Source: Cryobacterium sp. PH31-O1 | GTDB lineage: Bacteria; Actinomycetota; Actinomycetes; Actinomycetales; Microbacteriaceae | DNA: 64,000 nt | Reading direction: 5' to 3' | Assembly: GCF_030063455.1 (NCBI RefSeq) | Contig: NZ_JASITB010000005.1 | Location: forward strand, 62,001-126,000 | Part shown: piece by piece, positions 1 through 64,000 of the stretch | Layout: each line of letters starts with the position of its first letter | Numbering within the stretch: position 1 is the stretch's first letter | Notes under the pieces: model-generated | The model's database searches: none | Told to the model about the DNA's origin: nothing | Seen by the model: the letters and a program-made list of their open reading frames with translations, nothing else | Made by a program: the position numbers and the translations under genes

Positions 1-67
1 CAATGCCTACGAAGTGCACACTTCCGAGCTGGTCGGGAATGGTGAGGGTGAGGTCTGGTTTGATCAC
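1..67 (-). CDS. murC: UDP-N-acetylmuramate--L-alanine ligase, N-terminal fragment (runs off left edge)
   Basis: Only the first 22 codons are in the window. Translation starts at the GTG at 65-67 and reads MIKPDLTLTIPDQLGSVHFV followed by G-I, the beginning of the glycine-rich nucleotide-fold motif that opens MurC proteins. The family adds L-alanine to UDP-MurNAc in the cytoplasm, the first step of stem-peptide assembly. It lies 53 bp downstream of murG, the usual dcw position for murC. The identity rests on the short peptide plus gene order. Confidence 0.85.
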   Translation of the reverse strand, partial: MIKPDLTLTIPDQLGSVHFVGI

Positions 68-120
68 GGTGGTGCGCTCTTCTCGATTGAAACCAATAAA
101 CAGGTCGTGCGGGCACTACG

Positions 121-1215
121 TTACGCGTGCGGCCGCGAGGTCGGCGACGCGAGTGCCCCGTGCACGAGGTCGAGCATGCGGGCCGTTCCGTCGCGGGCAC
201 CAACGGATGCCGCCCCCCGCGCCATCGCCGCCACCCGCGCCCCATCATCCAACAGGGTCACCAGCTCACGCTGAACCCAGGCCGGTACGAAGTCGGCGTC
301 GTCGATCAGCACGCCCCCACCGGCTGCGAGCACGGGCGAGGCATTGAAGCGTTGTTCCCCGTTGCCGACCGGGTATGGCACGTAGACGGCGGGAATGCCG
401 AGCGCGCACAGTTCGCTGACCGTCGCCGCGCCCGCCCGCGTCACGGCAAAATCGGCAGCGGCGAGGGCGAGGTCCATCCGATCGCAGTAGGCGACCAGGT
501 GATAGTCGGGCACGCCGGGGTCGATGACCTCGGCCTTGAGACCGGTGATGTGTAACACCTGCCAGCCTGCGGCGGCGAGAGCCGGGGCGGACTCGACCAT
601 GGTGGCGTTCAGCCGCCGCGCGCCGAGCGACCCGCCGGTGACGAGCAGTACCGGGCGGCCAGGCCTGAGATTGAAAAACTTCAGCGCCTCAACGCGCTTC
701 GCCGGGCGGTCGAGTTCTTCGATTTCGGGCCGCAGTGGCATGCCGACGAACCGGGCATGCCGAATGGGCGTACCTTCGAAGGCGACGCCAACGTGCCGGG
801 TCAGACGGGCGCCGAGCTTGTTGGCCAGCCCCGGTTTGGCGTTGGCCTCGTGGATGACGATCGGCACCCCGACTCGTCGGGCAGCGAGGTAGGCCGGCGT
901 TGAGACGTAGCCACCGAAGCCAACGACCACGTCGACGTGACGCGAGCGAAGAACCTGCGCGACCCCGGTCACCGCGGCGGCGAAGCGCGGCAGAAAGCGC
1001 ACGGCGGCCGCGTTCGGCCGGCGCGGAAACGGAACCCGGGGTACGACGATGAGTTCGTAGCCGCGGGCGGGTACCAGGCGCGCCTCGAGACCCTCAAGGG
1101 TGCCGAGAACGAGCACCGTAGCATCCGCTTCACTGGCGCGGATGCGGTCGGCGACCGCGAGCAGGGGGTTGACGTGGCCGGCGGTTCCGCCGCCCGCCAG
1201 AAGGTACGTGGTCAT
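121..1215 (-). CDS. murG: UDP-N-acetylglucosamine--N-acetylmuramyl-(pentapeptide) pyrophosphoryl-undecaprenol GlcNAc transferase
   Basis: MurG converts lipid I to lipid II at the inner face of the membrane by adding GlcNAc. The 364-residue product has the normal family length. The N-terminal glycine-rich loop GGGTAGHVNP (residues 8-17) binds the lipid substrate's diphosphate. The C-terminal half has the UDP-GlcNAc-binding region, with VTGGSLGARRLN and later TRAGAATVSEL. The ATG start overlaps the ftsW stop as ATGA, so the two are translationally coupled inside the dcw operon. Confidence 0.97.
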   Translation of the reverse strand: MTTYLLAGGGTAGHVNPLLAVADRIRASEADATVLVLGTLEGLEARLVPARGYELIVVPRVPFPRRPNAAAVRFLPRFAAAVTGVAQVLRSRHVDVVVGFGGYVSTPAYLAARRVGVPIVIHEANAKPGLANKLGARLTRHVGVAFEGTPIRHARFVGMPLRPEIEELDRPAKRVEALKFFNLRPGRPVLLVTGGSLGARRLNATMVESAPALAAAGWQVLHITGLKAEVIDPGVPDYHLVAYCDRMDLALAAADFAVTRAGAATVSELCALGIPAVYVPYPVGNGEQRFNASPVLAAGGGVLIDDADFVPAWVQRELVTLLDDGARVAAMARGAASVGARDGTARMLDLVHGALASPTSRPHA

Positions 1216-2633
1216 GCCCGGTCAGCCTCAATGCGGTCGGTGTCGCGGTCGTCGAAATCGTTCTGGGGTTCGCTTGAGCGGTCGCCGCGCGCGAAAGACA
1301 GCACGATGCCGATCGCGACGAGGGTGGTGAGCAGCGCGGTGCCACCGGCCGAGATCAGCGGCAGTGGTACGCCCAATACGGGGAACACTCCGAGCACCAC
1401 GCCAATGTTGACGAAGGCCTGGCCAATGATCCAGACCATGGCGGCGGCGGTCGAGACCTTCGCCTGCACGGTCGTGGCCGTGCGCATGATGCGCAGAAAA
1501 GCGAAGGCCAGCAGGATGAACATGCCGAGCACCACGATGCAGCCGATCAGGCCGAGTTCTTCGCCGATGATGGCGAAGATGTAGTCGTTGTCGGCGGCCG
1601 GCAGCCACGACCACTTGGCCTTGGAATTGCCGAGGCCAACGCCGAGCACTCCCCCGTTGGCCAGCGCCCAGGTGCCGTGCAGCGGCTGCCAGCAGCTTTG
1701 GGAAATCTCCCCGCTCAGCTCGGTGCAGCCCTCGTTGAGAAAGCTCATGATGCGAGTCAGCCGGTTGGGACTCGCGATGGCCAGCACGACCGCGCCGCCA
1801 ACGCCAATTAGCAGCGGCACGGCGAGCAGGCGCAGCCTGACGCCGGCGAAGAACAACGCCCCGAACAGGATGCCGGCCATGATCATTACCGTGCCGAGGT
1901 CACCGCCGATCATGACGAGCAGCACCGCGCCACCGCCGACGCCGAATACCGGGATGAAAACGTGTTTCCAGTCGTCGAGCTGATGCTGTTTCTTGGAGAG
2001 GATCACCCCGAGCCAGATGACCAGGGCCACCTTGATGCCCTCGGACGGCTGAAACTGGATCCCGAAGATATTGAGCCAGTTGGTGTTGCCGCCGGTGCCC
2101 CGGCCGAGTCCGGTCGCCACGACCAGAAATTGCAGAAAACAGGTGATCAGCAGCGAAGGCCAGGCCACGCGCCGCCAGAAGGCGAGCGGCAGGCGGCTGA
2201 CGACGAGCATCAGCGGGATGCCGATCAGGGCGAACATGCCCTGACGCAGCAGACCACCGAAAAAGCCCATATCGGCCAGAAAGGAGTCCACCGACGACGA
2301 GGAAAGCACCATGACGAGGCCGAAAATGACCAGGAACAGGGTGGTGCCGAGCAGGAGGAAGTAGTTGCCACCCTCGGCCTTGAACACCCGACCAAGATTG
2401 ATTCGAACCTGTGGCCCGCCCAGCGTTTGCGCCGCCGGTTTCGCCGGTGCATCGGACGAACGCCCGGTGCGTGCGGCCGTAGCAGTACGGGGAGTCGCCC
2501 CGGTGCGGGACGTCGCCGCGGTGCGGGACGTCGCCGCGGTGCGGGACGTCGCCGCGGTGCGGGACGTCGCCGCGGTGCGGGACGTCGCCGAACGCGACGC
2601 GGGGTTGCGCGGCACCTGTACCATCCGCGTCAC
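1212..2633 (-). CDS. ftsW: Septal peptidoglycan polymerase FtsW (SEDS family)
   Basis: FtsW is the SEDS glycosyltransferase that polymerises lipid II at the septum with its partner transpeptidase FtsI, encoded in the same operon. The 473-residue protein is a polytopic membrane protein whose hydrophobic core begins near residue 95. It contains the SEDS-like segment around GVPLPLISAGGTALL near the C-terminus. The GTG start at 2631-2633 overlaps the murD stop as GTGA. The unusual part is the basic cytoplasmic tail: residues 17-47 are tandem copies of SRTAAT, encoded by an 18-bp DNA repeat, before the conserved core. An alternative start at Met4 would not change this. Confidence 0.96.
   Translation of the reverse strand: MTRMVQVPRNPASRSATSRTAATSRTAATSRTAATSRTAATSRTGATPRTATAARTGRSSDAPAKPAAQTLGGPQVRINLGRVFKAEGGNYFLLLGTTLFLVIFGLVMVLSSSSVDSFLADMGFFGGLLRQGMFALIGIPLMLVVSRLPLAFWRRVAWPSLLITCFLQFLVVATGLGRGTGGNTNWLNIFGIQFQPSEGIKVALVIWLGVILSKKQHQLDDWKHVFIPVFGVGGGAVLLVMIGGDLGTVMIMAGILFGALFFAGVRLRLLAVPLLIGVGGAVVLAIASPNRLTRIMSFLNEGCTELSGEISQSCWQPLHGTWALANGGVLGVGLGNSKAKWSWLPAADNDYIFAIIGEELGLIGCIVVLGMFILLAFAFLRIMRTATTVQAKVSTAAAMVWIIGQAFVNIGVVLGVFPVLGVPLPLISAGGTALLTTLVAIGIVLSFARGDRSSEPQNDFDDRDTDRIEADRA
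2503..2592. repeat. 18-bp in-frame tandem repeat in the ftsW N-terminal tail
   Basis: Four perfect head-to-tail copies of an 18-bp unit (GTGCGGGACGTCGCCGCG read on the plus strand) lie at 2503-2574. A fifth, partly diverged copy extends to 2592. On the coding strand each copy gives the hexapeptide SRTAAT. A unit divisible by three means copy-number change would keep the frame. Confidence 0.95.
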
Positions 2634-4141
2634 CTGCCTAGAAGATCGTGTACTGCCTGATTGAAAAGCCGGCCGCGGTCGGCGTAGCTCTCGAACTGGT
2701 CCATTGATGCGGCCGCCGGGGCCAAAAGCACGGTGTCACCGGCACGAGCCAGTTCAGCGGCCAGCCGAACCGCCCGCGTCATCACTTGTTCAGTGTCGTC
2801 CGCGTCGATCTCGAACACGGTCAGGTCGGGGGCGTGTCGCGCGAATGCCTCCCGTACTGCCAGACGATCAACACCGATAATGATCGCACCGCGCAGGCGG
2901 CCGACGTGTTTCTGCACGAGCTGGCCGATGTCGACGCCCTTGAGCAGCCCGCCGACCAGCCAGACGACCGACTCGTAGGCCGCCAGGGAGGCGTCGGCGG
3001 CGTGCGGGTTGGTGGCCTTGGAATCGTCGACCCATTCCACGCCGTCGCCAATGGCGACGGTTTCGATGCGGTGCGCGTCGAGGTGGAATGTTTCCAGCGC
3101 CGTGTGAATGGTGGCCGGCTCGACACCGTACGACCGGGCCAGGGCGCTCGCCGCGAGCACGTCCATAATAACGTGCGGGGCACCGAGGCCGGCCGCGACG
3201 AGGTGCGGCACGGTGGTGAGCTCAAGAGCGCGTTCGAACCGGTCCTCGAGAAAGGCCCGGTCGCAGAGGATGCCGTCAACGATGCCCAGCTCGCTCGGTC
3301 CCGGCACGCCGAGGCCGAAGCCGATCGCCCTGGCTCCGTCCTGAACATCGGCCTCCTGCACCATCGTGAGGGTCGCGGCATCCGCTGTGTTGTAGACGCA
3401 AGCCACGGCGGTGTTCAGGTACACCTTGGCTTTGGCGGCGCGATAGGCGGCAGCCGTTCCGTGCCAGTCGAGGTGGTCGTCGGCGACGTTAAGGCAGAGG
3501 CTGGCCCAGGGTGCCAGAGCGCCCGGTCCGCTCCGCGGCAGATGGTGCAGCTGGTAGCTCGAGAGCTCGACGACGAGTACGTCCCAGCCGGCGGGATCAC
3601 GGATGGCGTCGAGCACCGGCACGCCGATGTTGCCGCAGGGGGCGACGCGGCTGCCGTGGGCGGCGAGCATGGTGGCGGCGAGCTGCACGGTGGTGGTTTT
3701 ACCGTTGGTGCCGGTGACGAGCATCCACTCGGCGGCAGCGCCAACCTTGTCGCGGAGGCGCCAGGCCAGTTCGATATCGCCCCAGACCGGCACGTGGTTC
3801 TCGGCAGCCCACTGGAGCAACGGGTGGTCGGGGTGAAAGCCGGGCGAGACGATGATGACTTCCGGCATCTGCGCCGCGAGCTCTGCCGGTACCTCGCGCA
3901 GGTCTGCCTGCACGAACGGCACCCCGAGCACCCCGAGCAGGTCGAATCGTTCGTCGGGGCCGGGAGACGCCAGCACCAGCACGTCGGCGCCGAGTTCGGC
4001 GAGGGTATCGGCGGCGGCGAAACCGGTAACGCCGAGGCCGAGCACGGCCACGCGCAGGCCGCTCCAGTTGGCGTGCCAGCTGGTGAGCTGATCCAGGTGG
4101 TTGTGTGACGCAGCGTCAACACTCACTAGCGCGACAGCCAT
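2630..4141 (-). CDS. murD: UDP-N-acetylmuramoyl-L-alanine--D-glutamate ligase
   Basis: MurD adds D-glutamate to UDP-MurNAc-L-Ala. The 503-residue protein shows an N-terminal nucleotide fold ([20 protein letters not shown]), the Mur-ligase ATP loop [10 protein letters not shown] and the downstream ligase motif [10 protein letters not shown]. The ATG at 4139-4141 overlaps mraY by 16 bp. A GTG at 4124-4126 (residue 6) shares one base with the mraY stop and is an equally plausible start. At 503 residues it is somewhat longer than typical MurD proteins of about 450. Confidence 0.95.
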
Positions 4142-5217
4142 TCAAGGTAGAACGAGCCGACGCCGGCGGCGACGAGCAGGCCGCCGATGATCCAGAATCG
4201 TACGACGACGGTGACTTCGGCCCAGCCTTTAAGCTCGAAATGGTGGTGAATAGGGCTCATCAGGAAGATGCGTTTACCGTGGGTGATTTTGAAGTAGGCG
4301 CGCTGCACGATCACCGATCCGGCTTCCATCACGAACAGGCCGCCGATGAGCACGAGGAGCAGTTCGGTGCGGCTGAGGATGGCCAGGGCGGCGAGGGCGC
4401 CGCCCAGGGCGAGCGAGCCGGTGTCGCCGAGGAAGATCTTCGCCGGTGAGGTGTTCCACCAGAGGAATCCAATCAGGCCGCCGACGATGGTCGCGGCAAC
4501 GATGGCGAGGTCGAACGAGTCGGGGCCGAGGTAACACTTGTACTGGTCGGCGGCATCCGCTCCCCCGAAGCAGCTCTGATTGGACTGCCAGAAGCCGATC
4601 ACGACGAAGGAACCGATAGCGAAAATGGATGCCCCGGTAGCGAGGCCGTCGAGGCCGTCGGCGACGTTGACACCGTTCGAGGTCGAGGCGACGATCAGGC
4701 AGATCCACAACAGAAACACCGCGATACCGATGAAGGTGCCGAGTTTCATGAAGTCGATCGGCAGGTCGCGAATGAACGACACGCTGGTCGAGGCGGGTGT
4801 CTGGCCGTTGCGGTCGGCGAATTGTAGCGACAGGATGCCGAAGGCGCCGGCGACGATGACTTGCCCGAGCACCTTGGACCAGCCGCCCAGGCCGAGGCTG
4901 CGCTGATTGCGGGTCTTGAGGAAGTCGTCGAGAAAACCGACGAGTCCAAGGCCGACCATCATGAACAGTACGAGCAGTGGCGACGGCGTGAACGGTCGTT
5001 GTTCGATCAGCATGGCGGTGAAATAGCTGATCAGAACGCCCAGGATAATGATGATGCCGCCCATGGTGGCGGTGCCGCGTTTGGCGTGGTGGCTCTTGGG
5101 ACCGTCGTCGCGAATGAACTGGCCCCAGCCGAACTTCTTGAACAGTCGAATGAACAGTGGCGTCAGGAACAGGGTGAACGCGAGCGAGAACGCACCGGAC
5201 AGCAGTAAAACTCTCAC
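4126..5217 (-). CDS. mraY: Phospho-N-acetylmuramoyl-pentapeptide-transferase
   Basis: MraY transfers phospho-MurNAc-pentapeptide to undecaprenyl phosphate, making lipid I in the membrane. The 363-residue polytopic protein contains the family signatures [18 protein letters not shown] near the N-terminus, the acidic [30 protein letters not shown] and the histidine motif [13 protein letters not shown] close to the C-terminus. The GTG start overlaps the murF stop as GTGA. Confidence 0.97.
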
Positions 5218-6623
5218 GAGAACAAGTCTCCCAGTCGATCGCCGAGAAATCGCAGACCCGCGGAATTGGATGACTTCACGAGTACCGTGTCCCCCGGATT
5301 CACGCTGTTACGCACCAGTTCGAAGGCTTCATCCGGTGTGTCGACATAGGCCGATTCGCCGTCCCACGATCCCTCGTTGATGGTGCTGATGTGCATGCGA
5401 CGCGCCTTCTGGCCCACCACGATCATCTGGGAGATGTTCAGACGCACAGCGAGCAGGCCGATGCGATCGTGCTCCTCGCCGGCCAGCTCCCCCAATTCGG
5501 CCATCTCGCCGAGCACCGCGATGGTGCGCCGGCCGGGGGTGCCGATCTGGGCGAGCGTCTTAAGCGCGGCGCTCATCGAGTCGGGGCTCGCGTTGTAGGC
5601 GTCGTTGATAACGGTGACATCGTCTTTGCCGCCCAGAACCTCCATGCGCCAGCGTTCGGCCCTGGTGGTCGTTTCAAGGGCGTCAACGATGTTCGTCAGC
5701 GACACCCCGAGTACCTCAGCGGCGGCGGCGGCGGCCAGCGCGTTCATGACATGGTGCTCACCGAGCACGGGGAACACAATCGGGGCGCTCTGCCCGTTGG
5801 CGAGGTGCAGGGTGAATGTCGTGCCGGTGCGACCGGAGTGCAGCTCGCTCGCTCGCACATCGACTTGGCCGTACTCGCCGAACCGCACGACGCGGGCGGG
5901 GGTGATCGCGGCCATCTGCGCGACGCGCGGATCGTCGGCGTTGAGCACCGCGACATCCGTCTCAAGCAGGTCGGTGACCATCTCCGATTTGGCGCGCACG
6001 GTGGCGTCGAGGTCGCCGAACTCGCCGGCGTGGGCGAGCCCGATGGTGAGCACGATGCCGATGTCGGGGCGGGCGAGGCGCACGAGGTGCGCGATAGCGC
6101 CCTCGCTGCTGGCGCCCATCTCGATCACGAGGAACCGGGTGTCGCCCGTAACCTCGAGCATCGTCATCGGCGCGCCGACCTGGTTGTTGAAGGAGCCACG
6201 CGGGGCGACAGTTGGACCGACGCGTTCGAGCATGCTGCGGAGCAGGTTCTTGGTGGTGGTCTTGCCGTTGGACCCGGTGACCGCCACGATTTTGAGCGCC
6301 CCGGCCGCGCGAACCCGTGCCACGACCGCGGCGGCCAGGTCGCCGAGCGCGGCGACAGTATCGGTGACGACGATCTGGGTAACCGGCAGGTCGAGCAGTC
6401 GTTCAACGATGAACAGTGCGGCCCCACGCTCAGCGGCGATGGGCGCGAACAGGTGCCCATCGGTGAGCGCTCCGGGCTTGGCGACGAAGATGGAGCCGGG
6501 TTCGATCAGCCGGGAGTCGGTTTGCACCGAACCGTCAACGAGGTCGGTGAACGCAGCGCCGTCGGTGAGGTGCAGCGCACCGTCGACGGCCTGGCTCACC
6601 TCGGCCAGGGAAAGGGCGATCAT
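5214..6623 (-). CDS. murF: UDP-N-acetylmuramoyl-tripeptide--D-alanyl-D-alanine ligase
   Basis: MurF adds the D-Ala-D-Ala dipeptide, completing the cytoplasmic UDP-MurNAc-pentapeptide. The 469-residue protein has the Mur-ligase ATP loop [15 protein letters not shown], the conserved [10 protein letters not shown] segment and the motif [12 protein letters not shown] typical of MurF. Its ATG abuts the murE TAA stop with no intervening base, so expression is coupled to murE. Confidence 0.96.
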
Positions 6624-8168
6624 TTACAGCCACCCTGCGTCGCGAAGCGCCTGGCGGGAGTCATCCCTGGCCGAATACGGCAATTTTACGCCTTGTACCT
6701 CGTGGTAATCCTCGTGGCCTGGGCCGGCGTACAGAATGGTGTCTCCTTCGTGTGCGAGTGACAACGCCATGCGGAATGCCGCACGCGGGTTAGCCACTTC
6801 GTAGAACTCGCCGTCTGGCACGGCGTCACGCGCTGCTGCCAGCAGTACGGCACGGATGCTCGCGGCATCTTCGAATCGCGGGTGAAAGTCGGTCACGACC
6901 ACGATATCGCTGCCCTGGGCGGCGATCCGCCCCATATCGGCGCGTTTCGTGCTGTCGCGGTCGCCGTCGGCGCCAAACAGCATGATGAGCTTGCCGGGAG
7001 TGAATTTGCGCAGGGCGGCGAGCGTGTTGAGAAAAGCGTCGGGGCTGTGACCGTAGTCGATGTAGACGAGCGGGCCCCGATCACCGGAGATACGTTCGGC
7101 ACGCCCGGGAATGAAAGCGACGATGCCGCCGTCCCGGCCGAGGGTGTGTGCGATCGCGTCGAGGTCGAACCCGCTCTCGACGAGCATGACGATGGCTAAG
7201 GCCGCGTTGGCGGCCATGTACCAGCCGAGCAGCGGCACCCTGGTGTGCAAGCGGCGACCGTCGGGTCCGTCGAGTACGAAGTCGGTGTGACTGGAGGATT
7301 CGCCGACCACGGTCATGTGCCAGTCCGCCTCTACATCGGCCCGGTTGGTGATGGTCGTCACCGGGATGCGACATTCCTCGGCGAGTCGTCGGCCCCAGTC
7401 GGTATCTACCGTGACGACGCCGCGGTGCGACCGGTCGGGCTGGAACAATTCGAGCTTGGCCTGGAAGTAGTCGTCCATCGCTGCGTAGTCGTCGAGGTGA
7501 TCGTGACTGAGGTTGGTGAACGCGGCGACGTCGAAGACGAGCCCGTCGACCCGATAGCGGCTGAGCGCCTGCGCCGACACCTCGATGCCGACGGCGCGCA
7601 CTTCGGCCTCGTTCATGCGGGCTAGCAGAGCGTGCAGTTCGCTGGCTTCCGGCGTCGTCAGCGCACTCGTAACGGCGAGGTCGCCGATGCGGCGTTCGGC
7701 GGTCGAGGTCAGTCCCGATACGACGCCGAGTTGGTTCAGGATGCCGAAGAGCAGGTAAACGACGCTGGTCTTGCCGTTGGTGCCGGTCACGGCGAACAGG
7801 GTCGCCGGGTTGTCAGCGGTGCGGTAGATCCAGGCGGCGACAGCGCCGAGCGCGGCGCGGGCATCCGGTGTCACGAGCACCGGGAGACCACTGGCGCCGG
7901 CGAGCAGCAGGCCGGCCTCATCGGTCAGGATCGCCACGGCTCCGGCTTCGGCGGCAGCCGCGGCGAAGGTCGCCCCGTGCAGGTGCTGGCCGGGGACGCC
8001 GACATAGAGGTCACCTGGCTGCACCGTGCGCGAGCTCAGGCTCACTCCGGTGACTTCGAGACCGTCGATGTCTCCACGTAGTTCTAGATCAAATTCGGCA
8101 ACCAATCCCGACAACGACCGCGGAACGGGGTGCTCGGGACGGAGAGCCGACGGCGCCAATTCAGACAC
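6624..8168 (-). CDS. murE: UDP-N-acetylmuramoyl-tripeptide synthetase (MurE), probably not meso-DAP specific
   Basis: MurE adds the residue at position 3 of the stem peptide. The 514-residue protein has the ATP loop VTGTNGKTS (128-136) and the FTNLSHDHLDDY motif. In DAP-adding MurE the substrate loop reads DNPR; here the aligned segment VVTDFHPRFED (425-435) has Phe428-His429-Pro-Arg. This argues for another diamino acid or homoserine at position 3, as in the group B peptidoglycans common in Microbacteriaceae, though the substrate itself cannot be read from sequence. The start is GTG at 8166-8168. Confidence 0.95.
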   Translation of the reverse strand: MSELAPSALRPEHPVPRSLSGLVAEFDLELRGDIDGLEVTGVSLSSRTVQPGDLYVGVPGQHLHGATFAAAAAEAGAVAILTDEAGLLLAGASGLPVLVTPDARAALGAVAAWIYRTADNPATLFAVTGTNGKTSVVYLLFGILNQLGVVSGLTSTAERRIGDLAVTSALTTPEASELHALLARMNEAEVRAVGIEVSAQALSRYRVDGLVFDVAAFTNLSHDHLDDYAAMDDYFQAKLELFQPDRSHRGVVTVDTDWGRRLAEECRIPVTTITNRADVEADWHMTVVGESSSHTDFVLDGPDGRRLHTRVPLLGWYMAANAALAIVMLVESGFDLDAIAHTLGRDGGIVAFIPGRAERISGDRGPLVYIDYGHSPDAFLNTLAALRKFTPGKLIMLFGADGDRDSTKRADMGRIAAQGSDIVVVTDFHPRFEDAASIRAVLLAAARDAVPDGEFYEVANPRAAFRMALSLAHEGDTILYAGPGHEDYHEVQGVKLPYSARDDSRQALRDAGWL

Positions 8169-8183
8169 GCAGGGCTCGCTTTC

Positions 8184-10007
8184 TTACCAGGTGGAAGGGA
8201 GGTCAGGCGCAGTCGCGCCGGAGGGAACCGCCCGGTACTTTTTCAACACCTGGCTCATGATCTCCTGGAAGACCGGAGCCGGTGCGGCAGACGTGTTCAG
8301 TTTAACAGGGTCGGCGATGCTGACCGAGACGACATACTGCGGATCGTCGGCGGGGGCGAAGCCCGACACCGAGACCAGATACCCGTTGGAGTACCCGCCC
8401 TTACCGTCAGGCATCTGCGCGGTTCCGGTCTTGGCCGCGACGCGATAGCCCGGGATTTTCCATTTGCTCTGCACCCAGCTCTTCTGGTAAACCATCTCCA
8501 GCACGTCGCTCGTGTCATTCGCCGCGCTCTCCGACAACACCCGGGTGCCGGTCGCATCCGGCACGTTCGTCATCGAGCCGTCGGGCTGGCGGCAGCCTTC
8601 CACCAGTTGCACCGGCATCCGCACGCCGTCGTTGGCGATGGTCTGGTAAATGCTCGACACCTGCAGAGCAGTCGTGGTCAGGCCCTGCCCAAACATGGTC
8701 GCGTAGCTGGTCTGGTTGTCCCACTCGTCGACGGGATGCAGGATTCCGCCGTCTTCTCGGGGGAACCCGGTTTCGGTGGGGGTTCCGACGCCAAAGGCCT
8801 TGATGTAGTCGTAGCGCTGCTTATCGGTGAGCAGTTCGCCGAACTTGGACATGCCGGTATTGCTGGAGTCGATCAGCACACCGGTCATGGTCATCTGCTG
8901 GTCGGGGTGCGAGTGGCTGTCGTTAATGTTGGCGCCGTTGGACGGCAGATAGCGGTACGGCGCCACGACACCGGTGCCCGGCGTGGCGACGCCGGCATCC
9001 AAAACGGATGCCGCGGTGAGCGCTTTGAAAGTCGAGCCGGGTTCAAAGGACTGGGTGAACGCGCGCGAGCCGCGATCGTCGGGATTCTCGGTGCCGCCGA
9101 CGTTGTTCGGGTCGACCGAGGGATAGTCGGCCACGGCGAGGAGCTTGCCGGTCTTGGCGTCCTGCACGACTGCGGTTGCCCAGGCTGCACCGGTCTCCTG
9201 CGCCCGGGCCGCGAGGGTCTGCTGCACGAACCACTGCAGATCGGAGTCGATGGTGGTGACGACGTCACCACCATTTACCGCAACGGTGCTCGTGACGCTA
9301 CTGCCGGGAATGCGCACCCCGTCGGCACCCTTCTCGTAGGTTTCCGAGCCATTCGTGGAGGCCAGGCAGGTGTCCTGCCCGGATTCGAGGCCGGCCTGCG
9401 GCACGCCCTCCCCCGACAGGAAGCCGAGCACGTTTCCGGCGACGGCTCCGTTCGGGTAAACCCGGCTCGGGCTGTTTTCGGAGTAGGTCCACGGAATGTG
9501 CAGGTCCTGAACGGCGCGAAGCACGTCGACGTCGACTTTCTGGGCGATATAGGCGAAGTTCGCCTTGGCGTTCGCTTCGAGGGCCGTCGACAGTGTTGAC
9601 AGGATGGCGTCACCGGTCTGGCCGGTAGCGGCACCGATTTCGGCGGCGGCTTCAGCCACCGAGATTTCAACCTTCTTGCCGTCGACGATGCGCTTGAACG
9701 GGGTCGCGTTTACCGGAGACATGGTGATGTTGTAGCGCATAACCGTTCCGGCCAGCACGACGCCATTGGCGTCGACGATCTCGCCCCTTGAGCCGTAGAC
9801 GACCTGGCCGACCGAGCGGTTACCCACGGAGTCGGCGGTGAGGGAATCGGCCTGCACCACCTGGATATCCACGAGCCGCACCAGGAACACGCCGATCACC
9901 GCGAACAGCACGACAACGGTGAAGAAGGTGCGGCGACGGCTCGACCGGGAATTGGTCGGGTTGTTTCGGGCGCCGGTCTTACGGGCACTGCTGTTGCGCA
10001 CGTTCAT
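8184..10007 (-). CDS. ftsI: Septal peptidoglycan transpeptidase FtsI / PBP3 (class B PBP)
   Basis: FtsI cross-links septal peptidoglycan on the outside of the membrane, paired with FtsW. The 607-residue protein has a basic N-terminus, a single membrane anchor (VVLFAVIGVFLVRLVDIQVV, about 32-51), a PBP dimerisation domain and a transpeptidase domain. The catalytic motifs are EPGSTFK (SxxK), SSNTG (SxN) and KTGTAQ (KTG). It lies 15 bp upstream of murE and 27 bp downstream of the ftsL-like gene. Confidence 0.96.
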   Translation of the reverse strand: MNVRNSSARKTGARNNPTNSRSSRRRTFFTVVVLFAVIGVFLVRLVDIQVVQADSLTADSVGNRSVGQVVYGSRGEIVDANGVVLAGTVMRYNITMSPVNATPFKRIVDGKKVEISVAEAAAEIGAATGQTGDAILSTLSTALEANAKANFAYIAQKVDVDVLRAVQDLHIPWTYSENSPSRVYPNGAVAGNVLGFLSGEGVPQAGLESGQDTCLASTNGSETYEKGADGVRIPGSSVTSTVAVNGGDVVTTIDSDLQWFVQQTLAARAQETGAAWATAVVQDAKTGKLLAVADYPSVDPNNVGGTENPDDRGSRAFTQSFEPGSTFKALTAASVLDAGVATPGTGVVAPYRYLPSNGANINDSHSHPDQQMTMTGVLIDSSNTGMSKFGELLTDKQRYDYIKAFGVGTPTETGFPREDGGILHPVDEWDNQTSYATMFGQGLTTTALQVSSIYQTIANDGVRMPVQLVEGCRQPDGSMTNVPDATGTRVLSESAANDTSDVLEMVYQKSWVQSKWKIPGYRVAAKTGTAQMPDGKGGYSNGYLVSVSGFAPADDPQYVVSVSIADPVKLNTSAAPAPVFQEIMSQVLKKYRAVPSGATAPDLPSTW

Positions 10008-10034
10008 CTGCCCATCATGGTCGACTCGAGAAAA

Positions 10035-10607
10035 CTATCGGGTAGTGGGCGCCGCGAGTCCCGCAGGAACTACCGGGGCGCTCGTGATCGATACGGCACC
10101 GCTCGTTGCCGCCACGTCGTCCGGAAGCTGCGTGAGTGGAGTGCTGCCGGTCAGGAGGGCATTGGGTACGAGGCTGGCCGCTCCGGCCTGCGAACCCGAC
10201 GCCGAGGCCGGCGCACCCAGAACAGCGCCGTCGGAGAGGCGCAGGTAGACGGGGTTGGAGTTGCTGATCATGCCGAGGCCCTCGGCGTTGGCAGCCAGAC
10301 TCTGTGGGGACGATACCCGCACCAGGTCTTCGCTCACGCTGGCGGCGGTGCGGCCGAGCTCGGACTGGCTCGACTGCAGGCTGGAAATCTCGTAGGCGCC
10401 CTGGGAAATTCCGACGCTGAGCAGCAGCTGGGCGACGATGATGGCGGCCATGCCGGCCACCGCGGTGAGAGCGTAGAAGATGCGCGGGCGGGTCCGGCGG
10501 TTCGGGGCGGGCGCGACGAGGCGAAAGCCGCGGCGGGACGGCGCCGCGAGCGGTTCGCGTTCATTCGACTCGTGTTCAATGAACGCGCGTGCCAGGTTGT
10601 CGCTCAT
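10035..10607 (-). CDS. FtsL-like septum-formation membrane protein
   Basis: This 190-residue protein occupies the ftsL slot between rsmH and ftsI. It has a basic cytoplasmic N-terminus of about 45 residues and one transmembrane helix (about 46-68, [20 protein letters not shown]). A heptad-like extracytoplasmic segment follows and contains the pattern [18 protein letters not shown], which resembles FtsL/DivIC proteins. After about residue 130 there is an Ala/Ser/Pro-rich tail, making it longer than typical FtsL. FtsL sequences are poorly conserved, so the call rests on topology and context. Its ATG overlaps rsmH by ATGA. Confidence 0.8.
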
Positions 10608-11560
10608 GCGGCGGCCCTTCTCAGTCTTTCAGCGGCGCGCAGCCTGACCGGCGTCGCGCGGGGGTTGAGTGCCTTTTCTTCGTCGGAGGCCAGTTCGGCA
10701 CCGCGCAGGAGCAGGGAAAACAGCGGTTTGTGTTCGGGCAGTTCCACCGGAAGCCCGGCAGGAGCCGTGGAACCGGATGCGGCGGCGAGGGCCCGCTTGA
10801 CGATGCGGTCTTCGAGCGACTGGTAGGCCATGACGACAATGCGACCGCCGACGGCTACCCGGTCGAGCGCGGCGGGAATGGCGCGTTCGAGCACAGCCAA
10901 TTCCTGGTTGACCTCGATGCGCAAGGCCTGGAATACCCGTTTGGCAGGGTGACCGAGCCGTTGGATGGCGACCGGGGTGGCCCTGGTAATCACGTCGACG
11001 AGCTGGGCTGACCGCACGAAGGGAATCGTTTCGCGAGCCTCGACGATGGCTTTGGCGTAGCGGGCGGAGAGTTTCTCCTCGCCGTAGTCCTGGAAGATGC
11101 GTTTGAGGTCGCGTTCGCTGTAATCGGCGAGGATGCTTTCGGCAGTCAGACCGGCGGTGCCGTCCATGCGCATATCAAGCGGGGCATCCTTGGAGTATGA
11201 GAAGCCGCGTTCGACTCGGTCGATCTGCAGCGAGGAGACGCCGAGGTCGAATAGTACGCCGGCGACCTCGGTGATGCCGAGGTCGTCGAGGGCCGTTCCG
11301 ATGCCGTCATAAACGGTGTGCACGAGATGCACCCGGTCGCCGAAACCCTTGAGTCGTTCCTCGGCGATGGCGAGGGCCTCGGTGTCGCGGTCAAGACCGA
11401 CGAGAATGAGATCGGGAAAGCGCGACAGAATCGCTTCGGCGTGGCCGCCCATGCCGAGTGTCGCGTCGACGAGCACGGCGCCTGGCCGTTCAAGCGCGGG
11501 CGCGAGCAGCTCGACGCAGCGTTCAAGCAGGACCGGGGTGTGGATTTCGTTGCTGGCCAT
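10604..11560 (-). CDS. rsmH: 16S rRNA (cytosine(1402)-N(4))-methyltransferase
   Basis: RsmH (MraW) methylates the N4 position of C1402 in the 16S rRNA P-site. The protein begins with the family signature [10 protein letters not shown] and has the SAM-binding [14 protein letters not shown], the [11 protein letters not shown] motif and [10 protein letters not shown] place the start at the ATG at 11558-11560, because the frame upstream to a GTG at 11611 adds 17 non-conserved residues. A purine-rich GGAGGGGAA at about 11589-11597 is too far from the ATG to settle the start. Confidence 0.93.
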
Positions 11561-11659
11561 AATGCCGGGAAAGTCCGTGAGGCCTGATTCCCCTCCATTT
11601 CGTCCTGGCACCGGGGAAGTGTGTCAGGGCAAAAACGGCTGGGAGTCAGGCATCAGGGG

Positions 11660-12091
11660 CTAGAAGAGTCCCGGAATCACCTCCTCCGTCGTGTTGGCGT
11701 ACGAGGTTTCCTGCTCCGCGAGGTATGTGGCCCACGCTTCGCTGTCCCAAATCTCGACTCGGCTGCCAGCACCGATGACGGTCAGTTCCCGGTCAAGCCC
11801 CGCATAGCTGCGCAGGTTGCCGGGGATGGTGACGCGGTTTTGTTTGTCCGGCGTTTCGGAACTCGCCCCAGACAGGAACACCCGGAGGTAGTCGCGAGCT
11901 TGCTTGCTCGTCACCGGTGCCTGGCGGATCTTGTCGTGGAGGGTTTCGAATTCGCGGGTGCTGAACACGTAGATGCAGTGTTCCTGTCCCCGGGTCATCA
12001 CCACGCCGGTGGAGAGTTCGTCCCGAAACTTCGCGGGAAGAATGATGCGACCTTTTTCGTCGAGCCGGGGGGCGTAGGTGCCAAGGAACAT
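11660..12091 (-). CDS. mraZ: Transcriptional regulator MraZ
   Basis: MraZ is the DNA-binding autoregulator that begins dcw operons; it also affects RsmH output. The 143-residue protein has two SpoVT/AbrB-like halves, each with the diagnostic DxKGR-like pattern: first [18 protein letters not shown] (9-26), then [18 protein letters not shown] in the second half. An AAGGGG ribosome site lies just upstream of the ATG. Three GTGG repeats immediately upstream form its likely operator. Confidence 0.97.
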
Positions 12092-12127
12092 GCATCACCC
12101 CTTTCTTCCGGCCAGATTCAGGTGTAG

Positions 12128-12153
12128 CTCCACTTTACTCCACCTTCAACCAC
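12128..12153 (-). promoter_or_regulatory. Candidate MraZ operator: three 10-bp-spaced GTGG repeats
   Basis: On the minus strand, toward mraZ, the sequence has GTGGTT, GTGGAG and GTGGAG at 12153-12148, 12143-12138 and 12133-12128. The spacing is exactly 10 bp, one helical turn. MraZ proteins in other bacteria bind direct repeats with a TGGG/GTGG core at this period. The repeats lie 37-62 bp upstream of the mraZ start, just downstream of a TAAAAT (12163-12168) that could be a -10 element. No convincing -35 is visible. Confidence 0.75.
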
Positions 12154-12281
12154 CAACCTAAGATTTTACGGTGAATTCTGTAATTTGATGCGATTTACTC
12201 TCAAATTCATTGGTATCCAGCCGTGGAGGAAAATGGAGTGCACTTCGCTAAAACGACTGTTTTCGCCCTGCTTTAGGGCAC
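12154..12281. other. Upstream regulatory stretch between the DUF3040 terminator and mraZ
   Basis: This is part of a 330-bp gene-free interval (12092-12421). It is distinctly AT-richer than the flanking genes, as expected of a promoter region for the dcw operon. It contains the TAAAAT hexamer at 12163-12168 on the minus strand. I see no open frame with coding character. Confidence 0.5.
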
Positions 12282-12310
12282 AAAAAAAGGGCCGATCAGA
12301 TGATCGGCCC
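12282..12310 (-). terminator. Rho-independent terminator of the DUF3040 gene
   Basis: GGGCCGATCA and TGATCGGCCC (12289-12298 and 12301-12310) form a perfect 10-bp stem with a 2-base loop. On the minus strand it is followed by seven T residues (12288-12282). The orientation fits termination of the minus-strand DUF3040 gene and insulation of the mraZ promoter. Confidence 0.92.
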
Positions 12311-12421
12311 TGCGAAACTACTTTTCTATGAAGTTATAGGAGCCCGGTGGAGGGGCGTGGTGTGGGCGTCGAACCACTCTCGACCGTCAAGCTGCTGACC
12401 CTAGAGCGACTGACACTCGAG

Positions 12422-12799
12422 CTACTGCCCGTCTTGCCGGCGGTCCCACCGTTCGTTGAGGCGATCCATGAAGCCCTGGGCTGATTTAGCCTGCGCCGGG
12501 CGGCGACCTGGAGCGGACGGCCCCGGTACGGATCGAATGGCTTTGCCGGGCGTCACGGCGATCAGCACACCGCCGAACATGACTATGAAACCGAGAATGC
12601 CGAGCCACAATTGCGCGATGGCAACGCCGGCGATGAGGGCGACGATGCCGGCGACGGCGAGCAGAACGCCGATCGCTATAGAACGATAGTTCGGGCGAAG
12701 CCTCGACGCTCCAACGCTGGCGACAAAGTCGGCATCGTTGTGATAGAGGCTGCGCTCCATCTCTTCAAGGAGTCGCTGCTCCTGTTCCGAAAGCGGCAT
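12422..12799 (-). CDS. DUF3040 family small membrane protein
   Basis: The start is the ATG at 12797-12799, preceded by GGAGGGAATGAG, giving a 125-residue protein that begins MPLSEQEQRLLEEMERSL. That opening is the hallmark of actinobacterial DUF3040 proteins. Two hydrophobic helices follow (about 40-60 and 66-83), then a charged, Pro-rich cytoplasmic tail. The function is unknown. The gene sits beside the dcw cluster but has its own terminator. Confidence 0.9.
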   Translation of the reverse strand: MPLSEQEQRLLEEMERSLYHNDADFVASVGASRLRPNYRSIAIGVLLAVAGIVALIAGVAIAQLWLGILGFIVMFGGVLIAVTPGKAIRSVPGPSAPGRRPAQAKSAQGFMDRLNERWDRRQDGQ

Positions 12800-12918
12800 C
12801 TCATTCCCTCCAGTTACGGGATCGAGCGGGTAGGTTGACAGAATCGAACCGGACAAGCTCAAATCAGTTAAAGCTAACTGCTCAATTCTAACCCCGCCGT
12901 GATGGCTAGGCTATACGG

Positions 12919-14109
12919 GTGCCCGAAAGCAAACACCTGGTCGATTTGGTTCAATCCCGCATCGACGAGTACCTCATGTCCCGCGAACCAATTGTGACCC
13001 TGATCAGCTCTGATTTGGCTCCTCTGATCGACTACTCACGGCAGTTTCTCAGCGGTGGAAAACGGTTCAGGGCCCAGTTTTGTTACTGGGGCGCCCAGAG
13101 CGTTCTGCCGCGGGATTCCGGGCCGAAACCGGACCAGCCCACGGCGAGCGAAACAGCGGCTTTCGCGGTCGACGAGGGTGGCGCATCCGCTGCCCTGGCT
13201 CTCATCGCGGCCGGAATGGCGCCCCGACTCGAAGCCGTAGTGTCGGCAGCCAGCGCGCTGGAGATTTTTCACGCCGCGGCGCTCGTGCACGACGACATTA
13301 TCGATAATTCCGACACTCGGCGCGGTGCGCCGAGCGCCCACAAGCTTTTCGAACGTTTGCACCAGAGTGAGGGTTGGGCCGGCGATCCGGTTTCGTTCGG
13401 GCGGGCGTCGGCGATTTTGCTCGGTGACCTGCTGCTCGGATGGAGCGATGAGCTGCTCGACGAGGGGCTGCATGAGCTCACCGATCGGGTCTCGGCCCGG
13501 CGGGCACGGCGGGAATTCAACCACATGCGCACCGAGGTCACCGCCGGGCAATACCTCGATATTCTCGAGGAGCGAGCTTGGCTGGCCCAGCCAGAAGCGG
13601 AGCTGCTCGACCGGGCCCTGCGGGTAATCGTCTACAAATCGGCCAAGTACAGCGTGCAGGCTCCGCTGGTGATCGGGGCGGCGCTGGCCGGCGCCTCTGA
13701 CGCCCAGCTCAACGCCCTGCGCGCGTTCGGCCTGCCGCTTGGCATGGCTTACCAGCTGCGCGACGATCTGCTCGGCGTGTTCGGTGACGCCGCGGTGACC
13801 GGCAAACCGAGCGGTGACGACCTGACCGAGGGCAAGCGCACTGTGCTGGTCGCGCTGGCGCGGGAGCGGCTCGACGACGCCGACCGCGCGTCACTCGACG
13901 CCGAGCTCGGCGACCCCACCCTCGATGCTGCCAGGATTGGCGCTCTGCAGCGGCTCATCACCGGCAGCGGCGCGGTCGAACGAGTCGAGGCGCTCATCGA
14001 ATCGCAGGTGGTCGAGGCCGTTGCGGCGCTGCAATCAGCGCCGATCAGCGCAGAAGCCAGGCAGAACCTGCTGGACCTGACCGAACGGGTGACGCGCCGG
14101 GCGTTCTGA
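12919..14109 (+). CDS. Polyprenyl diphosphate synthase (long- or medium-chain prenyltransferase)
   Basis: This trans-prenyltransferase condenses isopentenyl diphosphate with allylic diphosphates. The 396-residue protein has the first aspartate-rich motif HDDIIDNSDTRRG and the second QLRDDLLGVFGD, with GGKRFRAQF near the N-terminus. Position and family match M. tuberculosis Rv2173 (IdsA2). Chain length cannot be told by eye. The start is GTG at 12919, with no ribosome site but a TAGGCT hexamer at 12907-12912. That spacing suggests a leaderless mRNA. Confidence 0.93.
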   Translation: MPESKHLVDLVQSRIDEYLMSREPIVTLISSDLAPLIDYSRQFLSGGKRFRAQFCYWGAQSVLPRDSGPKPDQPTASETAAFAVDEGGASAALALIAAGMAPRLEAVVSAASALEIFHAAALVHDDIIDNSDTRRGAPSAHKLFERLHQSEGWAGDPVSFGRASAILLGDLLLGWSDELLDEGLHELTDRVSARRARREFNHMRTEVTAGQYLDILEERAWLAQPEAELLDRALRVIVYKSAKYSVQAPLVIGAALAGASDAQLNALRAFGLPLGMAYQLRDDLLGVFGDAAVTGKPSGDDLTEGKRTVLVALARERLDDADRASLDAELGDPTLDAARIGALQRLITGSGAVERVEALIESQVVEAVAALQSAPISAEARQNLLDLTERVTRRAF

Positions 14110-14122
14110 ACCGGCGGCCTGC

Positions 14123-14174
14123 CGCCCACTCGGGCGGGGCTTAGGCCACGCCCACTCGGGCGGGGCTTAGGCCA
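14123..14174. repeat. 26-bp perfect tandem duplication with internal hairpin between convergent genes
   Basis: CGCCCACTCGGGCGGGGC plus TTAGGCCA occurs twice head to tail, at 14123-14148 and 14149-14174. Each copy contains GCCC-ACTC-GGGC, a short stem-loop. The second copy includes the TAA stop of the Rv2175c-like gene (14167-14169). The element lies between two convergent genes and may act as a bidirectional terminator, although there is no T-run. Confidence 0.85.
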
Positions 14175-14499
14175 GGGCCTGGGCGACCCGACGAACTTCG
14201 GCCTTGCGTCCGGCCCGGAGGGCTTGAATCGGGGGAACGCCGAGGCTGTCGTCGACCTCGAGCAACCAGGTCATGGCCTGCATGTCGGTGAAGCCGTCAT
14301 CGGCCAGCACGAACAGGGTGCCGCGCAGTTCGGGAACGGGAGCGCCGTCGCGCAGAAAAAGAGCCGGTACCGATACGACGTTGTCCCGCCGGATGGCCAG
14401 CAAATACTTGTCGTCAATCAGGTGCCGCACGCGGCTCTGGCTCATTCCGAGCAGGTTGACAAGGGCAGGAATAGTCAGCCACTCGGGCTCTGTAGACAC
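14167..14499 (-). CDS. Rv2175c-like winged-helix DNA-binding protein
   Basis: The GTG at 14497-14499 lies 8 nt after AAGGGGG, giving a 110-residue protein that begins MSTEPEWLTIPALVNLLGMS. The N-terminal half is a helix-turn-helix (WLTIPALVNLLGMSQSRVRH). The C-terminal half has the conserved tail ending in GRKAEVRRVAQALA. In M. tuberculosis Rv2175c is a DNA-binding substrate of PknL; here the kinase gene is two genes away. A longer frame reaches 14874 but overlaps the divergent LysM gene and is not conserved-looking. Confidence 0.88.
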   Translation of the reverse strand: MSTEPEWLTIPALVNLLGMSQSRVRHLIDDKYLLAIRRDNVVSVPALFLRDGAPVPELRGTLFVLADDGFTDMQAMTWLLEVDDSLGVPPIQALRAGRKAEVRRVAQALA

Positions 14500-14708
14500 G
14501 TCGCTCACCCCCTTAGCTTCCCATGATTCGGGGCCGCGAAAAAACCTCCGGCCGTTTTCTGTCGTGATCAGTGCCAATTCATGCTGCCCATTCAATTGAC
14601 TCCCCTTCACAATTGTGAAAACCTCACAGTGGGGATTGCTATACGCGACTCGATGCCGTACGAAAGTGAGGTACGGATCGGCCGCGTGCGCACAATGAAC
14701 GGAGCGCC
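14500..14708. promoter_or_regulatory. Divergent promoter region between the Rv2175c-like and LysM genes
   Basis: This 209-bp gene-free interval separates divergently transcribed genes. It holds the AAGGGGG ribosome site for the minus-strand gene and GGAGCGCC in front of the plus-strand ATG. It is locally AT-richer around 14520-14650. An AATTGTGAAAACCTCACAGT-like imperfect palindrome lies near 14611-14630. I cannot assign promoter hexamers with confidence. Confidence 0.45.
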
Positions 14709-16049
14709 ATGTCGACCAAGGTGAAAACGAATACAACGGAAGCTGCGGCGTCGTCCGGACGCAGCGCGACCGCTTCCGGTGTTGCTCGTGTTGGCGTTGC
14801 CGATCTATCCGGCGCAGAGACTCCGACGAAACAGCGGGCGAAGAAGCCCGGTGACCTGCGTTCGCGCCCGGCACTGTTGACCGTGCCGATCGTGCTCGTC
14901 AGTACCCTCGCGATCAGCCTCAATCTGGCCGCGCCCGCCCAAGCGCAGGCCCTCGCGAAGAAGCCGCTCAAGTCCAAGCTCGCTGAGGCCTCTCCCGTGG
15001 TGGCACTGGCGGCGGTCGCCGCCGTGCAGGTCGCCCCGATACAGGTCGCCCCCGTGCAGTATTCGGTCGTGGACGGCGACACCGTGAGCGGCATCGCCGC
15101 CCGGTTCGGTCTTTCGACGGCGGCCGTGCTGGCGCTGAACGGTCTCGATTCCCGGGCCCTGATCTTCGCGGGCCAGGTTTTGACCCTGACCCAGGCGGCG
15201 GCGCCGGCCGCAGCCCCGGCCGTGCCGGCGGCATCCGCTGGCAGCTACACCGTGCAAAGCGGTGACACCATCAGCGGCATCGCGTCGGCCCACGGGCTCA
15301 AGACCGCCGATGTTCTCGGGGCCAACGGGCTGACCGGGAGCAGCGTCATTTTTCCCGGCCAGGTTGTTCTGCTGGCCGCGGCGCCGGCGATGGAGGCGGC
15401 GGTGTTCGTGGCGCCGGTAGCCGCAGCCGTGGCCACGCACACGATCGCCTCGGGTGAGACCATCACGGCCGTGGCCAGTGCGGCCGGGGTCAGCGTGCAG
15501 GCCGTGCTCGACGCCAATGGCCTGGGCTGGTCGAGCATTATCTACCCGGGGCAGGTGTTGACCCTGCCGGTCACCGGCCCACCGGCATCCGTTGCGGCGG
15601 CTGCCGCTCCGATCACGGTTGCCACGGCCGGTGTGGTCACCCCGATGTCGGAAGAAATGCGCCTGAACGCCCAGACGATCGTGTCGGTCGGGCGCGGCGC
15701 GGGAGTGGGCGATACCGGTCTCGTCGTCGCCCTGGCTGCCGCAGCCCAGGAATCGGGGCTGCGCAACGTCGACCACGGCGACCGCGATTCCCTGGGCCTG
15801 TTCCAGCAGCGCCCGAGCGCCGGCTGGGGCACCCCGGAGCAGGTACTCGACCCGGTGAGGGCCAGCCTTGCCTTCTTCGGCGGCGCGAGCAACCCGAACC
15901 CCGATGTGACCAGGGGTCTGCTCGACATTCCCGGCTGGGAGACGATGAGCGTCACCCAGGCGGCGCAAGCCGTTCAGATTTCGGCTTACCCTGACTACTA
16001 CGCCAAGTGGGAAACGTCGGCGCGGGCCTGGCTCAGCCAGATCGGCTAA
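14709..16049 (+). CDS. Secreted protein with three LysM domains and a C-terminal lysozyme-like domain
   Basis: This is probably a cell-wall-associated protein or hydrolase. A 50-residue basic lead is followed by a hydrophobic signal or anchor (about 55-80, ending APAQAQA). Three peptidoglycan-binding LysM repeats follow at about 118-160, 180-222 and 244-286, each with a GDT/GET-I-x-(A/G)-I/V core. A C-terminal domain (about 310-446) holds AAAQESGLRNVDHGDRDSLG and FQQRPSAGWGTPEQVLDP, as in actinobacterial lytic-transglycosylase-like proteins. The Glu in AQESGL is the likely catalytic acid. It lies between PknL-type signalling genes. Confidence 0.85.
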   Translation: MSTKVKTNTTEAAASSGRSATASGVARVGVADLSGAETPTKQRAKKPGDLRSRPALLTVPIVLVSTLAISLNLAAPAQAQALAKKPLKSKLAEASPVVALAAVAAVQVAPIQVAPVQYSVVDGDTVSGIAARFGLSTAAVLALNGLDSRALIFAGQVLTLTQAAAPAAAPAVPAASAGSYTVQSGDTISGIASAHGLKTADVLGANGLTGSSVIFPGQVVLLAAAPAMEAAVFVAPVAAAVATHTIASGETITAVASAAGVSVQAVLDANGLGWSSIIYPGQVLTLPVTGPPASVAAAAAPITVATAGVVTPMSEEMRLNAQTIVSVGRGAGVGDTGLVVALAAAAQESGLRNVDHGDRDSLGLFQQRPSAGWGTPEQVLDPVRASLAFFGGASNPNPDVTRGLLDIPGWETMSVTQAAQAVQISAYPDYYAKWETSARAWLSQIG

Positions 16050-16134
16050 CTTCGGTGCGGTCCAGACAGGGCCCGTTGACCCCCGACCGGGACGGTTTCT
16101 GCGCGCCGCGCGCCGGTGGCGTCACCAAATTCCG

Positions 16135-16140
16135 TAGAAT
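16135..16140 (+). promoter_or_regulatory. Candidate -10 element (TAGAAT) for a leaderless kinase mRNA
   Basis: TAGAAT lies 6 nt upstream of the GTG start at 16147. With a usual -10 to start-site distance, transcription would begin at or next to the GTG. No good -35 is visible. The AAGGA directly abutting the GTG is too close to act as a normal ribosome site. Confidence 0.45.
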
Positions 16141-16146
16141 CAAGGA

Positions 16147-18108
16147 GTGAGCGTTCCCTCGACCGACCCGATGATCGGCCGTCTAATCGACGGCCGGTAT
16201 CAGGTGCGCTCCCGCATCGCGCGCGGGGGCATGGCCACGGTCTACCTCGCCACCGACCTGCGGCTGGACCGCCGGGTCGCCATCAAGATCATGCACGGCC
16301 ATCTCGCTGACGACAGCGCGTTCAAGATCCGCTTCATTCAGGAGGCCAGGTCGGCGGCGCGACTGGCCCACCCCAACGTCGTGAACGTGTTTGACCAGGG
16401 CCAGGATGCCGACATGGCCTATCTCGTGATGGAGTACCTGCCGGGGATCACGCTGCGCGACCTGCTCAAGGATTACGGACGACTCACCGCGGAGCAGACC
16501 CTCGACATTCTCGAAGCCGTGCTGAGCGGGCTCGCCGCCGCCCACAAGGCCGGCATCGTGCACCGCGACGTCAAACCGGAGAACGTGCTGCTCGCCGACG
16601 ACGGCCGCATCAAGATCAGCGACTTCGGCCTGGCCCGCGCGGTCAACAACAACACAGCGACGGGCCAGGCCCTGCTCGGCACCATCGCCTACCTCTCCCC
16701 CGAGCTCGTCACGCGCGGCATCGCCGACGCGCGTAGCGACATCTATGCCCTCGGCATCATGACCTTTGAAATGCTCACCGGCGAACAGCCTTACGTGGGC
16801 GAAGCTCCCATGCAGATCGCCTATCAGCACGCCAATGACACCGTGCCGATGCCGAGCAGCCGGGTCTCGGACATTCCCCGCGAACTCGACGAACTCGTGC
16901 TCTGGTCCACCGCGCGCGATCCCGAAGACCGTCCCCGGGATGCCAGGGTCATGCTCGACCAGCTGCACGATGTGAGCGCTCTCGTGCGCGGCGGCACCCA
17001 GGAACTGGCCATGCAATCCACCATGGTGCTGCCCGCAAGTATGCGCACCGGTGCCAATGCCCTCGCGGATGCCGAAACGCAGGTTCTCGGCGCCAAGCTC
17101 GCTCCCACAAAACCTCCCGCCGCGACCCTGCTGGGCATTCACCCGGTCGGCACCGGCCCGGTCGGCCCCCCCGACAGCGGCGACCTCCTGAGCAAGAAGG
17201 CGGACAAACGAAAGCGCCGTGGCTTCTGGCTGTTTACCCTCGTCATCCTCATCGCGGTTGCCCTCGGCGGAACCGGCTGGTATTTCGGGTCCGGCCCCGG
17301 GTCTGACGTGTCCTTACCCGACTTCGCGACGGCCTCCCCCGAGGCCGCCTCGTCGCAGCTGACCGAGCTCGGTCTGGTCCCTCAGCTCGGCGGCGCGTTC
17401 AGCGCCTCCATCGCCGAGGGACTCGTCATCGGCACCGATCCGGATGCCGGCAGCCGCGTCCCACAAAACAGCACCGTCACGGTCATCGTTTCCCAGGGCC
17501 TACAGCCCATCACCCTGCCGACCCTGGCGGGATTGCCGCAGGAGGCGGCATCCGCTGCGATTACCGATCTGAAAGCAGTGGTCGGCAGTATCGACCCTGT
17601 ATTTAACGGCGACGTTGCCGAGGGCTCGGTCGTATCCGCCAGCAAGGAGTCCGACGGCGCCGACGTCTCGGCCGGCGGCGCCTACTTCGAAGGCCTGACC
17701 GTGAACCTCGTCGTCTCACTCGGAGCTATCCCCAATGTCGACGGCAAGACCGTGGCTGAGGCCACCGACATTCTGGTCGGCAAGAACCTACTCGTGGTCT
17801 CGGGCGAACAGACCTACAGTGACACGGTCGCTGAGGGTGACGTCATCACCGCCCAGGTGCCAGAGGGCACCCTGCGCGAGGGTGCCACCCTCACCCTGGT
17901 GATCTCCCGCGGGCCAGAGCCGGTCATCGTGCCCAACGTGGTCGGTAAGTCGTGGGCGGACGGCAAGAAAGCCCTTACCGATCTTGGCTTCGAGTTGATG
18001 TATGACACCCGTCTCGATGCCGTCGGACTATTGCTGAAGATTTCAGCGACTGACCCGGTAGCGGGTACGTCAGTCGCAAAGGGAAGCAAAATCTCAATAA
18101 GCCCGTAG
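16147..18108 (+). CDS. pknL: PASTA-domain Ser/Thr protein kinase, PknL type
   Basis: This transmembrane kinase is expected to sense muropeptides outside and phosphorylate targets inside, plausibly the neighbouring Rv2175c-like regulator. In the 653-residue protein the kinase domain spans about 19-290. It has the glycine loop IARGGMATVY, lysine Lys47 in VAIK, HRDVKPEN (139-146) and DFG (159-161). One transmembrane helix lies at about 359-380, followed by four PASTA repeats to the C-terminus. The gene set around it matches M. tuberculosis Rv2173-Rv2187. The mycobacterial PknL has no PASTA domains, so this is the longer form. Confidence 0.93.
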   Translation: MSVPSTDPMIGRLIDGRYQVRSRIARGGMATVYLATDLRLDRRVAIKIMHGHLADDSAFKIRFIQEARSAARLAHPNVVNVFDQGQDADMAYLVMEYLPGITLRDLLKDYGRLTAEQTLDILEAVLSGLAAAHKAGIVHRDVKPENVLLADDGRIKISDFGLARAVNNNTATGQALLGTIAYLSPELVTRGIADARSDIYALGIMTFEMLTGEQPYVGEAPMQIAYQHANDTVPMPSSRVSDIPRELDELVLWSTARDPEDRPRDARVMLDQLHDVSALVRGGTQELAMQSTMVLPASMRTGANALADAETQVLGAKLAPTKPPAATLLGIHPVGTGPVGPPDSGDLLSKKADKRKRRGFWLFTLVILIAVALGGTGWYFGSGPGSDVSLPDFATASPEAASSQLTELGLVPQLGGAFSASIAEGLVIGTDPDAGSRVPQNSTVTVIVSQGLQPITLPTLAGLPQEAASAAITDLKAVVGSIDPVFNGDVAEGSVVSASKESDGADVSAGGAYFEGLTVNLVVSLGAIPNVDGKTVAEATDILVGKNLLVVSGEQTYSDTVAEGDVITAQVPEGTLREGATLTLVISRGPEPVIVPNVVGKSWADGKKALTDLGFELMYDTRLDAVGLLLKISATDPVAGTSVAKGSKISISP

Positions 18109-18177
18109 GGCGTCCTTCCCCTGCCCAGTGGTGCATCGGAAGCCTGGCCGGCTCAGTTCGAAAGGACCTAACGCCCC

Positions 18178-18241
18178 GGGCCCACCTTACGAACGTGGGC
18201 CCGGTCTATATGCTGGGCCCACGGACGGGGCCCGGGCCCGC
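18178..18241. repeat. Structured GGGCCC palindromic element, copy A
   Basis: This 64-bp element aligns without gaps to copy B with 51 identical positions. It has CGTGGGCCC (18194-18202) pairing perfectly with GGGCCCACG (18215-18223) around a 12-base loop. The flanking GGGCCCAC at 18178-18185 can pair with the same GTGGGCCC. It lies about 70 bp after the kinase stop and could act as its terminator, although no T-run follows. Confidence 0.85.
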
Positions 18242-18553
18242 ACCGCGCCGCACCGCACCGCACCGCTTCGCACCGAACCGCACCGAACACTGGTGGAATA
18301 CTTTTGAAGAAGCGGCGGGAGGTTGCCCGCGTGGTTGCGCACGTTGGAGCGAGAAACGGATGCCGAGTGGCCAGCGCACCTAAACCCGGAGAATTTCGGG
18401 ACCGAAACTCGGTGATTTTCGCGACACGCCGCACATTCATATCTCGGACACGGCATGTCGCAATTTTTTCCGAGTTTGCATGCAGCGGAGCTGGCGCTTG
18501 CTCCCGCCCGAGGCAGCAGCCGGCATCCGCCGGCGATTGACCGCACCGGCGCT

Positions 18554-18617
18554 GGGCCCACCCTACGACCCTGGGCCCAGTTTATAAACTGGGCCCAGGG
18601 TTCGGGCCCGGGCCCCG
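18554..18617. repeat. Structured GGGCCC palindromic element, copy B, with a 32-bp perfect palindrome
   Basis: The core at 18569-18600 is a perfect 32-bp palindrome (arm CCCTGGGCCCAGTTTA). Compared with copy A, the stem position G18-C45 is replaced by C18-G45, a compensatory change that preserves pairing. It ends 16 bp from the aroG stop codon on the opposite strand and may terminate aroG transcription. Confidence 0.88.
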
Positions 18618-18632
18618 TCCGGAGAAGAGAGG

Positions 18633-20003
18633 CTAGCGGGCGGCGAGCTCCTCGGCCACCAGGAAGGCGAGCTCGAGGGACTGCATGTGGTTCAGGCGCG
18701 GGTCGCAGAGGGACTCGTAGCGGGTCGCCAGGGCGGCCTCATCGATGTGCTCCGAGCCGCCGAGGCACTCGGTGACGTCGTCGCCGGTGAGCTCGACGTG
18801 GATTCCGCCCGGATGCGTTCCCACAGCGCGGTGCGCCTCGAAGAAGCCCTTGACCTCGTCGACGACATCATCGAAACGCCGGGTCTTGTAGCCGGTGGGT
18901 GTGGTGACGCCGTTACCGTGCATCGGGTCGGTGACCCACAGTGGCGTCGCTTCGCTGGCCTTGATGGCCTCCAACAGCGGCGGCAGGGCGTCGCGCACCT
19001 TGCCGGCACCCATGCGGGTGATGAAGGTCAGGCGGCCAGGCTCGCGGTTCGGGTCGAGTTTGTCGACAAGGCGCAGCATGTCATCAGCTGAGGTGCTCGG
19101 GCCGAGCTTGACGCCGATCGGGTTGCGCACCCGCGATAGGAAGTCCACATGGGCACCATCGAGGTCGCGGGTGCGTTCTCCGATCCAGATGAAGTGAGCC
19201 GAGGTGTTGTACGGCGTTCCGGTGCGGGAATCGATGCGTGTCATCGGTCGCTCGTAATCCATCAGCAGACCCTCGTGGCTGGTGTAGAACTCGGTTCGGC
19301 GCATGGCCTCAAAGTCGGCGCCACAGGCGATCATGAACTTAATCGCCCGGTCGATGTCCTTGGCCAGGCCTTCGTAGCGCTGGTTGGCCGGATTCTTGGC
19401 GAAGCCCTGGTTCCAGCTGTGCACCTGGCGCAGGTCAGCGAAGCCACCCTGAGTGAACGCGCGAATCAGATTGAGGGTGGACGCCGCGGTGTGGTACCCC
19501 TTGACCAGGCGGGCCGGGTCGGCTTCTCGCGATTCCGGGGTGAAGGGGTATCCGTTGACGATGTCGCCGCGGTAGGCGGGCAGTGTGACGTCGCCGCGCG
19601 TTTCAAAGTCGCTCGAGCGGGGCTTGGCGAACTGGCCAGCCATGCGCCCCATCTTGATCACGGGCATCGATGCGCCGTAGGTGAGCACGACCGCCATCTG
19701 CAGCACGGTTTTCACCCGGTTGCGGATCTGATCTGCCGTTGCACCGCTGAAGGTCTCGGCGCAGTCGCCGCCCTGCAGCAGAAAACCCTGACCGCCGGCG
19801 GCTTGGGCGAGTCGGTCGCGCAGAATGTCGACCTCACCAGCGAAGACCAGCGGCGGCTGGGTCGCCAGCTCAGCGGATGCCGCAGCCACCTTGGCCGCGT
19901 CGGGCCAGGTGGGCTGCTGCTTGATCGGCAGGGTGCGCCAGTGGTCCAGACCCGCGATGACAGACGCTTCTGCGGCAACGATGGGCTCGGTGGGGTCTAC
20001 CAC
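18633..20003 (-). CDS. aroG: Class II 3-deoxy-7-phosphoheptulonate (DAHP) synthase
   Basis: This enzyme condenses phosphoenolpyruvate and erythrose-4-phosphate, the first step of the shikimate pathway. The 456-residue protein is a class II enzyme, with LLQGGDCAETF, the phosphate-binding RTEFYTSHEGLLMDYE, GARTRD-like GERTRDLDGAH, KLGPSTSADDM, TFITRMGAGKVRD and the metal-site WVTDPMHGN. M. tuberculosis aroG (Rv2178c) sits at the same place relative to pknL. The start is ATG at 20001-20003. Confidence 0.96.
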   Translation of the reverse strand: MVDPTEPIVAAEASVIAGLDHWRTLPIKQQPTWPDAAKVAAASAELATQPPLVFAGEVDILRDRLAQAAGGQGFLLQGGDCAETFSGATADQIRNRVKTVLQMAVVLTYGASMPVIKMGRMAGQFAKPRSSDFETRGDVTLPAYRGDIVNGYPFTPESREADPARLVKGYHTAASTLNLIRAFTQGGFADLRQVHSWNQGFAKNPANQRYEGLAKDIDRAIKFMIACGADFEAMRRTEFYTSHEGLLMDYERPMTRIDSRTGTPYNTSAHFIWIGERTRDLDGAHVDFLSRVRNPIGVKLGPSTSADDMLRLVDKLDPNREPGRLTFITRMGAGKVRDALPPLLEAIKASEATPLWVTDPMHGNGVTTPTGYKTRRFDDVVDEVKGFFEAHRAVGTHPGGIHVELTGDDVTECLGGSEHIDEAALATRYESLCDPRLNHMQSLELAFLVAEELAAR

Positions 20004-20102
20004 GGAATAGTTCCTGTTTTCTCTGCTGGACCGGAAACGTGTACCGACCCGAAATGGATGATGTTCTGCAACGCTGGGCGCGCAGACAGCGCTTCTGGCA
20101 GC

Positions 20103-20792
20103 CTATCGCGAAAGGCTGGCTCGCTTCTCTTTGACGGAGGAGGCGTAGACGTCGACGTATTCCTGGGTGCTCAACCGCTGCAGCTCATACATGAGTTCGT
20201 CCGTGACGCTGCGCAGTACGAAGCGGTCGCCTTCCATACCCTCGAAACGGGTGAAGTCGAGCGGTTTACCGATGACGATGCCGATGCGCCGCACCTGCGG
20301 AATCCGGGTGCCGGTCGGCATGGCTTTCTCGGTGTCGATCATGGCCACCGGAATGACCGTCACACCGGACTCAAGCACCATGCGCGCCACTCCCGTGCGA
20401 CCCCGATACAGGCGGGCGTCCGGGCTGCGAGTGCCCTCCGGGTAGATTCCGAGAATGCGGCCTTCACCGAGCACACGCAGGCCCGTGTTGAGGGAATCCT
20501 CAGAGGCCTTACCGCCCGACCGGTCGATGGGCAGCTGTCCGGCCGCGGTGAGAAACTGCCGCGTCGCCCAGCCCTTGAGGCCCCTACCGGTGAAATAGTC
20601 GCTCTTGGCCAGAAAAGCCACCCGGCGCGGTACGACCAGGGGCAGGAAGACCGAGTCGATGAACGACAGGTGATTGCTGGCCAAAATGACCGGGCCGGTC
20701 TTCGGAATATTCTCCAGGCCGATGATCCACGGTCGAAACAGGGTGAGCAACAGCGGGCCGATGACGATGTTCTTCATGATCCAATAGAACAT
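20103..20792 (-). CDS. 1-acyl-sn-glycerol-3-phosphate acyltransferase (PlsC-like)
   Basis: This is probably a lysophosphatidate acyltransferase for membrane phospholipids. The ATG at 20790-20792 follows AAGGAG at 5-6 nt spacing and gives a 229-residue protein, MFYWIMKNIVIGPLLLTLFR onward. Family motifs are the catalytic NHLSFID (H-x4-D), the glycerol-phosphate-binding YPEGTRSPD and a later VIPVAM. An upstream extension to 20864 lacks conservation. It lies next to the ROK kinase gene on the same strand. Confidence 0.92.
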   Translation of the reverse strand: MFYWIMKNIVIGPLLLTLFRPWIIGLENIPKTGPVILASNHLSFIDSVFLPLVVPRRVAFLAKSDYFTGRGLKGWATRQFLTAAGQLPIDRSGGKASEDSLNTGLRVLGEGRILGIYPEGTRSPDARLYRGRTGVARMVLESGVTVIPVAMIDTEKAMPTGTRIPQVRRIGIVIGKPLDFTRFEGMEGDRFVLRSVTDELMYELQRLSTQEYVDVYASSVKEKRASLSR

Positions 20793-20876
20793 TCGCACTC
20801 CTTTATCCCAGTACGAAAGCTTAGTCGCCCCGCCGCCGCACAGCGGATGCCGCGCGCGGCCCACCCACCCACGTCC

Positions 20877-21821
20877 TCAGCGCACCGCGTGCAGCCGGGC
20901 CAGGTCGGCCGCGCCGACCACGCCCGCATCATTGACGAGCTGGGCGATCGCGAACTCCGCTTCCGGATGGTAGCCGCGAGCCGGCAAATAGTCGAGGTAG
21001 GCCGCCCGAATCGGTTCGAGCAACAGGTCGCCGGCGGCGGCCACTCCCCCACCGAACACGAACACCTGCGGGTCCAGCACCGCGCCGAGGCTCGCACAGG
21101 CCTGACCGAGTGCACCGCCCAGTTGGCGCAACGCCGCGAGGGCACCGCCATCGCCCTCTTCGATCAGCCGTCCGACGTCTTTGCCGGACAGCTTGCCGCG
21201 CCGCTCGCGTGCGCCGGCCAGGCCGAGACCGATGCCGCCGGCATCCGCGAATTCGTTGGCGATGCGCAGCAGCGCCCGACCCGATCCATACTGTTCCAGG
21301 CATCCGTGCGCGCCGCAGCCGCATGGCAGCCCGTCGGGTACCACACGCAGGTGGCCCAGCTCGGCGCCGGCGCCGAAACCGCCGCGAAACAGGGCATTGC
21401 TGGTGACGATCGCGCCGCCCACGCCGGTGCCGATGGTCAGTGTGACCATGTCGGTGTACGGACGGCCAGCACCGAACCGAAATTCGGCCCAGCCGGCGGC
21501 ATTAGCGTCGTTTTCGATGATGATGGGCAGGTCGAGCCGGGCCTCGAGCTTGTCGCGGAATGGTTCGTTCCGCCAGCTGATGTTCGGAGCGTAGTACACG
21601 GTCGACTGGGCCGAGTCGATGAATCCGGCAGCGGCGACCCCTGCCGCCACAACGTCTTCGCCCTCGGACAGGCTCAGAACCATCGCCACGACGGTGTCTT
21701 CAATCTCGCCCGGGTTTCCCGGCGTGGTCGGTTGTCGATCAGAGCGGATGATGGTGCCCGCCTCGTCGACGAGTGCACCGGCAATCTTGGTGCCCCCAAT
21801 ATCGATACCTATGGAGTGCAC
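20877..21821 (-). CDS. ROK family sugar kinase (glucokinase type)
   Basis: This probably phosphorylates glucose or a related hexose with ATP. The GTG at 21819-21821 follows AAAGG and gives a 314-residue protein that opens MHSIGIDIGGTKIAGALVDE, the phosphate loop. ENDANAAGWAEF carries the catalytic aspartate. The ROK zinc motif is CGCGAHGCLEQ. No N-terminal DNA-binding domain is present, so it is an enzyme rather than a repressor. Upstream it is divergent from the acyl-CoA synthetase gene. Confidence 0.93.
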   Translation of the reverse strand: MHSIGIDIGGTKIAGALVDEAGTIIRSDRQPTTPGNPGEIEDTVVAMVLSLSEGEDVVAAGVAAAGFIDSAQSTVYYAPNISWRNEPFRDKLEARLDLPIIIENDANAAGWAEFRFGAGRPYTDMVTLTIGTGVGGAIVTSNALFRGGFGAGAELGHLRVVPDGLPCGCGAHGCLEQYGSGRALLRIANEFADAGGIGLGLAGARERRGKLSGKDVGRLIEEGDGGALAALRQLGGALGQACASLGAVLDPQVFVFGGGVAAAGDLLLEPIRAAYLDYLPARGYHPEAEFAIAQLVNDAGVVGAADLARLHAVR

Positions 21822-21991
21822 GGGGCACCTTTCGTTCGGGACGATCGGATGGTTGATGAGGCGAACCGGCGGCGGCCCCTGACACCATCTAGAGTGTAGT
21901 AAACCAGTTTGCCGCTGCACGAAACACCCGCTCACTGCAGAAATTTGGTTGCAGGGGCAGTGGAAGTTCAGCCGGTACCAAAGGAGTTGCC

Positions 21992-23824
21992 GTGAAACAG
22001 TTTGATATTCCCGCCGTCGTTCCCGCCGATCCTGGTGCTAATATCACCGACCTGCTCCTGGATCGCCTCGCCGCGACGCCGGATCTCGTACTTTTCTCGT
22101 TGCCCAGGGCCGGACAGTGGCTGCCCGTCACCACCCGGGAGTTCCATGCGCAGGTGGTGGCGCTGGCCAAGGGCCTCGTCGCCGGGGGCATCGAGCCCGG
22201 CGACAAGATCGGGCTCATCTGCAAAACCCGCTATGAGTGGACCCTGATCGACTTTGCCGTCTGGTTCGCCGGAGCCATTCTGGTGCCCGTCTACGAAACC
22301 AGTTCTCCCAGCCAGGTGCAGTGGAATCTCAGCGACTCGGGCGCCTCGGCGGTCATCGTCGAAACCGCCGACCATTTCGCCCGGTTCGACGAGGTGCATC
22401 CGGAACTGGCCGACATCCGCTCGGTCTGGCAGATCGATCTGGGCGACCTCGACAAACTCGTCGCGGGGGGTGCCGGCGTGACGGATGCTGAGATCGAACG
22501 CCGTCGGGCCCTCGCTGTGGGCGACGACATGGCCACCCTCATCTATACCTCCGGATCGACCGGAAAGCCCAAGGGCTGCGTGCTCACCCACGCGAATTTC
22601 CTCGAAACCAGCCGCAACGCCGCGGTCGCGCTCCGGGAGGTTCTGGTTCACCCCGAAGGCGCCTCAACCCTGCTGTTCATCACCACGGCCCACGTCTTCG
22701 CTCGCTTCATCTCGGTGCTGTGCGTGCACGCCGGCGTGCGCGTTGGCCACCAAGCCGACACCAAAACGCTGCTGGCCGCGCTGGGCAGCTTTCAACCGAC
22801 CTTTCTGCTCGCGGTACCACGGGTGTTCGAAAAGGTCTACAACTCGGCCCAGCAGAAGGCCGTCGCCGGCGGCAAGGGCAAAATCTTTGACGCTGCCGCT
22901 CACGTGGCCGTCGAGCACTCCAGACTCGAACAAGCCGGAACGTCGATTCCGCTGGGCATGAAGATCAAATTCGCCCTGTTCGACAAGCTGGTGTACAGCA
23001 AGCTGCGAGCCGCCATGGGTGGCAAAGTCGTCTGGGCGGTCTCCGGTTCCGCCCCGCTCGGCGCCCACCTCGGTCATTTCTTCAAGAGCCTCGGCATCGT
23101 CATTCTCGAGGGCTATGGCCTGACCGAAACCACAGCCCCCGCGACCGTTGGGCTCGCCACCCGGGCCAAGATCGGCACCGTCGGCCCGCCGCTGCCCGGC
23201 GTCTCAGTGCGCGTTATGGATGATGGCGAGATCGAGGTTAAGGGTGTCAACGTCTTCAAGGAATACTGGAAAAATCCCGAGGCCACGGCGGCGACGTTCG
23301 ACGACGGCTGGTTGAAGACCGGTGACATCGGTGATTTCGACGCCGACGGCTTTCTCACGATCACCGGGCGCAAGAAAGAGATCATCGTGACGGCCGGCGG
23401 CAAGAACGTCGCTCCCGCCGCACTCGAAGACCCGATCCGCGCCAATCCCCTGATCGGCCAGGTCGTCGTCGTCGGCGATCAGAAACCTTTCATCGGTGCG
23501 CTCATCACCCTCGACCCCGACATGCTGCCGGTCTGGCTCAACAACAATCAAGAGGATGCCGGTATGTCGCTCGCGCAGGCATCCCGCAATAAGACCGTGC
23601 TCGCGGAGATTCAGCGCGCAGTCGACCACGCCAATGAGGGCGTGTCCCGGGCGGAGTCGATTCGCAAGTTCACCCTGTTGGCGGTGGAGCTCACCGAGGA
23701 CAGCGGGCACCTGACGCCGAAGATGAGCATCAAGCGCAACATCATCATGCGCGACTTCGCCGACGAGATCGAGGCTATGTACTCGAATGCACCGGCTACC
23801 GAAGGGATATCGTTGCGCGAGTGA
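21992..23824 (+). CDS. Long-chain fatty-acid--CoA ligase, FadD15 type
   Basis: This activates fatty acids through an acyl-adenylate to acyl-CoA. The 610-residue protein has the AMP-binding loop YTSGSTGKPKGC, the VPRVFEKVYN segment, the GYGLTETTAP motif, WLKTGDIGD and the C-terminal lysine loop GRKKEIIVTAGGKN. Start: GTG at 21992 after AAGGAG. Its place near the PlsC-like gene resembles fadD15 (Rv2187) near Rv2182c in mycobacteria. It is probably involved in lipid recycling or synthesis rather than a secondary-metabolite pathway. Confidence 0.93.
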   Translation: MKQFDIPAVVPADPGANITDLLLDRLAATPDLVLFSLPRAGQWLPVTTREFHAQVVALAKGLVAGGIEPGDKIGLICKTRYEWTLIDFAVWFAGAILVPVYETSSPSQVQWNLSDSGASAVIVETADHFARFDEVHPELADIRSVWQIDLGDLDKLVAGGAGVTDAEIERRRALAVGDDMATLIYTSGSTGKPKGCVLTHANFLETSRNAAVALREVLVHPEGASTLLFITTAHVFARFISVLCVHAGVRVGHQADTKTLLAALGSFQPTFLLAVPRVFEKVYNSAQQKAVAGGKGKIFDAAAHVAVEHSRLEQAGTSIPLGMKIKFALFDKLVYSKLRAAMGGKVVWAVSGSAPLGAHLGHFFKSLGIVILEGYGLTETTAPATVGLATRAKIGTVGPPLPGVSVRVMDDGEIEVKGVNVFKEYWKNPEATAATFDDGWLKTGDIGDFDADGFLTITGRKKEIIVTAGGKNVAPAALEDPIRANPLIGQVVVVGDQKPFIGALITLDPDMLPVWLNNNQEDAGMSLAQASRNKTVLAEIQRAVDHANEGVSRAESIRKFTLLAVELTEDSGHLTPKMSIKRNIIMRDFADEIEAMYSNAPATEGISLRE

Positions 23825-23837
23825 TTGGGCGCTCGGG

Positions 23838-23857
23838 CCGGGCCTGGCTCGGCCCGG
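23838..23857. terminator. GC-rich hairpin between convergent acyl-CoA synthetase and def genes
   Basis: CCGGGCC (23838-23844) and GGCCCGG (23851-23857) form a perfect 7-bp stem with a 6-base loop, 14 bp after the synthetase stop. Further GGGCCCGG motifs follow at about 23880. No T-run is adjacent, so the terminator role is inferred from position. Confidence 0.6.
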
Positions 23858-23932
23858 CTGGCTCATAATTGGTGGGTCGGGCCCGGAAAAACATTCCGCT
23901 CCCCGCTCAAAGATTGGGGTCGGCTGGGCGGG

Positions 23933-24424
23933 CTAGAACCAGGTGGACTCTCGAATTTCTTTCATGGCGGCCCGGCGGTTTTCTTTGTCCAGACGGTCGA
24001 TGTAGAGGTAGCCGTCGAGGTGATCGGTTTCGTGCTGCAGGGCCTGGGCCATGATGCCGCTGCCGGAGAGGTCGATGGGGTTGTTGTCGAGGTCGATGCC
24101 GGTGACCCGGGCGAAGGGGTAGCGTTTGGTCGGGTACCAGAGGCCGGGTACGGAGAGGCAGCCCTCATCGACGAGATCGGGCTCGCCGGAGAGCTCCGTG
24201 ACGGTGGGGTTGAGGATGTAGCCAATGACGCCGTCAACGTTGTAGCTGAACGCACGCAGGTTCACACCGATCTGCGAGGCGGCGACGCCGGCTCGACCGG
24301 GCAGTCGCACACTGTCAACCAGGTCCTGCACGAGGCCGCGCACCCGTTCGTCGATGGTCACGATGGGGTCGGAGGCGGTTTTCAGCACCGGATCTCCGAA
24401 GAGACGGATCTGGCGTTCGGGCAC
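23933..24424 (-). CDS. def: Peptide deformylase
   Basis: This removes the formyl group from nascent N-terminal methionine. The GTG at 24422-24424 follows GAGGAG at 7 nt and gives a 163-residue protein. The three metalloenzyme motifs are present: GVAASQIG (motif 1, GxGLAAxQ), EGCLSVPG (motif 2, with the metal Cys) and QHETDHLDG (motif 3, two His ligands and the catalytic Glu). A frame upstream to 24727 overlaps the ATPase gene and has no Def similarity. Confidence 0.96.
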
Positions 24425-24476
24425 GGGGAAACTCCTCGGATGGGCGGGTGGTGAAAGACGAGCGCGGGGCGGCCGG

Positions 24477-25910
24477 CTACGGGTTACGGTCGGCGGGCAG
24501 ACCCTCGACGACAAGCTCGGCGAGCGTACGGGCGGCGAGCCGGGTGATCGACTTGAGGTCTTTGTAGGACACGACGCTGCCGGCGGCGAGCTGAGGGTCG
24601 TAGGGAATGCGCACGATTTCACGTACTCGAGAGCGGAAGTGCGACTCGATCTCTTCGAGCCGAACCAGGTTGGTGCCCTGGGTGGCGGTGTTGAGCGCGA
24701 CGATGGCGTTGCGCACGAGGTCACCATAGCCGTTGGCTTCCAGCCAGGTCAGCGTTTCGGAAGCGAGGCGGGCCTCGTCGACACTGCCGCCGGAGACGAT
24801 CACGATGGAGTCGGCACGTTGGAGGGTGGCCCGCATGACCGAGTGCACGATGCCGGTGCCGCAGTCGGTGAGGGCGATCGAATAGTAGCGGGCCGCCAGG
24901 TCGGCGACCACATTGTAGTCATTCTCGTCGAAGGCTTCCGAGAGCAACGGATCTGTGTCGGAGGCGAGGATGTCGAGGCGGGTCTCGTCTCGGGAAACGA
25001 GCGCCGAGAAATCGGTGAAGTTGCCGATTGACGCCGCCTTCGACACGACGTCACGTACTGTCGAACGGGTCTGCTTGCTGACCCGTTCCGACAGTGTGCC
25101 GCGGTCGGGGTTGGCGTCAATGGCGATGATGCGGTCGTCGCGGGCATCGGCCAAAGCCATGCCGAGCAGCGTCGTGACGGTGGTCTTACCGACGCCGCCC
25201 TTGCGGGTGAGGATCGGCACGAACCGGGTACCGCCCTCGAACTGGCGGCGGATACGTTCGCTCATCTCCTTGTACGCCAGCACCTTGGCGGAGTCGCCGA
25301 GGTTGACCAGGTGCAGGGTGGCCGCGTAGACGAATTCGGGCCAGGCACCCTGCGGCGCCTTTCGAGTCTTACGGTTGACGGCGAGCAGGCGGTCCGAGGT
25401 CAGCATGGCCGCCGACTCGGGGGCGGTGCTGCCCTCGGAGCGGATGCGGTCGCGCCGAACGGATGCTGCGGCATCCGTTCTCGAGAGCGATTCGATCGCC
25501 GAACTGGCCCCGGCAGCTCGGGCCGGCGCCGGCGTGCTGATCTCGACGGTGTGGGTGGCCGGGGTCGACACGATGCGGGTAGTCGGGAAGACGCTGCCGG
25601 CACCGCTGCCGGCACCGCTGCCGGCCTTGGCGCGACCGGGGGCGGCGACCGAACGGCGGGGTCCGGCGGGCAGCTCGATCGGCACGCTCAGACTTTCGGG
25701 CAGGGAAGCAGCGAGGTTATCGATCGTGTGGGGCGGCAGTTCACTGTGGTAGTTGGCACCGTCGAAATTGGCACCGTCGACATTGGCACCGTCGTAATTG
25801 GCACCGTTGTCACCGCGGCGATCATCACCGGCGTTCTCGTCGCGGGTTCGCCGGGCGGCAGACACCGGGCGCGCAGGCGCGCTCTGGTCGTCACTACGTT
25901 TGTCTGACAC
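24477..25910 (-). CDS. EspI/MinD-like P-loop ATPase with long disordered N-terminus
   Basis: A SIMIBI-class ATPase domain occupies about 225-477. The deviant Walker [10 protein letters not shown] (236-244) places it with ParA/MinD, and [13 protein letters not shown] and TDCGTGIV supply the Walker A-prime and B regions. The overall pattern resembles mycobacterial EspI (Rv3876) rather than chromosomal ParA, but no other ESX secretion gene is nearby. Residues 1-220 are low-complexity, with four GAN(Y/V/F)D-type repeats at about 36-55 and a Gly/Ser/Ala run near 97-106. The role is unknown; it lies just upstream of def in the same orientation. Confidence 0.85.
25753..25812. repeat. 15-bp in-frame tandem repeat in the EspI-like ATPase gene
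   Basis: Four copies of a 15-bp unit with core TTGGCACCGT (plus-strand reading) run from 25753 to 25812, differing in only a few bases. They encode the pentapeptide series [21 protein letters not shown] second short repeat (12 bp, CCGGCACCGCTG) near 25600-25625 encodes [10 protein letters not shown]. Confidence 0.9.
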
Positions 25911-25945
25911 GATACTTCCTCAACTGGTCGATAACGGCCCTAAGC

Positions 25946-28900
25946 CTAGCGCGGACGCACCGTGACGAGCAGATCGCCCGCATCGACCTGCTGGGTGAGC
26001 GGGATGGCAACGCGTTCGATGGTTCCCGCGATCGGTGAGGTGATGGCGGCTTCCATTTTCATGGCTTCGATCGAGGCGACACTCTGGCCGGCTTCGACCG
26101 GGGCACCTTCTTCGACCTGCAGGGTGACCACGCCGGAGAAGGGGGCGGCGATCTGGCCGGGCTGATTCGCGTCCGCTTTTTCAGCGATTTTGATTTGCAC
26201 GGTGATGCTGGTGTCGCGCACGAAGACCGGGCGTAGCTGGCCGTTGAGAATGGTCATGACGGTGCGCATGCCCTTGTCGTCGGCTTCACCGATCGCTTCC
26301 AGGCCCACGTAGAGGCGCACGCCCTTGGCGATTTCGACGGCGTGTTCCTGACCCTGCTGCAGCCCGTAGAGGTAGTCGACGGTGTCGATGACGGAGAGGT
26401 CACCGTAGGTTTCCCTGATCTGGTCGAACTGGCGCGTCGGTGCCGGAAACAGCAGCTGGTTGAGCATCGCGCGACGTTCGGCGCTCGTGGCCGCAAGCGC
26501 GCTGCGTTCCCCCGCGGTGATCTCGGTGACACCGACGCGCACGTTGCGGCCGGCGAGTACCTTGGTGCGGAACGGTTCGGGCCAGCCGCCCGGCAGGTCG
26601 CCGAGCTCGCCGGCCATGAAACCGATGACGGAGTCGGGCACGTCGTAGTTGCCCGGATTCTGCTCGAAGTCGGCCGGGTCGGCTTTCACCGCGGCGAGGT
26701 AGAGGGCGAGGTCGCCGACAACCTTCGACGACGGCGTGACCTTGGGCACCCGGCCGAGGATGGTGTTCGCGGCGGTATACATGTCTTCGATCAGTTCGAA
26801 GTGGTCGGCCAGACCGAGCGCGACGGCTTGGGTGCGCAGGTTCGACAACTGTCCACCGGGAATCTCGTGCGTGTACACGCGGCCGGTCGGTGCGGACAGG
26901 CCAGATTCGAACGGGGTGTACAGGGTGCGCACGGCTTCCCAGTAGGGTTCAAGGTCGGTCGTCGCCTTGAGCGAAATGCCGGTATCACGTTCCGTGTGGG
27001 CGAGGGCGGCGACGAGAGAGGATGCCGACGGCTGACTGGTCGTGCCCGCCATCGGAGCGGAGGCCACGTCGACGGCGTCGGCGCCGGCGCGCGCCGCTGC
27101 GAGCAGCGTGGCGAGCTGGCCACCCGGGGTGTCGTGGGTGTGCACGTGCACCGGCAGGTCAAACCGCTCGCGGAACGCGGCCACGAGCTTCTCGGCGGCG
27201 CTCGGGCGGAGCAGCCCGGCCATGTCCTTGATGCCGATCACGTGGGCGCCGCTGGCGACGATCTGGTCGGCCAGACGCAGGTAGTAGTCCAGGGTGTAGA
27301 GGTTCTCGGCCGGGTCGAGCAGGTCGCCGGTGTAGCAGACGGCAACCTCTGCCAGCGCGGTGCCGGTGTTCAGCACCGCGTCGATGGCGGGGCGCATCTG
27401 CGACACGTCGTTGAGGGCGTCGAAGATGCGAAAGATGTCCACGCCGGTGTCGGTCGCTTCGCGCACGAAGGCGTCGGTCACCTCGGTGGGATACGGGGTG
27501 TAACCAACGGTGTTGCGGCCGCGCAGCAGCATCTGCAGGTTGATGTTCGGCAGCGCTTCGCGCAGGCTCGCCAAACGCTCCCACGGGTCTTCCCCGAGGA
27601 ACCGCAGGGCCACGTCGTAGGTCGCGCCGCCCCAGGCTTCAACCGAGAGCAGCTGCGGCGTCAACCGGGCGACATACGGTGCCACGGCGACGAGGTCTTT
27701 CGTACGCACCCGGGTCGCCAACAGCGACTGGTGGGCGTCGCGGAAGGTCGTGTCGGTGACGGCCAGCGCGGTCTGCGCTCGCAGGTCGGCGGCGAACCGG
27801 GTCGGGCCGAGCAGCTGCAGCTTCTGGCGCGACCCGTCGGGAGCTGGCTGGGTGGTGTCGAGCTGGGGCAGCTTGTCGCGCGGGTGCACCATCGTGGGCG
27901 GCACCCCGTTGGGCTGGTTCACGGTGACCTCGGCGAGCCAGTTGAGAATCTTGGTGCCGCGGTCCTTCGATTCCCGTCCGCGCAGCAGCTCCGGACGCTC
28001 GTCGATGAACGAGGTGCTCAGGTCGCCGGCTGCGAAGTCGGGGTCGTCGAGCACGGCCTGCAGGAAGGAGATGTTGGTGGAGACGCCTCGGATGCGGAAC
28101 TCGGCCAGCGCTCGCTTGGACCGTACAACGGCGGCCGCATAGTCGCGGCCGCGGCAGGTGAGTTTGGCGAGCATCGAGTCAAAGTGCGGGCTGATCTGCG
28201 CGCCCGGGTTGATCGTGCCACCATCCAAGCGGATGCCGGCCCCGCCCGGTGAACGGTAGGTGGTGATCTTGCCGGTGTCGGGCCGGAATCCGGCCGCGGG
28301 GTCCTCGGTCGTGATGCGGCACTGCAGCGCGGCACCGCGCAGACGGATCTCGCCCTGGGTCAGGCCGATCTGTTCCAGGGTCTCCCCCGCAGCAATGCGA
28401 ATCTGCGCCTGCACCAGGTCGACATCGGTGACCTCTTCGGTCACGGTGTGCTCGACCTGGATGCGCGGGTTCATCTCGATAAACACGTGCTGCCCGGCGC
28501 GTTCGCCGACGGTGTCGAGCAAAAATTCGACCGTGCCAGCGTTGACGTAACCGATCGACCGGGCGAACTTGATCGCGTCGGCGTAGAGCTGCACCCGGAT
28601 CTCATCGCTCAGGTTTGGTGCCGGAGCGATCTCGATGACCTTCTGGTGACGACGCTGCACCGAGCAGTCCCGCTCGAACAGGTGCACGGTCTCGCCGGAG
28701 GCATCAGCCAGAATCTGCACCTCGATGTGGCGCGGGCGCAGTACGGCCGCTTCGAGGAACATTGTGGCGTCACCGAAAGCACTGTTCGCTTCCCGCATGG
28801 CCTCTTCGAGGGCTCCACGCAGCTCGTTCTTCTTCGCGACGCGACGCATGCCGCGCCCGCCACCACCGGCGACGGCCTTGGCGAAGATGGGGAAACCGAT

Positions 28901-29350
28901 CTCATCGGCCTGGCTGATCAGCAATTCCACATCGGTCGACGGCTGCGTCGACTTGAGTACCGGAACCCCGGCCGCAATGGCGTGTTCCTTCGCGGTGACC
29001 TTGTTGCCGGCCATCTCGAGCACGTCGGCGCCCGGACCAATGAACGTGATCCCGGCCGCTGCGGCAGCGTCGGCGAGCTCCGGGTTCTCCGACAGAAAAC
29101 CGTAGCCGGGGTAGATGGCATCGGCGCCACACTCCTTGGCTACGCGAATGATTTCGCTGACGTCGAGATAGGCGCGAACCGGATGCCCCACCTCACCGAT
29201 CTGATACGCCTCATCCGCTTTCAACCGGTGTAAAGAGTTGCGATCCTCGAACGGAAACACCGCCACAGTCTTGGCTCCGAGCTCGTAAGCCGCGCGCATG
29301 GCACGGATCGCAATCTCTCCACGGTTGGCAACTAGAATTTTTTCAAACAT
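25946..29350 (-). CDS. pyc: Pyruvate carboxylase
   Basis: This biotin enzyme carboxylates pyruvate to oxaloacetate (anaplerosis). The ATG at 29348-29350 follows AAAGG and gives an 1134-residue protein, the normal single-chain length. Domains in order are biotin carboxylase (MFEKILVANRGEIAIR onward, ATP-grasp AGGGGRGMRR), carboxyltransferase (TDTTFRDAHQSLLATR, KDMAGLL) and biotinyl carrier at the C-terminus with the biotin lysine in EAMKMEAAI. It is divergent from parA with 78 bp between the starts. Confidence 0.97.
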   Translation of the reverse strand: MFEKILVANRGEIAIRAMRAAYELGAKTVAVFPFEDRNSLHRLKADEAYQIGEVGHPVRAYLDVSEIIRVAKECGADAIYPGYGFLSENPELADAAAAAGITFIGPGADVLEMAGNKVTAKEHAIAAGVPVLKSTQPSTDVELLISQADEIGFPIFAKAVAGGGGRGMRRVAKKNELRGALEEAMREANSAFGDATMFLEAAVLRPRHIEVQILADASGETVHLFERDCSVQRRHQKVIEIAPAPNLSDEIRVQLYADAIKFARSIGYVNAGTVEFLLDTVGERAGQHVFIEMNPRIQVEHTVTEEVTDVDLVQAQIRIAAGETLEQIGLTQGEIRLRGAALQCRITTEDPAAGFRPDTGKITTYRSPGGAGIRLDGGTINPGAQISPHFDSMLAKLTCRGRDYAAAVVRSKRALAEFRIRGVSTNISFLQAVLDDPDFAAGDLSTSFIDERPELLRGRESKDRGTKILNWLAEVTVNQPNGVPPTMVHPRDKLPQLDTTQPAPDGSRQKLQLLGPTRFAADLRAQTALAVTDTTFRDAHQSLLATRVRTKDLVAVAPYVARLTPQLLSVEAWGGATYDVALRFLGEDPWERLASLREALPNINLQMLLRGRNTVGYTPYPTEVTDAFVREATDTGVDIFRIFDALNDVSQMRPAIDAVLNTGTALAEVAVCYTGDLLDPAENLYTLDYYLRLADQIVASGAHVIGIKDMAGLLRPSAAEKLVAAFRERFDLPVHVHTHDTPGGQLATLLAAARAGADAVDVASAPMAGTTSQPSASSLVAALAHTERDTGISLKATTDLEPYWEAVRTLYTPFESGLSAPTGRVYTHEIPGGQLSNLRTQAVALGLADHFELIEDMYTAANTILGRVPKVTPSSKVVGDLALYLAAVKADPADFEQNPGNYDVPDSVIGFMAGELGDLPGGWPEPFRTKVLAGRNVRVGVTEITAGERSALAATSAERRAMLNQLLFPAPTRQFDQIRETYGDLSVIDTVDYLYGLQQGQEHAVEIAKGVRLYVGLEAIGEADDKGMRTVMTILNGQLRPVFVRDTSITVQIKIAEKADANQPGQIAAPFSGVVTLQVEEGAPVEAGQSVASIEAMKMEAAITSPIAGTIERVAIPLTQQVDAGDLLVTVRPR

Positions 29351-29382
29351 GCAAGCCTTTCGAGGGCGTACGCGGCGCACAG

Positions 29383-29403
29383 CTAACGGTTAGGTTCTCT
29401 AAC
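29383..29403. promoter_or_regulatory. CTAAC/GTTAG inverted repeats between pyc and parA
   Basis: CTAAC-G-GTTAG (29383-29393) is followed by GTTAG-GTTCT-CTAAC (29389-29403). One half-site is shared, so three alternating half-sites form two overlapping palindromes. A TAGGTT hexamer (29391-29396) inside it could be a -10 for parA. The same half-sites occur upstream of the carotenoid operon. The factor that binds is unknown. Confidence 0.5.
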
Positions 29404-29428
29404 ACTAGTGAAGGTAACGTTGCTACTC

Positions 29429-30241
29429 ATGCACGTACTCAGCGTAAGTTCCCTTAAGGGTGGTGTCGGCAAGACCACGGTAACCCTTGGTCTGGCTTCT
29501 GCTGCCTTCGCCCGTGGCGTGCGAACACTCGTTGTGGATCTTGATCCACAGTCCGATGTATCAACCGGCATGGATATCCAGTTAGCCGGTCGCCTCAACG
29601 TCGCCGATGTTCTCACTTCGCCCAAGGAGAAAACCGTTCGCGCGGCTATCGCCCCGAGTGGGTGGACCCGCAACGGTCCCGGCACGATCGACGTTATGAT
29701 CGGCAGCCCGTCGGCGATCAACTTCGACGGTCCGCACCCGAGCATCCGAGATATCTGGAAGCTCGAAGAAGCCCTCTCGACGATCGAAAAAGACTACGAG
29801 CTCGTGCTGATCGACTGCGCGCCCTCCCTGAACGCCCTCACGCGCACGGCGTGGGCCGCGAGCGACCGGGTCGCCGTCGTCACCGAGCCCGGCTTGTTCT
29901 CGGTCGCTGCGGCCGACCGTGCGCTACGCGCGATCGAAGAAATCCGTCGTGGGCTGAGCCCGCGACTGCAGCCGCTCGGCATTATCGTGAACCGTGCCCG
30001 TACGGCGTCGCTTGAGCACCAGTTTCGGATCAAGGAGCTGCGTGACATGTTCGGACCCCTCGTGCTGAGCCCGCAGTTGCCGGAGCGTACGTCGCTGCAG
30101 CAGGCCCAGGGGGCCGCGAAGCCGCTGCACATCTGGCCAGGTGACAGTGCTCTGGAAATGGCGGGCTACTTCGACCAGCTGCTCGACCGGGTGCTGCGCA
30201 CGGCGCGCATCGGGGAGTACGCCGAGGCACCCGCGGTTTAG
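29429..30241 (+). CDS. ParA family ATPase (no ParB partner nearby)
   Basis: The 270-residue protein is almost entirely an ATPase domain. It has [17 protein letters not shown] (deviant Walker A), VVDLDPQSDVSTGM (Walker A-prime) and VLIDCAPSLN (Walker B). No ParB or centromere-like repeats are seen. I start it at the ATG at 29429; a GTG at 29408 would add seven residues. Downstream MerR genes are related to cell-division regulators, so a role in chromosome or septum positioning is possible but unproven. Confidence 0.85.
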   Translation: MHVLSVSSLKGGVGKTTVTLGLASAAFARGVRTLVVDLDPQSDVSTGMDIQLAGRLNVADVLTSPKEKTVRAAIAPSGWTRNGPGTIDVMIGSPSAINFDGPHPSIRDIWKLEEALSTIEKDYELVLIDCAPSLNALTRTAWAASDRVAVVTEPGLFSVAAADRALRAIEEIRRGLSPRLQPLGIIVNRARTASLEHQFRIKELRDMFGPLVLSPQLPERTSLQQAQGAAKPLHIWPGDSALEMAGYFDQLLDRVLRTARIGEYAEAPAV

Positions 30242-30380
30242 CTCGTCCTAAATTTTCGTCGCCATCTGGCTGGGCTGCATGCGCGACTGGCAGGCCAAGC
30301 GCGCGCAGCGTGAGCACGATGGGTAGCACGACCGGGGCGGCGCGAACTGCGGGGCGCCCGGGGCGGCAAATTTCTCGGGG

Positions 30381-30932
30381 CTAGGAGATTTTGCGGGTGG
30401 TGCGACGGGCGGCCAGCTCATCCGTGGGGTCGACGGGCTGCATATCGAGCTCGACCAGGCTGGTCTCCACCTCGCGAAGGACTTTGCCGACAGCGATGCC
30501 GAAGACGCCCTGGCCGCGGCTGACCAGGTCGATGACCTCGTCGTTGGAGGTGCACAAATAAACGCTCGCCCCGTCGCTCATGAGCGTGGTCTGGGCCAGA
30601 TCGCTGATGCCCGATTCGCGTAGCTGGTTGACGGCGGTGCGAATCTGCTGCAGGGAGATGCCGGTGTCGAGCAGACGTTTAACGAGCTTGAGCACCAGAA
30701 TGTCGCGGAAGCCGTAGAGGCGCTGGGAGCCGGAGCCGGCCGCGCCGCGCACTGTTGGTTCAACCAGGCCGGTGCGGGCCCAGTAGTCGAGCTGGCGGTA
30801 GCTGATGCCGGCGGCGCGGGAGGCGACAGCGCCCCGATAGCCGGAGTTCTCATCAAGCTCGGGCATGCCATCGGTGAACAGCAGTCCTAAAGAGTAACGC
30901 GAAGCGTCAGCATCAGGCTTGAGCTCACTCAT
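30381..30932 (-). CDS. MerR family transcriptional regulator (Rv1830-like)
   Basis: The ATG at 30930-30932 follows GAGAGG and gives a 183-residue protein. The winged-helix domain carries YRGAVASRAAGISYRQLDYW and TRGLVEP-like ARTGLVEPTVR, then GSGSQRLYGFRDILVLKLV. These are the conserved pattern of the Rv1830 branch of MerR-like proteins, which lack the metal-binding cysteines. The C-terminal part (DEVIDLVSRGQGVFGIAVGK) is the conserved effector region. In mycobacteria it sits near garA and Rv1828, as here. Confidence 0.9.
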   Translation of the reverse strand: MSELKPDADASRYSLGLLFTDGMPELDENSGYRGAVASRAAGISYRQLDYWARTGLVEPTVRGAAGSGSQRLYGFRDILVLKLVKRLLDTGISLQQIRTAVNQLRESGISDLAQTTLMSDGASVYLCTSNDEVIDLVSRGQGVFGIAVGKVLREVETSLVELDMQPVDPTDELAARRTTRKIS

Positions 30933-31222
30933 AGGGTTTGCCTCTCGGGGGTTACGTCGTGCGGTGGCTGAATGCTTCGATTGTGCGAGCATCAGACACT
31001 GTGGTGCGGAATTGAACTTGCGTGCGGTGGTGTTGGCGTGCGGTGGTGCTAGTTTGCGAACATCTTGCTGTGACGATTCCCTCTACGGTACCGAGGTGCG
31101 GGGCTTGCAGGCCTGACATTCGCGTGACCGGTTTGGCGTGTCGGTCGAGCGGCCAGAGCCGCAGGTGAGCGACTGACTCCAGACGACAACTTCGCCGCTT
31201 TGTGCCGGAGTCAGTCTACGAC
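30933..31222. other. Gene-free interval between the two MerR genes
   Basis: About 290 bp with no supported gene. It includes the promoter region of the Rv1830-like gene and a short direct repeat of GCGTGCGGTGGTG at about 31020-31051. In mycobacteria a bifunctional-nuclease gene (Rv1829) lies here. No frame in this interval resembles that family. Confidence 0.6.
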
Positions 31223-31951
31223 CTACTGAGTCAGTCGGCCCAGCGCGGAGCGAATCAGGCTGCCGCGGATGACCTCGAGCTGGCCGGCGATCTCGACGGC
31301 CATTTCCGCGGCCTTGGCCCGGCTCGAGGCGTCTTTGCGGCGCGCGAGCGGCACGAGGGCGCTTTCGATGAGTCCGAGTTCGCGTTCGGCGGCCCCGCGA
31401 AAGCCACGGAGGTGGCGCGGCTCGATGCCGCTGCGCTGCAGCTCGACCAGGGCGCGCAGCACGGGCAGAACGCCGTCACCGTAGTGCTCGGCGGGCAGGA
31501 TGATGGAGGCGGAGACGGCGTCGTGCAACAGGGTCGCGGACGCGCCGGCCTCGCGCAGGAGTTCGTCGCGGGTGAGGCGACGCACGGTTCCGAGCATCGA
31601 CGGCCCCGGGGCGGTTCCGCCCGGCAGCGCGGGCGACAGGCCGGCATCCAGGTCGTCGAGATAGGAGCGGATGACTTTCAACGGCAGGTACTGATAGCGC
31701 TGCATCGACAGAATCAGTCTCAGACGGTCGACGTCACTGGTGCAGAACTTGCGGTAGCCGGATTCCGTGCGGGCCGGAAAGACGAGCCCCTGTTCTTCCA
31801 GGAAGCGCAGCTTGGACGGGGTCAGGTCGTTGAATTCCGGGGTGAGGCGTGCCAAAACTTGCCCGATGCTGAGCAGCGGCGCCGATCCGGGGACGTGAGC
31901 TTTCGCCGCCGACACAGACACGGACCGGGCCTGGGCGGAATTTGCCGCCAC
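31223..31951 (-). CDS. ftsR: MerR family regulator FtsR (Rv1828-like)
   Basis: The 242-residue protein carries the Rv1828/FtsR signature in its MerR domain: LLSIGQVLARLTPEFNDLTP then SKLRFLEEQGLVFPARTESGYRKF. The long C-terminal region is typical of this group. In Corynebacterium FtsR activates ftsZ, and it sits downstream of the FHA gene odhI/garA, as here. Its GTG start shares one base with the garA stop (TAGTG), so the two are coupled. Confidence 0.9.
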   Translation of the reverse strand: MAANSAQARSVSVSAAKAHVPGSAPLLSIGQVLARLTPEFNDLTPSKLRFLEEQGLVFPARTESGYRKFCTSDVDRLRLILSMQRYQYLPLKVIRSYLDDLDAGLSPALPGGTAPGPSMLGTVRRLTRDELLREAGASATLLHDAVSASIILPAEHYGDGVLPVLRALVELQRSGIEPRHLRGFRGAAERELGLIESALVPLARRKDASSRAKAAEMAVEIAGQLEVIRGSLIRSALGRLTQ

Positions 31952-32550
31952 TACTCGCTCGCCGCGCGGGCGAGGTCGAGGCGCGAGGCGTAGAAGGTGA
32001 GGCGGAACTTGCCAACCTGCACCTCGGCGCCATCCGTCAGCGCAGCGGTTTCGATGCGCTCACCATCGAAATAGGTGCCGTTGAGCGAGCCGAGGTCTTT
32101 CACCGCGAAGGCGGTCCCGTTACGCAGGAACTCGGCGTGACGGCGCGACACTGTGACGTCATCGAGGAATATATCGGCGTTGGGGTGGCGACCGACGCTC
32201 GTGAGATCGGCGTCGAGTAGAAATCTGGCCCCGGCGTTGGGTCCGCGCCGAACGACCATGAGAGCCGATCCGGAGGGCAGCGCCGCAATGGACTCCTGCT
32301 CTTCAGCCGTCACGTTCGAGTCGATCGACGCGATCTGGGCGGCGAACTCCTGGCTGAAGTTCATCGTCGTGTCGGTGCTGAGCATGTCGTGCACCGTCGT
32401 GGATTCGCCGGGCATTCCGCTGTCGGAGGATGCTGGGGTGGACTGCGCCTTGCTGGGCATTGCTTCGCCTGTCGTCGGGTTCTCTGGCTGATCTGTGGGC
32501 ACGGGCTCGTTCTGCTCGTCGGAACTATGCTTTCCGGATAGATCGACCAT
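31951..32550 (-). CDS. garA: FHA-domain regulatory protein GarA/OdhI type
   Basis: GarA/OdhI is a small cytoplasmic protein. When unphosphorylated it inhibits 2-oxoglutarate dehydrogenase, and Ser/Thr kinases relieve this by phosphorylating an N-terminal threonine. The 199-residue protein has a disordered N-terminus with a Thr-Thr pair in STDTTMNFSQEF (the equivalent of the ETTS site). The FHA domain (about 95-185) has SVGRHPNADIFLDDVTVSRR and GSLNGTYFDGERI. Two adjacent ATGs exist; the second (32548-32550) has better spacing from AGGAGG. Confidence 0.92.
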   Translation of the reverse strand: MVDLSGKHSSDEQNEPVPTDQPENPTTGEAMPSKAQSTPASSDSGMPGESTTVHDMLSTDTTMNFSQEFAAQIASIDSNVTAEEQESIAALPSGSALMVVRRGPNAGARFLLDADLTSVGRHPNADIFLDDVTVSRRHAEFLRNGTAFAVKDLGSLNGTYFDGERIETAALTDGAEVQVGKFRLTFYASRLDLARAASE

Positions 32551-32560
32551 CATGCACCTC

Positions 32561-33178
32561 CTATCCTTCCAGCGTATCGGAAGATACACCCTCAAGGACC
32601 CTGGGCAGCCGAATCACGCGCATCGTTTCAATGGCGTAGATGATGCCTGCCCACCAGTAGACGAAAGCACCCCAGATGGCGAAAGCCCACCCCACCGGCT
32701 GCGACCACCATTCCAATTGCGGAAAGGCCTGCCCGAGCATGATCATCGGCAGGGCGTAGAACAGGCAGAAGGTGGCCACCTTGCCCAGCTGGTGTACCGG
32801 CAGCGGGCCGAAACCGAAGTTCGCGAGGATGATTCCGAGGACCAGCAGGAACACGTCGCGTCCGAGGACGACCAGAACGATCCACCACGGCACGAGGTCA
32901 CGCCAGGCCAGCCCGATCAGCGCGGCGAAAATATAGAGGCGATCCGCGGCGGGGTCCAGGAGCTGGCCGAGCCGGGTGATCTGATGCCAGCGGCGGGCGA
33001 GAAAGCCGTCGAGCCAGTCGGTAAAACTGGAGATGCTGAGCACGACGAGAGCCCAGGCATCCGCTCCCTGGGCGAGCAGCACGAGGAACACCGGCACCAG
33101 AAGCAGGCGCAGAAAGCTGAGCACGTTGGGCAGGGTCAGCACCCGATCGCTGACGACTCCGTTCGCTGCCCCTGTCAC
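32561..33178 (-). CDS. CDP-alcohol phosphatidyltransferase (PgsA-like)
   Basis: This membrane enzyme transfers a phosphatidyl group from CDP-diacylglycerol to an alcohol, most likely glycerol-3-phosphate. The 205-residue polytopic protein contains the full family motif D-x2-D-G-x2-A-R-x8-G-x3-D-x3-D, starting DWLDGFLARR and ending LLDPAADR. The substrate (glycerol-phosphate, inositol-phosphate or cardiolipin synthesis) cannot be settled by eye. In mycobacteria the homologous pgsA2 also lies close to garA. Start: GTG at 33176-33178. Confidence 0.88.
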   Translation of the reverse strand: MTGAANGVVSDRVLTLPNVLSFLRLLLVPVFLVLLAQGADAWALVVLSISSFTDWLDGFLARRWHQITRLGQLLDPAADRLYIFAALIGLAWRDLVPWWIVLVVLGRDVFLLVLGIILANFGFGPLPVHQLGKVATFCLFYALPMIMLGQAFPQLEWWSQPVGWAFAIWGAFVYWWAGIIYAIETMRVIRLPRVLEGVSSDTLEG

Positions 33179-33207
33179 ATTGCTGAGTCTATCGAGACGA
33201 GACGCGA

Positions 33208-33723
33208 TCAGCGGAGCCGCCCGCGCAGGGCCGGCCAGCTTGAGGCGAAACCGGGGTGGAGTTCGAGCGCGCTCACGGCATCGGACGATACCCAGCGCAG
33301 GGCGATGCTTTCCTGATCGCTGATGACGGGTTCGAATTCTTCAATCGCCTCCACCACAACGGTGGTGTACGACCAGAAACCCAGGTCGAAGAGGGAGGTG
33401 AACTTGAGCTGCACCAGATCGGCGGGTACGCCAGCCTCCTCTCGGGCTTCGCGCAGGGCGGCCTCGATCGCTGACTCGTTCTCGTGGCGGGCACCCCCCG
33501 GCAGGCCCCAGGTGTCACCGAAATGACTCCAGACCGCACGGTGCTGCAGCAACACACCGAGGCGTGGGTGGTGCACGAGCAGTCCGGCCGCGCCGAATCT
33601 GCCCCAATATTTTCGGCCGTCGGGTGCGTGCACCCACGCGTCACCGCTGTCACGGTTCGGTGCCGGCTGCGGGAGGGCCGACCCACGCGGGTCGGTCAGG
33701 TCAGCGCCCGAACTCTCAGTCAT
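33208..33723 (-). CDS. Nudix hydrolase
   Basis: The 171-residue protein contains a perfect Nudix box, beginning GGARHENESAIEAAL and continuing with REAREEAG (pattern GX5EX7REUXEEXGU), inside an otherwise standard Nudix fold (WGRFGAAGLLVHHP before, FWSYTTVVVEA after). The substrate is a nucleoside diphosphate linked to some moiety, not predictable here; house-cleaning of oxidised nucleotides is one option. It is transcribed with the PgsA-like gene, 29 bp upstream of it. Confidence 0.9.
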   Translation of the reverse strand: MTESSGADLTDPRGSALPQPAPNRDSGDAWVHAPDGRKYWGRFGAAGLLVHHPRLGVLLQHRAVWSHFGDTWGLPGGARHENESAIEAALREAREEAGVPADLVQLKFTSLFDLGFWSYTTVVVEAIEEFEPVISDQESIALRWVSSDAVSALELHPGFASSWPALRGRLR

Positions 33724-33768
33724 GCACTAAGCATGCCCGTCCCCGGCGAGAAAACGAATTCATCCGCT

Positions 33769-34323
33769 CTAAATGGATATGATCGCGTGCACGGGGGCGG
33801 TACCGAGACGCAGACGACCGTGCAGCTCGGTGAGTTCGAGCACGACGCCGACGCCGGTCGGGATGTAACCGGCCCGTTCGATCAGGCGTGTGGTGGCCGC
33901 GATGGTGCCACCGGTCGCGAGCACATCATCGAGGATGAGCACACGGGTACCCGCCGGAAGCTGACCGATTTCGAGTTCGAGCCGGGCCGAACCGTATTCG
34001 AGGTCGTATTCTTCGGTTAACACCGTGCCGGGCAATTTGCCGCCCTTACGCACGGCGAGGACGGCCACGTTGGCGGCGTAACCGACGGCCGCGGCCAGCA
34101 GAAAACCGCGCGCTTCGATGCCGGCGACGGCGTCAAAGCGCCCGCGGTGCTGGTCGGCCAGGTCGTCGATGATCGCGCGAAACGCAGCGGCATCGGCGAA
34201 GACCGGATTGAGGTCGCGGAACAGGATGCCCGGCTGGGGAAAATCGGGGTATGAGGCCAGGAGGGCCTCGACGTGCGCGGCAGCCGACAACGGCGACGAG
34301 GGCAGCGGGGAGAGTTGAGTCAC
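33769..34323 (-). CDS. apt: Adenine phosphoribosyltransferase
   Basis: This salvages adenine to AMP using PRPP. The 184-residue protein has the typical start region YPDFPQPGILFRDLNPVFAD, the family segment GIEARGFLLAAAVGY and the PRPP loop VLILDDVLATGGTIAA. Length and motif order match Apt. In many actinobacteria apt adjoins relA; here it adjoins a MarR gene and a Nudix gene. Confidence 0.95.
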   Translation of the reverse strand: MTQLSPLPSSPLSAAAHVEALLASYPDFPQPGILFRDLNPVFADAAAFRAIIDDLADQHRGRFDAVAGIEARGFLLAAAVGYAANVAVLAVRKGGKLPGTVLTEEYDLEYGSARLELEIGQLPAGTRVLILDDVLATGGTIAATTRLIERAGYIPTGVGVVLELTELHGRLRLGTAPVHAIISI

Positions 34324-34362
34324 TGATTCATCTTAACCGGATGACCGGGCTGCGACTGCTTC

Positions 34363-34902
34363 CTAGGACGTGACCGTGCCGTTGGGCAGCTTCTCCGCAG
34401 AGGGCATGACGGCGATCGCGCTCATCGCGTCGAGAAAACGCACCACGGCCAGCTGCTGGTCAGCGGTGAGCTCGAGGGCGACCTGCATCAGCTGGTCGTG
34501 CGTTCCCGCCAGCGCTTGGCGCATTTCTTCATGCGACGACTGGCTGGCAAAGAGTCGTTGCGCCCGACCATCGTCGGGGTTTACCTCGCGGCGAATGTGA
34601 CCGGAGGCCGAGAGCCTCGAGAGGAGCTTCGCGGTGGCTGCCGACGAAATGCTGAGAAATTCGCTGAGATCTTTGGGGCTGGCTACCCGGTGCTGGCGTT
34701 CGCAGGCGATCAGGTGACGAATGGCCATCAGGTCCGTTTCGTTGACGCGCATCTCCGCCTGGGCTCGATGACGCATGGCGGCGTCGGCCACTCGAAACCG
34801 GCGCACGGCACGTAAAACTTCTAAAGCCGAAGAAACCCCCATTTTCTTAGGGTCATACCAGTACGCACCCTGCGCTGGGGGTTTACGCTCATCGTGGGAC
34901 AT
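34363..34902 (-). CDS. MarR family regulator, likely CrtR-type repressor of the carotenoid operon
   Basis: A 179-residue winged-helix protein of the MarR family, with the recognition region PKDLSEFLSISSAATAKLLSRL, the wing VNPDDGRAQRLFA and C-terminal dimerisation helices. It is divergently transcribed from idi-crt with only 81 bp between starts. In Corynebacterium the MarR protein CrtR in the same position represses crtE and responds to geranylgeranyl diphosphate. By context this is its counterpart; ligand and target remain inference. Confidence 0.85.
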   Translation of the reverse strand: MSHDERKPPAQGAYWYDPKKMGVSSALEVLRAVRRFRVADAAMRHRAQAEMRVNETDLMAIRHLIACERQHRVASPKDLSEFLSISSAATAKLLSRLSASGHIRREVNPDDGRAQRLFASQSSHEEMRQALAGTHDQLMQVALELTADQQLAVVRFLDAMSAIAVMPSAEKLPNGTVTS

Positions 34903-34927
34903 AAGCCCATGGTAACGTGGGCAGTCG

Positions 34928-34955
34928 CTAACTTGGTTAGTTATTTAATTGTTAA
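34928..34955. promoter_or_regulatory. Two candidate CrtR-type operators between the MarR gene and idi
   Basis: CTAAC-TTG-GTTAG (34928-34940) is a perfect 5-bp-arm palindrome with a TTG centre. TTAA-TTG-TTAA (34945-34955) is a second with the same centre and 4-bp arms. Both lie in an AT-rich 81-bp divergent intergenic region, where they would overlap promoters for both genes. The shared design suggests one regulator binding twice. Confidence 0.6.
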
Positions 34956-34983
34956 TCAGCTTGAACCGAGAAGGGAAGCCCCC

Positions 34984-35523
34984 GTGCAGACCGCCGACGC
35001 TCTTGACGAACGTGTGATCCTTCTCGACGACGAGGGACGTCACATCGGCACCGCGCCTAAGCACAGCATGCACGGATCAGATACCGTGCTGCACCTGGCC
35101 TTCTCCTGCTACGTTTTCAATTCGCTCGGCGAAGTACTCGTTACCCGCCGGGCCTTGAGCAAAAAAGCCTGGCCGGGAGTGTGGACCAACTCGTTCTGTG
35201 GGCATCCGCTGCCCGCCGAACCGCTCACGCAGGCGGTCGAACGCCGGGCCAGTTACGAACTCGGGCTTCAGATTGAAGCGATCGACCTGGCCCTGCCCCT
35301 GTTCCGCTACCGCGCCACGGACAGCAGCGGCATCGTTGAGAACGAGATCTGCCCGGTCTATCTGGCCAGAACCGACCAGGAACCGACGCTGAACCCCGAC
35401 GAAGTGGCCGAATACGTCTGGACCCGCCCGGCGGATCTGTACCGCGCGATCACCGACGCCCCGTGGGCGTTCAGCCCGTGGATGGCCTTGCAGGTGCACG
35501 AGCTGGACAGTTTTCGTGCTTGA
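34984..35523 (+). CDS. idi: Isopentenyl-diphosphate delta-isomerase (type 1)
   Basis: Interconverts IPP and DMAPP, feeding the carotenoid pathway encoded downstream. The GTG at 34984 follows a GAAGGGA ribosome site and gives a 179-residue Nudix-fold protein. It has HLAFSCYVFN, the catalytic cysteine segment TNSFCGHP and ERRASYELG, and the glutamate-containing ENEICPVY. An in-frame ATG lies 90 bp upstream but would run through the operator region. It overlaps crtE by 8 bp. Confidence 0.95.
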   Translation: MQTADALDERVILLDDEGRHIGTAPKHSMHGSDTVLHLAFSCYVFNSLGEVLVTRRALSKKAWPGVWTNSFCGHPLPAEPLTQAVERRASYELGLQIEAIDLALPLFRYRATDSSGIVENEICPVYLARTDQEPTLNPDEVAEYVWTRPADLYRAITDAPWAFSPWMALQVHELDSFRA

Positions 35524-36562
35524 CACCGTTCCGGCGGGCGTCGAGACCGAACTGACCCGGTTCTTCGCTGCAGCGCGCCTGCGAGCGACCGATTACGGCG
35601 AACACTATGTGGCACTGTGGGATTCGCTGGAACAGGCCAGCAGTGGCGGTAAACGCGTGCGCCCGGCGCTGGTTTTGGCAGCCTACGCCGGTTTCGGCGG
35701 CCGCGACCAGTCCCTCGTCGCTCCGGTCGCTGTGAGCTTTGAACTGCTGCACACGGCGTTTGTCATTCACGACGACGTTATCGACCGTGACCTGGCCCGC
35801 CGAGGGGTGGCCAACATCGCCGGCCGGTTCAACGACCGCGCCCTGACGCACGGCGCCGCCGCCGATCAGGCCGGGGTCTGGGCTGTGGCCGCTGCCATTC
35901 TCGCCGGCGACCTCGCGCTCAGCGAAGCGCACCGTGCGCTCGCCAAACTTCCCGTCGACGTGCGCACCCGGTTGCGCCTGCTGGACCTGCTCGACCGAGC
36001 CGTGTTCGTCTCGGCGGCCGGGGAGCTGGCCGACGTCACCAACAGCTCGGCGCGGCATCCGCTCACCGTGGCCGAGGTCATCACCACCCTCGAGAACAAG
36101 ACCGCCGTGTACTCGTTTGAAGCGCCGCTGCAGGCCGGGGCCGTGTTGGCAGGGGCATCGGCCGAAGCGATTCGTCTGCTTGGGCGCTACGGGCGCCTTG
36201 TTGGCGTGGCGTTTCAACTCACGGACGACCTGCTCGGGGTGTTCGGCGATCCGGTGAAGACCGGCAAGAGCGTGACGGCTGACCTGCGGGAGGGCAAGCA
36301 GACCGCTCTAATCGCCCACGCTGGAGGCACAGAGAGCTGGTCGCTCATTGCGCCGTACCTCGGCAAGATCGACCTGAGCGATGAGGAAGCCGAGCGGGCC
36401 CGCGAACACCTGCGGGCCTGCGGCGCGAAGGCGGCCGCTGAAGGGCTCGCCTACGACCATTCCCGACTGGCTATTGAAGCCCTCGACCCGGCCGTCATTC
36501 CCGCTGAGCTACGGGCGAGTCTGACCGAGCTGGCCGGCGCCGCCGTTAACCGGGCCCGGTAA
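35516..36562 (+). CDS. crtE: Geranylgeranyl diphosphate synthase
   Basis: Makes GGPP, the C20 precursor of lycopene. The 348-residue protein has GGKRVRPAL, the first aspartate-rich motif HDDVIDRDLARRG and the second LTDDLLGVFGDP. Chain length is inferred from its position at the head of a carotenoid operon. The GTG start lies inside the end of idi and its stop overlaps the crtB start by one base, so the operon is translationally coupled. Confidence 0.93.
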   Translation: MLDTVPAGVETELTRFFAAARLRATDYGEHYVALWDSLEQASSGGKRVRPALVLAAYAGFGGRDQSLVAPVAVSFELLHTAFVIHDDVIDRDLARRGVANIAGRFNDRALTHGAAADQAGVWAVAAAILAGDLALSEAHRALAKLPVDVRTRLRLLDLLDRAVFVSAAGELADVTNSSARHPLTVAEVITTLENKTAVYSFEAPLQAGAVLAGASAEAIRLLGRYGRLVGVAFQLTDDLLGVFGDPVKTGKSVTADLREGKQTALIAHAGGTESWSLIAPYLGKIDLSDEEAERAREHLRACGAKAAAEGLAYDHSRLAIEALDPAVIPAELRASLTELAGAAVNRAR

Positions 36563-37482
36563 TGGGACCGCTAATGGGACCGCTGCGAACGTCGCCGCGA
36601 ACGAGCGACACTCAGACCAACCTGAACAAGTACGCGAAAACGGCACGGGCCAGTTCGACGACCGTGATCGGCCAGTACTCCACCTCGTTCGGGCTCGCTG
36701 CCCGCCTGCTCGACTCCCGGGTGCGCACTCCCGTGCGTACGATCTACGCCCTCGTGCGCATCGCCGACGAAATCGTCGACGGTGCCGCCAGCGAGGCCGG
36801 AGTCCCGGTCCACGAGCAGCGCCAGCTGCTGGACGAGCTCGAACTCGAGACCGAGCGGGCGATCGTGCGCGGCTACAGTACCAATCTCGTCGTGCACGCC
36901 TTCGCCGCGACGGCGCGGGAGTCGGGCATCGATTCCAGCCTGATCGGGCCGTTCTTCGCGTCGATGCGACGTGACCTGGACCCGGCACCGTTCACGGCCG
37001 AGGGCGTCGCCGAGTACATTTACGGCTCGGCCGAGGTGATCGGGCTGATGTGCCTGCGCTGTTTCGTGCAGGACTCACCGCGCACCGCTGCCGAACTCGC
37101 CGTACTCGAAGAGGGTGCCCGCCATTTGGGCGCGGCCTTTCAGAAGATCAACTTTCTGCGGGACCTGTCCTGTGACCGTGAGGAGCTCGGCCGCAACTAC
37201 TTTCCGGGGATTGATCCGCTGAACCTGACCGACGCGGAGAAAACCGTGATCCTCGACGACATCGACGCTGACCTGGCCATCGCCAGCGGCGTGCTGCCGA
37301 TGTTGCCGCCCGGCTGCCGCCGCGCCGTCACAGCAGCCCAGGGCCTGTTCACCCGGCTGTCCCACCGGCTGCGGTCGACCCCGGCCGACCAGCTACTGCG
37401 CGCCCGCATACGGGTGCCCGACGGAGAGAAACTGATGATTGCCCTAAACGCCACCCTCGGCCGCGGTGCGTGGAAGCGATGA
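36562..37482 (+). CDS. crtB: Phytoene synthase
   Basis: Condenses two GGPP to phytoene. The 306-residue protein has the squalene/phytoene synthase features: an early YALVRIADEIVDG (the first DxxxD equivalent), GSAEVIGLMCLR, and the second aspartate-rich region INFLRDLSCDREELGRNYFP. The ATG at 36562 shares its A with the crtE stop. Its TGA overlaps the crtI ATG (ATGA). Confidence 0.95.
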   Translation: MGPLMGPLRTSPRTSDTQTNLNKYAKTARASSTTVIGQYSTSFGLAARLLDSRVRTPVRTIYALVRIADEIVDGAASEAGVPVHEQRQLLDELELETERAIVRGYSTNLVVHAFAATARESGIDSSLIGPFFASMRRDLDPAPFTAEGVAEYIYGSAEVIGLMCLRCFVQDSPRTAAELAVLEEGARHLGAAFQKINFLRDLSCDREELGRNYFPGIDPLNLTDAEKTVILDDIDADLAIASGVLPMLPPGCRRAVTAAQGLFTRLSHRLRSTPADQLLRARIRVPDGEKLMIALNATLGRGAWKR

Positions 37483-39086
37483 CCCGCACCATCGTGATCG
37501 GCGGCGGTATCGCCGGTCTGGCCAGCGCTGCCCTGCTCGCCAGGGAAGGCCACGACGTGACCCTGCTCGAGGCGCGCGCGCAACTCGGCGGGCGGGCCGG
37601 GGTCTGGGAAACCGACGGTTTTCGCTTCGACACTGGGCCGTCCTGGTATCTCATGCCGGAGGTATTCGAGCATTTCTACCGCCTGTTCGGCACTGACGCA
37701 GCGGAGCAGCTCGACCTTGTGAAGCTGGATCCCGGATACCGCGTGCGCTTCGAGGGTGACCCGACTCCGGTGGATGTGCTCGCCGACCGGGCCGCCAACA
37801 TCCGCTTGTTCGAATCGGTGCAACCGGGCGCTGGCCGTGCGCTCGACCGCTACCTCGATTCGGCGACCGAGACCTACGACATGGCCGTGAAACGGTTTCT
37901 GTACTCGAGCTATGAATCGTTCCGGCCGTTCCTGGTGCCCGATGTACTGCGGCGCCTGGGGCGGTTGGCCCGCCTGTTGCTGCAACCGTTGAACAAATTC
38001 GTGGCCGGCTACGTCACCGACCCTCGGCTGCGCCAGATTCTCGGCTACCCGGCTGTTTTTCTGGGGTCGGCACCGAACCTGACCCCGTCCATGTACCACC
38101 TCATGAGTCATCTCGACCTCGCCGACGGTGTGCTCTACCCGCAGGGCGGTTTCGGAACACTCCTGGACAGCATCGCCGCGATCGCCAGCGCCGAGGGAGT
38201 TCGGATCGTCACAGACGCGCGGGTCACCGCGATTCGGGTGACCGACGACCGGATGATCGCCGGAGTGACCTACGTTGATGAGGCCGGCCAGATCGTGCGC
38301 CTCGACGCCGACAACGTCGTCTCCGCCGCCGACCTGCACCACACCGAAACCGAACTGGTACCGGCCGAACTGCAGACCTATTCCCAGCGCTGGTGGGACA
38401 AGCGGGTGTCTGGGCCCGGGGCGGTGCTGGTCATGCTTGGCGTGACCGGGGAACTCCCCCAGCTGAAGCACCACTCGCTGTTCTTCACGACGGACTGGGG
38501 CAAGAACTTTGGCCAGATCTTCGGCAAGCACCCCTCGGTGCCTTCGCCGGCGTCGCTCTACGTCTGCATGCCGAGCGCCACGGACGCCTCGGTAGCGCCG
38601 ACCGGTCACAGCAACCTGTTCGTGCTGGTGCCTGTGCCGCCCGACGTGAACCTCGGGCACGGCGGAATCAACGGCGCCGGTTCGCGGGCGATCGAACTGA
38701 TCGCGGACGCTGCGATCGAGCAGGTCTCGCGCTGGGCCGGAATCAGTGACCTGGCCGACCGCGTCGTGGTGCGGCGCACCGTCGGCCCGGCCGACTTCGC
38801 CGACGACCTCAACTCGTGGAAGGGCGGTGCTCTCGGCCCCGCGCACACCCTGCGGCAGAGCGCCTTCCTGCGCGGCTCGAACATGTCAAAGAAGATCTCG
38901 GGCCTCTACTACGCAGGCGGCACCACTATTCCCGGCATCGGCCTGCCGATGTGCCTGATCAGCGCCGAAATTCTGCTCAAGCGGATGCGCCACGACACCT
39001 CGACCGGACCGCTCGCGGAGCCGTTGCCGCCCCGGCCGACGCGGGCACCTGGGAGCCCCGTGGAGTCTGCGCACGAACGGTCGTGA
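37479..39086 (+). CDS. crtI: Phytoene desaturase (lycopene-forming)
   Basis: This FAD enzyme converts phytoene to lycopene. The 535-residue protein starts with the dinucleotide fold IVIGGGIAGLASAALLAREG. It has the CrtI-type FDTGPSWYLMPEVFEHFY and the C-terminal signature YYAGGTTIPGIGLPMCL. I choose the ATG at 37479, overlapping the crtB stop as ATGA, over a GTG nine bases upstream. The C-terminal 30 residues are Pro-rich. Confidence 0.95.
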   Translation: MTRTIVIGGGIAGLASAALLAREGHDVTLLEARAQLGGRAGVWETDGFRFDTGPSWYLMPEVFEHFYRLFGTDAAEQLDLVKLDPGYRVRFEGDPTPVDVLADRAANIRLFESVQPGAGRALDRYLDSATETYDMAVKRFLYSSYESFRPFLVPDVLRRLGRLARLLLQPLNKFVAGYVTDPRLRQILGYPAVFLGSAPNLTPSMYHLMSHLDLADGVLYPQGGFGTLLDSIAAIASAEGVRIVTDARVTAIRVTDDRMIAGVTYVDEAGQIVRLDADNVVSAADLHHTETELVPAELQTYSQRWWDKRVSGPGAVLVMLGVTGELPQLKHHSLFFTTDWGKNFGQIFGKHPSVPSPASLYVCMPSATDASVAPTGHSNLFVLVPVPPDVNLGHGGINGAGSRAIELIADAAIEQVSRWAGISDLADRVVVRRTVGPADFADDLNSWKGGALGPAHTLRQSAFLRGSNMSKKISGLYYAGGTTIPGIGLPMCLISAEILLKRMRHDTSTGPLAEPLPPRPTRAPGSPVESAHERS

Positions 39087-39403
39087 GTGTTCTGTACCTG
39101 CTGACGCTGTTGTTCTCCCTCGCGGGAATGATCGTGCTGGACTGGCGCTTTCGTTTGTTCTTCTGGCGCTCCCCCGGCAGGGCGGCCCTCGTACTCGGCG
39201 CAGGGGTGTTGTTCTTTCTCGCCTGGGACCTGCTCGGCATCGGCCTGGGCATCTTCTACCGGGGTGACACGGTACTGATGACCGGTCTGCAGTTGGCGCC
39301 GGAACTGCCGCTTGAGGAGCTGTTCTTTCTTACCTTTCTCTGCTATCTCACCATGAACCTGGTGCAGGGCGCCCGGCTGGTACTGCACCGGAGGGCGGTG
39401 TGA
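39083..39403 (+). CDS. crtYe: C50 carotenoid cyclase subunit, CrtYe-like
   Basis: A 106-residue membrane protein with three predicted helices and the lycopene-cyclase-domain motif PLEELFFLTFLCYL. It is one half of a heterodimeric cyclase that closes the rings of C50 carotenoids; CrtYf is the other half. The GTG at 39083 overlaps the crtI stop as GTGA, and its own stop overlaps crtYf the same way. Ring type (epsilon, beta or gamma) cannot be told from sequence by eye. Confidence 0.92.
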   Translation: MSVLYLLTLLFSLAGMIVLDWRFRLFFWRSPGRAALVLGAGVLFFLAWDLLGIGLGIFYRGDTVLMTGLQLAPELPLEELFFLTFLCYLTMNLVQGARLVLHRRAV

Positions 39404-39720
39404 CCTACCTGCTGCTGAACGGCGTCTTTCTTGTACTCGCCGCCCTGCTGGCCGTCGTCGCGGTGCTGCGCCGCTTAATCTCGGCCCGTTTCATCGCCGC
39501 GGTCGCGGTTGCCCTCACGCTGACTCTGCTGCTCACGGCCGTATTCGATAACCTGATGATCGGGGCTGGTCTGTTCAGCTATGACCCGGAGCACATTTCG
39601 GGCCTGTTCGTCGGTCTCGCCCCGATCGAAGATTTCGCCTACCCGCTGGCCGCGGCGATCCTGCTTCCGGCCCTGTGGCTGCTGGTGGGCGGTACTACGT
39701 TAGGACGAACGGATGACTGA
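39400..39720 (+). CDS. crtYf: C50 carotenoid cyclase subunit, CrtYf-like
   Basis: Second 106-residue cyclase subunit, also with three hydrophobic helices and the paired motif PIEDFAYPLAAAILLPALW, the counterpart of the PLEE segment in CrtYe. The NLMIGAGLFSYDPEHISG loop between helices is typical of lycopene cyclase domains. GTG at 39400 overlaps crtYe, and the stop overlaps crtEb by 8 bp, so all three are coupled. Confidence 0.92.
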   Translation: MTYLLLNGVFLVLAALLAVVAVLRRLISARFIAAVAVALTLTLLLTAVFDNLMIGAGLFSYDPEHISGLFVGLAPIEDFAYPLAAAILLPALWLLVGGTTLGRTDD

Positions 39721-40612
39721 GCAGCTCGGCACGGCAGGATGGAAGTCCCGGCAGGTCGTGCTTTCGTCGCGACCGCTCAGCTGGATCAACACCGCCTTTC
39801 CCTTCGCCGCGGCCTATGTCGTGACGACCGGGCGCATCGACGCTCTGCTGATCGTGGGCACGCTGTTCTTTCTGATTCCGTACAACCTGCTGATGTACGG
39901 CATTAACGATGTTTTCGACTACGAGTCCGATCTGCGCAACCCCAGGAAGGGCGGCGCTGAAGGCGCCCTGCTGCATCCAGCCCTGCACCGCACGGTGATT
40001 GCCGCGGGGGTTTTGAGCGCGGGCATTGTGGGCGGGGCGATGGTCGTGCTGGCGGGGGCTGGGCATCCGCTGTCGTGGGTGGTACTGGTCGTGAGCCTGT
40101 TCGCGGTCGTGGCTTACTCGGTGCGCGGGCTGCGCTTCAAGGAACGGCCCATTCTCGACTCCATCACATCGAGCACCCACTTCGTCAGCCCGGCGGTCTA
40201 CGGCCTTGCGGTGGCCGGCGCCACGATCAACTTCGGGTTGCTCGCGCTGCTGGGGGCGTTCTTTCTGTGGGGCATGGCCAGTCATGCCTTCGGAGCGGTG
40301 CAGGACGTCGAACCCGACCGCCAGGCCGGGATCGCGTCGATCGCCACGGCGCTGGGCGCCTGGCCGACGGTGCGGCTGGCAATCACGTTCTGGGCTCTGG
40401 CCGGCCTGCTCATGCTCGCGACACCGTGGCCGGGGCCGCTCGCCGCCGTGCTGGCGGTTCCGTATATTCTCGCGGCGCTGCCGTTCTGGTCGGTCAGTGA
40501 CGCCGACTCGGAAATAGCCAACCGCGGCTGGAAACGGTTTCTCTGGCTCAATTTCTTTACCGGTTTTGTCGTGACCATGCTGCTGATCTACTCGGTACGG
40601 CAGGGCGCCTGA
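39713..40612 (+). CDS. crtEb: Lycopene elongase / prenyltransferase (UbiA family)
   Basis: Adds C5 units from DMAPP to the ends of lycopene to make the acyclic C50 carotenoid that CrtYe/CrtYf cyclise. The 299-residue polytopic protein has the two UbiA aspartate motifs, NDVFDYESD and DVEPDRQAG, and HFVSPAVYGLAV between them. The order crtE-crtB-crtI-crtYe-crtYf-crtEb matches corynebacterial decaprenoxanthin clusters and Micrococcus sarcinaxanthin clusters. Confidence 0.95.
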   Translation: MTEQLGTAGWKSRQVVLSSRPLSWINTAFPFAAAYVVTTGRIDALLIVGTLFFLIPYNLLMYGINDVFDYESDLRNPRKGGAEGALLHPALHRTVIAAGVLSAGIVGGAMVVLAGAGHPLSWVVLVVSLFAVVAYSVRGLRFKERPILDSITSSTHFVSPAVYGLAVAGATINFGLLALLGAFFLWGMASHAFGAVQDVEPDRQAGIASIATALGAWPTVRLAITFWALAGLLMLATPWPGPLAAVLAVPYILAALPFWSVSDADSEIANRGWKRFLWLNFFTGFVVTMLLIYSVRQGA

Positions 40613-40634
40613 GTCCTTCTATTACAGTGAATGG

Positions 40635-41012
40635 ATGGAGCTTACTTCTGCCCGCGTCGACAGCTGGAGCTGGGGCGTGCGCCTGTACAAGACCCGCTCG
40701 ATGGCCACGGCCGCCTGCCGGGCCGGGCACGTGCGGGTGAACGGCGACAAGGCCAAGGCCGCTCAGGCCCTGCACATCGGGGACGAGGTGCGCGTTCGAA
40801 ACGACGGCTTCGACCGGGTGCTGATCGTGTCGCGTCTCGTCGTCAAACGGGTCGGCGCTGTCGTTGCCGCCGAGTGTTACGTCGACAAGACTCCCCCGCC
40901 GCCGCCGCGCGAAGAGGTGGCCCTGGTGCCGATGCGCGACCGCGGCGCCGGGCGGCCGACGAAGCGCGAGCGCCGGGAGATCGACGAACTGCGCGGGCAC
41001 GTCAACGAATGA
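40635..41012 (+). CDS. S4-domain RNA-binding protein (Hsp15-like)
   Basis: The 125-residue protein is an S4 domain, ARVDSWSWGVRLYKTRSMAT then AACRAGHVRVNGDKAKAAQA, followed by a basic C-terminus with GRPTKRERREIDEL. That layout matches Hsp15-type proteins, which recycle stalled 50S subunits in E. coli. The ATG at 40635 is chosen because the frame from the ATG at 40631 is not S4-like. It is 22 bp after crtEb on the same strand and may be read through from that operon; it converges on csrA. Confidence 0.9.
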   Translation: MELTSARVDSWSWGVRLYKTRSMATAACRAGHVRVNGDKAKAAQALHIGDEVRVRNDGFDRVLIVSRLVVKRVGAVVAAECYVDKTPPPPPREEVALVPMRDRGAGRPTKRERREIDELRGHVNE

Positions 41013-41042
41013 CGCGGTAAAAAACTGCTGCTGGTCGCCGCT

Positions 41043-41399
41043 TCAAACCCGCTTTGGCGGGTGTGGCCGAGCAGGCTTGGCTGCGGCGTCCGTCGCAGCA
41101 AGAGGCTGCACCGAGGGCGGCTGGGCCGACTGTAGCGGGGCCGACTGTAGTGGGGCCGACTGCAAAGCTGCGAGGGCACCGAGCGAACGCTTGATGCGCT
41201 CTTCCGCCTCGGTGTCGATGTGACTGGCAGCGAGGTTGGCTTCGCTGACCGCGCGAAGAACCTCGTCACGCTGAATCTTCACGCCGCGGGGTGCGTCGAT
41301 CCCGATGCGCACACTGTCGCCGCGGGCGTCGAGCACGGTGATGACGATATCGTCACCGATGAGGATCTTTTCCCCCGGTTTGCGTGTCAGAACGAGCAT
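41043..41399 (-). CDS. csrA: Carbon storage regulator CsrA with C-terminal extension
   Basis: CsrA is a small dimeric RNA-binding protein that binds GGA in hairpin loops and blocks or stabilises mRNAs, often flagellin or hook genes. Residues 1-65 are canonical: MLVLTRKPGEKILIGDDIVI, then RIGIDAPRGVKIQRDEV. The protein runs on to 118 residues, against about 60-75 normally. The extra tail has three LQSAP-type repeats and a Pro/Ala-rich end. It is the last gene of the flagellar locus, 9 bp after the FlhF-like gene. Confidence 0.95.
   Translation of the reverse strand: MLVLTRKPGEKILIGDDIVITVLDARGDSVRIGIDAPRGVKIQRDEVLRAVSEANLAASHIDTEAEERIKRSLGALAALQSAPLQSAPLQSAQPPSVQPLAATDAAAKPARPHPPKRV
41123..41167. 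repeat. 15-bp in-frame repeat in the csrA tail
   Basis: Three near-identical 15-bp units with core GGGCCGACTGTAG occur on the plus strand at 41123-41137, 41138-41152 and 41153-41167, the last more diverged. They encode LQSAP repeats in the C-terminal extension of CsrA. Confidence 0.85.
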
Positions 41400-41408
41400 T
41401 CTTCCAGC

Positions 41409-42431
41409 CTACCGTTCGCGTTCGCGCGGTCGGGTCTTGGGCGCTGCCGCCCGACGACCGGTCGGCGCCGCGGCCACCCGGCCATCCATCCACTCCACCG
41501 GCAGTCCGAGGTCGTCGACCGTGGCCGGCGAGGTGGTGAACTGGCGTCCGAGAGCGGCCACGGCGTGCACCGGAACGGTGCCGACGACCATGTTGACCCA
41601 GCGGATGGTGTCCTCGGCTTTTCGACTCGCATCAACAACCACCCAGACCTGGTCGGCGCCAAGCGCGAGGAGCGCTGCCGACCGGGAGACCGAGTCGGAG
41701 GCCGGGTCGAGGCCGTAGGCAATGAAGGTGCTGTGCCCAATCTCGACCCCGTGAGCCCTGGCCAATACGGCACCGCGCCGATCATCGACGCGCTCGATCG
41801 TGTTCTCGATCAGGGTGCCAGAAATGCGAAGCTCCCCCGCGCCGGCAACCCGCAACATCAGGCGAGCGATCGTGATTGGATCGTCCTCCAGCCCGACGAT
41901 GAGTACCAGGTCTCCGGCCCGCGTCAGCGGTGCCGGCACCGGCGGGCGGGCGAGCACGGGTGCTCCGGCCGGACCGGCCGGGTTGAGGTACCCGGGGGAC
42001 GTCGGGTTGGTTACAGGGTTGGGCACACTCTTGGGCACAGAGTCGGGCACAGGGTTGGGCACAGCCGCCCGGCCCGTGGCGAAGGTGAGCTCATCCATGA
42101 GCTTGGCGAACCCCTCAGAGTCCGTCGACAGCTGCGGCGACGCCGGGGCGGGGTACATCTCGGCTTCGGCTTCATCAGCGGTATCCAGCAGCGCGGCTAT
42201 GCCAAGCCGGGCCGAGATGTCCAGGCCGGCGTGGGCTGACTTTTTGCGCTGGGCCGTCTCCATGACTTCTACGATGATTTCATAGTGCTGCCGCGCAAAG
42301 AATCCGCGAATGCCCCCGACGGTGACCCGCTCGGCAGCAATGATGGTGGCGTTGGCACCGTGCTCGGCGGCGACGCGCTCCTGCAGCTCGCGCAGGCTAG
42401 GCCCCTCAAGCAGAAATCGTTTCGGCTCCAC
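41409..42431 (-). CDS. FlhF-like protein lacking a P-loop
   Basis: The N-terminal 50 residues match the FlhF N-domain pattern: KRFLLEGPSLRELQERVAAE, then ANATIIAAERVTVGGIRGFF. A Pro-rich linker follows (repeats of PVPNSV type). The C-terminal domain looks like the FlhF GTPase fold, but where GxTGxGKTTT is expected it reads VGLEDDPITIARLM (about 179-192). The lysine and phosphate loop are absent, so GTP binding is unlikely. Location directly after flhA is the normal flhF site. Start is uncertain; I use the GTG at 42429-42431, which overlaps flhA by 26 bp. Confidence 0.75.
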   Translation of the reverse strand: MEPKRFLLEGPSLRELQERVAAEHGANATIIAAERVTVGGIRGFFARQHYEIIVEVMETAQRKKSAHAGLDISARLGIAALLDTADEAEAEMYPAPASPQLSTDSEGFAKLMDELTFATGRAAVPNPVPDSVPKSVPNPVTNPTSPGYLNPAGPAGAPVLARPPVPAPLTRAGDLVLIVGLEDDPITIARLMLRVAGAGELRISGTLIENTIERVDDRRGAVLARAHGVEIGHSTFIAYGLDPASDSVSRSAALLALGADQVWVVVDASRKAEDTIRWVNMVVGTVPVHAVAALGRQFTTSPATVDDLGLPVEWMDGRVAAAPTGRRAAAPKTRPRERER

Positions 42432-44453
42432 GGACCACACCCACTGTCTCAATGGTCACATTCGCCGACGTTACTTCCTGGTACGACAATACCGGCAGTC
42501 CGCCGGTCTGAGTGGAGATGAGGCGGCGAATGGCCGGCCGAAGCGCAGGCGCGCACACCAACACCGCGGTCTGACCGCTGGCCTCAACCTTGGCTACCGA
42601 CGTGCGTACCGAGGCGAGCACGGTCTCAAGGCGCGAGGGATCCATCAGAATCTGGGTACCAGAATCAGACGGTCGCAGCCCCTCAAGCATGGCTTGTTCC
42701 AGGGTCGGCTCGATCATGATCACGCGCAGCAGGCTGCCCTCCAGGTACTGTGCCGTCAGTGCCGGGCCCAGCGCCTGGCGGGCAGCTTCGACCAGTCCTT
42801 CCGCATCGTTGGATGCCTTGGCGCGCAGCGAAAGGGCCTCATAGATGCGCGGTAGATCGTTGATCGGAATCTGCTCAACCAGTAGGCCCTGCAACACTCG
42901 CTGCACCTCAGCCAGCGAGAGCAGGCCGGGAATGAGATCGTCCACGGCCGACGGATTGACCTGTTTGACGCCGTCCGTGAGTACCCGCACATCTTCGCGG
43001 GTGAGCAGGCGCGCCGCATTCGTGGTGATGATCGAGGACAGATGGGTGACGACGACCGAGACCCGGTCGATCACGGTAGCACCGGCCATTTCGGCACTGT
43101 GCCTCATTTCGCTCGGAACCCATTTGCCAGCCAGGCCAAACACCGGCTCGATCGTGACCTGCCCGGGCAGGGCATCGAGCGCATCGCCGAGAGCGAGCAC
43201 CTTGCCCGCCGGAGCGAGGCCTCGCCCATATTCGACGCCGGCGATGCGAATGACGTAGGTCGACGATGGCAAGTCGACGCTGTCACGCGTGCGCACCGGC
43301 GGTACGACGACGCCGAGATCCATCGCGATCTTGCGCCGCAGACCCCGTACCCTGGCCAGCAGGTCGTCGCTGGCGCCCGAGACCAGGTCGACGAGGTCGG
43401 GTGAGAGCATGATCTCGAGTGCGTGAACGCGCATCTGCTCGATCAGATCTTCGGTCGTGTCGGTTTGTGGAGCACTCTTCTCCGAGGCGGTGGTGGCCGC
43501 GATGCTCGCCTGTTTGGTGATCTCACCCGCTTTGATGCGCTGGGCGATGAGGATAAGCGCCATGCCGACGATCAGGAACGGCAGTACCGGCATGCCGGGA
43601 ATGAGGGCCATCAGCACTGCGGCGGCGCCGGCGATGGTCAGTGCGTTGCGGGACTGCGTCAGTTGAGCGGATGCGGTCGACCCGATGTCGGTCTCAGCGT
43701 TTGACCGCGTGACGATCATGCCGGTAGAGACCGCCATGAGTAGTGCCGGAATCTGCGTGACGAGGCCGTCGCCGATGGTCAGCAGGGCGTAGGTGTTGAC
43801 GGCCTCGCCAATCTCCAGGCCGCGCTGGAGCATGCCAATGGCGATGCCACCGATGATGTTGATGATGATGATGATGAGGCCGGCGATCGCGTCGCCCTTG
43901 ACGAACTTCGATGCGCCGTCCATTGCGCCATAGAAGTCGGCTTCGGCCGACACCTCCGCGCGTCGATCCTTAGCCTCGGCATCGGTGATCAGACCGGCGT
44001 TCAGGTCGGCATCGATGGCCATCTGCTTGCCGGGCATGGCGTCGAGGGTGAATCGGGCCCCCACCTCTGCAACACGTTCGGCACCCTTCGTGACGACAAC
44101 GAACTGAATGACGACCAGGATCAGAAAGATGACCGCGCCAATAATGATCGAGCCGCCGACGGCGACGTGCCCGAACGCCTCAATAACCTGGCCGGCGTAG
44201 CCTTCGCCGAGGACCAGCCGGGTGGATGCCACGTTGAGACCGAGACGAAACAGGGTCGCGACCAGGAGCAGCGAGGGAAAGACCGAGAAGTCCAGTGGCT
44301 TCTTCACGAACATCGTCGTGAGCAGGGTGACCAGGCCAAGCATAATGTTCAGGATGATCAGGATGTCGAGCAGACCGGCGGGAATCGGCACGACCAGCAG
44401 CAGAATAATGCCGACCACGCCGACCGGAACGGCGAGCTTGATGAGATTGCGAT

Positions 44454-44457
<4 letters not shown>
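42406..44457 (-). CDS. flhA: Flagellar type III export protein FlhA
   Basis: FlhA is the large export-gate protein of the flagellar secretion apparatus. The GTG at 44455-44457, after GGAGG, overlaps the flhB stop as GTGA and gives 683 residues. The N-terminal half is polytopic and contains the conserved FHIPEP-region equivalents: FPSLLLVATLFRLGLNVAST and GARFTLDAMPGKQMAIDADL. The C-terminal half is the soluble chaperone-docking domain. A longer frame to 44655 reads through flhB and is not FlhA-like. Confidence 0.96.
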
Positions 44458-45614
<1,157 letters not shown>

Positions 45615-46373
45615 TTACCTCACCCCCATGAGCGCGTCGAGCGCCTGCCCGGTGAGGGACGAAACAATGCGCGGCAGGGCAACGAACACCGTCGCGGCGA
45701 GGCTCAGCGTGATGAGAATCTTCAGCGGAAATCCGAGCGCAAACGCGTTGAGCGCGGGGGCGACCCGCGTGAGCAGGCCGAGGCCGGCATCCGCTAAAAA
45801 GAGCACGACCAGCAGGGGGCCGGCGATCTGCACGGCAGCGAGAAACATCTGGGTCGTGGCGGCGATCATGGCCTGGGCCGGTGCAGCCAGGTCGATTCCT
45901 GAGCCGAGCGGAATGGCGGTGTAGCTGCGAAACAGGCCACCGAGAACCAGCTGATAGGCGCCGGAGGCGAACATCAATGCGAGGGCGGTCATCTGGAACA
46001 GGCGGGTGAACTGGGCGCCGTTGACCATGGACTGGGGGTCGAAGCCCTGCGCCATCTGAAATCCGCTGAACATGTCGATGAGGCCACCGGCAGACTGCAC
46101 GGCGGCAAAGACCAAATAGACGAGAAAACCCAGGGTAGCGCCGACCAGAATTTCCAGGATCAGGGCACCGACGAACCCGGCGGTGTTCTGCGAGACGTAG
46201 CCGGCGGTGACCCGCGGCGATACGGCCAGGGCCAGTCCGATGGCGAGCATGGCTTTGATCCGTGCCGGAAATGCGCGGTAGGAGAAGGGAGGAGCGACGA
46301 CCAGGAAGGCGACCATGCGAACGCCGGCGAGCATGACCGCTTCGATCCAGGCGAAATTGAGGTTGAACTCCAC
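45615..46373 (-). CDS. fliR: Flagellar export protein FliR
   Basis: Membrane component of the flagellar export gate, assembled with FliP and FliQ. The 252-residue polytopic protein has the conserved GFLVYLVFAAVQSAGGLIDM and AQGFDPQSMV segments and the C-terminal FPLKILITLSL. The GTG start is one base from the fliQ stop. Its TAA stop abuts the TTG start of flhB. Confidence 0.95.
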   Translation of the reverse strand: MEFNLNFAWIEAVMLAGVRMVAFLVVAPPFSYRAFPARIKAMLAIGLALAVSPRVTAGYVSQNTAGFVGALILEILVGATLGFLVYLVFAAVQSAGGLIDMFSGFQMAQGFDPQSMVNGAQFTRLFQMTALALMFASGAYQLVLGGLFRSYTAIPLGSGIDLAAPAQAMIAATTQMFLAAVQIAGPLLVVLFLADAGLGLLTRVAPALNAFALGFPLKILITLSLAATVFVALPRIVSSLTGQALDALMGVR

Positions 46374-46374
46374 G

Positions 46375-46650
46375 TCAGCCGCCGCCGAGCAGTGACGGAA
46401 TCTTTTCGAACATCGAGTTGGTAAACGCCACCGACTCGGCGATCATCCAGTGGCCGCAGATGAGCAGGGCCAGGGCGACGGCCACCGCCTTCGGCACGAA
46501 CGACAGCGTGACTTCCTGAATTTGGGTGATCGACTGCAGCAGCGAGATCGCGAAGCCAACAACGAGGGCCGTGATCAGTACCGGGGCAGACAATTTTGCA
46601 GCGAGAATCAGCGCCTGCAGGCCGATATCGAGCACCGCATTGGTGTTCAT
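46375..46650 (-). CDS. fliQ: Flagellar export protein FliQ
   Basis: A 91-residue two-helix membrane protein of the export gate. It has the typical start MNTNAVLDIGLQALILAAKL and the FliQ segment SLLQSITQIQEVTLSFVPK. The ATG overlaps the fliP stop (ATGA). Confidence 0.95.
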   Translation of the reverse strand: MNTNAVLDIGLQALILAAKLSAPVLITALVVGFAISLLQSITQIQEVTLSFVPKAVAVALALLICGHWMIAESVAFTNSMFEKIPSLLGGG

Positions 46651-47525
46651 GTGTTCAGCTGATAACTGCCGATGAGGCTCGTGATGATGAGCCCCCAGCC
46701 ATCGACAAGCACGAACAGCAAAATTTTGAAGGGGAGCGAGATCATGACCGGCGGCAGCATCATCATGCCCATCGACATCAGCGCAGCCGAGACGACGATG
46801 TCGATGACCAGAAACGGAATGAAGATGACGAAGCCGATGATGAACGCGGCGCGCAGTTCAGAGATCATAAACGCCGGGATGAGGGTTAGCAGGGTGACGT
46901 CGTTGGGATTGTCGGGATTGGGCTGATCGGCGGCCCTGGTCATCAGCGCGAGGTCTTCCCCGCGCGTGTTGGCGAGCATGAATTGTCGCAACGGCTCAGA
47001 ACCCAGATTGAGCGCATCGGTGAAGTTGAGCGAACCGTCCAGGTAAGGCTGCAGGGCCACGGTGTTGATGTCGGTCAGTACCGGCGCCATGATGAACAGC
47101 GACAGAAACAGTGCCAGTCCCGCGAGCACCTGGTTCGGTGGGATCGACGGCAGTGCCAGGGCGTTACGGGTCATGGCGAGCACGACGAAAATCTTCGTGA
47201 AGCTCGTCATCATGAGCAGCAGCGCCGGTGCAACCGAGAGCAGGGTGATGCCCAGCAGCGTGACGATCGCCGATGAAGGGGCACCGTCTGGCCCGTTGAT
47301 GTCGACGCTGAGCCCACCGCCACCGGTGTCGCTCGGATCGGTCGGATCGGTCGGCAGGGTGGGGTCGACGGGGCTGTCCGGCATTGCCGGATCAACGGGC
47401 AGGGCGTGCACGACGCTCACGCTCAACCAAACCAGGGCCGCGGTGATGACGATGACCGACAGAATTAGCAGGCCGAGACGGGCGGAGGTCTGCCGGCTCA
47501 CGGCGCGGTTTGCCGCGGTATTCAC
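46647..47525 (-). CDS. fliP: Flagellar export protein FliP
   Basis: Core subunit of the export gate, made with a cleaved signal peptide. The GTG at 47523-47525 overlaps the fliO stop (GTGA) and gives 292 residues. A hydrophobic signal (about 16-40) is followed by an unusual 35-residue linker rich in Pro and Asp (PVDPAMPDSPVDPTLPTDPT). Conserved segments are TSFTKIFVVLAMTRNAL, PPNQVLAGLALFLSLFIM, FMISELRAAFIIGF and SMGMMMLPPVMISLPFK. Confidence 0.95.
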   Translation of the reverse strand: MNTAANRAVSRQTSARLGLLILSVIVITAALVWLSVSVVHALPVDPAMPDSPVDPTLPTDPTDPSDTGGGGLSVDINGPDGAPSSAIVTLLGITLLSVAPALLLMMTSFTKIFVVLAMTRNALALPSIPPNQVLAGLALFLSLFIMAPVLTDINTVALQPYLDGSLNFTDALNLGSEPLRQFMLANTRGEDLALMTRAADQPNPDNPNDVTLLTLIPAFMISELRAAFIIGFVIFIPFLVIDIVVSAALMSMGMMMLPPVMISLPFKILLFVLVDGWGLIITSLIGSYQLNT

Positions 47526-47980
47526 CGTCCCTGCCGAAGCAGTGCGGCGGTCTGACGCCACGTCGACGGCGACAGAATCGACCCGGCTAGCCCAGCTGGC
47601 CTGGCGGCCGTCGGTACCGCGGCTGCGTCATCCGCTGTGGCCGCTGCCAGTGATCGGGCAAAGGCGGTGCCGGCACTATCGGGGCTGCCGAGTGCCGCAA
47701 CCGCGGCGTCGAGGGTGGACGGAGAGACGGAAACGAGGGACTTTTCGTGCAGCACGGTCACGGCCTGTTCGGTCACGCCGAGGACGAGACGCGTACCATC
47801 GACCTCAACGACGACGACGGATGCCTTCTGCCCGATGGGCTGACGGCCCACGACGGTCACAGGGTTGATACTGCCCTTGGCCAGCACCCCCCGCGACAGG
47901 CGTCGTTGCAGGTACCAGAGCAGCGCAAGTACCACGCCCAGGGATAGGACGACGCGCACCGCAACAATAAGGGTGTCCAC
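47522..47980 (-). CDS. fliO: Flagellar biosynthetic protein FliO
   Basis: FliO helps FliP assemble. The 152-residue protein has one N-terminal membrane helix (about 3-24), then a small beta-rich domain with the FliO pattern VVGRQPIGQKASVVVVEVDG and RLVLGVTEQAVTVLHE. A Ser/Ala-rich tail follows. The GTG start abuts the fliN stop. Confidence 0.92.
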   Translation of the reverse strand: MDTLIVAVRVVLSLGVVLALLWYLQRRLSRGVLAKGSINPVTVVGRQPIGQKASVVVVEVDGTRLVLGVTEQAVTVLHEKSLVSVSPSTLDAAVAALGSPDSAGTAFARSLAAATADDAAAVPTAARPAGLAGSILSPSTWRQTAALLRQGR

Positions 47981-48688
47981 TTACGACAGGCCCTCCGCGA
48001 CATCGAGAATCTGGGTGATCCGTACGGCGTAGTCCTGATCGACGACGACGATTTCGCCGTGGGCGATGAGCCTGCCGTTGAGGAGGATATCGGCCGGCGC
48101 TCCGGCAGAACGATCCAATTCGATAACGGCGCCGGGCTTGAGTGACAGAACGTCGCGCACGGACATGCGGGTGCGCCCGATCTCCACCGTCAAGGACATC
48201 TCGACGTTACTGATGCGCCCGAGATTTCCCATGACGCTGCGGCTCTGTGCCGCGCCGGGCCCGCCGACGAGACCGTTTTCGCGCACACGAATGGCAAACC
48301 AGCCAGTTACTACTCCGCCAGCGCTCAGCTCGAAGATCTGTGTGTCGTCGGCGGCGAACAACGCCGAGGCGTCTTCAACGCGGGAATCACCGAGGACGCC
48401 GATTCCGAGCACACTGGAGGCACTCTCGAGAGCCGGGCGCAAAACGTCTTGGCTGGATACGAGCTGGGAGTTCGCTCCGGCTGCGGCGTCCAGGGAGGCC
48501 GAGTCGCTGAGCACCACGGCCAGGTCGGCCGATGTCGTTCCGACAAAGGAGGCCACCACGGCCAACCCGACGCGTGTGGTGAGCTCGGCACTGCCCAAAT
48601 GGGGCAGGGCCTGAAGCGGCACCGTCGTAGGCAATACGCGGATGAGAGCGTCAACGGCGGCTTCGGGAATGGATCGGGTAGAAATCAT
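47981..48688 (-). CDS. fliN: Flagellar motor switch protein FliN (long form)
   Basis: C-ring subunit. The C-terminal 80 residues are the SpoA/FliN domain: NVEMSLTVEIGRTRMSVRDV, LKPGAVIELDRSAGAPADIL and VNGRLIAHGEIV-like NGRLIAHGEIVVVDQDYAVR. The N-terminal 140 residues form an extra domain that recalls the FliY/CheC-like part of B. subtilis FliY, but the phosphatase motif is not obvious. The ATG overlaps the fliM stop (ATGA). Confidence 0.92.
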   Translation of the reverse strand: MISTRSIPEAAVDALIRVLPTTVPLQALPHLGSAELTTRVGLAVVASFVGTTSADLAVVLSDSASLDAAAGANSQLVSSQDVLRPALESASSVLGIGVLGDSRVEDASALFAADDTQIFELSAGGVVTGWFAIRVRENGLVGGPGAAQSRSVMGNLGRISNVEMSLTVEIGRTRMSVRDVLSLKPGAVIELDRSAGAPADILLNGRLIAHGEIVVVDQDYAVRITQILDVAEGLS

Positions 48689-49653
48689 TGAGCTGTCTCC
48701 TCGGTATCAATGACGATGCACGCCAGCCGCGAACCGTTGGCTCCGACGGCCGCGCGGGCCAGCGGCTGGCCGTCAACGGTCAGATTGAGCGGACGGTGCT
48801 GGGGGTGCGGAATGTGCAGAACGTCGCCGATAGCCAGCGACAGAATGCGGCTGGGCAGTACGTGCGCTGTCTCCAGACGAAGCGACACGTCAACGGGTAC
48901 GGCCGCAATCTGGGACTGCAGAAATTGCGCGGAGTTCGACGTGGTGCTGGTGGGATTCGCTTCGCCCAGTTGCGGCATTAAAGCCGCGGCAGGAATCGCT
49001 ACGGTCGCCGTTGCCGTGACCTTTTCCACTCGAATCGAGAAGGTCGCGACCACCATCAGGTCGCCGGTGGCGGCCGCCTGGGCGAACTGCGAGTTGTATT
49101 GGATCGCCTCAACGCCCATCTCATCAACGATGAGTGGTCCGAAGGAGTAGCGCAGATCTTCGAGGCTCTCGGCGATGAGCTTGCGAATCAGGGCCAGCTC
49201 GATTTGGGTAAAATTGCGTTCATCGAGCACCGGGGTGCTGCTGTTGCCACCGAGCATGTGATTCACCCAGGAAAGTGCCGAGGTGGTGGGAAACTGAATA
49301 ACGGCGCGCGCTTCCAGGCCAGCCACCGTGCACAGCACCATGGCCGTTTTGGGCGGCAGGGAACCCGCATATTCGTCGTACGTGGCCATGACCACCTGCT
49401 CGCAGGAGACAATGCACAGCACGCGTACGCGTGCGGTCAGCTGCGTACCCCACTGTCTCGCGAAAGTCTCAAATGCGAGTTCGAGTACGCGGGCGTGTTC
49501 GCGAGCCAGGGTGGTCGGTCGACGAAAGTCGTACAGTTCAACGCTTTTCGCCGCTATCGCGGGCGCGCTGCCGCCGACCTGATCCTGGACTGTCACGATG
49601 GGACTATCGGCCGGGTTAGCCGAAAGGTAAGAAGCCTGTACCAGCGGATACAT
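48685..49653 (-). CDS. fliM: Flagellar motor switch protein FliM
   Basis: C-ring protein that transmits CheY~P binding to FliG. The 322-residue protein has the middle domain (YDFRRPTTLAREHARVLELA, LPPKTAMVLCTVAGLEARAV and MLGG) and a C-terminal SpoA domain with ILSLAIGDVLHIPHP. The extreme N-terminal LSQxEIDALL-type CheY-binding motif of enteric FliM is not evident. It lies 4 bp after motB. Confidence 0.93.
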   Translation of the reverse strand: MYPLVQASYLSANPADSPIVTVQDQVGGSAPAIAAKSVELYDFRRPTTLAREHARVLELAFETFARQWGTQLTARVRVLCIVSCEQVVMATYDEYAGSLPPKTAMVLCTVAGLEARAVIQFPTTSALSWVNHMLGGNSSTPVLDERNFTQIELALIRKLIAESLEDLRYSFGPLIVDEMGVEAIQYNSQFAQAAATGDLMVVATFSIRVEKVTATATVAIPAAALMPQLGEANPTSTTSNSAQFLQSQIAAVPVDVSLRLETAHVLPSRILSLAIGDVLHIPHPQHRPLNLTVDGQPLARAAVGANGSRLACIVIDTEETAQ

Positions 49654-49657
49654 CCAC

Positions 49658-50515
49658 TCAGCTCACCGCGGCGACGCCGGGAATGAGCGCCCGCACGCTA
49701 TCGGGCTGGTTGGACAGCACCACGATATCGACTCGGCGGTTCTGCGCCATATCCTGGAGGGTGGATCCGGTGTTCTCCGGCTGAGCCGATCCGAAGGCAA
49801 CGGCGGATATCAGGTCTCCGGCGACGCCGCCCTGTTCGACCAGGCGACGCAACACCTGGGTAGCACGGCTGGCTGAGAGTTCCCAGTCTGTGGGGAAGGT
49901 CGCTGACTGGCCGTGCTTGTCGGCGTGCCCTTCCACCGATATTTTCTGCCCGGTGGCCATTAGTGCCGGGGCTGCGGCATCGAGCACGGCAGCTGCCGCC
50001 GCGGTGAGTTGGGCGCTGTCTGGTGCGAAGAAGGTCTCGCTTCCCACCAGCCCGAGGGTCAGTCCTCGGTCGGTGATGTGAAATTCCACGAGGTCTCCAA
50101 CTCCGGCTGCGGTTAGGCTGCCGCCGACGGCGACCGCCAGCTCGTCAAGCTTCGCGACCTCCTGCGCGGCCGCTGTGGCGTTGGCGGTCGCCTGCGCACC
50201 AGCGTCGGCCGGGTCGACGGCTTCGGCCGAGTGCGTGACCTCGGTGGGCGATTCTCCCTCGTTATCGACGAGGTCAGCCGGAACGACGACTCCCTCGGCT
50301 GTGTCGACCTTGCCCGCGTTGACGGCTCCGAATCCGGTGGCCAGGGAGTTGGCTAGTTGCTCATACTTGTCTTGGTCGACCGTCGACATGGCGAACAGCA
50401 CGATGAACATGCACATCAATACGGTGACCATGTCCATATAGGAGGCCATCCACCGCTCGTCGGGGTGAACGTCCTCCTCTTCAACCATTTTGCGACGTTT
50501 GGCGCGCACACTCAT
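49658..50515 (-). CDS. motB: Flagellar stator protein MotB
   Basis: Peptidoglycan-anchored half of the ion-driven stator. The 285-residue protein has a basic N-terminus and one helix with the ion-carrying aspartate Asp28 in WMASYMDMVTVLMCMFIVLF. After a linker comes an OmpA-like domain with SVEGHADKHGQ, LSASRATQVLRRLVE and NRRVDIVVL. Its ATG overlaps motA (ATGA). The ion (H+ or Na+) is not predictable by eye. Confidence 0.96.
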   Translation of the reverse strand: MSVRAKRRKMVEEEDVHPDERWMASYMDMVTVLMCMFIVLFAMSTVDQDKYEQLANSLATGFGAVNAGKVDTAEGVVVPADLVDNEGESPTEVTHSAEAVDPADAGAQATANATAAAQEVAKLDELAVAVGGSLTAAGVGDLVEFHITDRGLTLGLVGSETFFAPDSAQLTAAAAAVLDAAAPALMATGQKISVEGHADKHGQSATFPTDWELSASRATQVLRRLVEQGGVAGDLISAVAFGSAQPENTGSTLQDMAQNRRVDIVVLSNQPDSVRALIPGVAAVS

Positions 50516-51366
50516 GCTGCCTGGGGAAGGTCTTTGTCCTTACCCTTTCCTTTACCCTTGGCGTTGGCCTTGCTGGTGCCGGAGCTACCGCCGGCATCCG
50601 CTGCACCGACTTTGGGCAAAAGCTCGGCGGGAACCATGGCGCGCAGGCGGTCGCCGAGCAGCCGAGGCTGGCTGCCGGCCTGCACGGCCAGGGCGCCCTC
50701 CATGACGAGGGTCATGCGATCGACCTCAAGGTCGGCGAGACGGCGCAGGCGTGAGCCGAGTGGCAGCCAGATAAAGTTGGCCGATAGCAGCCCCCAGAGC
50801 GTAGCGACAAAAGCGGTTGCGATCATCGGGCCGAGGGTGGCTGGCGTCGACAGGTTTTCCAGAACGTGGGTGAGAGCCACGACGGTTCCGACAATGCCAA
50901 TAGTCGGTGCATAGCCGCCGAGGCCGGTGAAAAATTTGGCAGCGTTTCGATTGGAACGCGCGGTCGTGGCGATCTGGTCTTCAAGCAGCATGCGTAGTTC
51001 ATCGCCGTCTGTGCCATCGGCGATGTTTTGCAGGGCCCCGCGGAGGAATGGATCGGTGACTTTATCGGCCTCTTGGTCGAGGGCGAGCAGGCCCGAACTG
51101 CGCGCGGTTTCGGCGAGCCCGACGACCTGGTCAATGACGGCTTGGGGCGGGGTTGTCTTGCCGAGGAACGCACCGGGCAGTGCCTTGAAGGCCGAGGTGA
51201 AGTCCTTCATGGTGCCGCCGGCGAGGCCGACAGCGATGGTGGCACCGAACACCAGAATCATCGGCGCGGGAAGCAGAATGGCCGTGACCGAGGAGCCCTC
51301 GATGGAGATCATGGCCAGAAGCGCGCCAAAGGCGAGCACGAGGCCAATGAGAGTTGCGGGATCCAC
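50512..51366 (-). CDS. motA: Flagellar stator protein MotA
   Basis: Forms the stator channel with MotB. The 284-residue protein has four membrane helices: two at the N-terminus (LIGLVLAFGALLAMISIEGS region) and two in the middle (YAPTIGIVGTVVALTHVLEN, MIATAFVATLWGLLSANFIW). A cytoplasmic loop with charged residues lies between, and the C-terminal tail is Lys/Gly-rich. The GTG start shares one base with the flbD stop. Confidence 0.96.
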   Translation of the reverse strand: MDPATLIGLVLAFGALLAMISIEGSSVTAILLPAPMILVFGATIAVGLAGGTMKDFTSAFKALPGAFLGKTTPPQAVIDQVVGLAETARSSGLLALDQEADKVTDPFLRGALQNIADGTDGDELRMLLEDQIATTARSNRNAAKFFTGLGGYAPTIGIVGTVVALTHVLENLSTPATLGPMIATAFVATLWGLLSANFIWLPLGSRLRRLADLEVDRMTLVMEGALAVQAGSQPRLLGDRLRAMVPAELLPKVGAADAGGSSGTSKANAKGKGKGKDKDLPQAA

Positions 51367-51599
51367 TACAGCTTCCTGGGGCCTCGTGGCAAATCGCCCG
51401 CGTTCGGGTCGTACGCGAGCGCGATCACGTGTGCACGGTAACTGGCAATCTTCTCGATCACTTCTTCCATGGACTCGGTGACTATGAAGTTGGCGCCGTC
51501 AACCATAACCAGGGTGGTGTCCGGGTTCGCGTGGATGCGTTCGATCAGGTCAGGATTTATCGCAAAGTGACTGTCGTTCAGCCGCGTTAGTACGATCAT
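51366..51599 (-). CDS. flbD: FlbD family flagellar protein
   Basis: A 77-residue protein beginning MIVLTRLNDSHFAINPDLIE, the FlbD (SwrD) signature. In B. subtilis SwrD raises stator torque; it sits here directly upstream of motA, as in many Gram-positive flagellar operons. The start is the ATG at 51597-51599. An in-frame ATG at 51636-51638 would add 13 Pro/Arg-rich residues. A sigma-28-like promoter lies upstream. Confidence 0.92.
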   Translation of the reverse strand: MIVLTRLNDSHFAINPDLIERIHANPDTTLVMVDGANFIVTESMEEVIEKIASYRAHVIALAYDPNAGDLPRGPRKL

Positions 51600-51644
51600 C
51601 TGCTCATCCCGTCTCGAACGACTCGGCGGAGGCGTCATGGTGTA

Positions 51645-51671
51645 CTGTCGGCCGCCGCACCGCTCAGGTTA
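51645..51671 (-). promoter_or_regulatory. Candidate sigma-28-type promoter for flbD-motA block
   Basis: On the minus strand TAACCTGA, an 11-base spacer and GCCGACAG. The enteric/Bacillus flagellar sigma consensus is TAAAGTTT-N11-GCCGATAA; the -10 matches 6 of 8 and the spacer is exact. It lies about 46 bp upstream of the flbD ATG. A second copy of the same design precedes flgB. Confidence 0.55.
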
Positions 51672-51704
51672 GGAACTGCGGCTAGTTCATCGGCCGCCGA
51701 CACG

Positions 51705-51735
51705 ACTCTGGCCCCGACGGGTGCGGGGCCAGAGT
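51705..51735 (-). terminator. Hairpin after flgE
   Basis: ACTCTGGCCCC (51705-51715) and GGGGCCAGAGT (51725-51735) form a perfect 11-bp stem with a 9-base loop, 27 bp after the flgE stop. No T-run follows. It is positioned to end or attenuate the flgB-flgE transcript before the flbD promoter. Confidence 0.7.
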
Positions 51736-51761
51736 GGTTAAGAGTCGTTCAGAGTGGCCGG

Positions 51762-52940
51762 TTAGCGCTTGAGGTTGGTCAGCTCCTGCAGTACCTCATC
51801 GGAGGTGGTGATGATGCGGGCGTTGGCCTGAAAGCCGCGCTGGGCAACGATGAGGTTGGTGAATTCCTGCGACAGGTCAACGTTCGACATTTCGAGGGCA
51901 CCGCTGGTGAGCGAACCGAGGCCGGCCGCACCCGGGGTGCCGAGCGCCGCACCACCGGAGTTGAACGTGGCACGGTAGGCCGAAGAACCGGCTTTTTCGA
52001 GTCCGCCCGGATTGACGAACGTGGCGAGGGCGATGCGGCCGATGGCCTGCTGCTGTCCGTTGCTGAACAGACCGACGAGCGTACCGTCGGCGCCGAGCGT
52101 GTAGGAGTTGAGCGTGCCAGCCTCGTTGCCGTTGTCGGTCTTGCCTGCCACGGTATTGAGTCCGGAGAAGCCCTCGAGGGCAGCGAGATTCATGGCGATA
52201 CCATCTACGGTCAGGGCGCCCGAAGCGATGAAATTGCCCGTGGTTCCATCGGCGACGAGTGCGATGCTGTTGGCCGGGACATTCGTGTCCGCCACTGTCC
52301 AACCATCTGGGGCATCCGTGCGGGTGAAGGTGACCGAGATCGTGCGGGAGTTGCCAAGGTCGTCGTAGACGTCGACCGTGCGAACGAGCGCGCTTCCCGA
52401 TTTGGAATCGGACGGAAGGTTGCCGGTGAAGGTCGCTGCGTTCGAGGCAGAAGCGGGAACGATCGCTTCAGCGGGCAGCCTGATGTTACCGACCGCCCCG
52501 CCGTCGGCGACCACGCCGCCGACCGCACCCCAGCCCTGTACGATCGCGCCGTCGGGCGAGACCAGCCGACCCAGCGAATCGAAGTCGAAGGAACCGGCAC
52601 GGGTGTACAAGGTCTCGCCGCCGAGAGAGGTGACAAAGAAGCCGTCGCCCGAAATCATGAGGTCGGTGGTCTTGCCGGTGGCCTGCGACGAGCCCTGGGC
52701 AAAGTTCGTGGAGATTCCAGCTACCTGCACGCCGAGCCCGACCTGGGCCGGGTTCGTGCCGCCGATCGTGGTTGAAGCGCCGCCGGCCGCCTGGGTCAGC
52801 TGCGAGAGGGTGTCCTGAAACTGAGCGGCGGACGCCTTGAACGCCGTGGTGTTGACGTTGGCGATGTTATTGCCGGTCACGTCGAGCATGGTCTGGTGGG
52901 AACGAAGGCCCGAGATGCCGGAGTAGAGAGAACGAAGCAT
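51762..52940 (-). CDS. flgE: Flagellar hook protein FlgE
   Basis: Hook subunit exported by the flagellar apparatus. The 392-residue protein has the rod/hook N-terminal motif MLRSLYSGISGLRSHQTMLD with VTGNNIANVNTTAFK and the C-terminal motif SNVDLSQEFTNLIVAQRGFQ, ANARIITTSDEVLQEL. Between them lie the FlgE D1 and D2 hook domains. Start: ATG at 52938-52940, preceded by AAAGG 10 nt away; an in-frame TTG lies six codons upstream. Confidence 0.95.
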   Translation of the reverse strand: MLRSLYSGISGLRSHQTMLDVTGNNIANVNTTAFKASAAQFQDTLSQLTQAAGGASTTIGGTNPAQVGLGVQVAGISTNFAQGSSQATGKTTDLMISGDGFFVTSLGGETLYTRAGSFDFDSLGRLVSPDGAIVQGWGAVGGVVADGGAVGNIRLPAEAIVPASASNAATFTGNLPSDSKSGSALVRTVDVYDDLGNSRTISVTFTRTDAPDGWTVADTNVPANSIALVADGTTGNFIASGALTVDGIAMNLAALEGFSGLNTVAGKTDNGNEAGTLNSYTLGADGTLVGLFSNGQQQAIGRIALATFVNPGGLEKAGSSAYRATFNSGGAALGTPGAAGLGSLTSGALEMSNVDLSQEFTNLIVAQRGFQANARIITTSDEVLQELTNLKR

Positions 52941-53000
52941 GGGAGTGAAGCCTTTCAAGAATGAGGTGGGGTGCAGTTGGTGGGGTGGTGCGAGCGCCGA

Positions 53001-53447
53001 TCAGGCCGCGGGTGTCGCCTCCACGGGGCTGGTGACACCGGAGATGACGTCGAGGGCGACGGCTTCACCGTTGACGGTGACCATGGGCACCGCATTCGCG
53101 AACGAGACTGACGAAGCCAGCCCGGTGATTTCGACGCCATCCGCGTTGGTATAGGTGACCGTCTCCCCCACCAGCGCGGCCGCCGAGGTGCGCATCTGCA
53201 GCGAGAAGCCCTCCTCGCTGGCGGTGGCCATCTCGGTGAGTTTCTCCATCATGGCGAGCTGGGTGGTCTGGGCGATCATCTCGTTGGTATCCATGGGCGA
53301 GCTCGGATCCTGGTTTTGCAACTGGGTCACCAGCAGCGACATGAATACCTCCGAGTCCATGGACTGGTTCGGCGTGCGCGTCGTGGTCGTAGACGAGTAC
53401 ATTCCGGTCGGAGCGACGGCGTTAGCCGCCAGAGCGTCGATTGTCAC
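53001..53447 (-). CDS. flgD: Hook assembly scaffold protein FlgD
   Basis: Temporary cap that guides hook assembly. The GTG at 53445-53447 follows AGGAG and gives 148 residues. The conserved N-terminal part is MDSEVFMSLLVTQLQNQDPS, PMDTNEMIAQTTQLAMMEKL. Only a short C-terminal part follows, so the FlgD Ig-like domains of longer homologues are missing, as in other Gram-positive short FlgD proteins. An upstream extension to 53645 overlaps fliK. Confidence 0.93.
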   Translation of the reverse strand: MTIDALAANAVAPTGMYSSTTTTRTPNQSMDSEVFMSLLVTQLQNQDPSSPMDTNEMIAQTTQLAMMEKLTEMATASEEGFSLQMRTSAAALVGETVTYTNADGVEITGLASSVSFANAVPMVTVNGEAVALDVISGVTSPVEATPAA

Positions 53448-53460
53448 GGTAATTCTCCTT

Positions 53461-54852
53461 CTAGGCCAGTACGTCGATGGTGTGAGTGAACCCGTATCGG
53501 GGTGGTCGGTTGTGCGGTGGAGTATCCGGGGCTCGACCATCACCGTTGGGGCGGTCCCGGTCGCTTGAATTGCGTCCTTCGGTCTCTGACCGCGGTTGGC
53601 GAGTGGCGTCGGGATCGCCGGCCTGGCTGTCGGGAGATAGATCAAGCTGGGCGCTCAGCCCCGAACCGGCCAGGTCACGGCGCAGATCGGGCAGGATCAG
53701 TCGCAGAGCATCTCGGGCCAGATCGGTGGGCGCGAACAGTTCCACCCGAATGCCCTCCCCCGTCACATGGGCCCGAACGGTCACCGGCCCAAGGTTGTCG
53801 GGCGTGACGCTAATGGTCAGCACGTGCTCGCCGGGAGTAGCGGTGGTGAGAGAGAAGAGCGGCTTCATAATCTGCGTGCTGAGCGGCACAGCGGCCGGTG
53901 CCGGCACCGCAGTCGGGGGCGCCGTGAGAGGCGTCGGCGGCATGGCCGCAGGCAGAGCGGATGCCGTGGGCACGGCGGGCACGGCGGGCACGGTCGGCGC
54001 AACGGCGTCGGTGCTGGCGCTGGCACCGCCGGCGGCTAGTCGCACCGAGTCGGGTAGCACCGACCCTGCCGACCCAGTACTTACCACGGCACCATTTTGC
54101 GCAGCGGCAAGGTTGGGACCACCAGCGACTGCCAGGGTCGCCGCCCCGATGGGCGTCGAATCGGCCCCGCCTGTCGCGGCAATGGTCGCGGCAGCTGCGC
54201 CGGTATCGGTGCCGCGGCCAGCAGCGGCCGTCGCTCGGCCCAGAGCGCCAGGGGCCGTGCCAGCTGTGGCAAACCCCGCAGTGGGGGCAATTGTGTCGGC
54301 GACGTCGGCAGCAAGTTCAACGACGGTGCCCGGATTCGCAGCGGAAAGCGGTGCGGAGACGGGTGTGGAGACGGGTGTGGAGACGGGTGTGTAGACGGTT
54401 CCGCCGGCGGCGGCGGTGCTTGACTCGGCCAGCGCCGCAGACCCAACTGGCACAGACCCAACAAGCACAGACCCAACTGGCACAGCCCCAACTGGCACCA
54501 ACCCAACCGGCGCGGGGTTGTTCGTGGCAGTAGCTGCAATCTGTGCGGGCGCCGCAGAAGCGGCGGCGGCCCAAACCAGATCAGCCAGGATCGATGCCGG
54601 GACCGCGCTATTCGCCGCGGAGGAATCAGCTGCGGATGCCGGGTCAGCGGTCACGCCCGAATCGTTCGAGGAAGCTGTCGACGAGTCCGTCGAGGAGGCT
54701 GCGGTCGACGACAGTGCGGCGCGACCGGCGAGGGTGCCATCCATGATCGTCCCAAATGCATCAGCGCCCTGCGAAGCATGGTTCGCGTCGCGCGCATCCG
54801 TTACGGCGGCAGGAGCCGTCGCTGGCCGATATTGACCGAGGGTGAGCGTCAT
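53461..54852 (-). CDS. fliK: Flagellar hook-length control protein FliK
   Basis: Secreted ruler that triggers FlhB switching. The 463-residue protein is mostly low-complexity and Ala/Val/Pro/Thr-rich, as expected for a ruler. The conserved C-terminal domain has EHVLTISVTPDNLGPVTVRA, GIRVELFAPTDLARDALRLI and LPDLRRDLAGSGL. Two internal repeat blocks encode VSTP and PVGSV-like units. The ATG overlaps the NlpC/P60 stop (ATGA). Confidence 0.92.
   Translation of the reverse strand: MTLTLGQYRPATAPAAVTDARDANHASQGADAFGTIMDGTLAGRAALSSTAASSTDSSTASSNDSGVTADPASAADSSAANSAVPASILADLVWAAAASAAPAQIAATATNNPAPVGLVPVGAVPVGSVLVGSVPVGSAALAESSTAAAGGTVYTPVSTPVSTPVSAPLSAANPGTVVELAADVADTIAPTAGFATAGTAPGALGRATAAAGRGTDTGAAAATIAATGGADSTPIGAATLAVAGGPNLAAAQNGAVVSTGSAGSVLPDSVRLAAGGASASTDAVAPTVPAVPAVPTASALPAAMPPTPLTAPPTAVPAPAAVPLSTQIMKPLFSLTTATPGEHVLTISVTPDNLGPVTVRAHVTGEGIRVELFAPTDLARDALRLILPDLRRDLAGSGLSAQLDLSPDSQAGDPDATRQPRSETEGRNSSDRDRPNGDGRAPDTPPHNRPPRYGFTHTIDVLA
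54356..54511. repeat. Short in-frame tandem repeats in fliK
   Basis: Two arrays. GGTGTGGAGACG (12 bp) is repeated about three times at 54356-54399, encoding VSTP units. A 15-bp unit (core CCCAACTGGCACAGA) runs at about 54442-54511, encoding PVGSV-type units. Both are multiples of three and vary between copies. Confidence 0.85.
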
Positions 54853-55502
54853 AGTGTGTTTCCGGTGACTGTGCTGTTTTGCTGGGCGAAAGCTGCGAAG
54901 GCCTTTTGCAGCGCGGCGGAGCCGGTGTCGGCGACTGCCGAGTTCGTGGGAATGATGCGACGAATGGTGGTGATATCGGCATCCGTCATGTACGCCTCAC
55001 GCAGGCAGACGGTGCGTCCCGGATATGGCGCGTGGATGACCTTGTTGTCACCGGCGTAAATAAGAATGTGGTCGCCGCCGCCGGTGACGATGAGGTCACC
55101 CGGCTGGGCCTCGGCGAGCGAAGCGACCTCGGTGCCCATCTTCATCTGGCCAGAAACCAGCCGCGGAAGTTCTATGCCTATATCGGCATATACGGTCTGC
55201 ACGAGTCCGGAACAGTCCATTCCAGAGGAGTCTTCGCCGCCGAATACATAGGGGACGCCGAGGTATTTCTCGGCGGAGGCGACCACGTCGGAACCCGTCT
55301 TACCGTTTGCCGATCCGGCCGCGCTCGTGGCGCTGGTGCCAACGGCCGCGGCGAGGGTGGCTGCGAAACTATCAGCTGAAGCGGATGCCGCACCGGTCGT
55401 CACGGCGTCCGTCGTCGTGACGCGTTCGGTCTTCACGTTCGACAGCTGTTGCAGGGTCGCCTGGATTTGGCTGATTCTGCCCATGGCGGCAATCATCGTC
55501 AC
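54849..55502 (-). CDS. NlpC/P60 peptidoglycan hydrolase of the flagellar operon
   Basis: A 217-residue protein with a C-terminal NlpC/P60 endopeptidase domain (about 70-165). It has nucleophile Cys97 in MDCSGLVQ, His145 in GGGDHILIYAG and His157 in VIHAPYPG. This family cuts the stem-peptide gamma-D-Glu bond. The N-terminus (MTMIAAMGRISQIQATLQQL) is not a Sec signal peptide. Set between fliJ and fliK with 4-bp overlaps on both sides, it likely opens the wall for the rod, the job of FlgJ in Gram-negatives, perhaps exported through the flagellum. Confidence 0.88.
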   Translation of the reverse strand: MTMIAAMGRISQIQATLQQLSNVKTERVTTTDAVTTGAASASADSFAATLAAAVGTSATSAAGSANGKTGSDVVASAEKYLGVPYVFGGEDSSGMDCSGLVQTVYADIGIELPRLVSGQMKMGTEVASLAEAQPGDLIVTGGGDHILIYAGDNKVIHAPYPGRTVCLREAYMTDADITTIRRIIPTNSAVADTGSAALQKAFAAFAQQNSTVTGNTL

Positions 55503-55960
55503 AGTGTCTCCCCCTTGGTGATCGATCGGTGGGTCGTATTGGTACGGCCGCGGTGCCAGCGGGCGGCGGCAATTTCGTCGAGTACGGTTTGCTCTGCGTG
55601 CAGGTCTTCAGCGAGCACGGCGGCGGCGTGCCGGTCGTGCAGCTTCTCGAGCGCAACCGACTCGGCCCTGGCCGCGCTGTAGGTGCTCTGGGCGGTGTCG
55701 AGACTTTCCTGATGGTTGCGTCCCATCGCGTTGAGTTCGGCGAGCATGCTGCGTGACGACGAACGGGCCGCGGCCATTGCGTTGAGGGCGGCGATGGTCT
55801 GCGGGGTGTTGCCGAGAGCGCCAAGGGCAGAGCGGGCGCGACCCCGGCGGGCCTGAAGAGCTGCCACCCGGGCATTTGCTTCGGCCAGGTCGAGGGCGGC
55901 CTGATCCTGTTGCAACTTACGCAGTCGCAGCAGTCCGGCGAGAGCAAAGCGGCGGCTCAT
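55499..55960 (-). CDS. fliJ: Flagellar export chaperone FliJ
   Basis: A 153-residue alpha-helical, coiled-coil protein rich in Ala, Arg, Glu and Gln, starting RRFALAGLLRLRKLQQDQAA, the FliJ pattern. FliJ links the FliI ATPase to FlhA and recycles chaperones. It overlaps fliI by ATGA, and context is the main evidence because FliJ sequences diverge strongly. Confidence 0.88.
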   Translation of the reverse strand: MSRRFALAGLLRLRKLQQDQAALDLAEANARVAALQARRGRARSALGALGNTPQTIAALNAMAAARSSSRSMLAELNAMGRNHQESLDTAQSTYSAARAESVALEKLHDRHAAAVLAEDLHAEQTVLDEIAAARWHRGRTNTTHRSITKGETL

Positions 55961-57294
55961 GCGACAGCCCCGAACGCGCTCGTCAGTCGAGAAAGCTGGG
56001 CCCAGGCCTGGTCGCTGGGCGTCTGGTCGTCCATCCGCTGCTGCAGAAATGCTTTGATGGACGCGTCGTTCTCGACGGCCGCATCGACCAACGCGTTCGT
56101 GCCAGCCCGGTACGCACCGACGTCGAGTAAGTCCTGCGCGCCCTGACGCGCCGCCATCACCCTGCGAAGCGTCGTGGCAATGGCATTCTGTTGCGGGCTG
56201 TTCACCCTGGAGGCCACCCGAGAGATAGAGGCGAGCACATCGACCGACGGAAAGTGTCCGGTGATGGCGAGTTTGCGATCGAGAACAACGTGACCGTCGA
56301 GAATAGACCGCGCGGCATCGGCGATGGGCTCATTGTGGTCGTCACCGTCGACGAGCACCGTGTAGATTCCGGTGATCGACCCGGTTTCTGCGGTTCCGGC
56401 GCGTTCCAACAGTCGGGCGAGTACGGAGAACGTCGACGGCGGGTAGCCGCGGGTAGCTGGTGGTTCCCCGACCGAGAGCCCGATCTCGCGTTGGGCCATT
56501 GCCACGCGGGTCAGCGAGTCCATCATGAGCATGACGTCGGCACCCTGGTCGCGAAACGATTCGGCGATGCGAGTTGCAGTGAAGGCGGCACGCAGCCGCA
56601 TCATCGCCGGTTCGTCCGAGGTGGAGACGACGACGATGGAACGGGCCAGACCTTCAGGCCCCAGGTCGTCTTCGAGAAACTCGCGAACCTCACGCCCACG
56701 CTCGCCAACCAGCGCGATAACCGAAACCTGGGCGTCGGTGCCGCGGGCGATCATCGACAACAGGGACGATTTGCCTACGCCAGAACCGGCGAACAACCCC
56801 ATCCGCTGGCCACTCCCGACCGTCATAAGTGTGTCGAGAACGCGCACTCCAAGGTGCAGTGGGGTCGTGATGCGCGCACGGTGCATGGCCGAAGGACTGT
56901 CGTGTTCGAGCGATACGGCGCCGTCGGAATCGAGCGGTCCCTTACCGTCGATCGGGCGACCGAGTCCGTCGATGACACGCCCAAACAGGCCGCGGCCGGT
57001 GGGCACGAGCAGGGGGGAGCCGGCCGAACGCACACGGGCACCAGCTTGCAACCCGGTGATGCGCCCGAGCGGCATGCAGCGAATACCGCTCTGGGTCGTC
57101 GCGACGACCTCAGCGTCGATGCCAGGATGGCCGGGTCGGGCACCGAGCGTGACGATGTCGCCGATCGCCGAGCGTAAGCCGCGTACCTCCACGCCGAGTC
57201 CGACGATAGACGACACGACGCCGACCCGTTCGGGGCGACCGGCTTCGATGGCCTGCACGAGTTGCGCTTCTCGCGGGCGCCAGGCGGTGGTCAT
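55957..57294 (-). CDS. fliI: Flagellum-specific ATPase FliI
   Basis: Energises the export apparatus. The 445-residue protein is a RecA-fold F1-beta-like ATPase. It has Walker A GSGVGKSS (170-177), Walker B in ADVMLMMDSLTRVAMAQRE and the family segment EPPATRGYPPSTFSVLARLL. The ATG overlaps fliH (ATGA). Confidence 0.97.
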   Translation of the reverse strand: MTTAWRPREAQLVQAIEAGRPERVGVVSSIVGLGVEVRGLRSAIGDIVTLGARPGHPGIDAEVVATTQSGIRCMPLGRITGLQAGARVRSAGSPLLVPTGRGLFGRVIDGLGRPIDGKGPLDSDGAVSLEHDSPSAMHRARITTPLHLGVRVLDTLMTVGSGQRMGLFAGSGVGKSSLLSMIARGTDAQVSVIALVGERGREVREFLEDDLGPEGLARSIVVVSTSDEPAMMRLRAAFTATRIAESFRDQGADVMLMMDSLTRVAMAQREIGLSVGEPPATRGYPPSTFSVLARLLERAGTAETGSITGIYTVLVDGDDHNEPIADAARSILDGHVVLDRKLAITGHFPSVDVLASISRVASRVNSPQQNAIATTLRRVMAARQGAQDLLDVGAYRAGTNALVDAAVENDASIKAFLQQRMDDQTPSDQAWAQLSRLTSAFGAVA

Positions 57295-57905
57295 GCTTCG
57301 ACCGGGTCGAGGGCTGCCTTGGCGCGTGCAAAGGCCGTGCCGATGCGCGCGTCGAGAAAACCATCGCTGAATTCGGTGATCGCGTCGCCCCGCTTGAGCC
57401 GCGAATCCGCTACAAAGCGGATGCCTTCCAGAGCCCGAGTCTGCGCTCCCAGCACCCCGAGATCCTCCGGATGCATGCGAATCGCGTGCACCTCGCTCTG
57501 GTCAAGTTGGTCAGGCTGATGCAACGCCCGCTCCAGGGCGCGGCGCGCGGACGGCTCGGTGTGGCTGAGCTCACAGCCCAGAATGGCCTCGACCAGGTCG
57601 AGCGACATGTTGACGAGGGTGGTTTCTGCCTGCTGAATGAGCGGAATACTGCGTTCATTCAGGGCGCGTGCTGCAGCGGCGAGCAAACGCACCGACTGGG
57701 CGATCTGCGCCTCGCCGTACCGTTCATTTTCGGCGTGCTCAGCGTTGATCTCTTCGGCGCGGCGGGCAACATCAGCTGCGGCCAGGCGCAGTCCCTCGGT
57801 GTAACCGGCGGCATGACCCTCGGCACGCGACTGCTCGGCGGCCCGGTCGGGCTCGTCGTTCAGTCTCGGAAAGGCCAGGCGGCCAAAACCGGTTTCAATT
57901 GACAT
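57291..57905 (-). CDS. fliH: Flagellar assembly protein FliH
   Basis: Peripheral regulator of FliI. The ATG at 57903-57905 after GAGGACGAAT gives 204 residues. An early charged region has RAEGHAAGYTEGLRLAAADV with glycine-spaced helices. The C-terminal FliH/V-ATPase-E-like part contains NMSLDLVEAILGCEL and VADSRLKRGDAITEFSDGFL. It overlaps fliG by 11 bp. A longer frame to 58094 reads through fliG in another frame. Confidence 0.92.
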   Translation of the reverse strand: MSIETGFGRLAFPRLNDEPDRAAEQSRAEGHAAGYTEGLRLAAADVARRAEEINAEHAENERYGEAQIAQSVRLLAAAARALNERSIPLIQQAETTLVNMSLDLVEAILGCELSHTEPSARRALERALHQPDQLDQSEVHAIRMHPEDLGVLGAQTRALEGIRFVADSRLKRGDAITEFSDGFLDARIGTAFARAKAALDPVEA

Positions 57906-58911
57906 ATTCGTCCTCGGCACCGCGTTGCACCGTGATGCTGCCCTGGGCTTCCAGGTCGCGAATAGCGCGCACGATTTCGGCGCGGGCATCTTCGACCTGG
58001 CGCATGCGAACGGGGCCGAGGCTCTTGGTTTCGTCGTCGAGCACGTCGCGGTTACGCTCAGAAAGGTTGGCACGAATGACCTCGGCGACAGCATCGGATG
58101 TGCCCTTCATCGCCCGGGCCAAAATGTTCGTATCGATGCCACGCAGCACCTGTTGCACATCGCGGCTGTCCAACTTGACGATATCGACGAAGGTCAGCAT
58201 GCGCGAGCGTATCTCGTCGGCCAGAGCCGGGTCGCGTTCCTCGAGACTCTCCAGAAGCGCCCGTTCGGTGGCGGCATCCGCTCGGTTCATGATGTCGACG
58301 AGCGGTTGAACACCACCAACGACTTCAATGCTCTCGCGGGCAACGATCTTGCCGGTACGCAATTTGAGGGTGTCGGTAACTACACGAATGGCCTCGGGGG
58401 TGGCGCTCGACATGGTGGCGATGCACTGGGCTACGTCGGTGCGCAGGCCGGGTTCCATACCGGCCAGAACAGCGGATGCCTGATCGCGTCGAAGGTGCGC
58501 CAAGACCAGGGCAATGGTCTGGGCCATTTCGCCGTCGAGCAGGTTGAGCACGTCGCCGGGATCGGACGAGTCGAGAAATTCAAAGGCCTTACCGGCCATG
58601 GACGTGGCGACTCGGTTCATGACCCCGGCCGCTCGTTCAGCGCCAAACGAGGCTTCGAGCAGGCCAACGGCGAATTCATGCCCGCCGCGGGAAAGTCGTC
58701 GGCCCTTCAGGGTGATTTCGTGAAACTCGTTGAGGGTGGATTCTGCGACGGCGGGGTCGACATTGCGCAACTGCACGATTTCGCCGGCAATAACTTCAGC
58801 CTCGATGTCGCTGAACTGCTTCATCACCTCGGTAGCGCGCTGGCGATCCATGTTCATGAGCACGACGGCCACTTTTTGGGTGCCGGTCAGTGCCGCGCCC
58901 GGCTCGTTCAT
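57895..58911 (-). CDS. fliG: Flagellar motor switch protein FliG
   Basis: Rotor protein that contacts MotA. The 338-residue product has the three FliG domains. The N-terminal part is TGTQKVAVVLMNMDRQRATE. The middle EHPQ-like region is here ETIALVLAHLRRDQAS-type MAQTIALVLAHLRRDQASAV. The C-terminal torque helix lies in IRANLSERNRDVLDDETKSL. The ATG overlaps fliF (ATGA). Confidence 0.96.
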   Translation of the reverse strand: MNEPGAALTGTQKVAVVLMNMDRQRATEVMKQFSDIEAEVIAGEIVQLRNVDPAVAESTLNEFHEITLKGRRLSRGGHEFAVGLLEASFGAERAAGVMNRVATSMAGKAFEFLDSSDPGDVLNLLDGEMAQTIALVLAHLRRDQASAVLAGMEPGLRTDVAQCIATMSSATPEAIRVVTDTLKLRTGKIVARESIEVVGGVQPLVDIMNRADAATERALLESLEERDPALADEIRSRMLTFVDIVKLDSRDVQQVLRGIDTNILARAMKGTSDAVAEVIRANLSERNRDVLDDETKSLGPVRMRQVEDARAEIVRAIRDLEAQGSITVQRGAEDEYVN

Positions 58912-60524
58912 ACGCGCTGCCGGTCATCCATGAGACCCCGCAAGAACTCGGCGGTGCCGCGGGGGTCGGTCTGGGCCAAAGAATCAATCTCGGCGCGCCG
59001 CAGATCAGTGTCCGTCGGCACGAACTTGACCGTGGGAATGATCTTGGTGGGCGTGTCATTCGGGCTGTCCAAAAACAGCGACGCGGCCGATGAGGTGACC
59101 GCGAGCGGAACGGTGGCCTCGCCGAGCGCGTTTTGCATCTCGGTGAGATCGCCGATCTCCACGGTTTCTCGACTCTGGCGACGGGAGCGGCGGGCATAGA
59201 GAATCAGGCTGACGATGAGCGTGATCACGATTCCGGCGGTGATCACCACCACCCGCAGAATTTTGGCGAACTGTTCCGCGGCTGCGGCATCCGTTGCTGC
59301 CTTGAGCGCTGCCGCGGCTCCTGCGGCGCCGGTGGTGTCAAAGGCCATGACCTCAACGGTTACCGCGTCGCCGCGCACGGCATCGATTCCAGCGGCCGAC
59401 GTGACGAGAGAGGTGATGTCGGCCACATTGAGCTTGGCGGCGGCAGCAGAATCGACGGCCACCGATACCGTTTGCCTGGTGATCGCTCCGGCGGGAATGG
59501 TGCGATTTTCGGTGACCTTGTTGACGGCGTTGTTGCGGGTGGTCGACTCGCTCGAAAACGTACCATCGGTGGCACCGTCGGCCACGGTGGCCGTGTCGCT
59601 GCCCAGCACGCCCGCGGCGCTGCCGCCGGTTCCCGAATAGGTCTCCGTATCGACGGATTCGTTCAGGGCCGGAGTCTGGGTCGGGGCGGTGAATGACTCT
59701 TCGACCCGTTCGGCGGATTCGTAGCTCATGTCAGCGGCGACCACGACGGTGGCGTTGCCGGCACCGACCACCTTGTCGAGCATGGCCTGCACGGCGCTGC
59801 GCACGCGGGTCTCATAGTCGGAGGCCTGCTGATTGGCTCCCCCGGTGGCGCCGACACCGACGGCCGAGAGCACAGCACCGGTCGAGTCGACGACGGCCAC
59901 GTCTGCCGCGGTCATGCCGTCGATCGAGGCGCTGGTCAGGTGAACAATGGCCTGCACCTGGTCGTTTGAAAGCGAGACACCGTTTCGGGTTTCGACGAAG
60001 ACGGATGCCGTCGGGTCGTTCTTCTGTGATACAAACACGCTGTCTTCGGGAATGGCGAGCTGCACGGAGGCCATCTTCACGCCGTCGAGTGCGCCGATGG
60101 TCTTGGCCAGTTCACCCTCGAGTGCCCGTTTGTACGTAACAGACTGCTGAAATTCGCTCGAGGTGACACCCATGGTGTCGAGCAGGGAGTAACCGCCGGT
60201 GCTTGAGGTGGGCAGACCCGCCGATGCCGACTTGATGCGCTCGTCGTAGACACTCGCTTCGGGCACCAGAATGGTGGCTCCGCCATCGGTCAGCTCGTAT
60301 TCCACGCCGTCGGCGCGCAGCTGCTCGACGATGCTGTTGGCGTCTTCGCCGCTGAGCCCAGAGAACAGCGGCGTGTAGGCGGGTTTGGTGACCCACATCG
60401 AGAGAGCGGCAATACCGAGAACGAGTACGGCAACGCCGATGATGGCGACGGTGCGCTGGGCAATTGTGAACTCACGAATCGCATTTCCGAAGCGCTTGAA
60501 GGCGCTGGTGACTTGCCGGGGCAT
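58908..60524 (-). CDS. fliF: Flagellar MS-ring protein FliF
   Basis: Forms the MS ring, the base of the basal body. The 538-residue protein has two membrane helices (about 26-46, VAIIGVAVLVLGIAALSMWV, and about 438-460, VVVITAGIVITLIVSLILYA) with the ring-building YscJ/FliF domain between them (TPLFSGLSGEDANSIVEQLR). A C-terminal FliG-binding tail ends in DPRGTAEFLRGLMDD. It overlaps fliE by one base. Confidence 0.96.
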   Translation of the reverse strand: MPRQVTSAFKRFGNAIREFTIAQRTVAIIGVAVLVLGIAALSMWVTKPAYTPLFSGLSGEDANSIVEQLRADGVEYELTDGGATILVPEASVYDERIKSASAGLPTSSTGGYSLLDTMGVTSSEFQQSVTYKRALEGELAKTIGALDGVKMASVQLAIPEDSVFVSQKNDPTASVFVETRNGVSLSNDQVQAIVHLTSASIDGMTAADVAVVDSTGAVLSAVGVGATGGANQQASDYETRVRSAVQAMLDKVVGAGNATVVVAADMSYESAERVEESFTAPTQTPALNESVDTETYSGTGGSAAGVLGSDTATVADGATDGTFSSESTTRNNAVNKVTENRTIPAGAITRQTVSVAVDSAAAAKLNVADITSLVTSAAGIDAVRGDAVTVEVMAFDTTGAAGAAAALKAATDAAAAEQFAKILRVVVITAGIVITLIVSLILYARRSRRQSRETVEIGDLTEMQNALGEATVPLAVTSSAASLFLDSPNDTPTKIIPTVKFVPTDTDLRRAEIDSLAQTDPRGTAEFLRGLMDDRQRV

Positions 60525-60838
60525 CAGGCTTGCATCCTCATGATCTCGTTGAACGCGTCGACGCCTTTGTTACGCACGGCGGCGACGAGTTCCATGGTCA
60601 CCTGGGCGCGGGTGGCCGCGATGGTGGCGGTGTGAATATCGTTGAGGTCGCCGGTGACGGCCTGAATGGCAAGGGCGTTGGAGGTTCCCTGCAGCTGCTG
60701 CAGGTTGTCAACGGCGCCAGAAAGCGCGGTGCCAAAGCCAGAGCCATCCGTTTGTTGGGTGGCGGTCGTAGCCGAACTGCCCATGACCCCCGAGAGTGAG
60801 GTCGTGGCGATGGTGGCGTTAATGGCGCTGAGTGGCAT
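60524..60838 (-). CDS. fliE: Flagellar hook-basal body protein FliE
   Basis: Joins the MS ring to the rod. The 104-residue protein has the family C-terminal pattern GDLNDIHTATIAATRAQVTM, ELVAAVRNKGVDAFNEIMRM. ATG overlaps the flgC stop by one base. Confidence 0.94.
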   Translation of the reverse strand: MPLSAINATIATTSLSGVMGSSATTATQQTDGSGFGTALSGAVDNLQQLQGTSNALAIQAVTGDLNDIHTATIAATRAQVTMELVAAVRNKGVDAFNEIMRMQA

Positions 60839-61224
60839 CAGCCACGTCCGATCTGTAGTGCGGCTTCATAGGCGGTCTTGGCTCGGTCGACGACGGCGGC
60901 GTTGGCCTGGTACCCGCGCTGGGCCATGATGAGGTGGCCCATCTGCTCGGCCATGTCAATGTCGGGGTAGCGCACGTAACCGTCGGCATCGGCGAGCGGG
61001 TGGGCCGGTTCGTAGATCAGGGTTCCCGCGGCGCTGCCGAATGCTGCTGTAACGCTGGCTCCCGCGTTGCCGGCACCTTCCTGCGCCAGCACGTAGCGCT
61101 CCTGAAAGGCAGAGTCGGTGGTGGCTGTGACGGTGTTGGCGTTGGCGAGGTTGTCGGCGATGGCGTCGAGCCATTTGCGGTGCAGCGTCATGCCGTTGCC
61201 GGCGATGCCAATGGCGTCGACCAT
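60838..61224 (-). CDS. flgC: Flagellar rod protein FlgC
   Basis: Proximal rod subunit of 128 residues. The N-terminal rod motif is GIAGNGMTLHRKWLDAIADN with LANANT. YVRYPDIDMAEQMGHLIMAQ and RGYQANAAVVDRAKTAYEAA form the C-terminal rod motif. ATG overlaps the flgB stop (TAATG). Confidence 0.95.
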   Translation of the reverse strand: MVDAIGIAGNGMTLHRKWLDAIADNLANANTVTATTDSAFQERYVLAQEGAGNAGASVTAAFGSAAGTLIYEPAHPLADADGYVRYPDIDMAEQMGHLIMAQRGYQANAAVVDRAKTAYEAALQIGRG

Positions 61225-61565
61225 TAGGCGGTCTTCATTGCGGCGCGAATGGATGAGACCGGACCTTCGACGGCCTTGGCGGCGAACTGGTAGCGCAGCA
61301 GTGCGTCGATATTGGCGAGGGTCTCGGTGTCGAGGTTCACGTTGTTGCCGTTGAGCAGGGTCGGATCGAGCGATCGTTCGGTGGTGGCGGCCGAAACACC
61401 GTTGCCATCGGCGACCGACTTGGCCAGTGCGTTTTCGAAGGAAACGACCTTGGCGTGGTAGTCGGGGGTGTTGATATTGGCGATGTTGTTCGCGATGGTG
61501 CGCTGGCGCAGCGCGAGGCCGTCCAGAGCGCTCGTAAGGGCCAGGGAGGTCACGGAATCAAGCAC
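61224..61565 (-). CDS. flgB: Flagellar rod protein FlgB
   Basis: First gene of the basal-body operon; rod subunit. The GTG at 61563-61565 gives 113 residues with LALTSALDGLALRQRTIANN and IANINTPDYHAKVVSFENAL, then a C-terminal NIDALLRYQFAAKAV. A frame upstream to 61634 would begin inside the leader hairpins and adds non-rod residues. The leader carries a promoter and RNA hairpins. Confidence 0.93.
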   Translation of the reverse strand: MLDSVTSLALTSALDGLALRQRTIANNIANINTPDYHAKVVSFENALAKSVADGNGVSAATTERSLDPTLLNGNNVNLDTETLANIDALLRYQFAAKAVEGPVSSIRAAMKTA

Positions 61566-61596
61566 GATTACCCGCTTCGTCGACAAAAGACAAGAC

Positions 61597-61634
61597 GGCC
61601 AATCCGTGGCCAGGTGTGAGCGATCCGTGCTCAC
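61597..61634 (-). promoter_or_regulatory. flgB leader: twin hairpins with ACGGAT loops, candidate CsrA target
   Basis: On the minus strand GTGAGC-ACGGATC-GCTCAC (61634-61616) is a 6-bp stem with a 7-base loop. GGCCA-CGGAT-TGGCC (61611-61597) is a 5-bp stem with a 5-base loop. Both expose the A-C-G-G-A core that CsrA prefers, with the two GGA triplets 21 nt apart. They lie between the predicted transcription start (about 61634) and the flgB GTG. CsrA is encoded at the far end of the same locus. Confidence 0.55.
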
Positions 61635-61640
61635 TCCTTG

Positions 61641-61667
61641 CTATCGGTCGCCCCGATAGAAGTGTTA
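61641..61667 (-). promoter_or_regulatory. Candidate sigma-28-type promoter for the flgB operon
   Basis: On the minus strand TAACACTT, an 11-base spacer and ACCGATAG: 5 of 8 and 6 of 8 matches to TAAAGTTT-N11-GCCGATAA with the exact spacer. The -10 and spacer also contain CTATCGG...CCGATAG, an inverted repeat, so DNA or RNA structure is an alternative explanation. The gene-free stretch 61566-61742 holds this promoter and the leader hairpins. Confidence 0.55.
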
Positions 61668-61742
61668 GAAGTTCGTGGGAACATTCCCTAAGTTTGTTGC
61701 ACTACGGCGTGTCGCCTTTGTTTCACTACCCTCAAACGGGGG

Positions 61743-62096
61743 CTATCCGTCCACATCCAGGTAAACAGATGCCCGCGCATTGCGTTCCGGAGGTACCGAC
61801 CGCACCGCGGTCAAGTGTTTGAGGGTGACGTTGCGGGCCTGTTCCAGCTCGGCGATAATCTTGCGCTGGTTGGTGAGGAGGTCAAGAGCTCGCTCTTCGA
61901 ATTCTGCGGGAAGGGCGCCAAGGTGGGGCGGTGGCGTCCAGCCTGATGCGTTGGTCGGGCCACTGTCGTTGATCGGCCCCGTCGAGACCGCTCCCCCCAT
62001 AATGCGCGCCGCTTCATCCAGCGACACCTCAAGAGCGTCGAGCGCAACGGCCCACGCAGTGCGGTTGGCGGTATCCGCTTTAGCGGTGTTAGCCAA
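61743..62096 (-). CDS. Small protein in the fliT position, hypothetical
   Basis: A 117-residue protein after fliS, the usual site of the FliD chaperone FliT. I see no clear FliT motif. There is a helix-rich C-terminal half (ALPAEFEERALDLLTNQRKI, IAELEQARNVTLKHL) that could form a coiled coil, and a Gly/Pro/Ser linker at about 35-55. It starts at TTG 62094-62096, 7 nt after GGGGAG, overlapping fliS by 8 bp. The chaperone role is inference from context. Confidence 0.75.
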   Translation of the reverse strand: MANTAKADTANRTAWAVALDALEVSLDEAARIMGGAVSTGPINDSGPTNASGWTPPPHLGALPAEFEERALDLLTNQRKIIAELEQARNVTLKHLTAVRSVPPERNARASVYLDVDG

Positions 62097-62523
62097 TGCC
62101 GAGCTCCCCGCTCAGGCGAGGGGCCGGTGCTGGGGCGGCCGGCAGCAGTTCTGCCGCTTCGTGCCAGGTGAGGCGCAGGGGTTCGAGCAGCGAAATGCAT
62201 TCACGGGTGCGGGCCGGGTCGCGGTGGGTGTTGGCGCTGACCATAGCGGTCGACACGTAGGTATAGAGGGAGAAGAGACCTTCGCCGCCGTCCCAGGAGT
62301 CAACGTTGAGCGAGGTGCTCAGTTCTGAGACGATGGCCTGGGCGTGTAGAAGGTTGTCCGAAGCAATCTGCCAGTCCTGGCGCTGCTGGGCGGCTTCGGC
62401 GCGGTTCAGGTCGAGCAGCAGACGGTCATACAGCATAGTGAGAAGGCGCACCGGGGTGGCCGAGAGCACCGCGTCGCGGTTGTATCGCGCACGTTGGGCC
62501 TGATTTGCCGAGGTCATTGACAT
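62089..62523 (-). CDS. fliS: Flagellin export chaperone FliS
   Basis: Binds flagellin C-termini before export. The 144-residue helical protein has the FliS pattern RYNRDAVLSATPVRLLTMLY with DRLLLDLNRAE, and later LFSLYTYVSTAMVSANTHRD. A short Pro/Ala tail follows. It is 2 bp downstream of fliD. Confidence 0.94.
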   Translation of the reverse strand: MSMTSANQAQRARYNRDAVLSATPVRLLTMLYDRLLLDLNRAEAAQQRQDWQIASDNLLHAQAIVSELSTSLNVDSWDGGEGLFSLYTYVSTAMVSANTHRDPARTRECISLLEPLRLTWHEAAELLPAAPAPAPRLSGELGIG

Positions 62524-62525
62524 GC

Positions 62526-63854
62526 TTAAGCCTTCGCGTTGCTGAGGGACTCAACCTGTGCGGTGAGCCAGGCCGATTGGGCGTTCATGTTGCTGAGGGT
62601 GACTTCCATGGCCGAGTACGTGCGCTCGAGGGTGGAGCGGCGAGAAGCCAGCCGCAGGTCCCAGTTCTCGATCTGTGTGCTCATGCTCTTGACGAGCGAT
62701 TCCTGGCCGGTGATGCGCGCGGTGATCAGTCCGTCGTACTTGTCGGAGGCGGTGGTGGCTGCCCCGGCAACGCGGGTGGAGATCTCGGTGAGCACCGACT
62801 TCACGAAGTCGGGGTCTTCTTTCATGGCCGCGGCAAACTTCGTCGCGTCGAACTCGAGCGTGCCCGTTTTCGTGATGCTGATGCCGATTTCTGACGGCGA
62901 ACGGCCATCCACTGGATATGAGGCAGCATCGATCAGGCGCTGCTTGACGTCTCGCACCGTGCTGTCACCGGTGAAGACGCCGGAGGAGAGCACGGCTTTG
63001 CCCGTGCTGTCGGTGCTGTTGACCACCGCGCTCTTTGTGGAGATGAGCGCGAAAATGCCGTTGAGGGAGTCGACCAGGTCTTTCGCGATCGTGCTCACCG
63101 CGGCGTCGTTGCGCGCGACCGTGACGGTGACCGGGTCGGTGGAGGCGATCGACGCCGTGACGTCGACCCCCGGCAGCAGGTTCTCAAACGAGTTGGTCGA
63201 CGAGGTGATCGACTGGGCGGCAGCGGTGCCTGCCCAGATCGTGACCTCGGCGTCTTGCGCCGCGGTGATCTCGGTGAGTGGCGCGTTAGAGATGGTGAAA
63301 CCGTTGGCGGCACCAGTCGTAGCCGACGAGAACTGCAGGCGATACAACGGTGTCGTGCCGTCAACGTCCATTCCCGCCGCAACCTTCACCGCGGTTACGC
63401 CGGCGGCTGAGTCGTTGATGGCGGTAGCGATGTCATCGAGCGAGGTCGAAGCCGCCGTGATGTCGGTGACGGTGCCACTCGTGCTGGTGATCGAGAAGGT
63501 GTCGCTCGACCAGGCCGCGACGCGGTCGGAGACCGAGACCTGAGCCTGCGCGAGTTTGTTGACCGTGAAGCTGATCGAGCCGGCGGTGGCGGTGCTGCCC
63601 GCGGTAACGGTCGCGTTGGTCGAGCTGCTCTTCGCTGAGTAGACATCGAGTGAGCCGGCGAGCGTGCTCTTAGTAGCGAGGGTGCCGAGGTTCGCGATGG
63701 AACTGTTCAGGCCTTGAAATGCGGCTACGAGAGTGTTGGAGCTCGTGACCTTTGCCTTCAGCTGGTTCTGCGGGCCAGCCTCGAGGGTCATCAGGGAGTT
63801 GATCAGCGCGGTGGTGTCCAGCCCGCTGATGAGGCCATCTACTGCGAGTGACAC
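62526..63854 (-). CDS. fliD: Flagellar filament cap protein FliD
   Basis: Caps the growing filament and folds flagellin. The 442-residue protein has the FliD N-terminal region (MSLAVDGLISGLDTTALINS, LMTLEAGPQNQLK) and the C-terminal region (KYDGLITARITGQESLVKSM, STQIENWDLRLASRRSTLER). The middle is Ser/Thr/Ala-rich, as usual for surface domains. The GTG start (63852-63854) follows AGGGAG. Confidence 0.95.
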   Translation of the reverse strand: MSLAVDGLISGLDTTALINSLMTLEAGPQNQLKAKVTSSNTLVAAFQGLNSSIANLGTLATKSTLAGSLDVYSAKSSSTNATVTAGSTATAGSISFTVNKLAQAQVSVSDRVAAWSSDTFSITSTSGTVTDITAASTSLDDIATAINDSAAGVTAVKVAAGMDVDGTTPLYRLQFSSATTGAANGFTISNAPLTEITAAQDAEVTIWAGTAAAQSITSSTNSFENLLPGVDVTASIASTDPVTVTVARNDAAVSTIAKDLVDSLNGIFALISTKSAVVNSTDSTGKAVLSSGVFTGDSTVRDVKQRLIDAASYPVDGRSPSEIGISITKTGTLEFDATKFAAAMKEDPDFVKSVLTEISTRVAGAATTASDKYDGLITARITGQESLVKSMSTQIENWDLRLASRRSTLERTYSAMEVTLSNMNAQSAWLTAQVESLSNAKA

Positions 63855-63894
63855 GGTTTTCTCCCTAAGAATGCCTGGGTATAAACGAAATGCC

Positions 63895-63942
63895 TGGCGG
63901 CGGCCGCGGAACGAAGTCCAGATCGTTCTGCGGCCGCCGCCA
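63895..63942 (-). terminator. Large hairpin between fliC and fliD
   Basis: TGGCGGCGGCCGC plus GGAACGA (63895-63914) pairs with TCGTTC plus TGCGGCCGCCGCCA (63923-63942). This gives 20-bp arms with one mismatch and an 8-base loop. It follows the flagellin stop and a T-containing stretch continues beyond, so it is the probable flagellin terminator, partly allowing read-through to fliD. Confidence 0.85.
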
Positions 63943-63946
63943 AGCG

Positions 63947-63965
63947 CGGGTCAGAGTTCGACCCG
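63947..63965 (-). terminator. Small hairpin immediately after the flagellin gene
   Basis: CGGGTC (63947-63952) and GACCCG (63960-63965) form a perfect 6-bp stem with a 7-base loop, 17 nt after the second flagellin stop codon and just before the large hairpin. Together they form a tandem structure that could also protect the flagellin mRNA 3' end. Confidence 0.65.
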
Positions 63966-63984
63966 TTTAGTGCTGTGGTGCTTA

Positions 63985-64000
63985 TTACTGGAGGAGCTGA
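63985..64000 (-). CDS. fliC: Flagellin, C-terminal fragment (runs off right edge)
   Basis: Only the last four codons are in the window: Gln-Leu-Leu-Gln, then TAA TAA. Flagellins commonly end in a QVLQLLQ-type sequence. The gene lies upstream of fliD and is followed by strong hairpins, as expected for a highly expressed gene. The assignment is by context and this short tail only. Confidence 0.6.

Follow-up and report, generated by a model that had tools for sequence, protein, structure and literature searches.

The window, a stretch of 64,000 nt from Cryobacterium sp. PH31-O1, contains a co-directional run of flagellar genes on the minus strand (41043..61565) that comprises basal-body, motor, hook and export genes and is probably transcribed as one or few units. 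It begins with flgB, flgC, fliE, fliF, fliG, fliH, fliI, a fliJ-like gene, an NlpC/P60 gene, fliK, flgD and flgE and continues with flbD, motA, motB, fliM, fliN, a fliO-like gene, fliP, fliQ, fliR, flhB, flhA, a flhF-like gene and csrA. These names were assigned by reading the open reading frames, with Pfam used only for FlgB, CsrA, FlbD, FliS and one unnamed neighbour. The first gene flgB (61224..61565, minus strand) encodes the flagellar rod protein (Pfam Flg_bb_rod) and its start, set by comparison with relatives, is most likely the GTG at 61565 (MLDSVTSLAL...). A longer mechanical open reading frame starts at 61634, inside the first of the hairpins described below, and is not supported by the relatives. 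Directly before the flgB start a box GACGAA[A/G/T]CGGG (61567-61582, minus strand) is conserved in the Microbacteriaceae group (leaders L002-L035) and offers no clear Shine–Dalgarno sequence. Elsewhere in the run, a TGACGA tandem repeat of 7.8 copies (44481-44527) lies at the overlap of the flhB 3' end and the flhA start, where it is read as a poly-Ser stretch ending FlhB and may be prone to slippage.

Upstream of flgB the minus strand encodes two adjacent hairpins. Hairpin 1 (61616..61634) reads GTGAGC [ACGGATC] GCTCAC, with a stem of 6 bp, a 7-nt loop and its GGA at 61626-61624; hairpin 2 (61597..61611) reads GGCC [ACGGATT] GGCC, with 4 bp or 5 if an A-U pair is included, its GGA at 61605-61603 and 31 nt between its end and the flgB start codon. 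The original prediction had described two neighbouring stem-loops exposing ACGGA with GGA triplets 21 nt apart, and direct reading bears this out, the triplets starting at 61626 and 61605. In both loops the GGA thus lies inside a short hairpin, as in CsrA/RsmA targets, and the 21 nt found in Cryobacterium sp. PH31-O1 fall within the range that a single CsrA dimer can bridge. Folded alone, the 51-nt segment forms exactly hairpins 1 and 2 (-20.9 kcal/mol, z = -2.4), with 3 of 200 shuffles folding equally well. This is only mildly better than chance, so the evidence beyond chance for the twin hairpins is comparative. If the flgB start is included in the fold, the minimum free energy structure opens hairpin 2 and forms a longer helix reaching into the start region instead.

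A sigma-28-like promoter precedes the hairpins (61641..61668, minus strand), consisting of CTAAC (61668-61664), a 16-nt spacer and CCGATAG (61647-61641). The corresponding pattern, CTAA/CTTA/CTCA/GTTA followed after 18 nt by CGA and after another 10–11 nt by GAGC, occurs in 77 of 87 flgB leaders selected by protein and in none of the 87 when shuffled. In most leaders 10–11 nt separate the CGA of the -10 box from the beginning of hairpin 1, in agreement with the predicted position of the hairpins at the very start of a sigma-28-type transcript, whose 5' end is presumed. The same promoter type is present before fliC in 29 of 30 cases and, in this genome, also before flgN; early and late genes therefore seem to share it. 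A perfect 7-bp inverted repeat, CTATCGG-GGCGA-CCGATAG, spans the -10 box (61641-61659) and is retained only in part among close relatives.

To judge the conservation of the hairpins, flgB was located through its protein, which placed it in 47 of 60 relatives and 50 of 395 class members. The leaders, chosen by the FlgB protein alone, were inspected blind to the motif. In 81 of 90 leaders two GGAs 14–32 nt apart are flanked by stems of 4 bp or more, compared with about 7% of dinucleotide-based shuffles, 2 of 90 antisense sequences, 1 of 90 coding sequences and 14 of 90 sequences from further upstream, a control that includes related sequences. The twin hairpins before flgB are thereby confirmed as real, and the conserved GGA loops and covarying stems foreseen for related Microbacteriaceae extend far beyond that family. 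The element is missing or unreadable in a few leaders (e.g., L044 and L220). For the Nocardioides family the reading covered 78 distinct leaders, nearly all of which possess both hairpins. Second flgB paralogues in family f33 (L200 and L201, from G340 and G399) have no twin hairpins, while the main copies do.

In 55 divergent leaders 84.6% of the alignment cells pair, compared with at most 39% when the sequences are slid, and cells changed on both sides number 24 against 13.7 in shuffles. The covariation score is 0.133 against 0.082 for shuffled leaders, with 0 of 500 shuffles as high, and some leaders have a different stem altogether, as in GGCGC..GCGCC (L046), TGGCC..GGCCA (L195) and GCGCC..GGCGC (L048). 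In Nocardioides-type leaders hairpin 2 adopts the register GCCG[ANGGAC]CGGC. Because hairpin 2 occurs in two registers, RNAalifold returned only 3 bp for the mixed alignment, and pairs were then counted with named structures. The loops read ANGGA throughout, where the base before GGA can be A, C, G or U; the GGA served as alignment anchor and its invariance is thus partly by construction. The GGA–GGA spacing is mostly 20–25 nt. As candidate CsrA sites, the CANGGA loops with variable N match the CsrA rule, for which SELEX gave the consensus RUACARGGAUGU with GGA in hairpin loops (PMC7652899); against this counts that the loops are mostly 7 nt long, the commonest CsrA loop being a hexaloop. Stem 1 (GAGC/GCTC) is more conserved in sequence than pairing needs, which leaves room for a DNA-level or other constraint.

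A covariance model (R1) built from 15 Nocardioides-family leaders recovered all 56 held-out leaders of this family with one match each, at E values between 1e-11 and 8e-5. Among 297 genomes sampled from the phylum, the sole genome matching at E<=1e-5 was that of the window itself; the non-matches include at least two flagellated genomes (G037 and G053) in which the element is weak or missing. The second-best match in this genome has E = 0.01, and such weak matches elsewhere in it were treated as noise. GTDB contigs were also scanned blind for an exact twin pattern, which gave at least 119 stretches. Among the matches listed, all 80 titles belong to Actinomycetota, 110 of 124 matches lie 22–81 nt upstream of flgB and most of the rest lie before fliH-like or NlpC/P60 genes.

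The TwoAYGGAY RNA consists of two adjacent hairpins with AYGGAY loops. Its Rfam model (RF01731) does not match the window segment at E<=10 or the loci of 15 relatives at E<=1, and a search of the window and its relatives against Rfam found nothing relevant apart from one spurious Xoo8 match. TwoAYGGAY is listed from human gut, gammaproteobacteria and Clostridiales and proposed as sRNA (PMC2864571), and was suggested by motif matching to bind CsrA (PMC4333381). Both elements share the twin hairpin shape, but the flgB element is a fixed flagellar mRNA leader in Actinomycetes.

The csrA gene (41043..41399, minus strand) is the last gene of the run, at the distal end where it had been reported. 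The protein it encodes (Pfam CsrA, 1.6e-24) has its best PDB match in 5dmb_D, from a CsrA–FliW complex, and keeps L4, R6, R44 and the N55/AASH segment. R44 is an RNA-binding residue of CsrA and N55 has a role as well; the genome thus encodes a CsrA with its RNA-binding residues. A FliW gene is located nearby, about 5.7 kb outside the window. Across the genomes compared, csrA is present in 66 of 66 flagellated genomes and in 0 of 13 without flgB; for fliW the figures are 65 of these 66 flagellated genomes and a single non-flagellated one. As csrA follows the presence of flagella in general, this co-occurrence does not single out the flgB leader and was rejected as proof specific to it.

In the relatives, all 30 fliC leaders contain a hairpin whose loop reads A[U/C]GGA[U/C] and, 28–31 nt from it, a Shine–Dalgarno sequence that itself includes GGA (ACGGAGG in 29, AUGGAGG in one), which is the layout of the Bacillus subtilis hag leader. 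The fliC leader of this genome (L169 2060-2420, minus strand, G000:C13) likewise has an AUGGAU hexaloop hairpin and the Shine–Dalgarno sequence ACGGAGG, with GGA over the ribosome-binding site, while at flgB of the same genome no GGA covers a Shine–Dalgarno sequence or the start codon. Having both a hag-type site at fliC and twin hairpins at flgB, CsrA probably acts on both genes by different layouts. The original prediction had left open whether the flgB run is controlled instead of, or besides, flagellin; 'besides' holds and 'instead of' does not.

A further feature, which is new here, is a complementarity between the GGA loops and the flgB start. Codons 3–6 of flgB, GAT TCC GTG ACC (61548..61559, minus strand), form an anti-GGA element complementary to the loop CACGGAT, and such complementarity is present in Micrococcales and in the Nocardioides family. 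Among 122 distinct FlgBs starting with [DEQG]SV[TS], codon 3 is GAA or GAT in 79% (14% elsewhere), Ser4 is TCC in 86% (29% elsewhere) and Val5 is GTG in 83% (34% elsewhere), with Thr6 near background, so that the bias points to [A/U]-UCC-GUG, the complement of CACGGA[U]. An ordinary start effect might account for the AT preference in codon 3, though not for the preference for TCC and GTG. Ensemble folding of leaders from the Microbacteriaceae group predicted 4.3 loop–codon pairs compared with 1.3 when the codon order was shuffled. In the Nocardioides family loop and start tend to change together, as in AAGGAC~GUCCUU, ACGGAC~GUCCGU and AUGGAC~GUCCAU, with the amino acid changing along. There the loop base N complements codon 3 in 26 of 46 genes (13.7 expected by permutation), or 14 of 26 against 6.5 with duplicates removed, these being raw counts over sequences that are related by descent. 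Own loops fit the start over 6.7 and 5.6 nt, compared with 5.6 and 4.3 nt for loops swapped in from other groups, and in the remaining families the swap reveals zero excess. The complementarity is absent in several families, such as f33 (Actinoplanes-like) and f43, though the twin hairpins are kept there; start pairing is therefore not the universal function of the element and was discarded as such.

We consider it rather probable that the leader is a 5'-terminal double CsrA site at which CsrA would free the flgB start and thereby activate it, whereas it would repress fliC, with FliW reversing both effects. The sigma-28-type promoter would give rise to an mRNA whose first 40 nt fold into the two hairpins, and one CsrA dimer would bridge both ANGGA loops. 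Without CsrA, one loop would pair with the first flgB codons in Micrococcales and the Nocardioides family and hamper initiation. As a loop cannot bind CsrA and pair with the start at once, CsrA should favour flgB initiation by leaving the start free. It would so promote expression of basal-body and export genes, possibly also by shielding the mRNA 5' end, and meanwhile repress fliC via its Shine–Dalgarno site, until hook completion releases FliW from flagellin to remove CsrA and both effects are reversed. In B. subtilis free CsrA represses flagellin before the hook is complete (PMC7652899), and activation of flgB would hence mean opposite control of basal body and filament. Precedents for activation by CsrA are ymdA, moaA and phz2, by freeing the start, and flhDC, by protection of the 5' end. 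In Escherichia coli ymdA and moaA and in Pseudomonas aeruginosa phz2 CsrA/RsmA undoes an inhibitory pairing, the same logic as proposed for flgB, but at flgB the partner is part of the opening codons and would pair with the very loop proposed to bind CsrA. The original interpretation is thus partly supported, with CsrA as the probable regulator of the flgB run and, more likely, a different sign of control.

Of the other explanations the most viable, although we regard it as possible rather than likely, is that CsrA on the twin hairpins simply stabilizes the mRNA by covering its 5' end, start pairing having no role. E. coli flhDC, a flagellar transcript with two CsrA sites close to its 5' end, sets the precedent (PMC7652899). 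At flgB hairpin 1 keeps a constant distance to the promoter, which puts it within a few nucleotides of where the transcript presumably starts, and both candidate sites lie at this presumed 5' end, away from the Shine–Dalgarno sequence. flhDC differs in encoding a master transcription factor, the flgB run consisting of structural genes with the additional start complementarity. The explanation also suits families without this complementarity, for which 5'-end protection or sequestration is more likely, but it leaves the conservation of codons 3–5 and the loop–codon covariation unexplained. Repression of the flgB run as in Bacillus hag, with negative feedback from the distal csrA, was implied by the original prediction and appears unlikely to us. 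With CsrA bound 25–35 nt ahead of the start, the edge of the 30S subunit might be obstructed; csrA does belong to the same run, and the hag leader is alike in that a flagellar mRNA carries dual GGA sites and FliW occurs in the genome. Yet the flgB target is the basal-body run and not flagellin, no GGA covers the start or, in this genome, a Shine–Dalgarno sequence, fliC of the same genomes displays what a repressive layout looks like, and loops complementary to the beginning of the reading frame argue for the opposite sign. It is doubtful that the leader serves mainly as a CsrA sink, in which abundant flgB-type leaders titrate CsrA off the fliC mRNA: the resemblance to TwoAYGGAY and the two or three copies in some genomes would fit, but there is usually one strong copy per genome and the start complementarity would be unneeded. 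Finally, the repeats are very improbable as DNA sites for a transcription factor with incidental RNA hairpins. The near-invariant inverted repeat GAGC-N7-GCTC of stem 1, set at a constant distance from the -10 box, would fit such sites. However, the conserved ANGGA centres lack palindromic symmetry, hairpin 2 changes its register and stem but retains GGA in the loop (GCCG[ANGGAC]CGGC, GCGCC..GGCGC), the distance between the hairpins varies and stem changes are compensatory.

With CsrA-mediated activation as the preferred reading, a wider role can be suggested tentatively. FlgM is reported to be missing from later actinobacterial classes (PMC10746217) and a search for it in this genome found none. 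In flagellated Actinomycetes CsrA–FliW might, with less confidence than we have in the activation itself, act as a morphogenetic checkpoint with reciprocal control of early genes (flgB, joined by fliH and fliP in some genera) and late genes (fliC), which would share the sigma-28-type promoter and differ in leader type, the anti-GGA codons serving as off-switch. This would give a directly testable explanation of how flagellar genes under one promoter type come to be ordered in organisms without the FlgM checkpoint. The leader would also be a class-wide structured RNA missing from Rfam, and the pairing of an in-gene sequence with a CsrA loop an unusual coupling of CsrA to translation. The presence of csrA in flagellar loci of actinobacteria was noted in 2008, together with the proposal that CsrA controls the flagellin of Kineococcus (PMC2587704); in the passages found, this proposal concerns the flagellin mRNA and not the flgB leader. 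As the original prediction had stated for flgB, we found no description of a CsrA target at flgB or basal-body genes in Actinobacteria in the openly readable literature.

Additional copies of the element precede several units, a pattern expected for the target of a trans-acting regulator. In G404 the twin element and promoter are repeated before fliH and fliP, the latter identified by Pfam (FliP, 2e-22) and the former, about 3.9 kb after the flgB copy, falling below the cut-off (FliH, 0.009). Microbacterium and Frigoribacterium have both before fliH-like genes and Demequina before an NlpC/P60 gene. A second twin element was also found in G275 (L253, G275:C12:56250-56294, E 1.6e-6), and the gene following it encodes an Ala-rich protein with a hydrophobic N-terminal segment.
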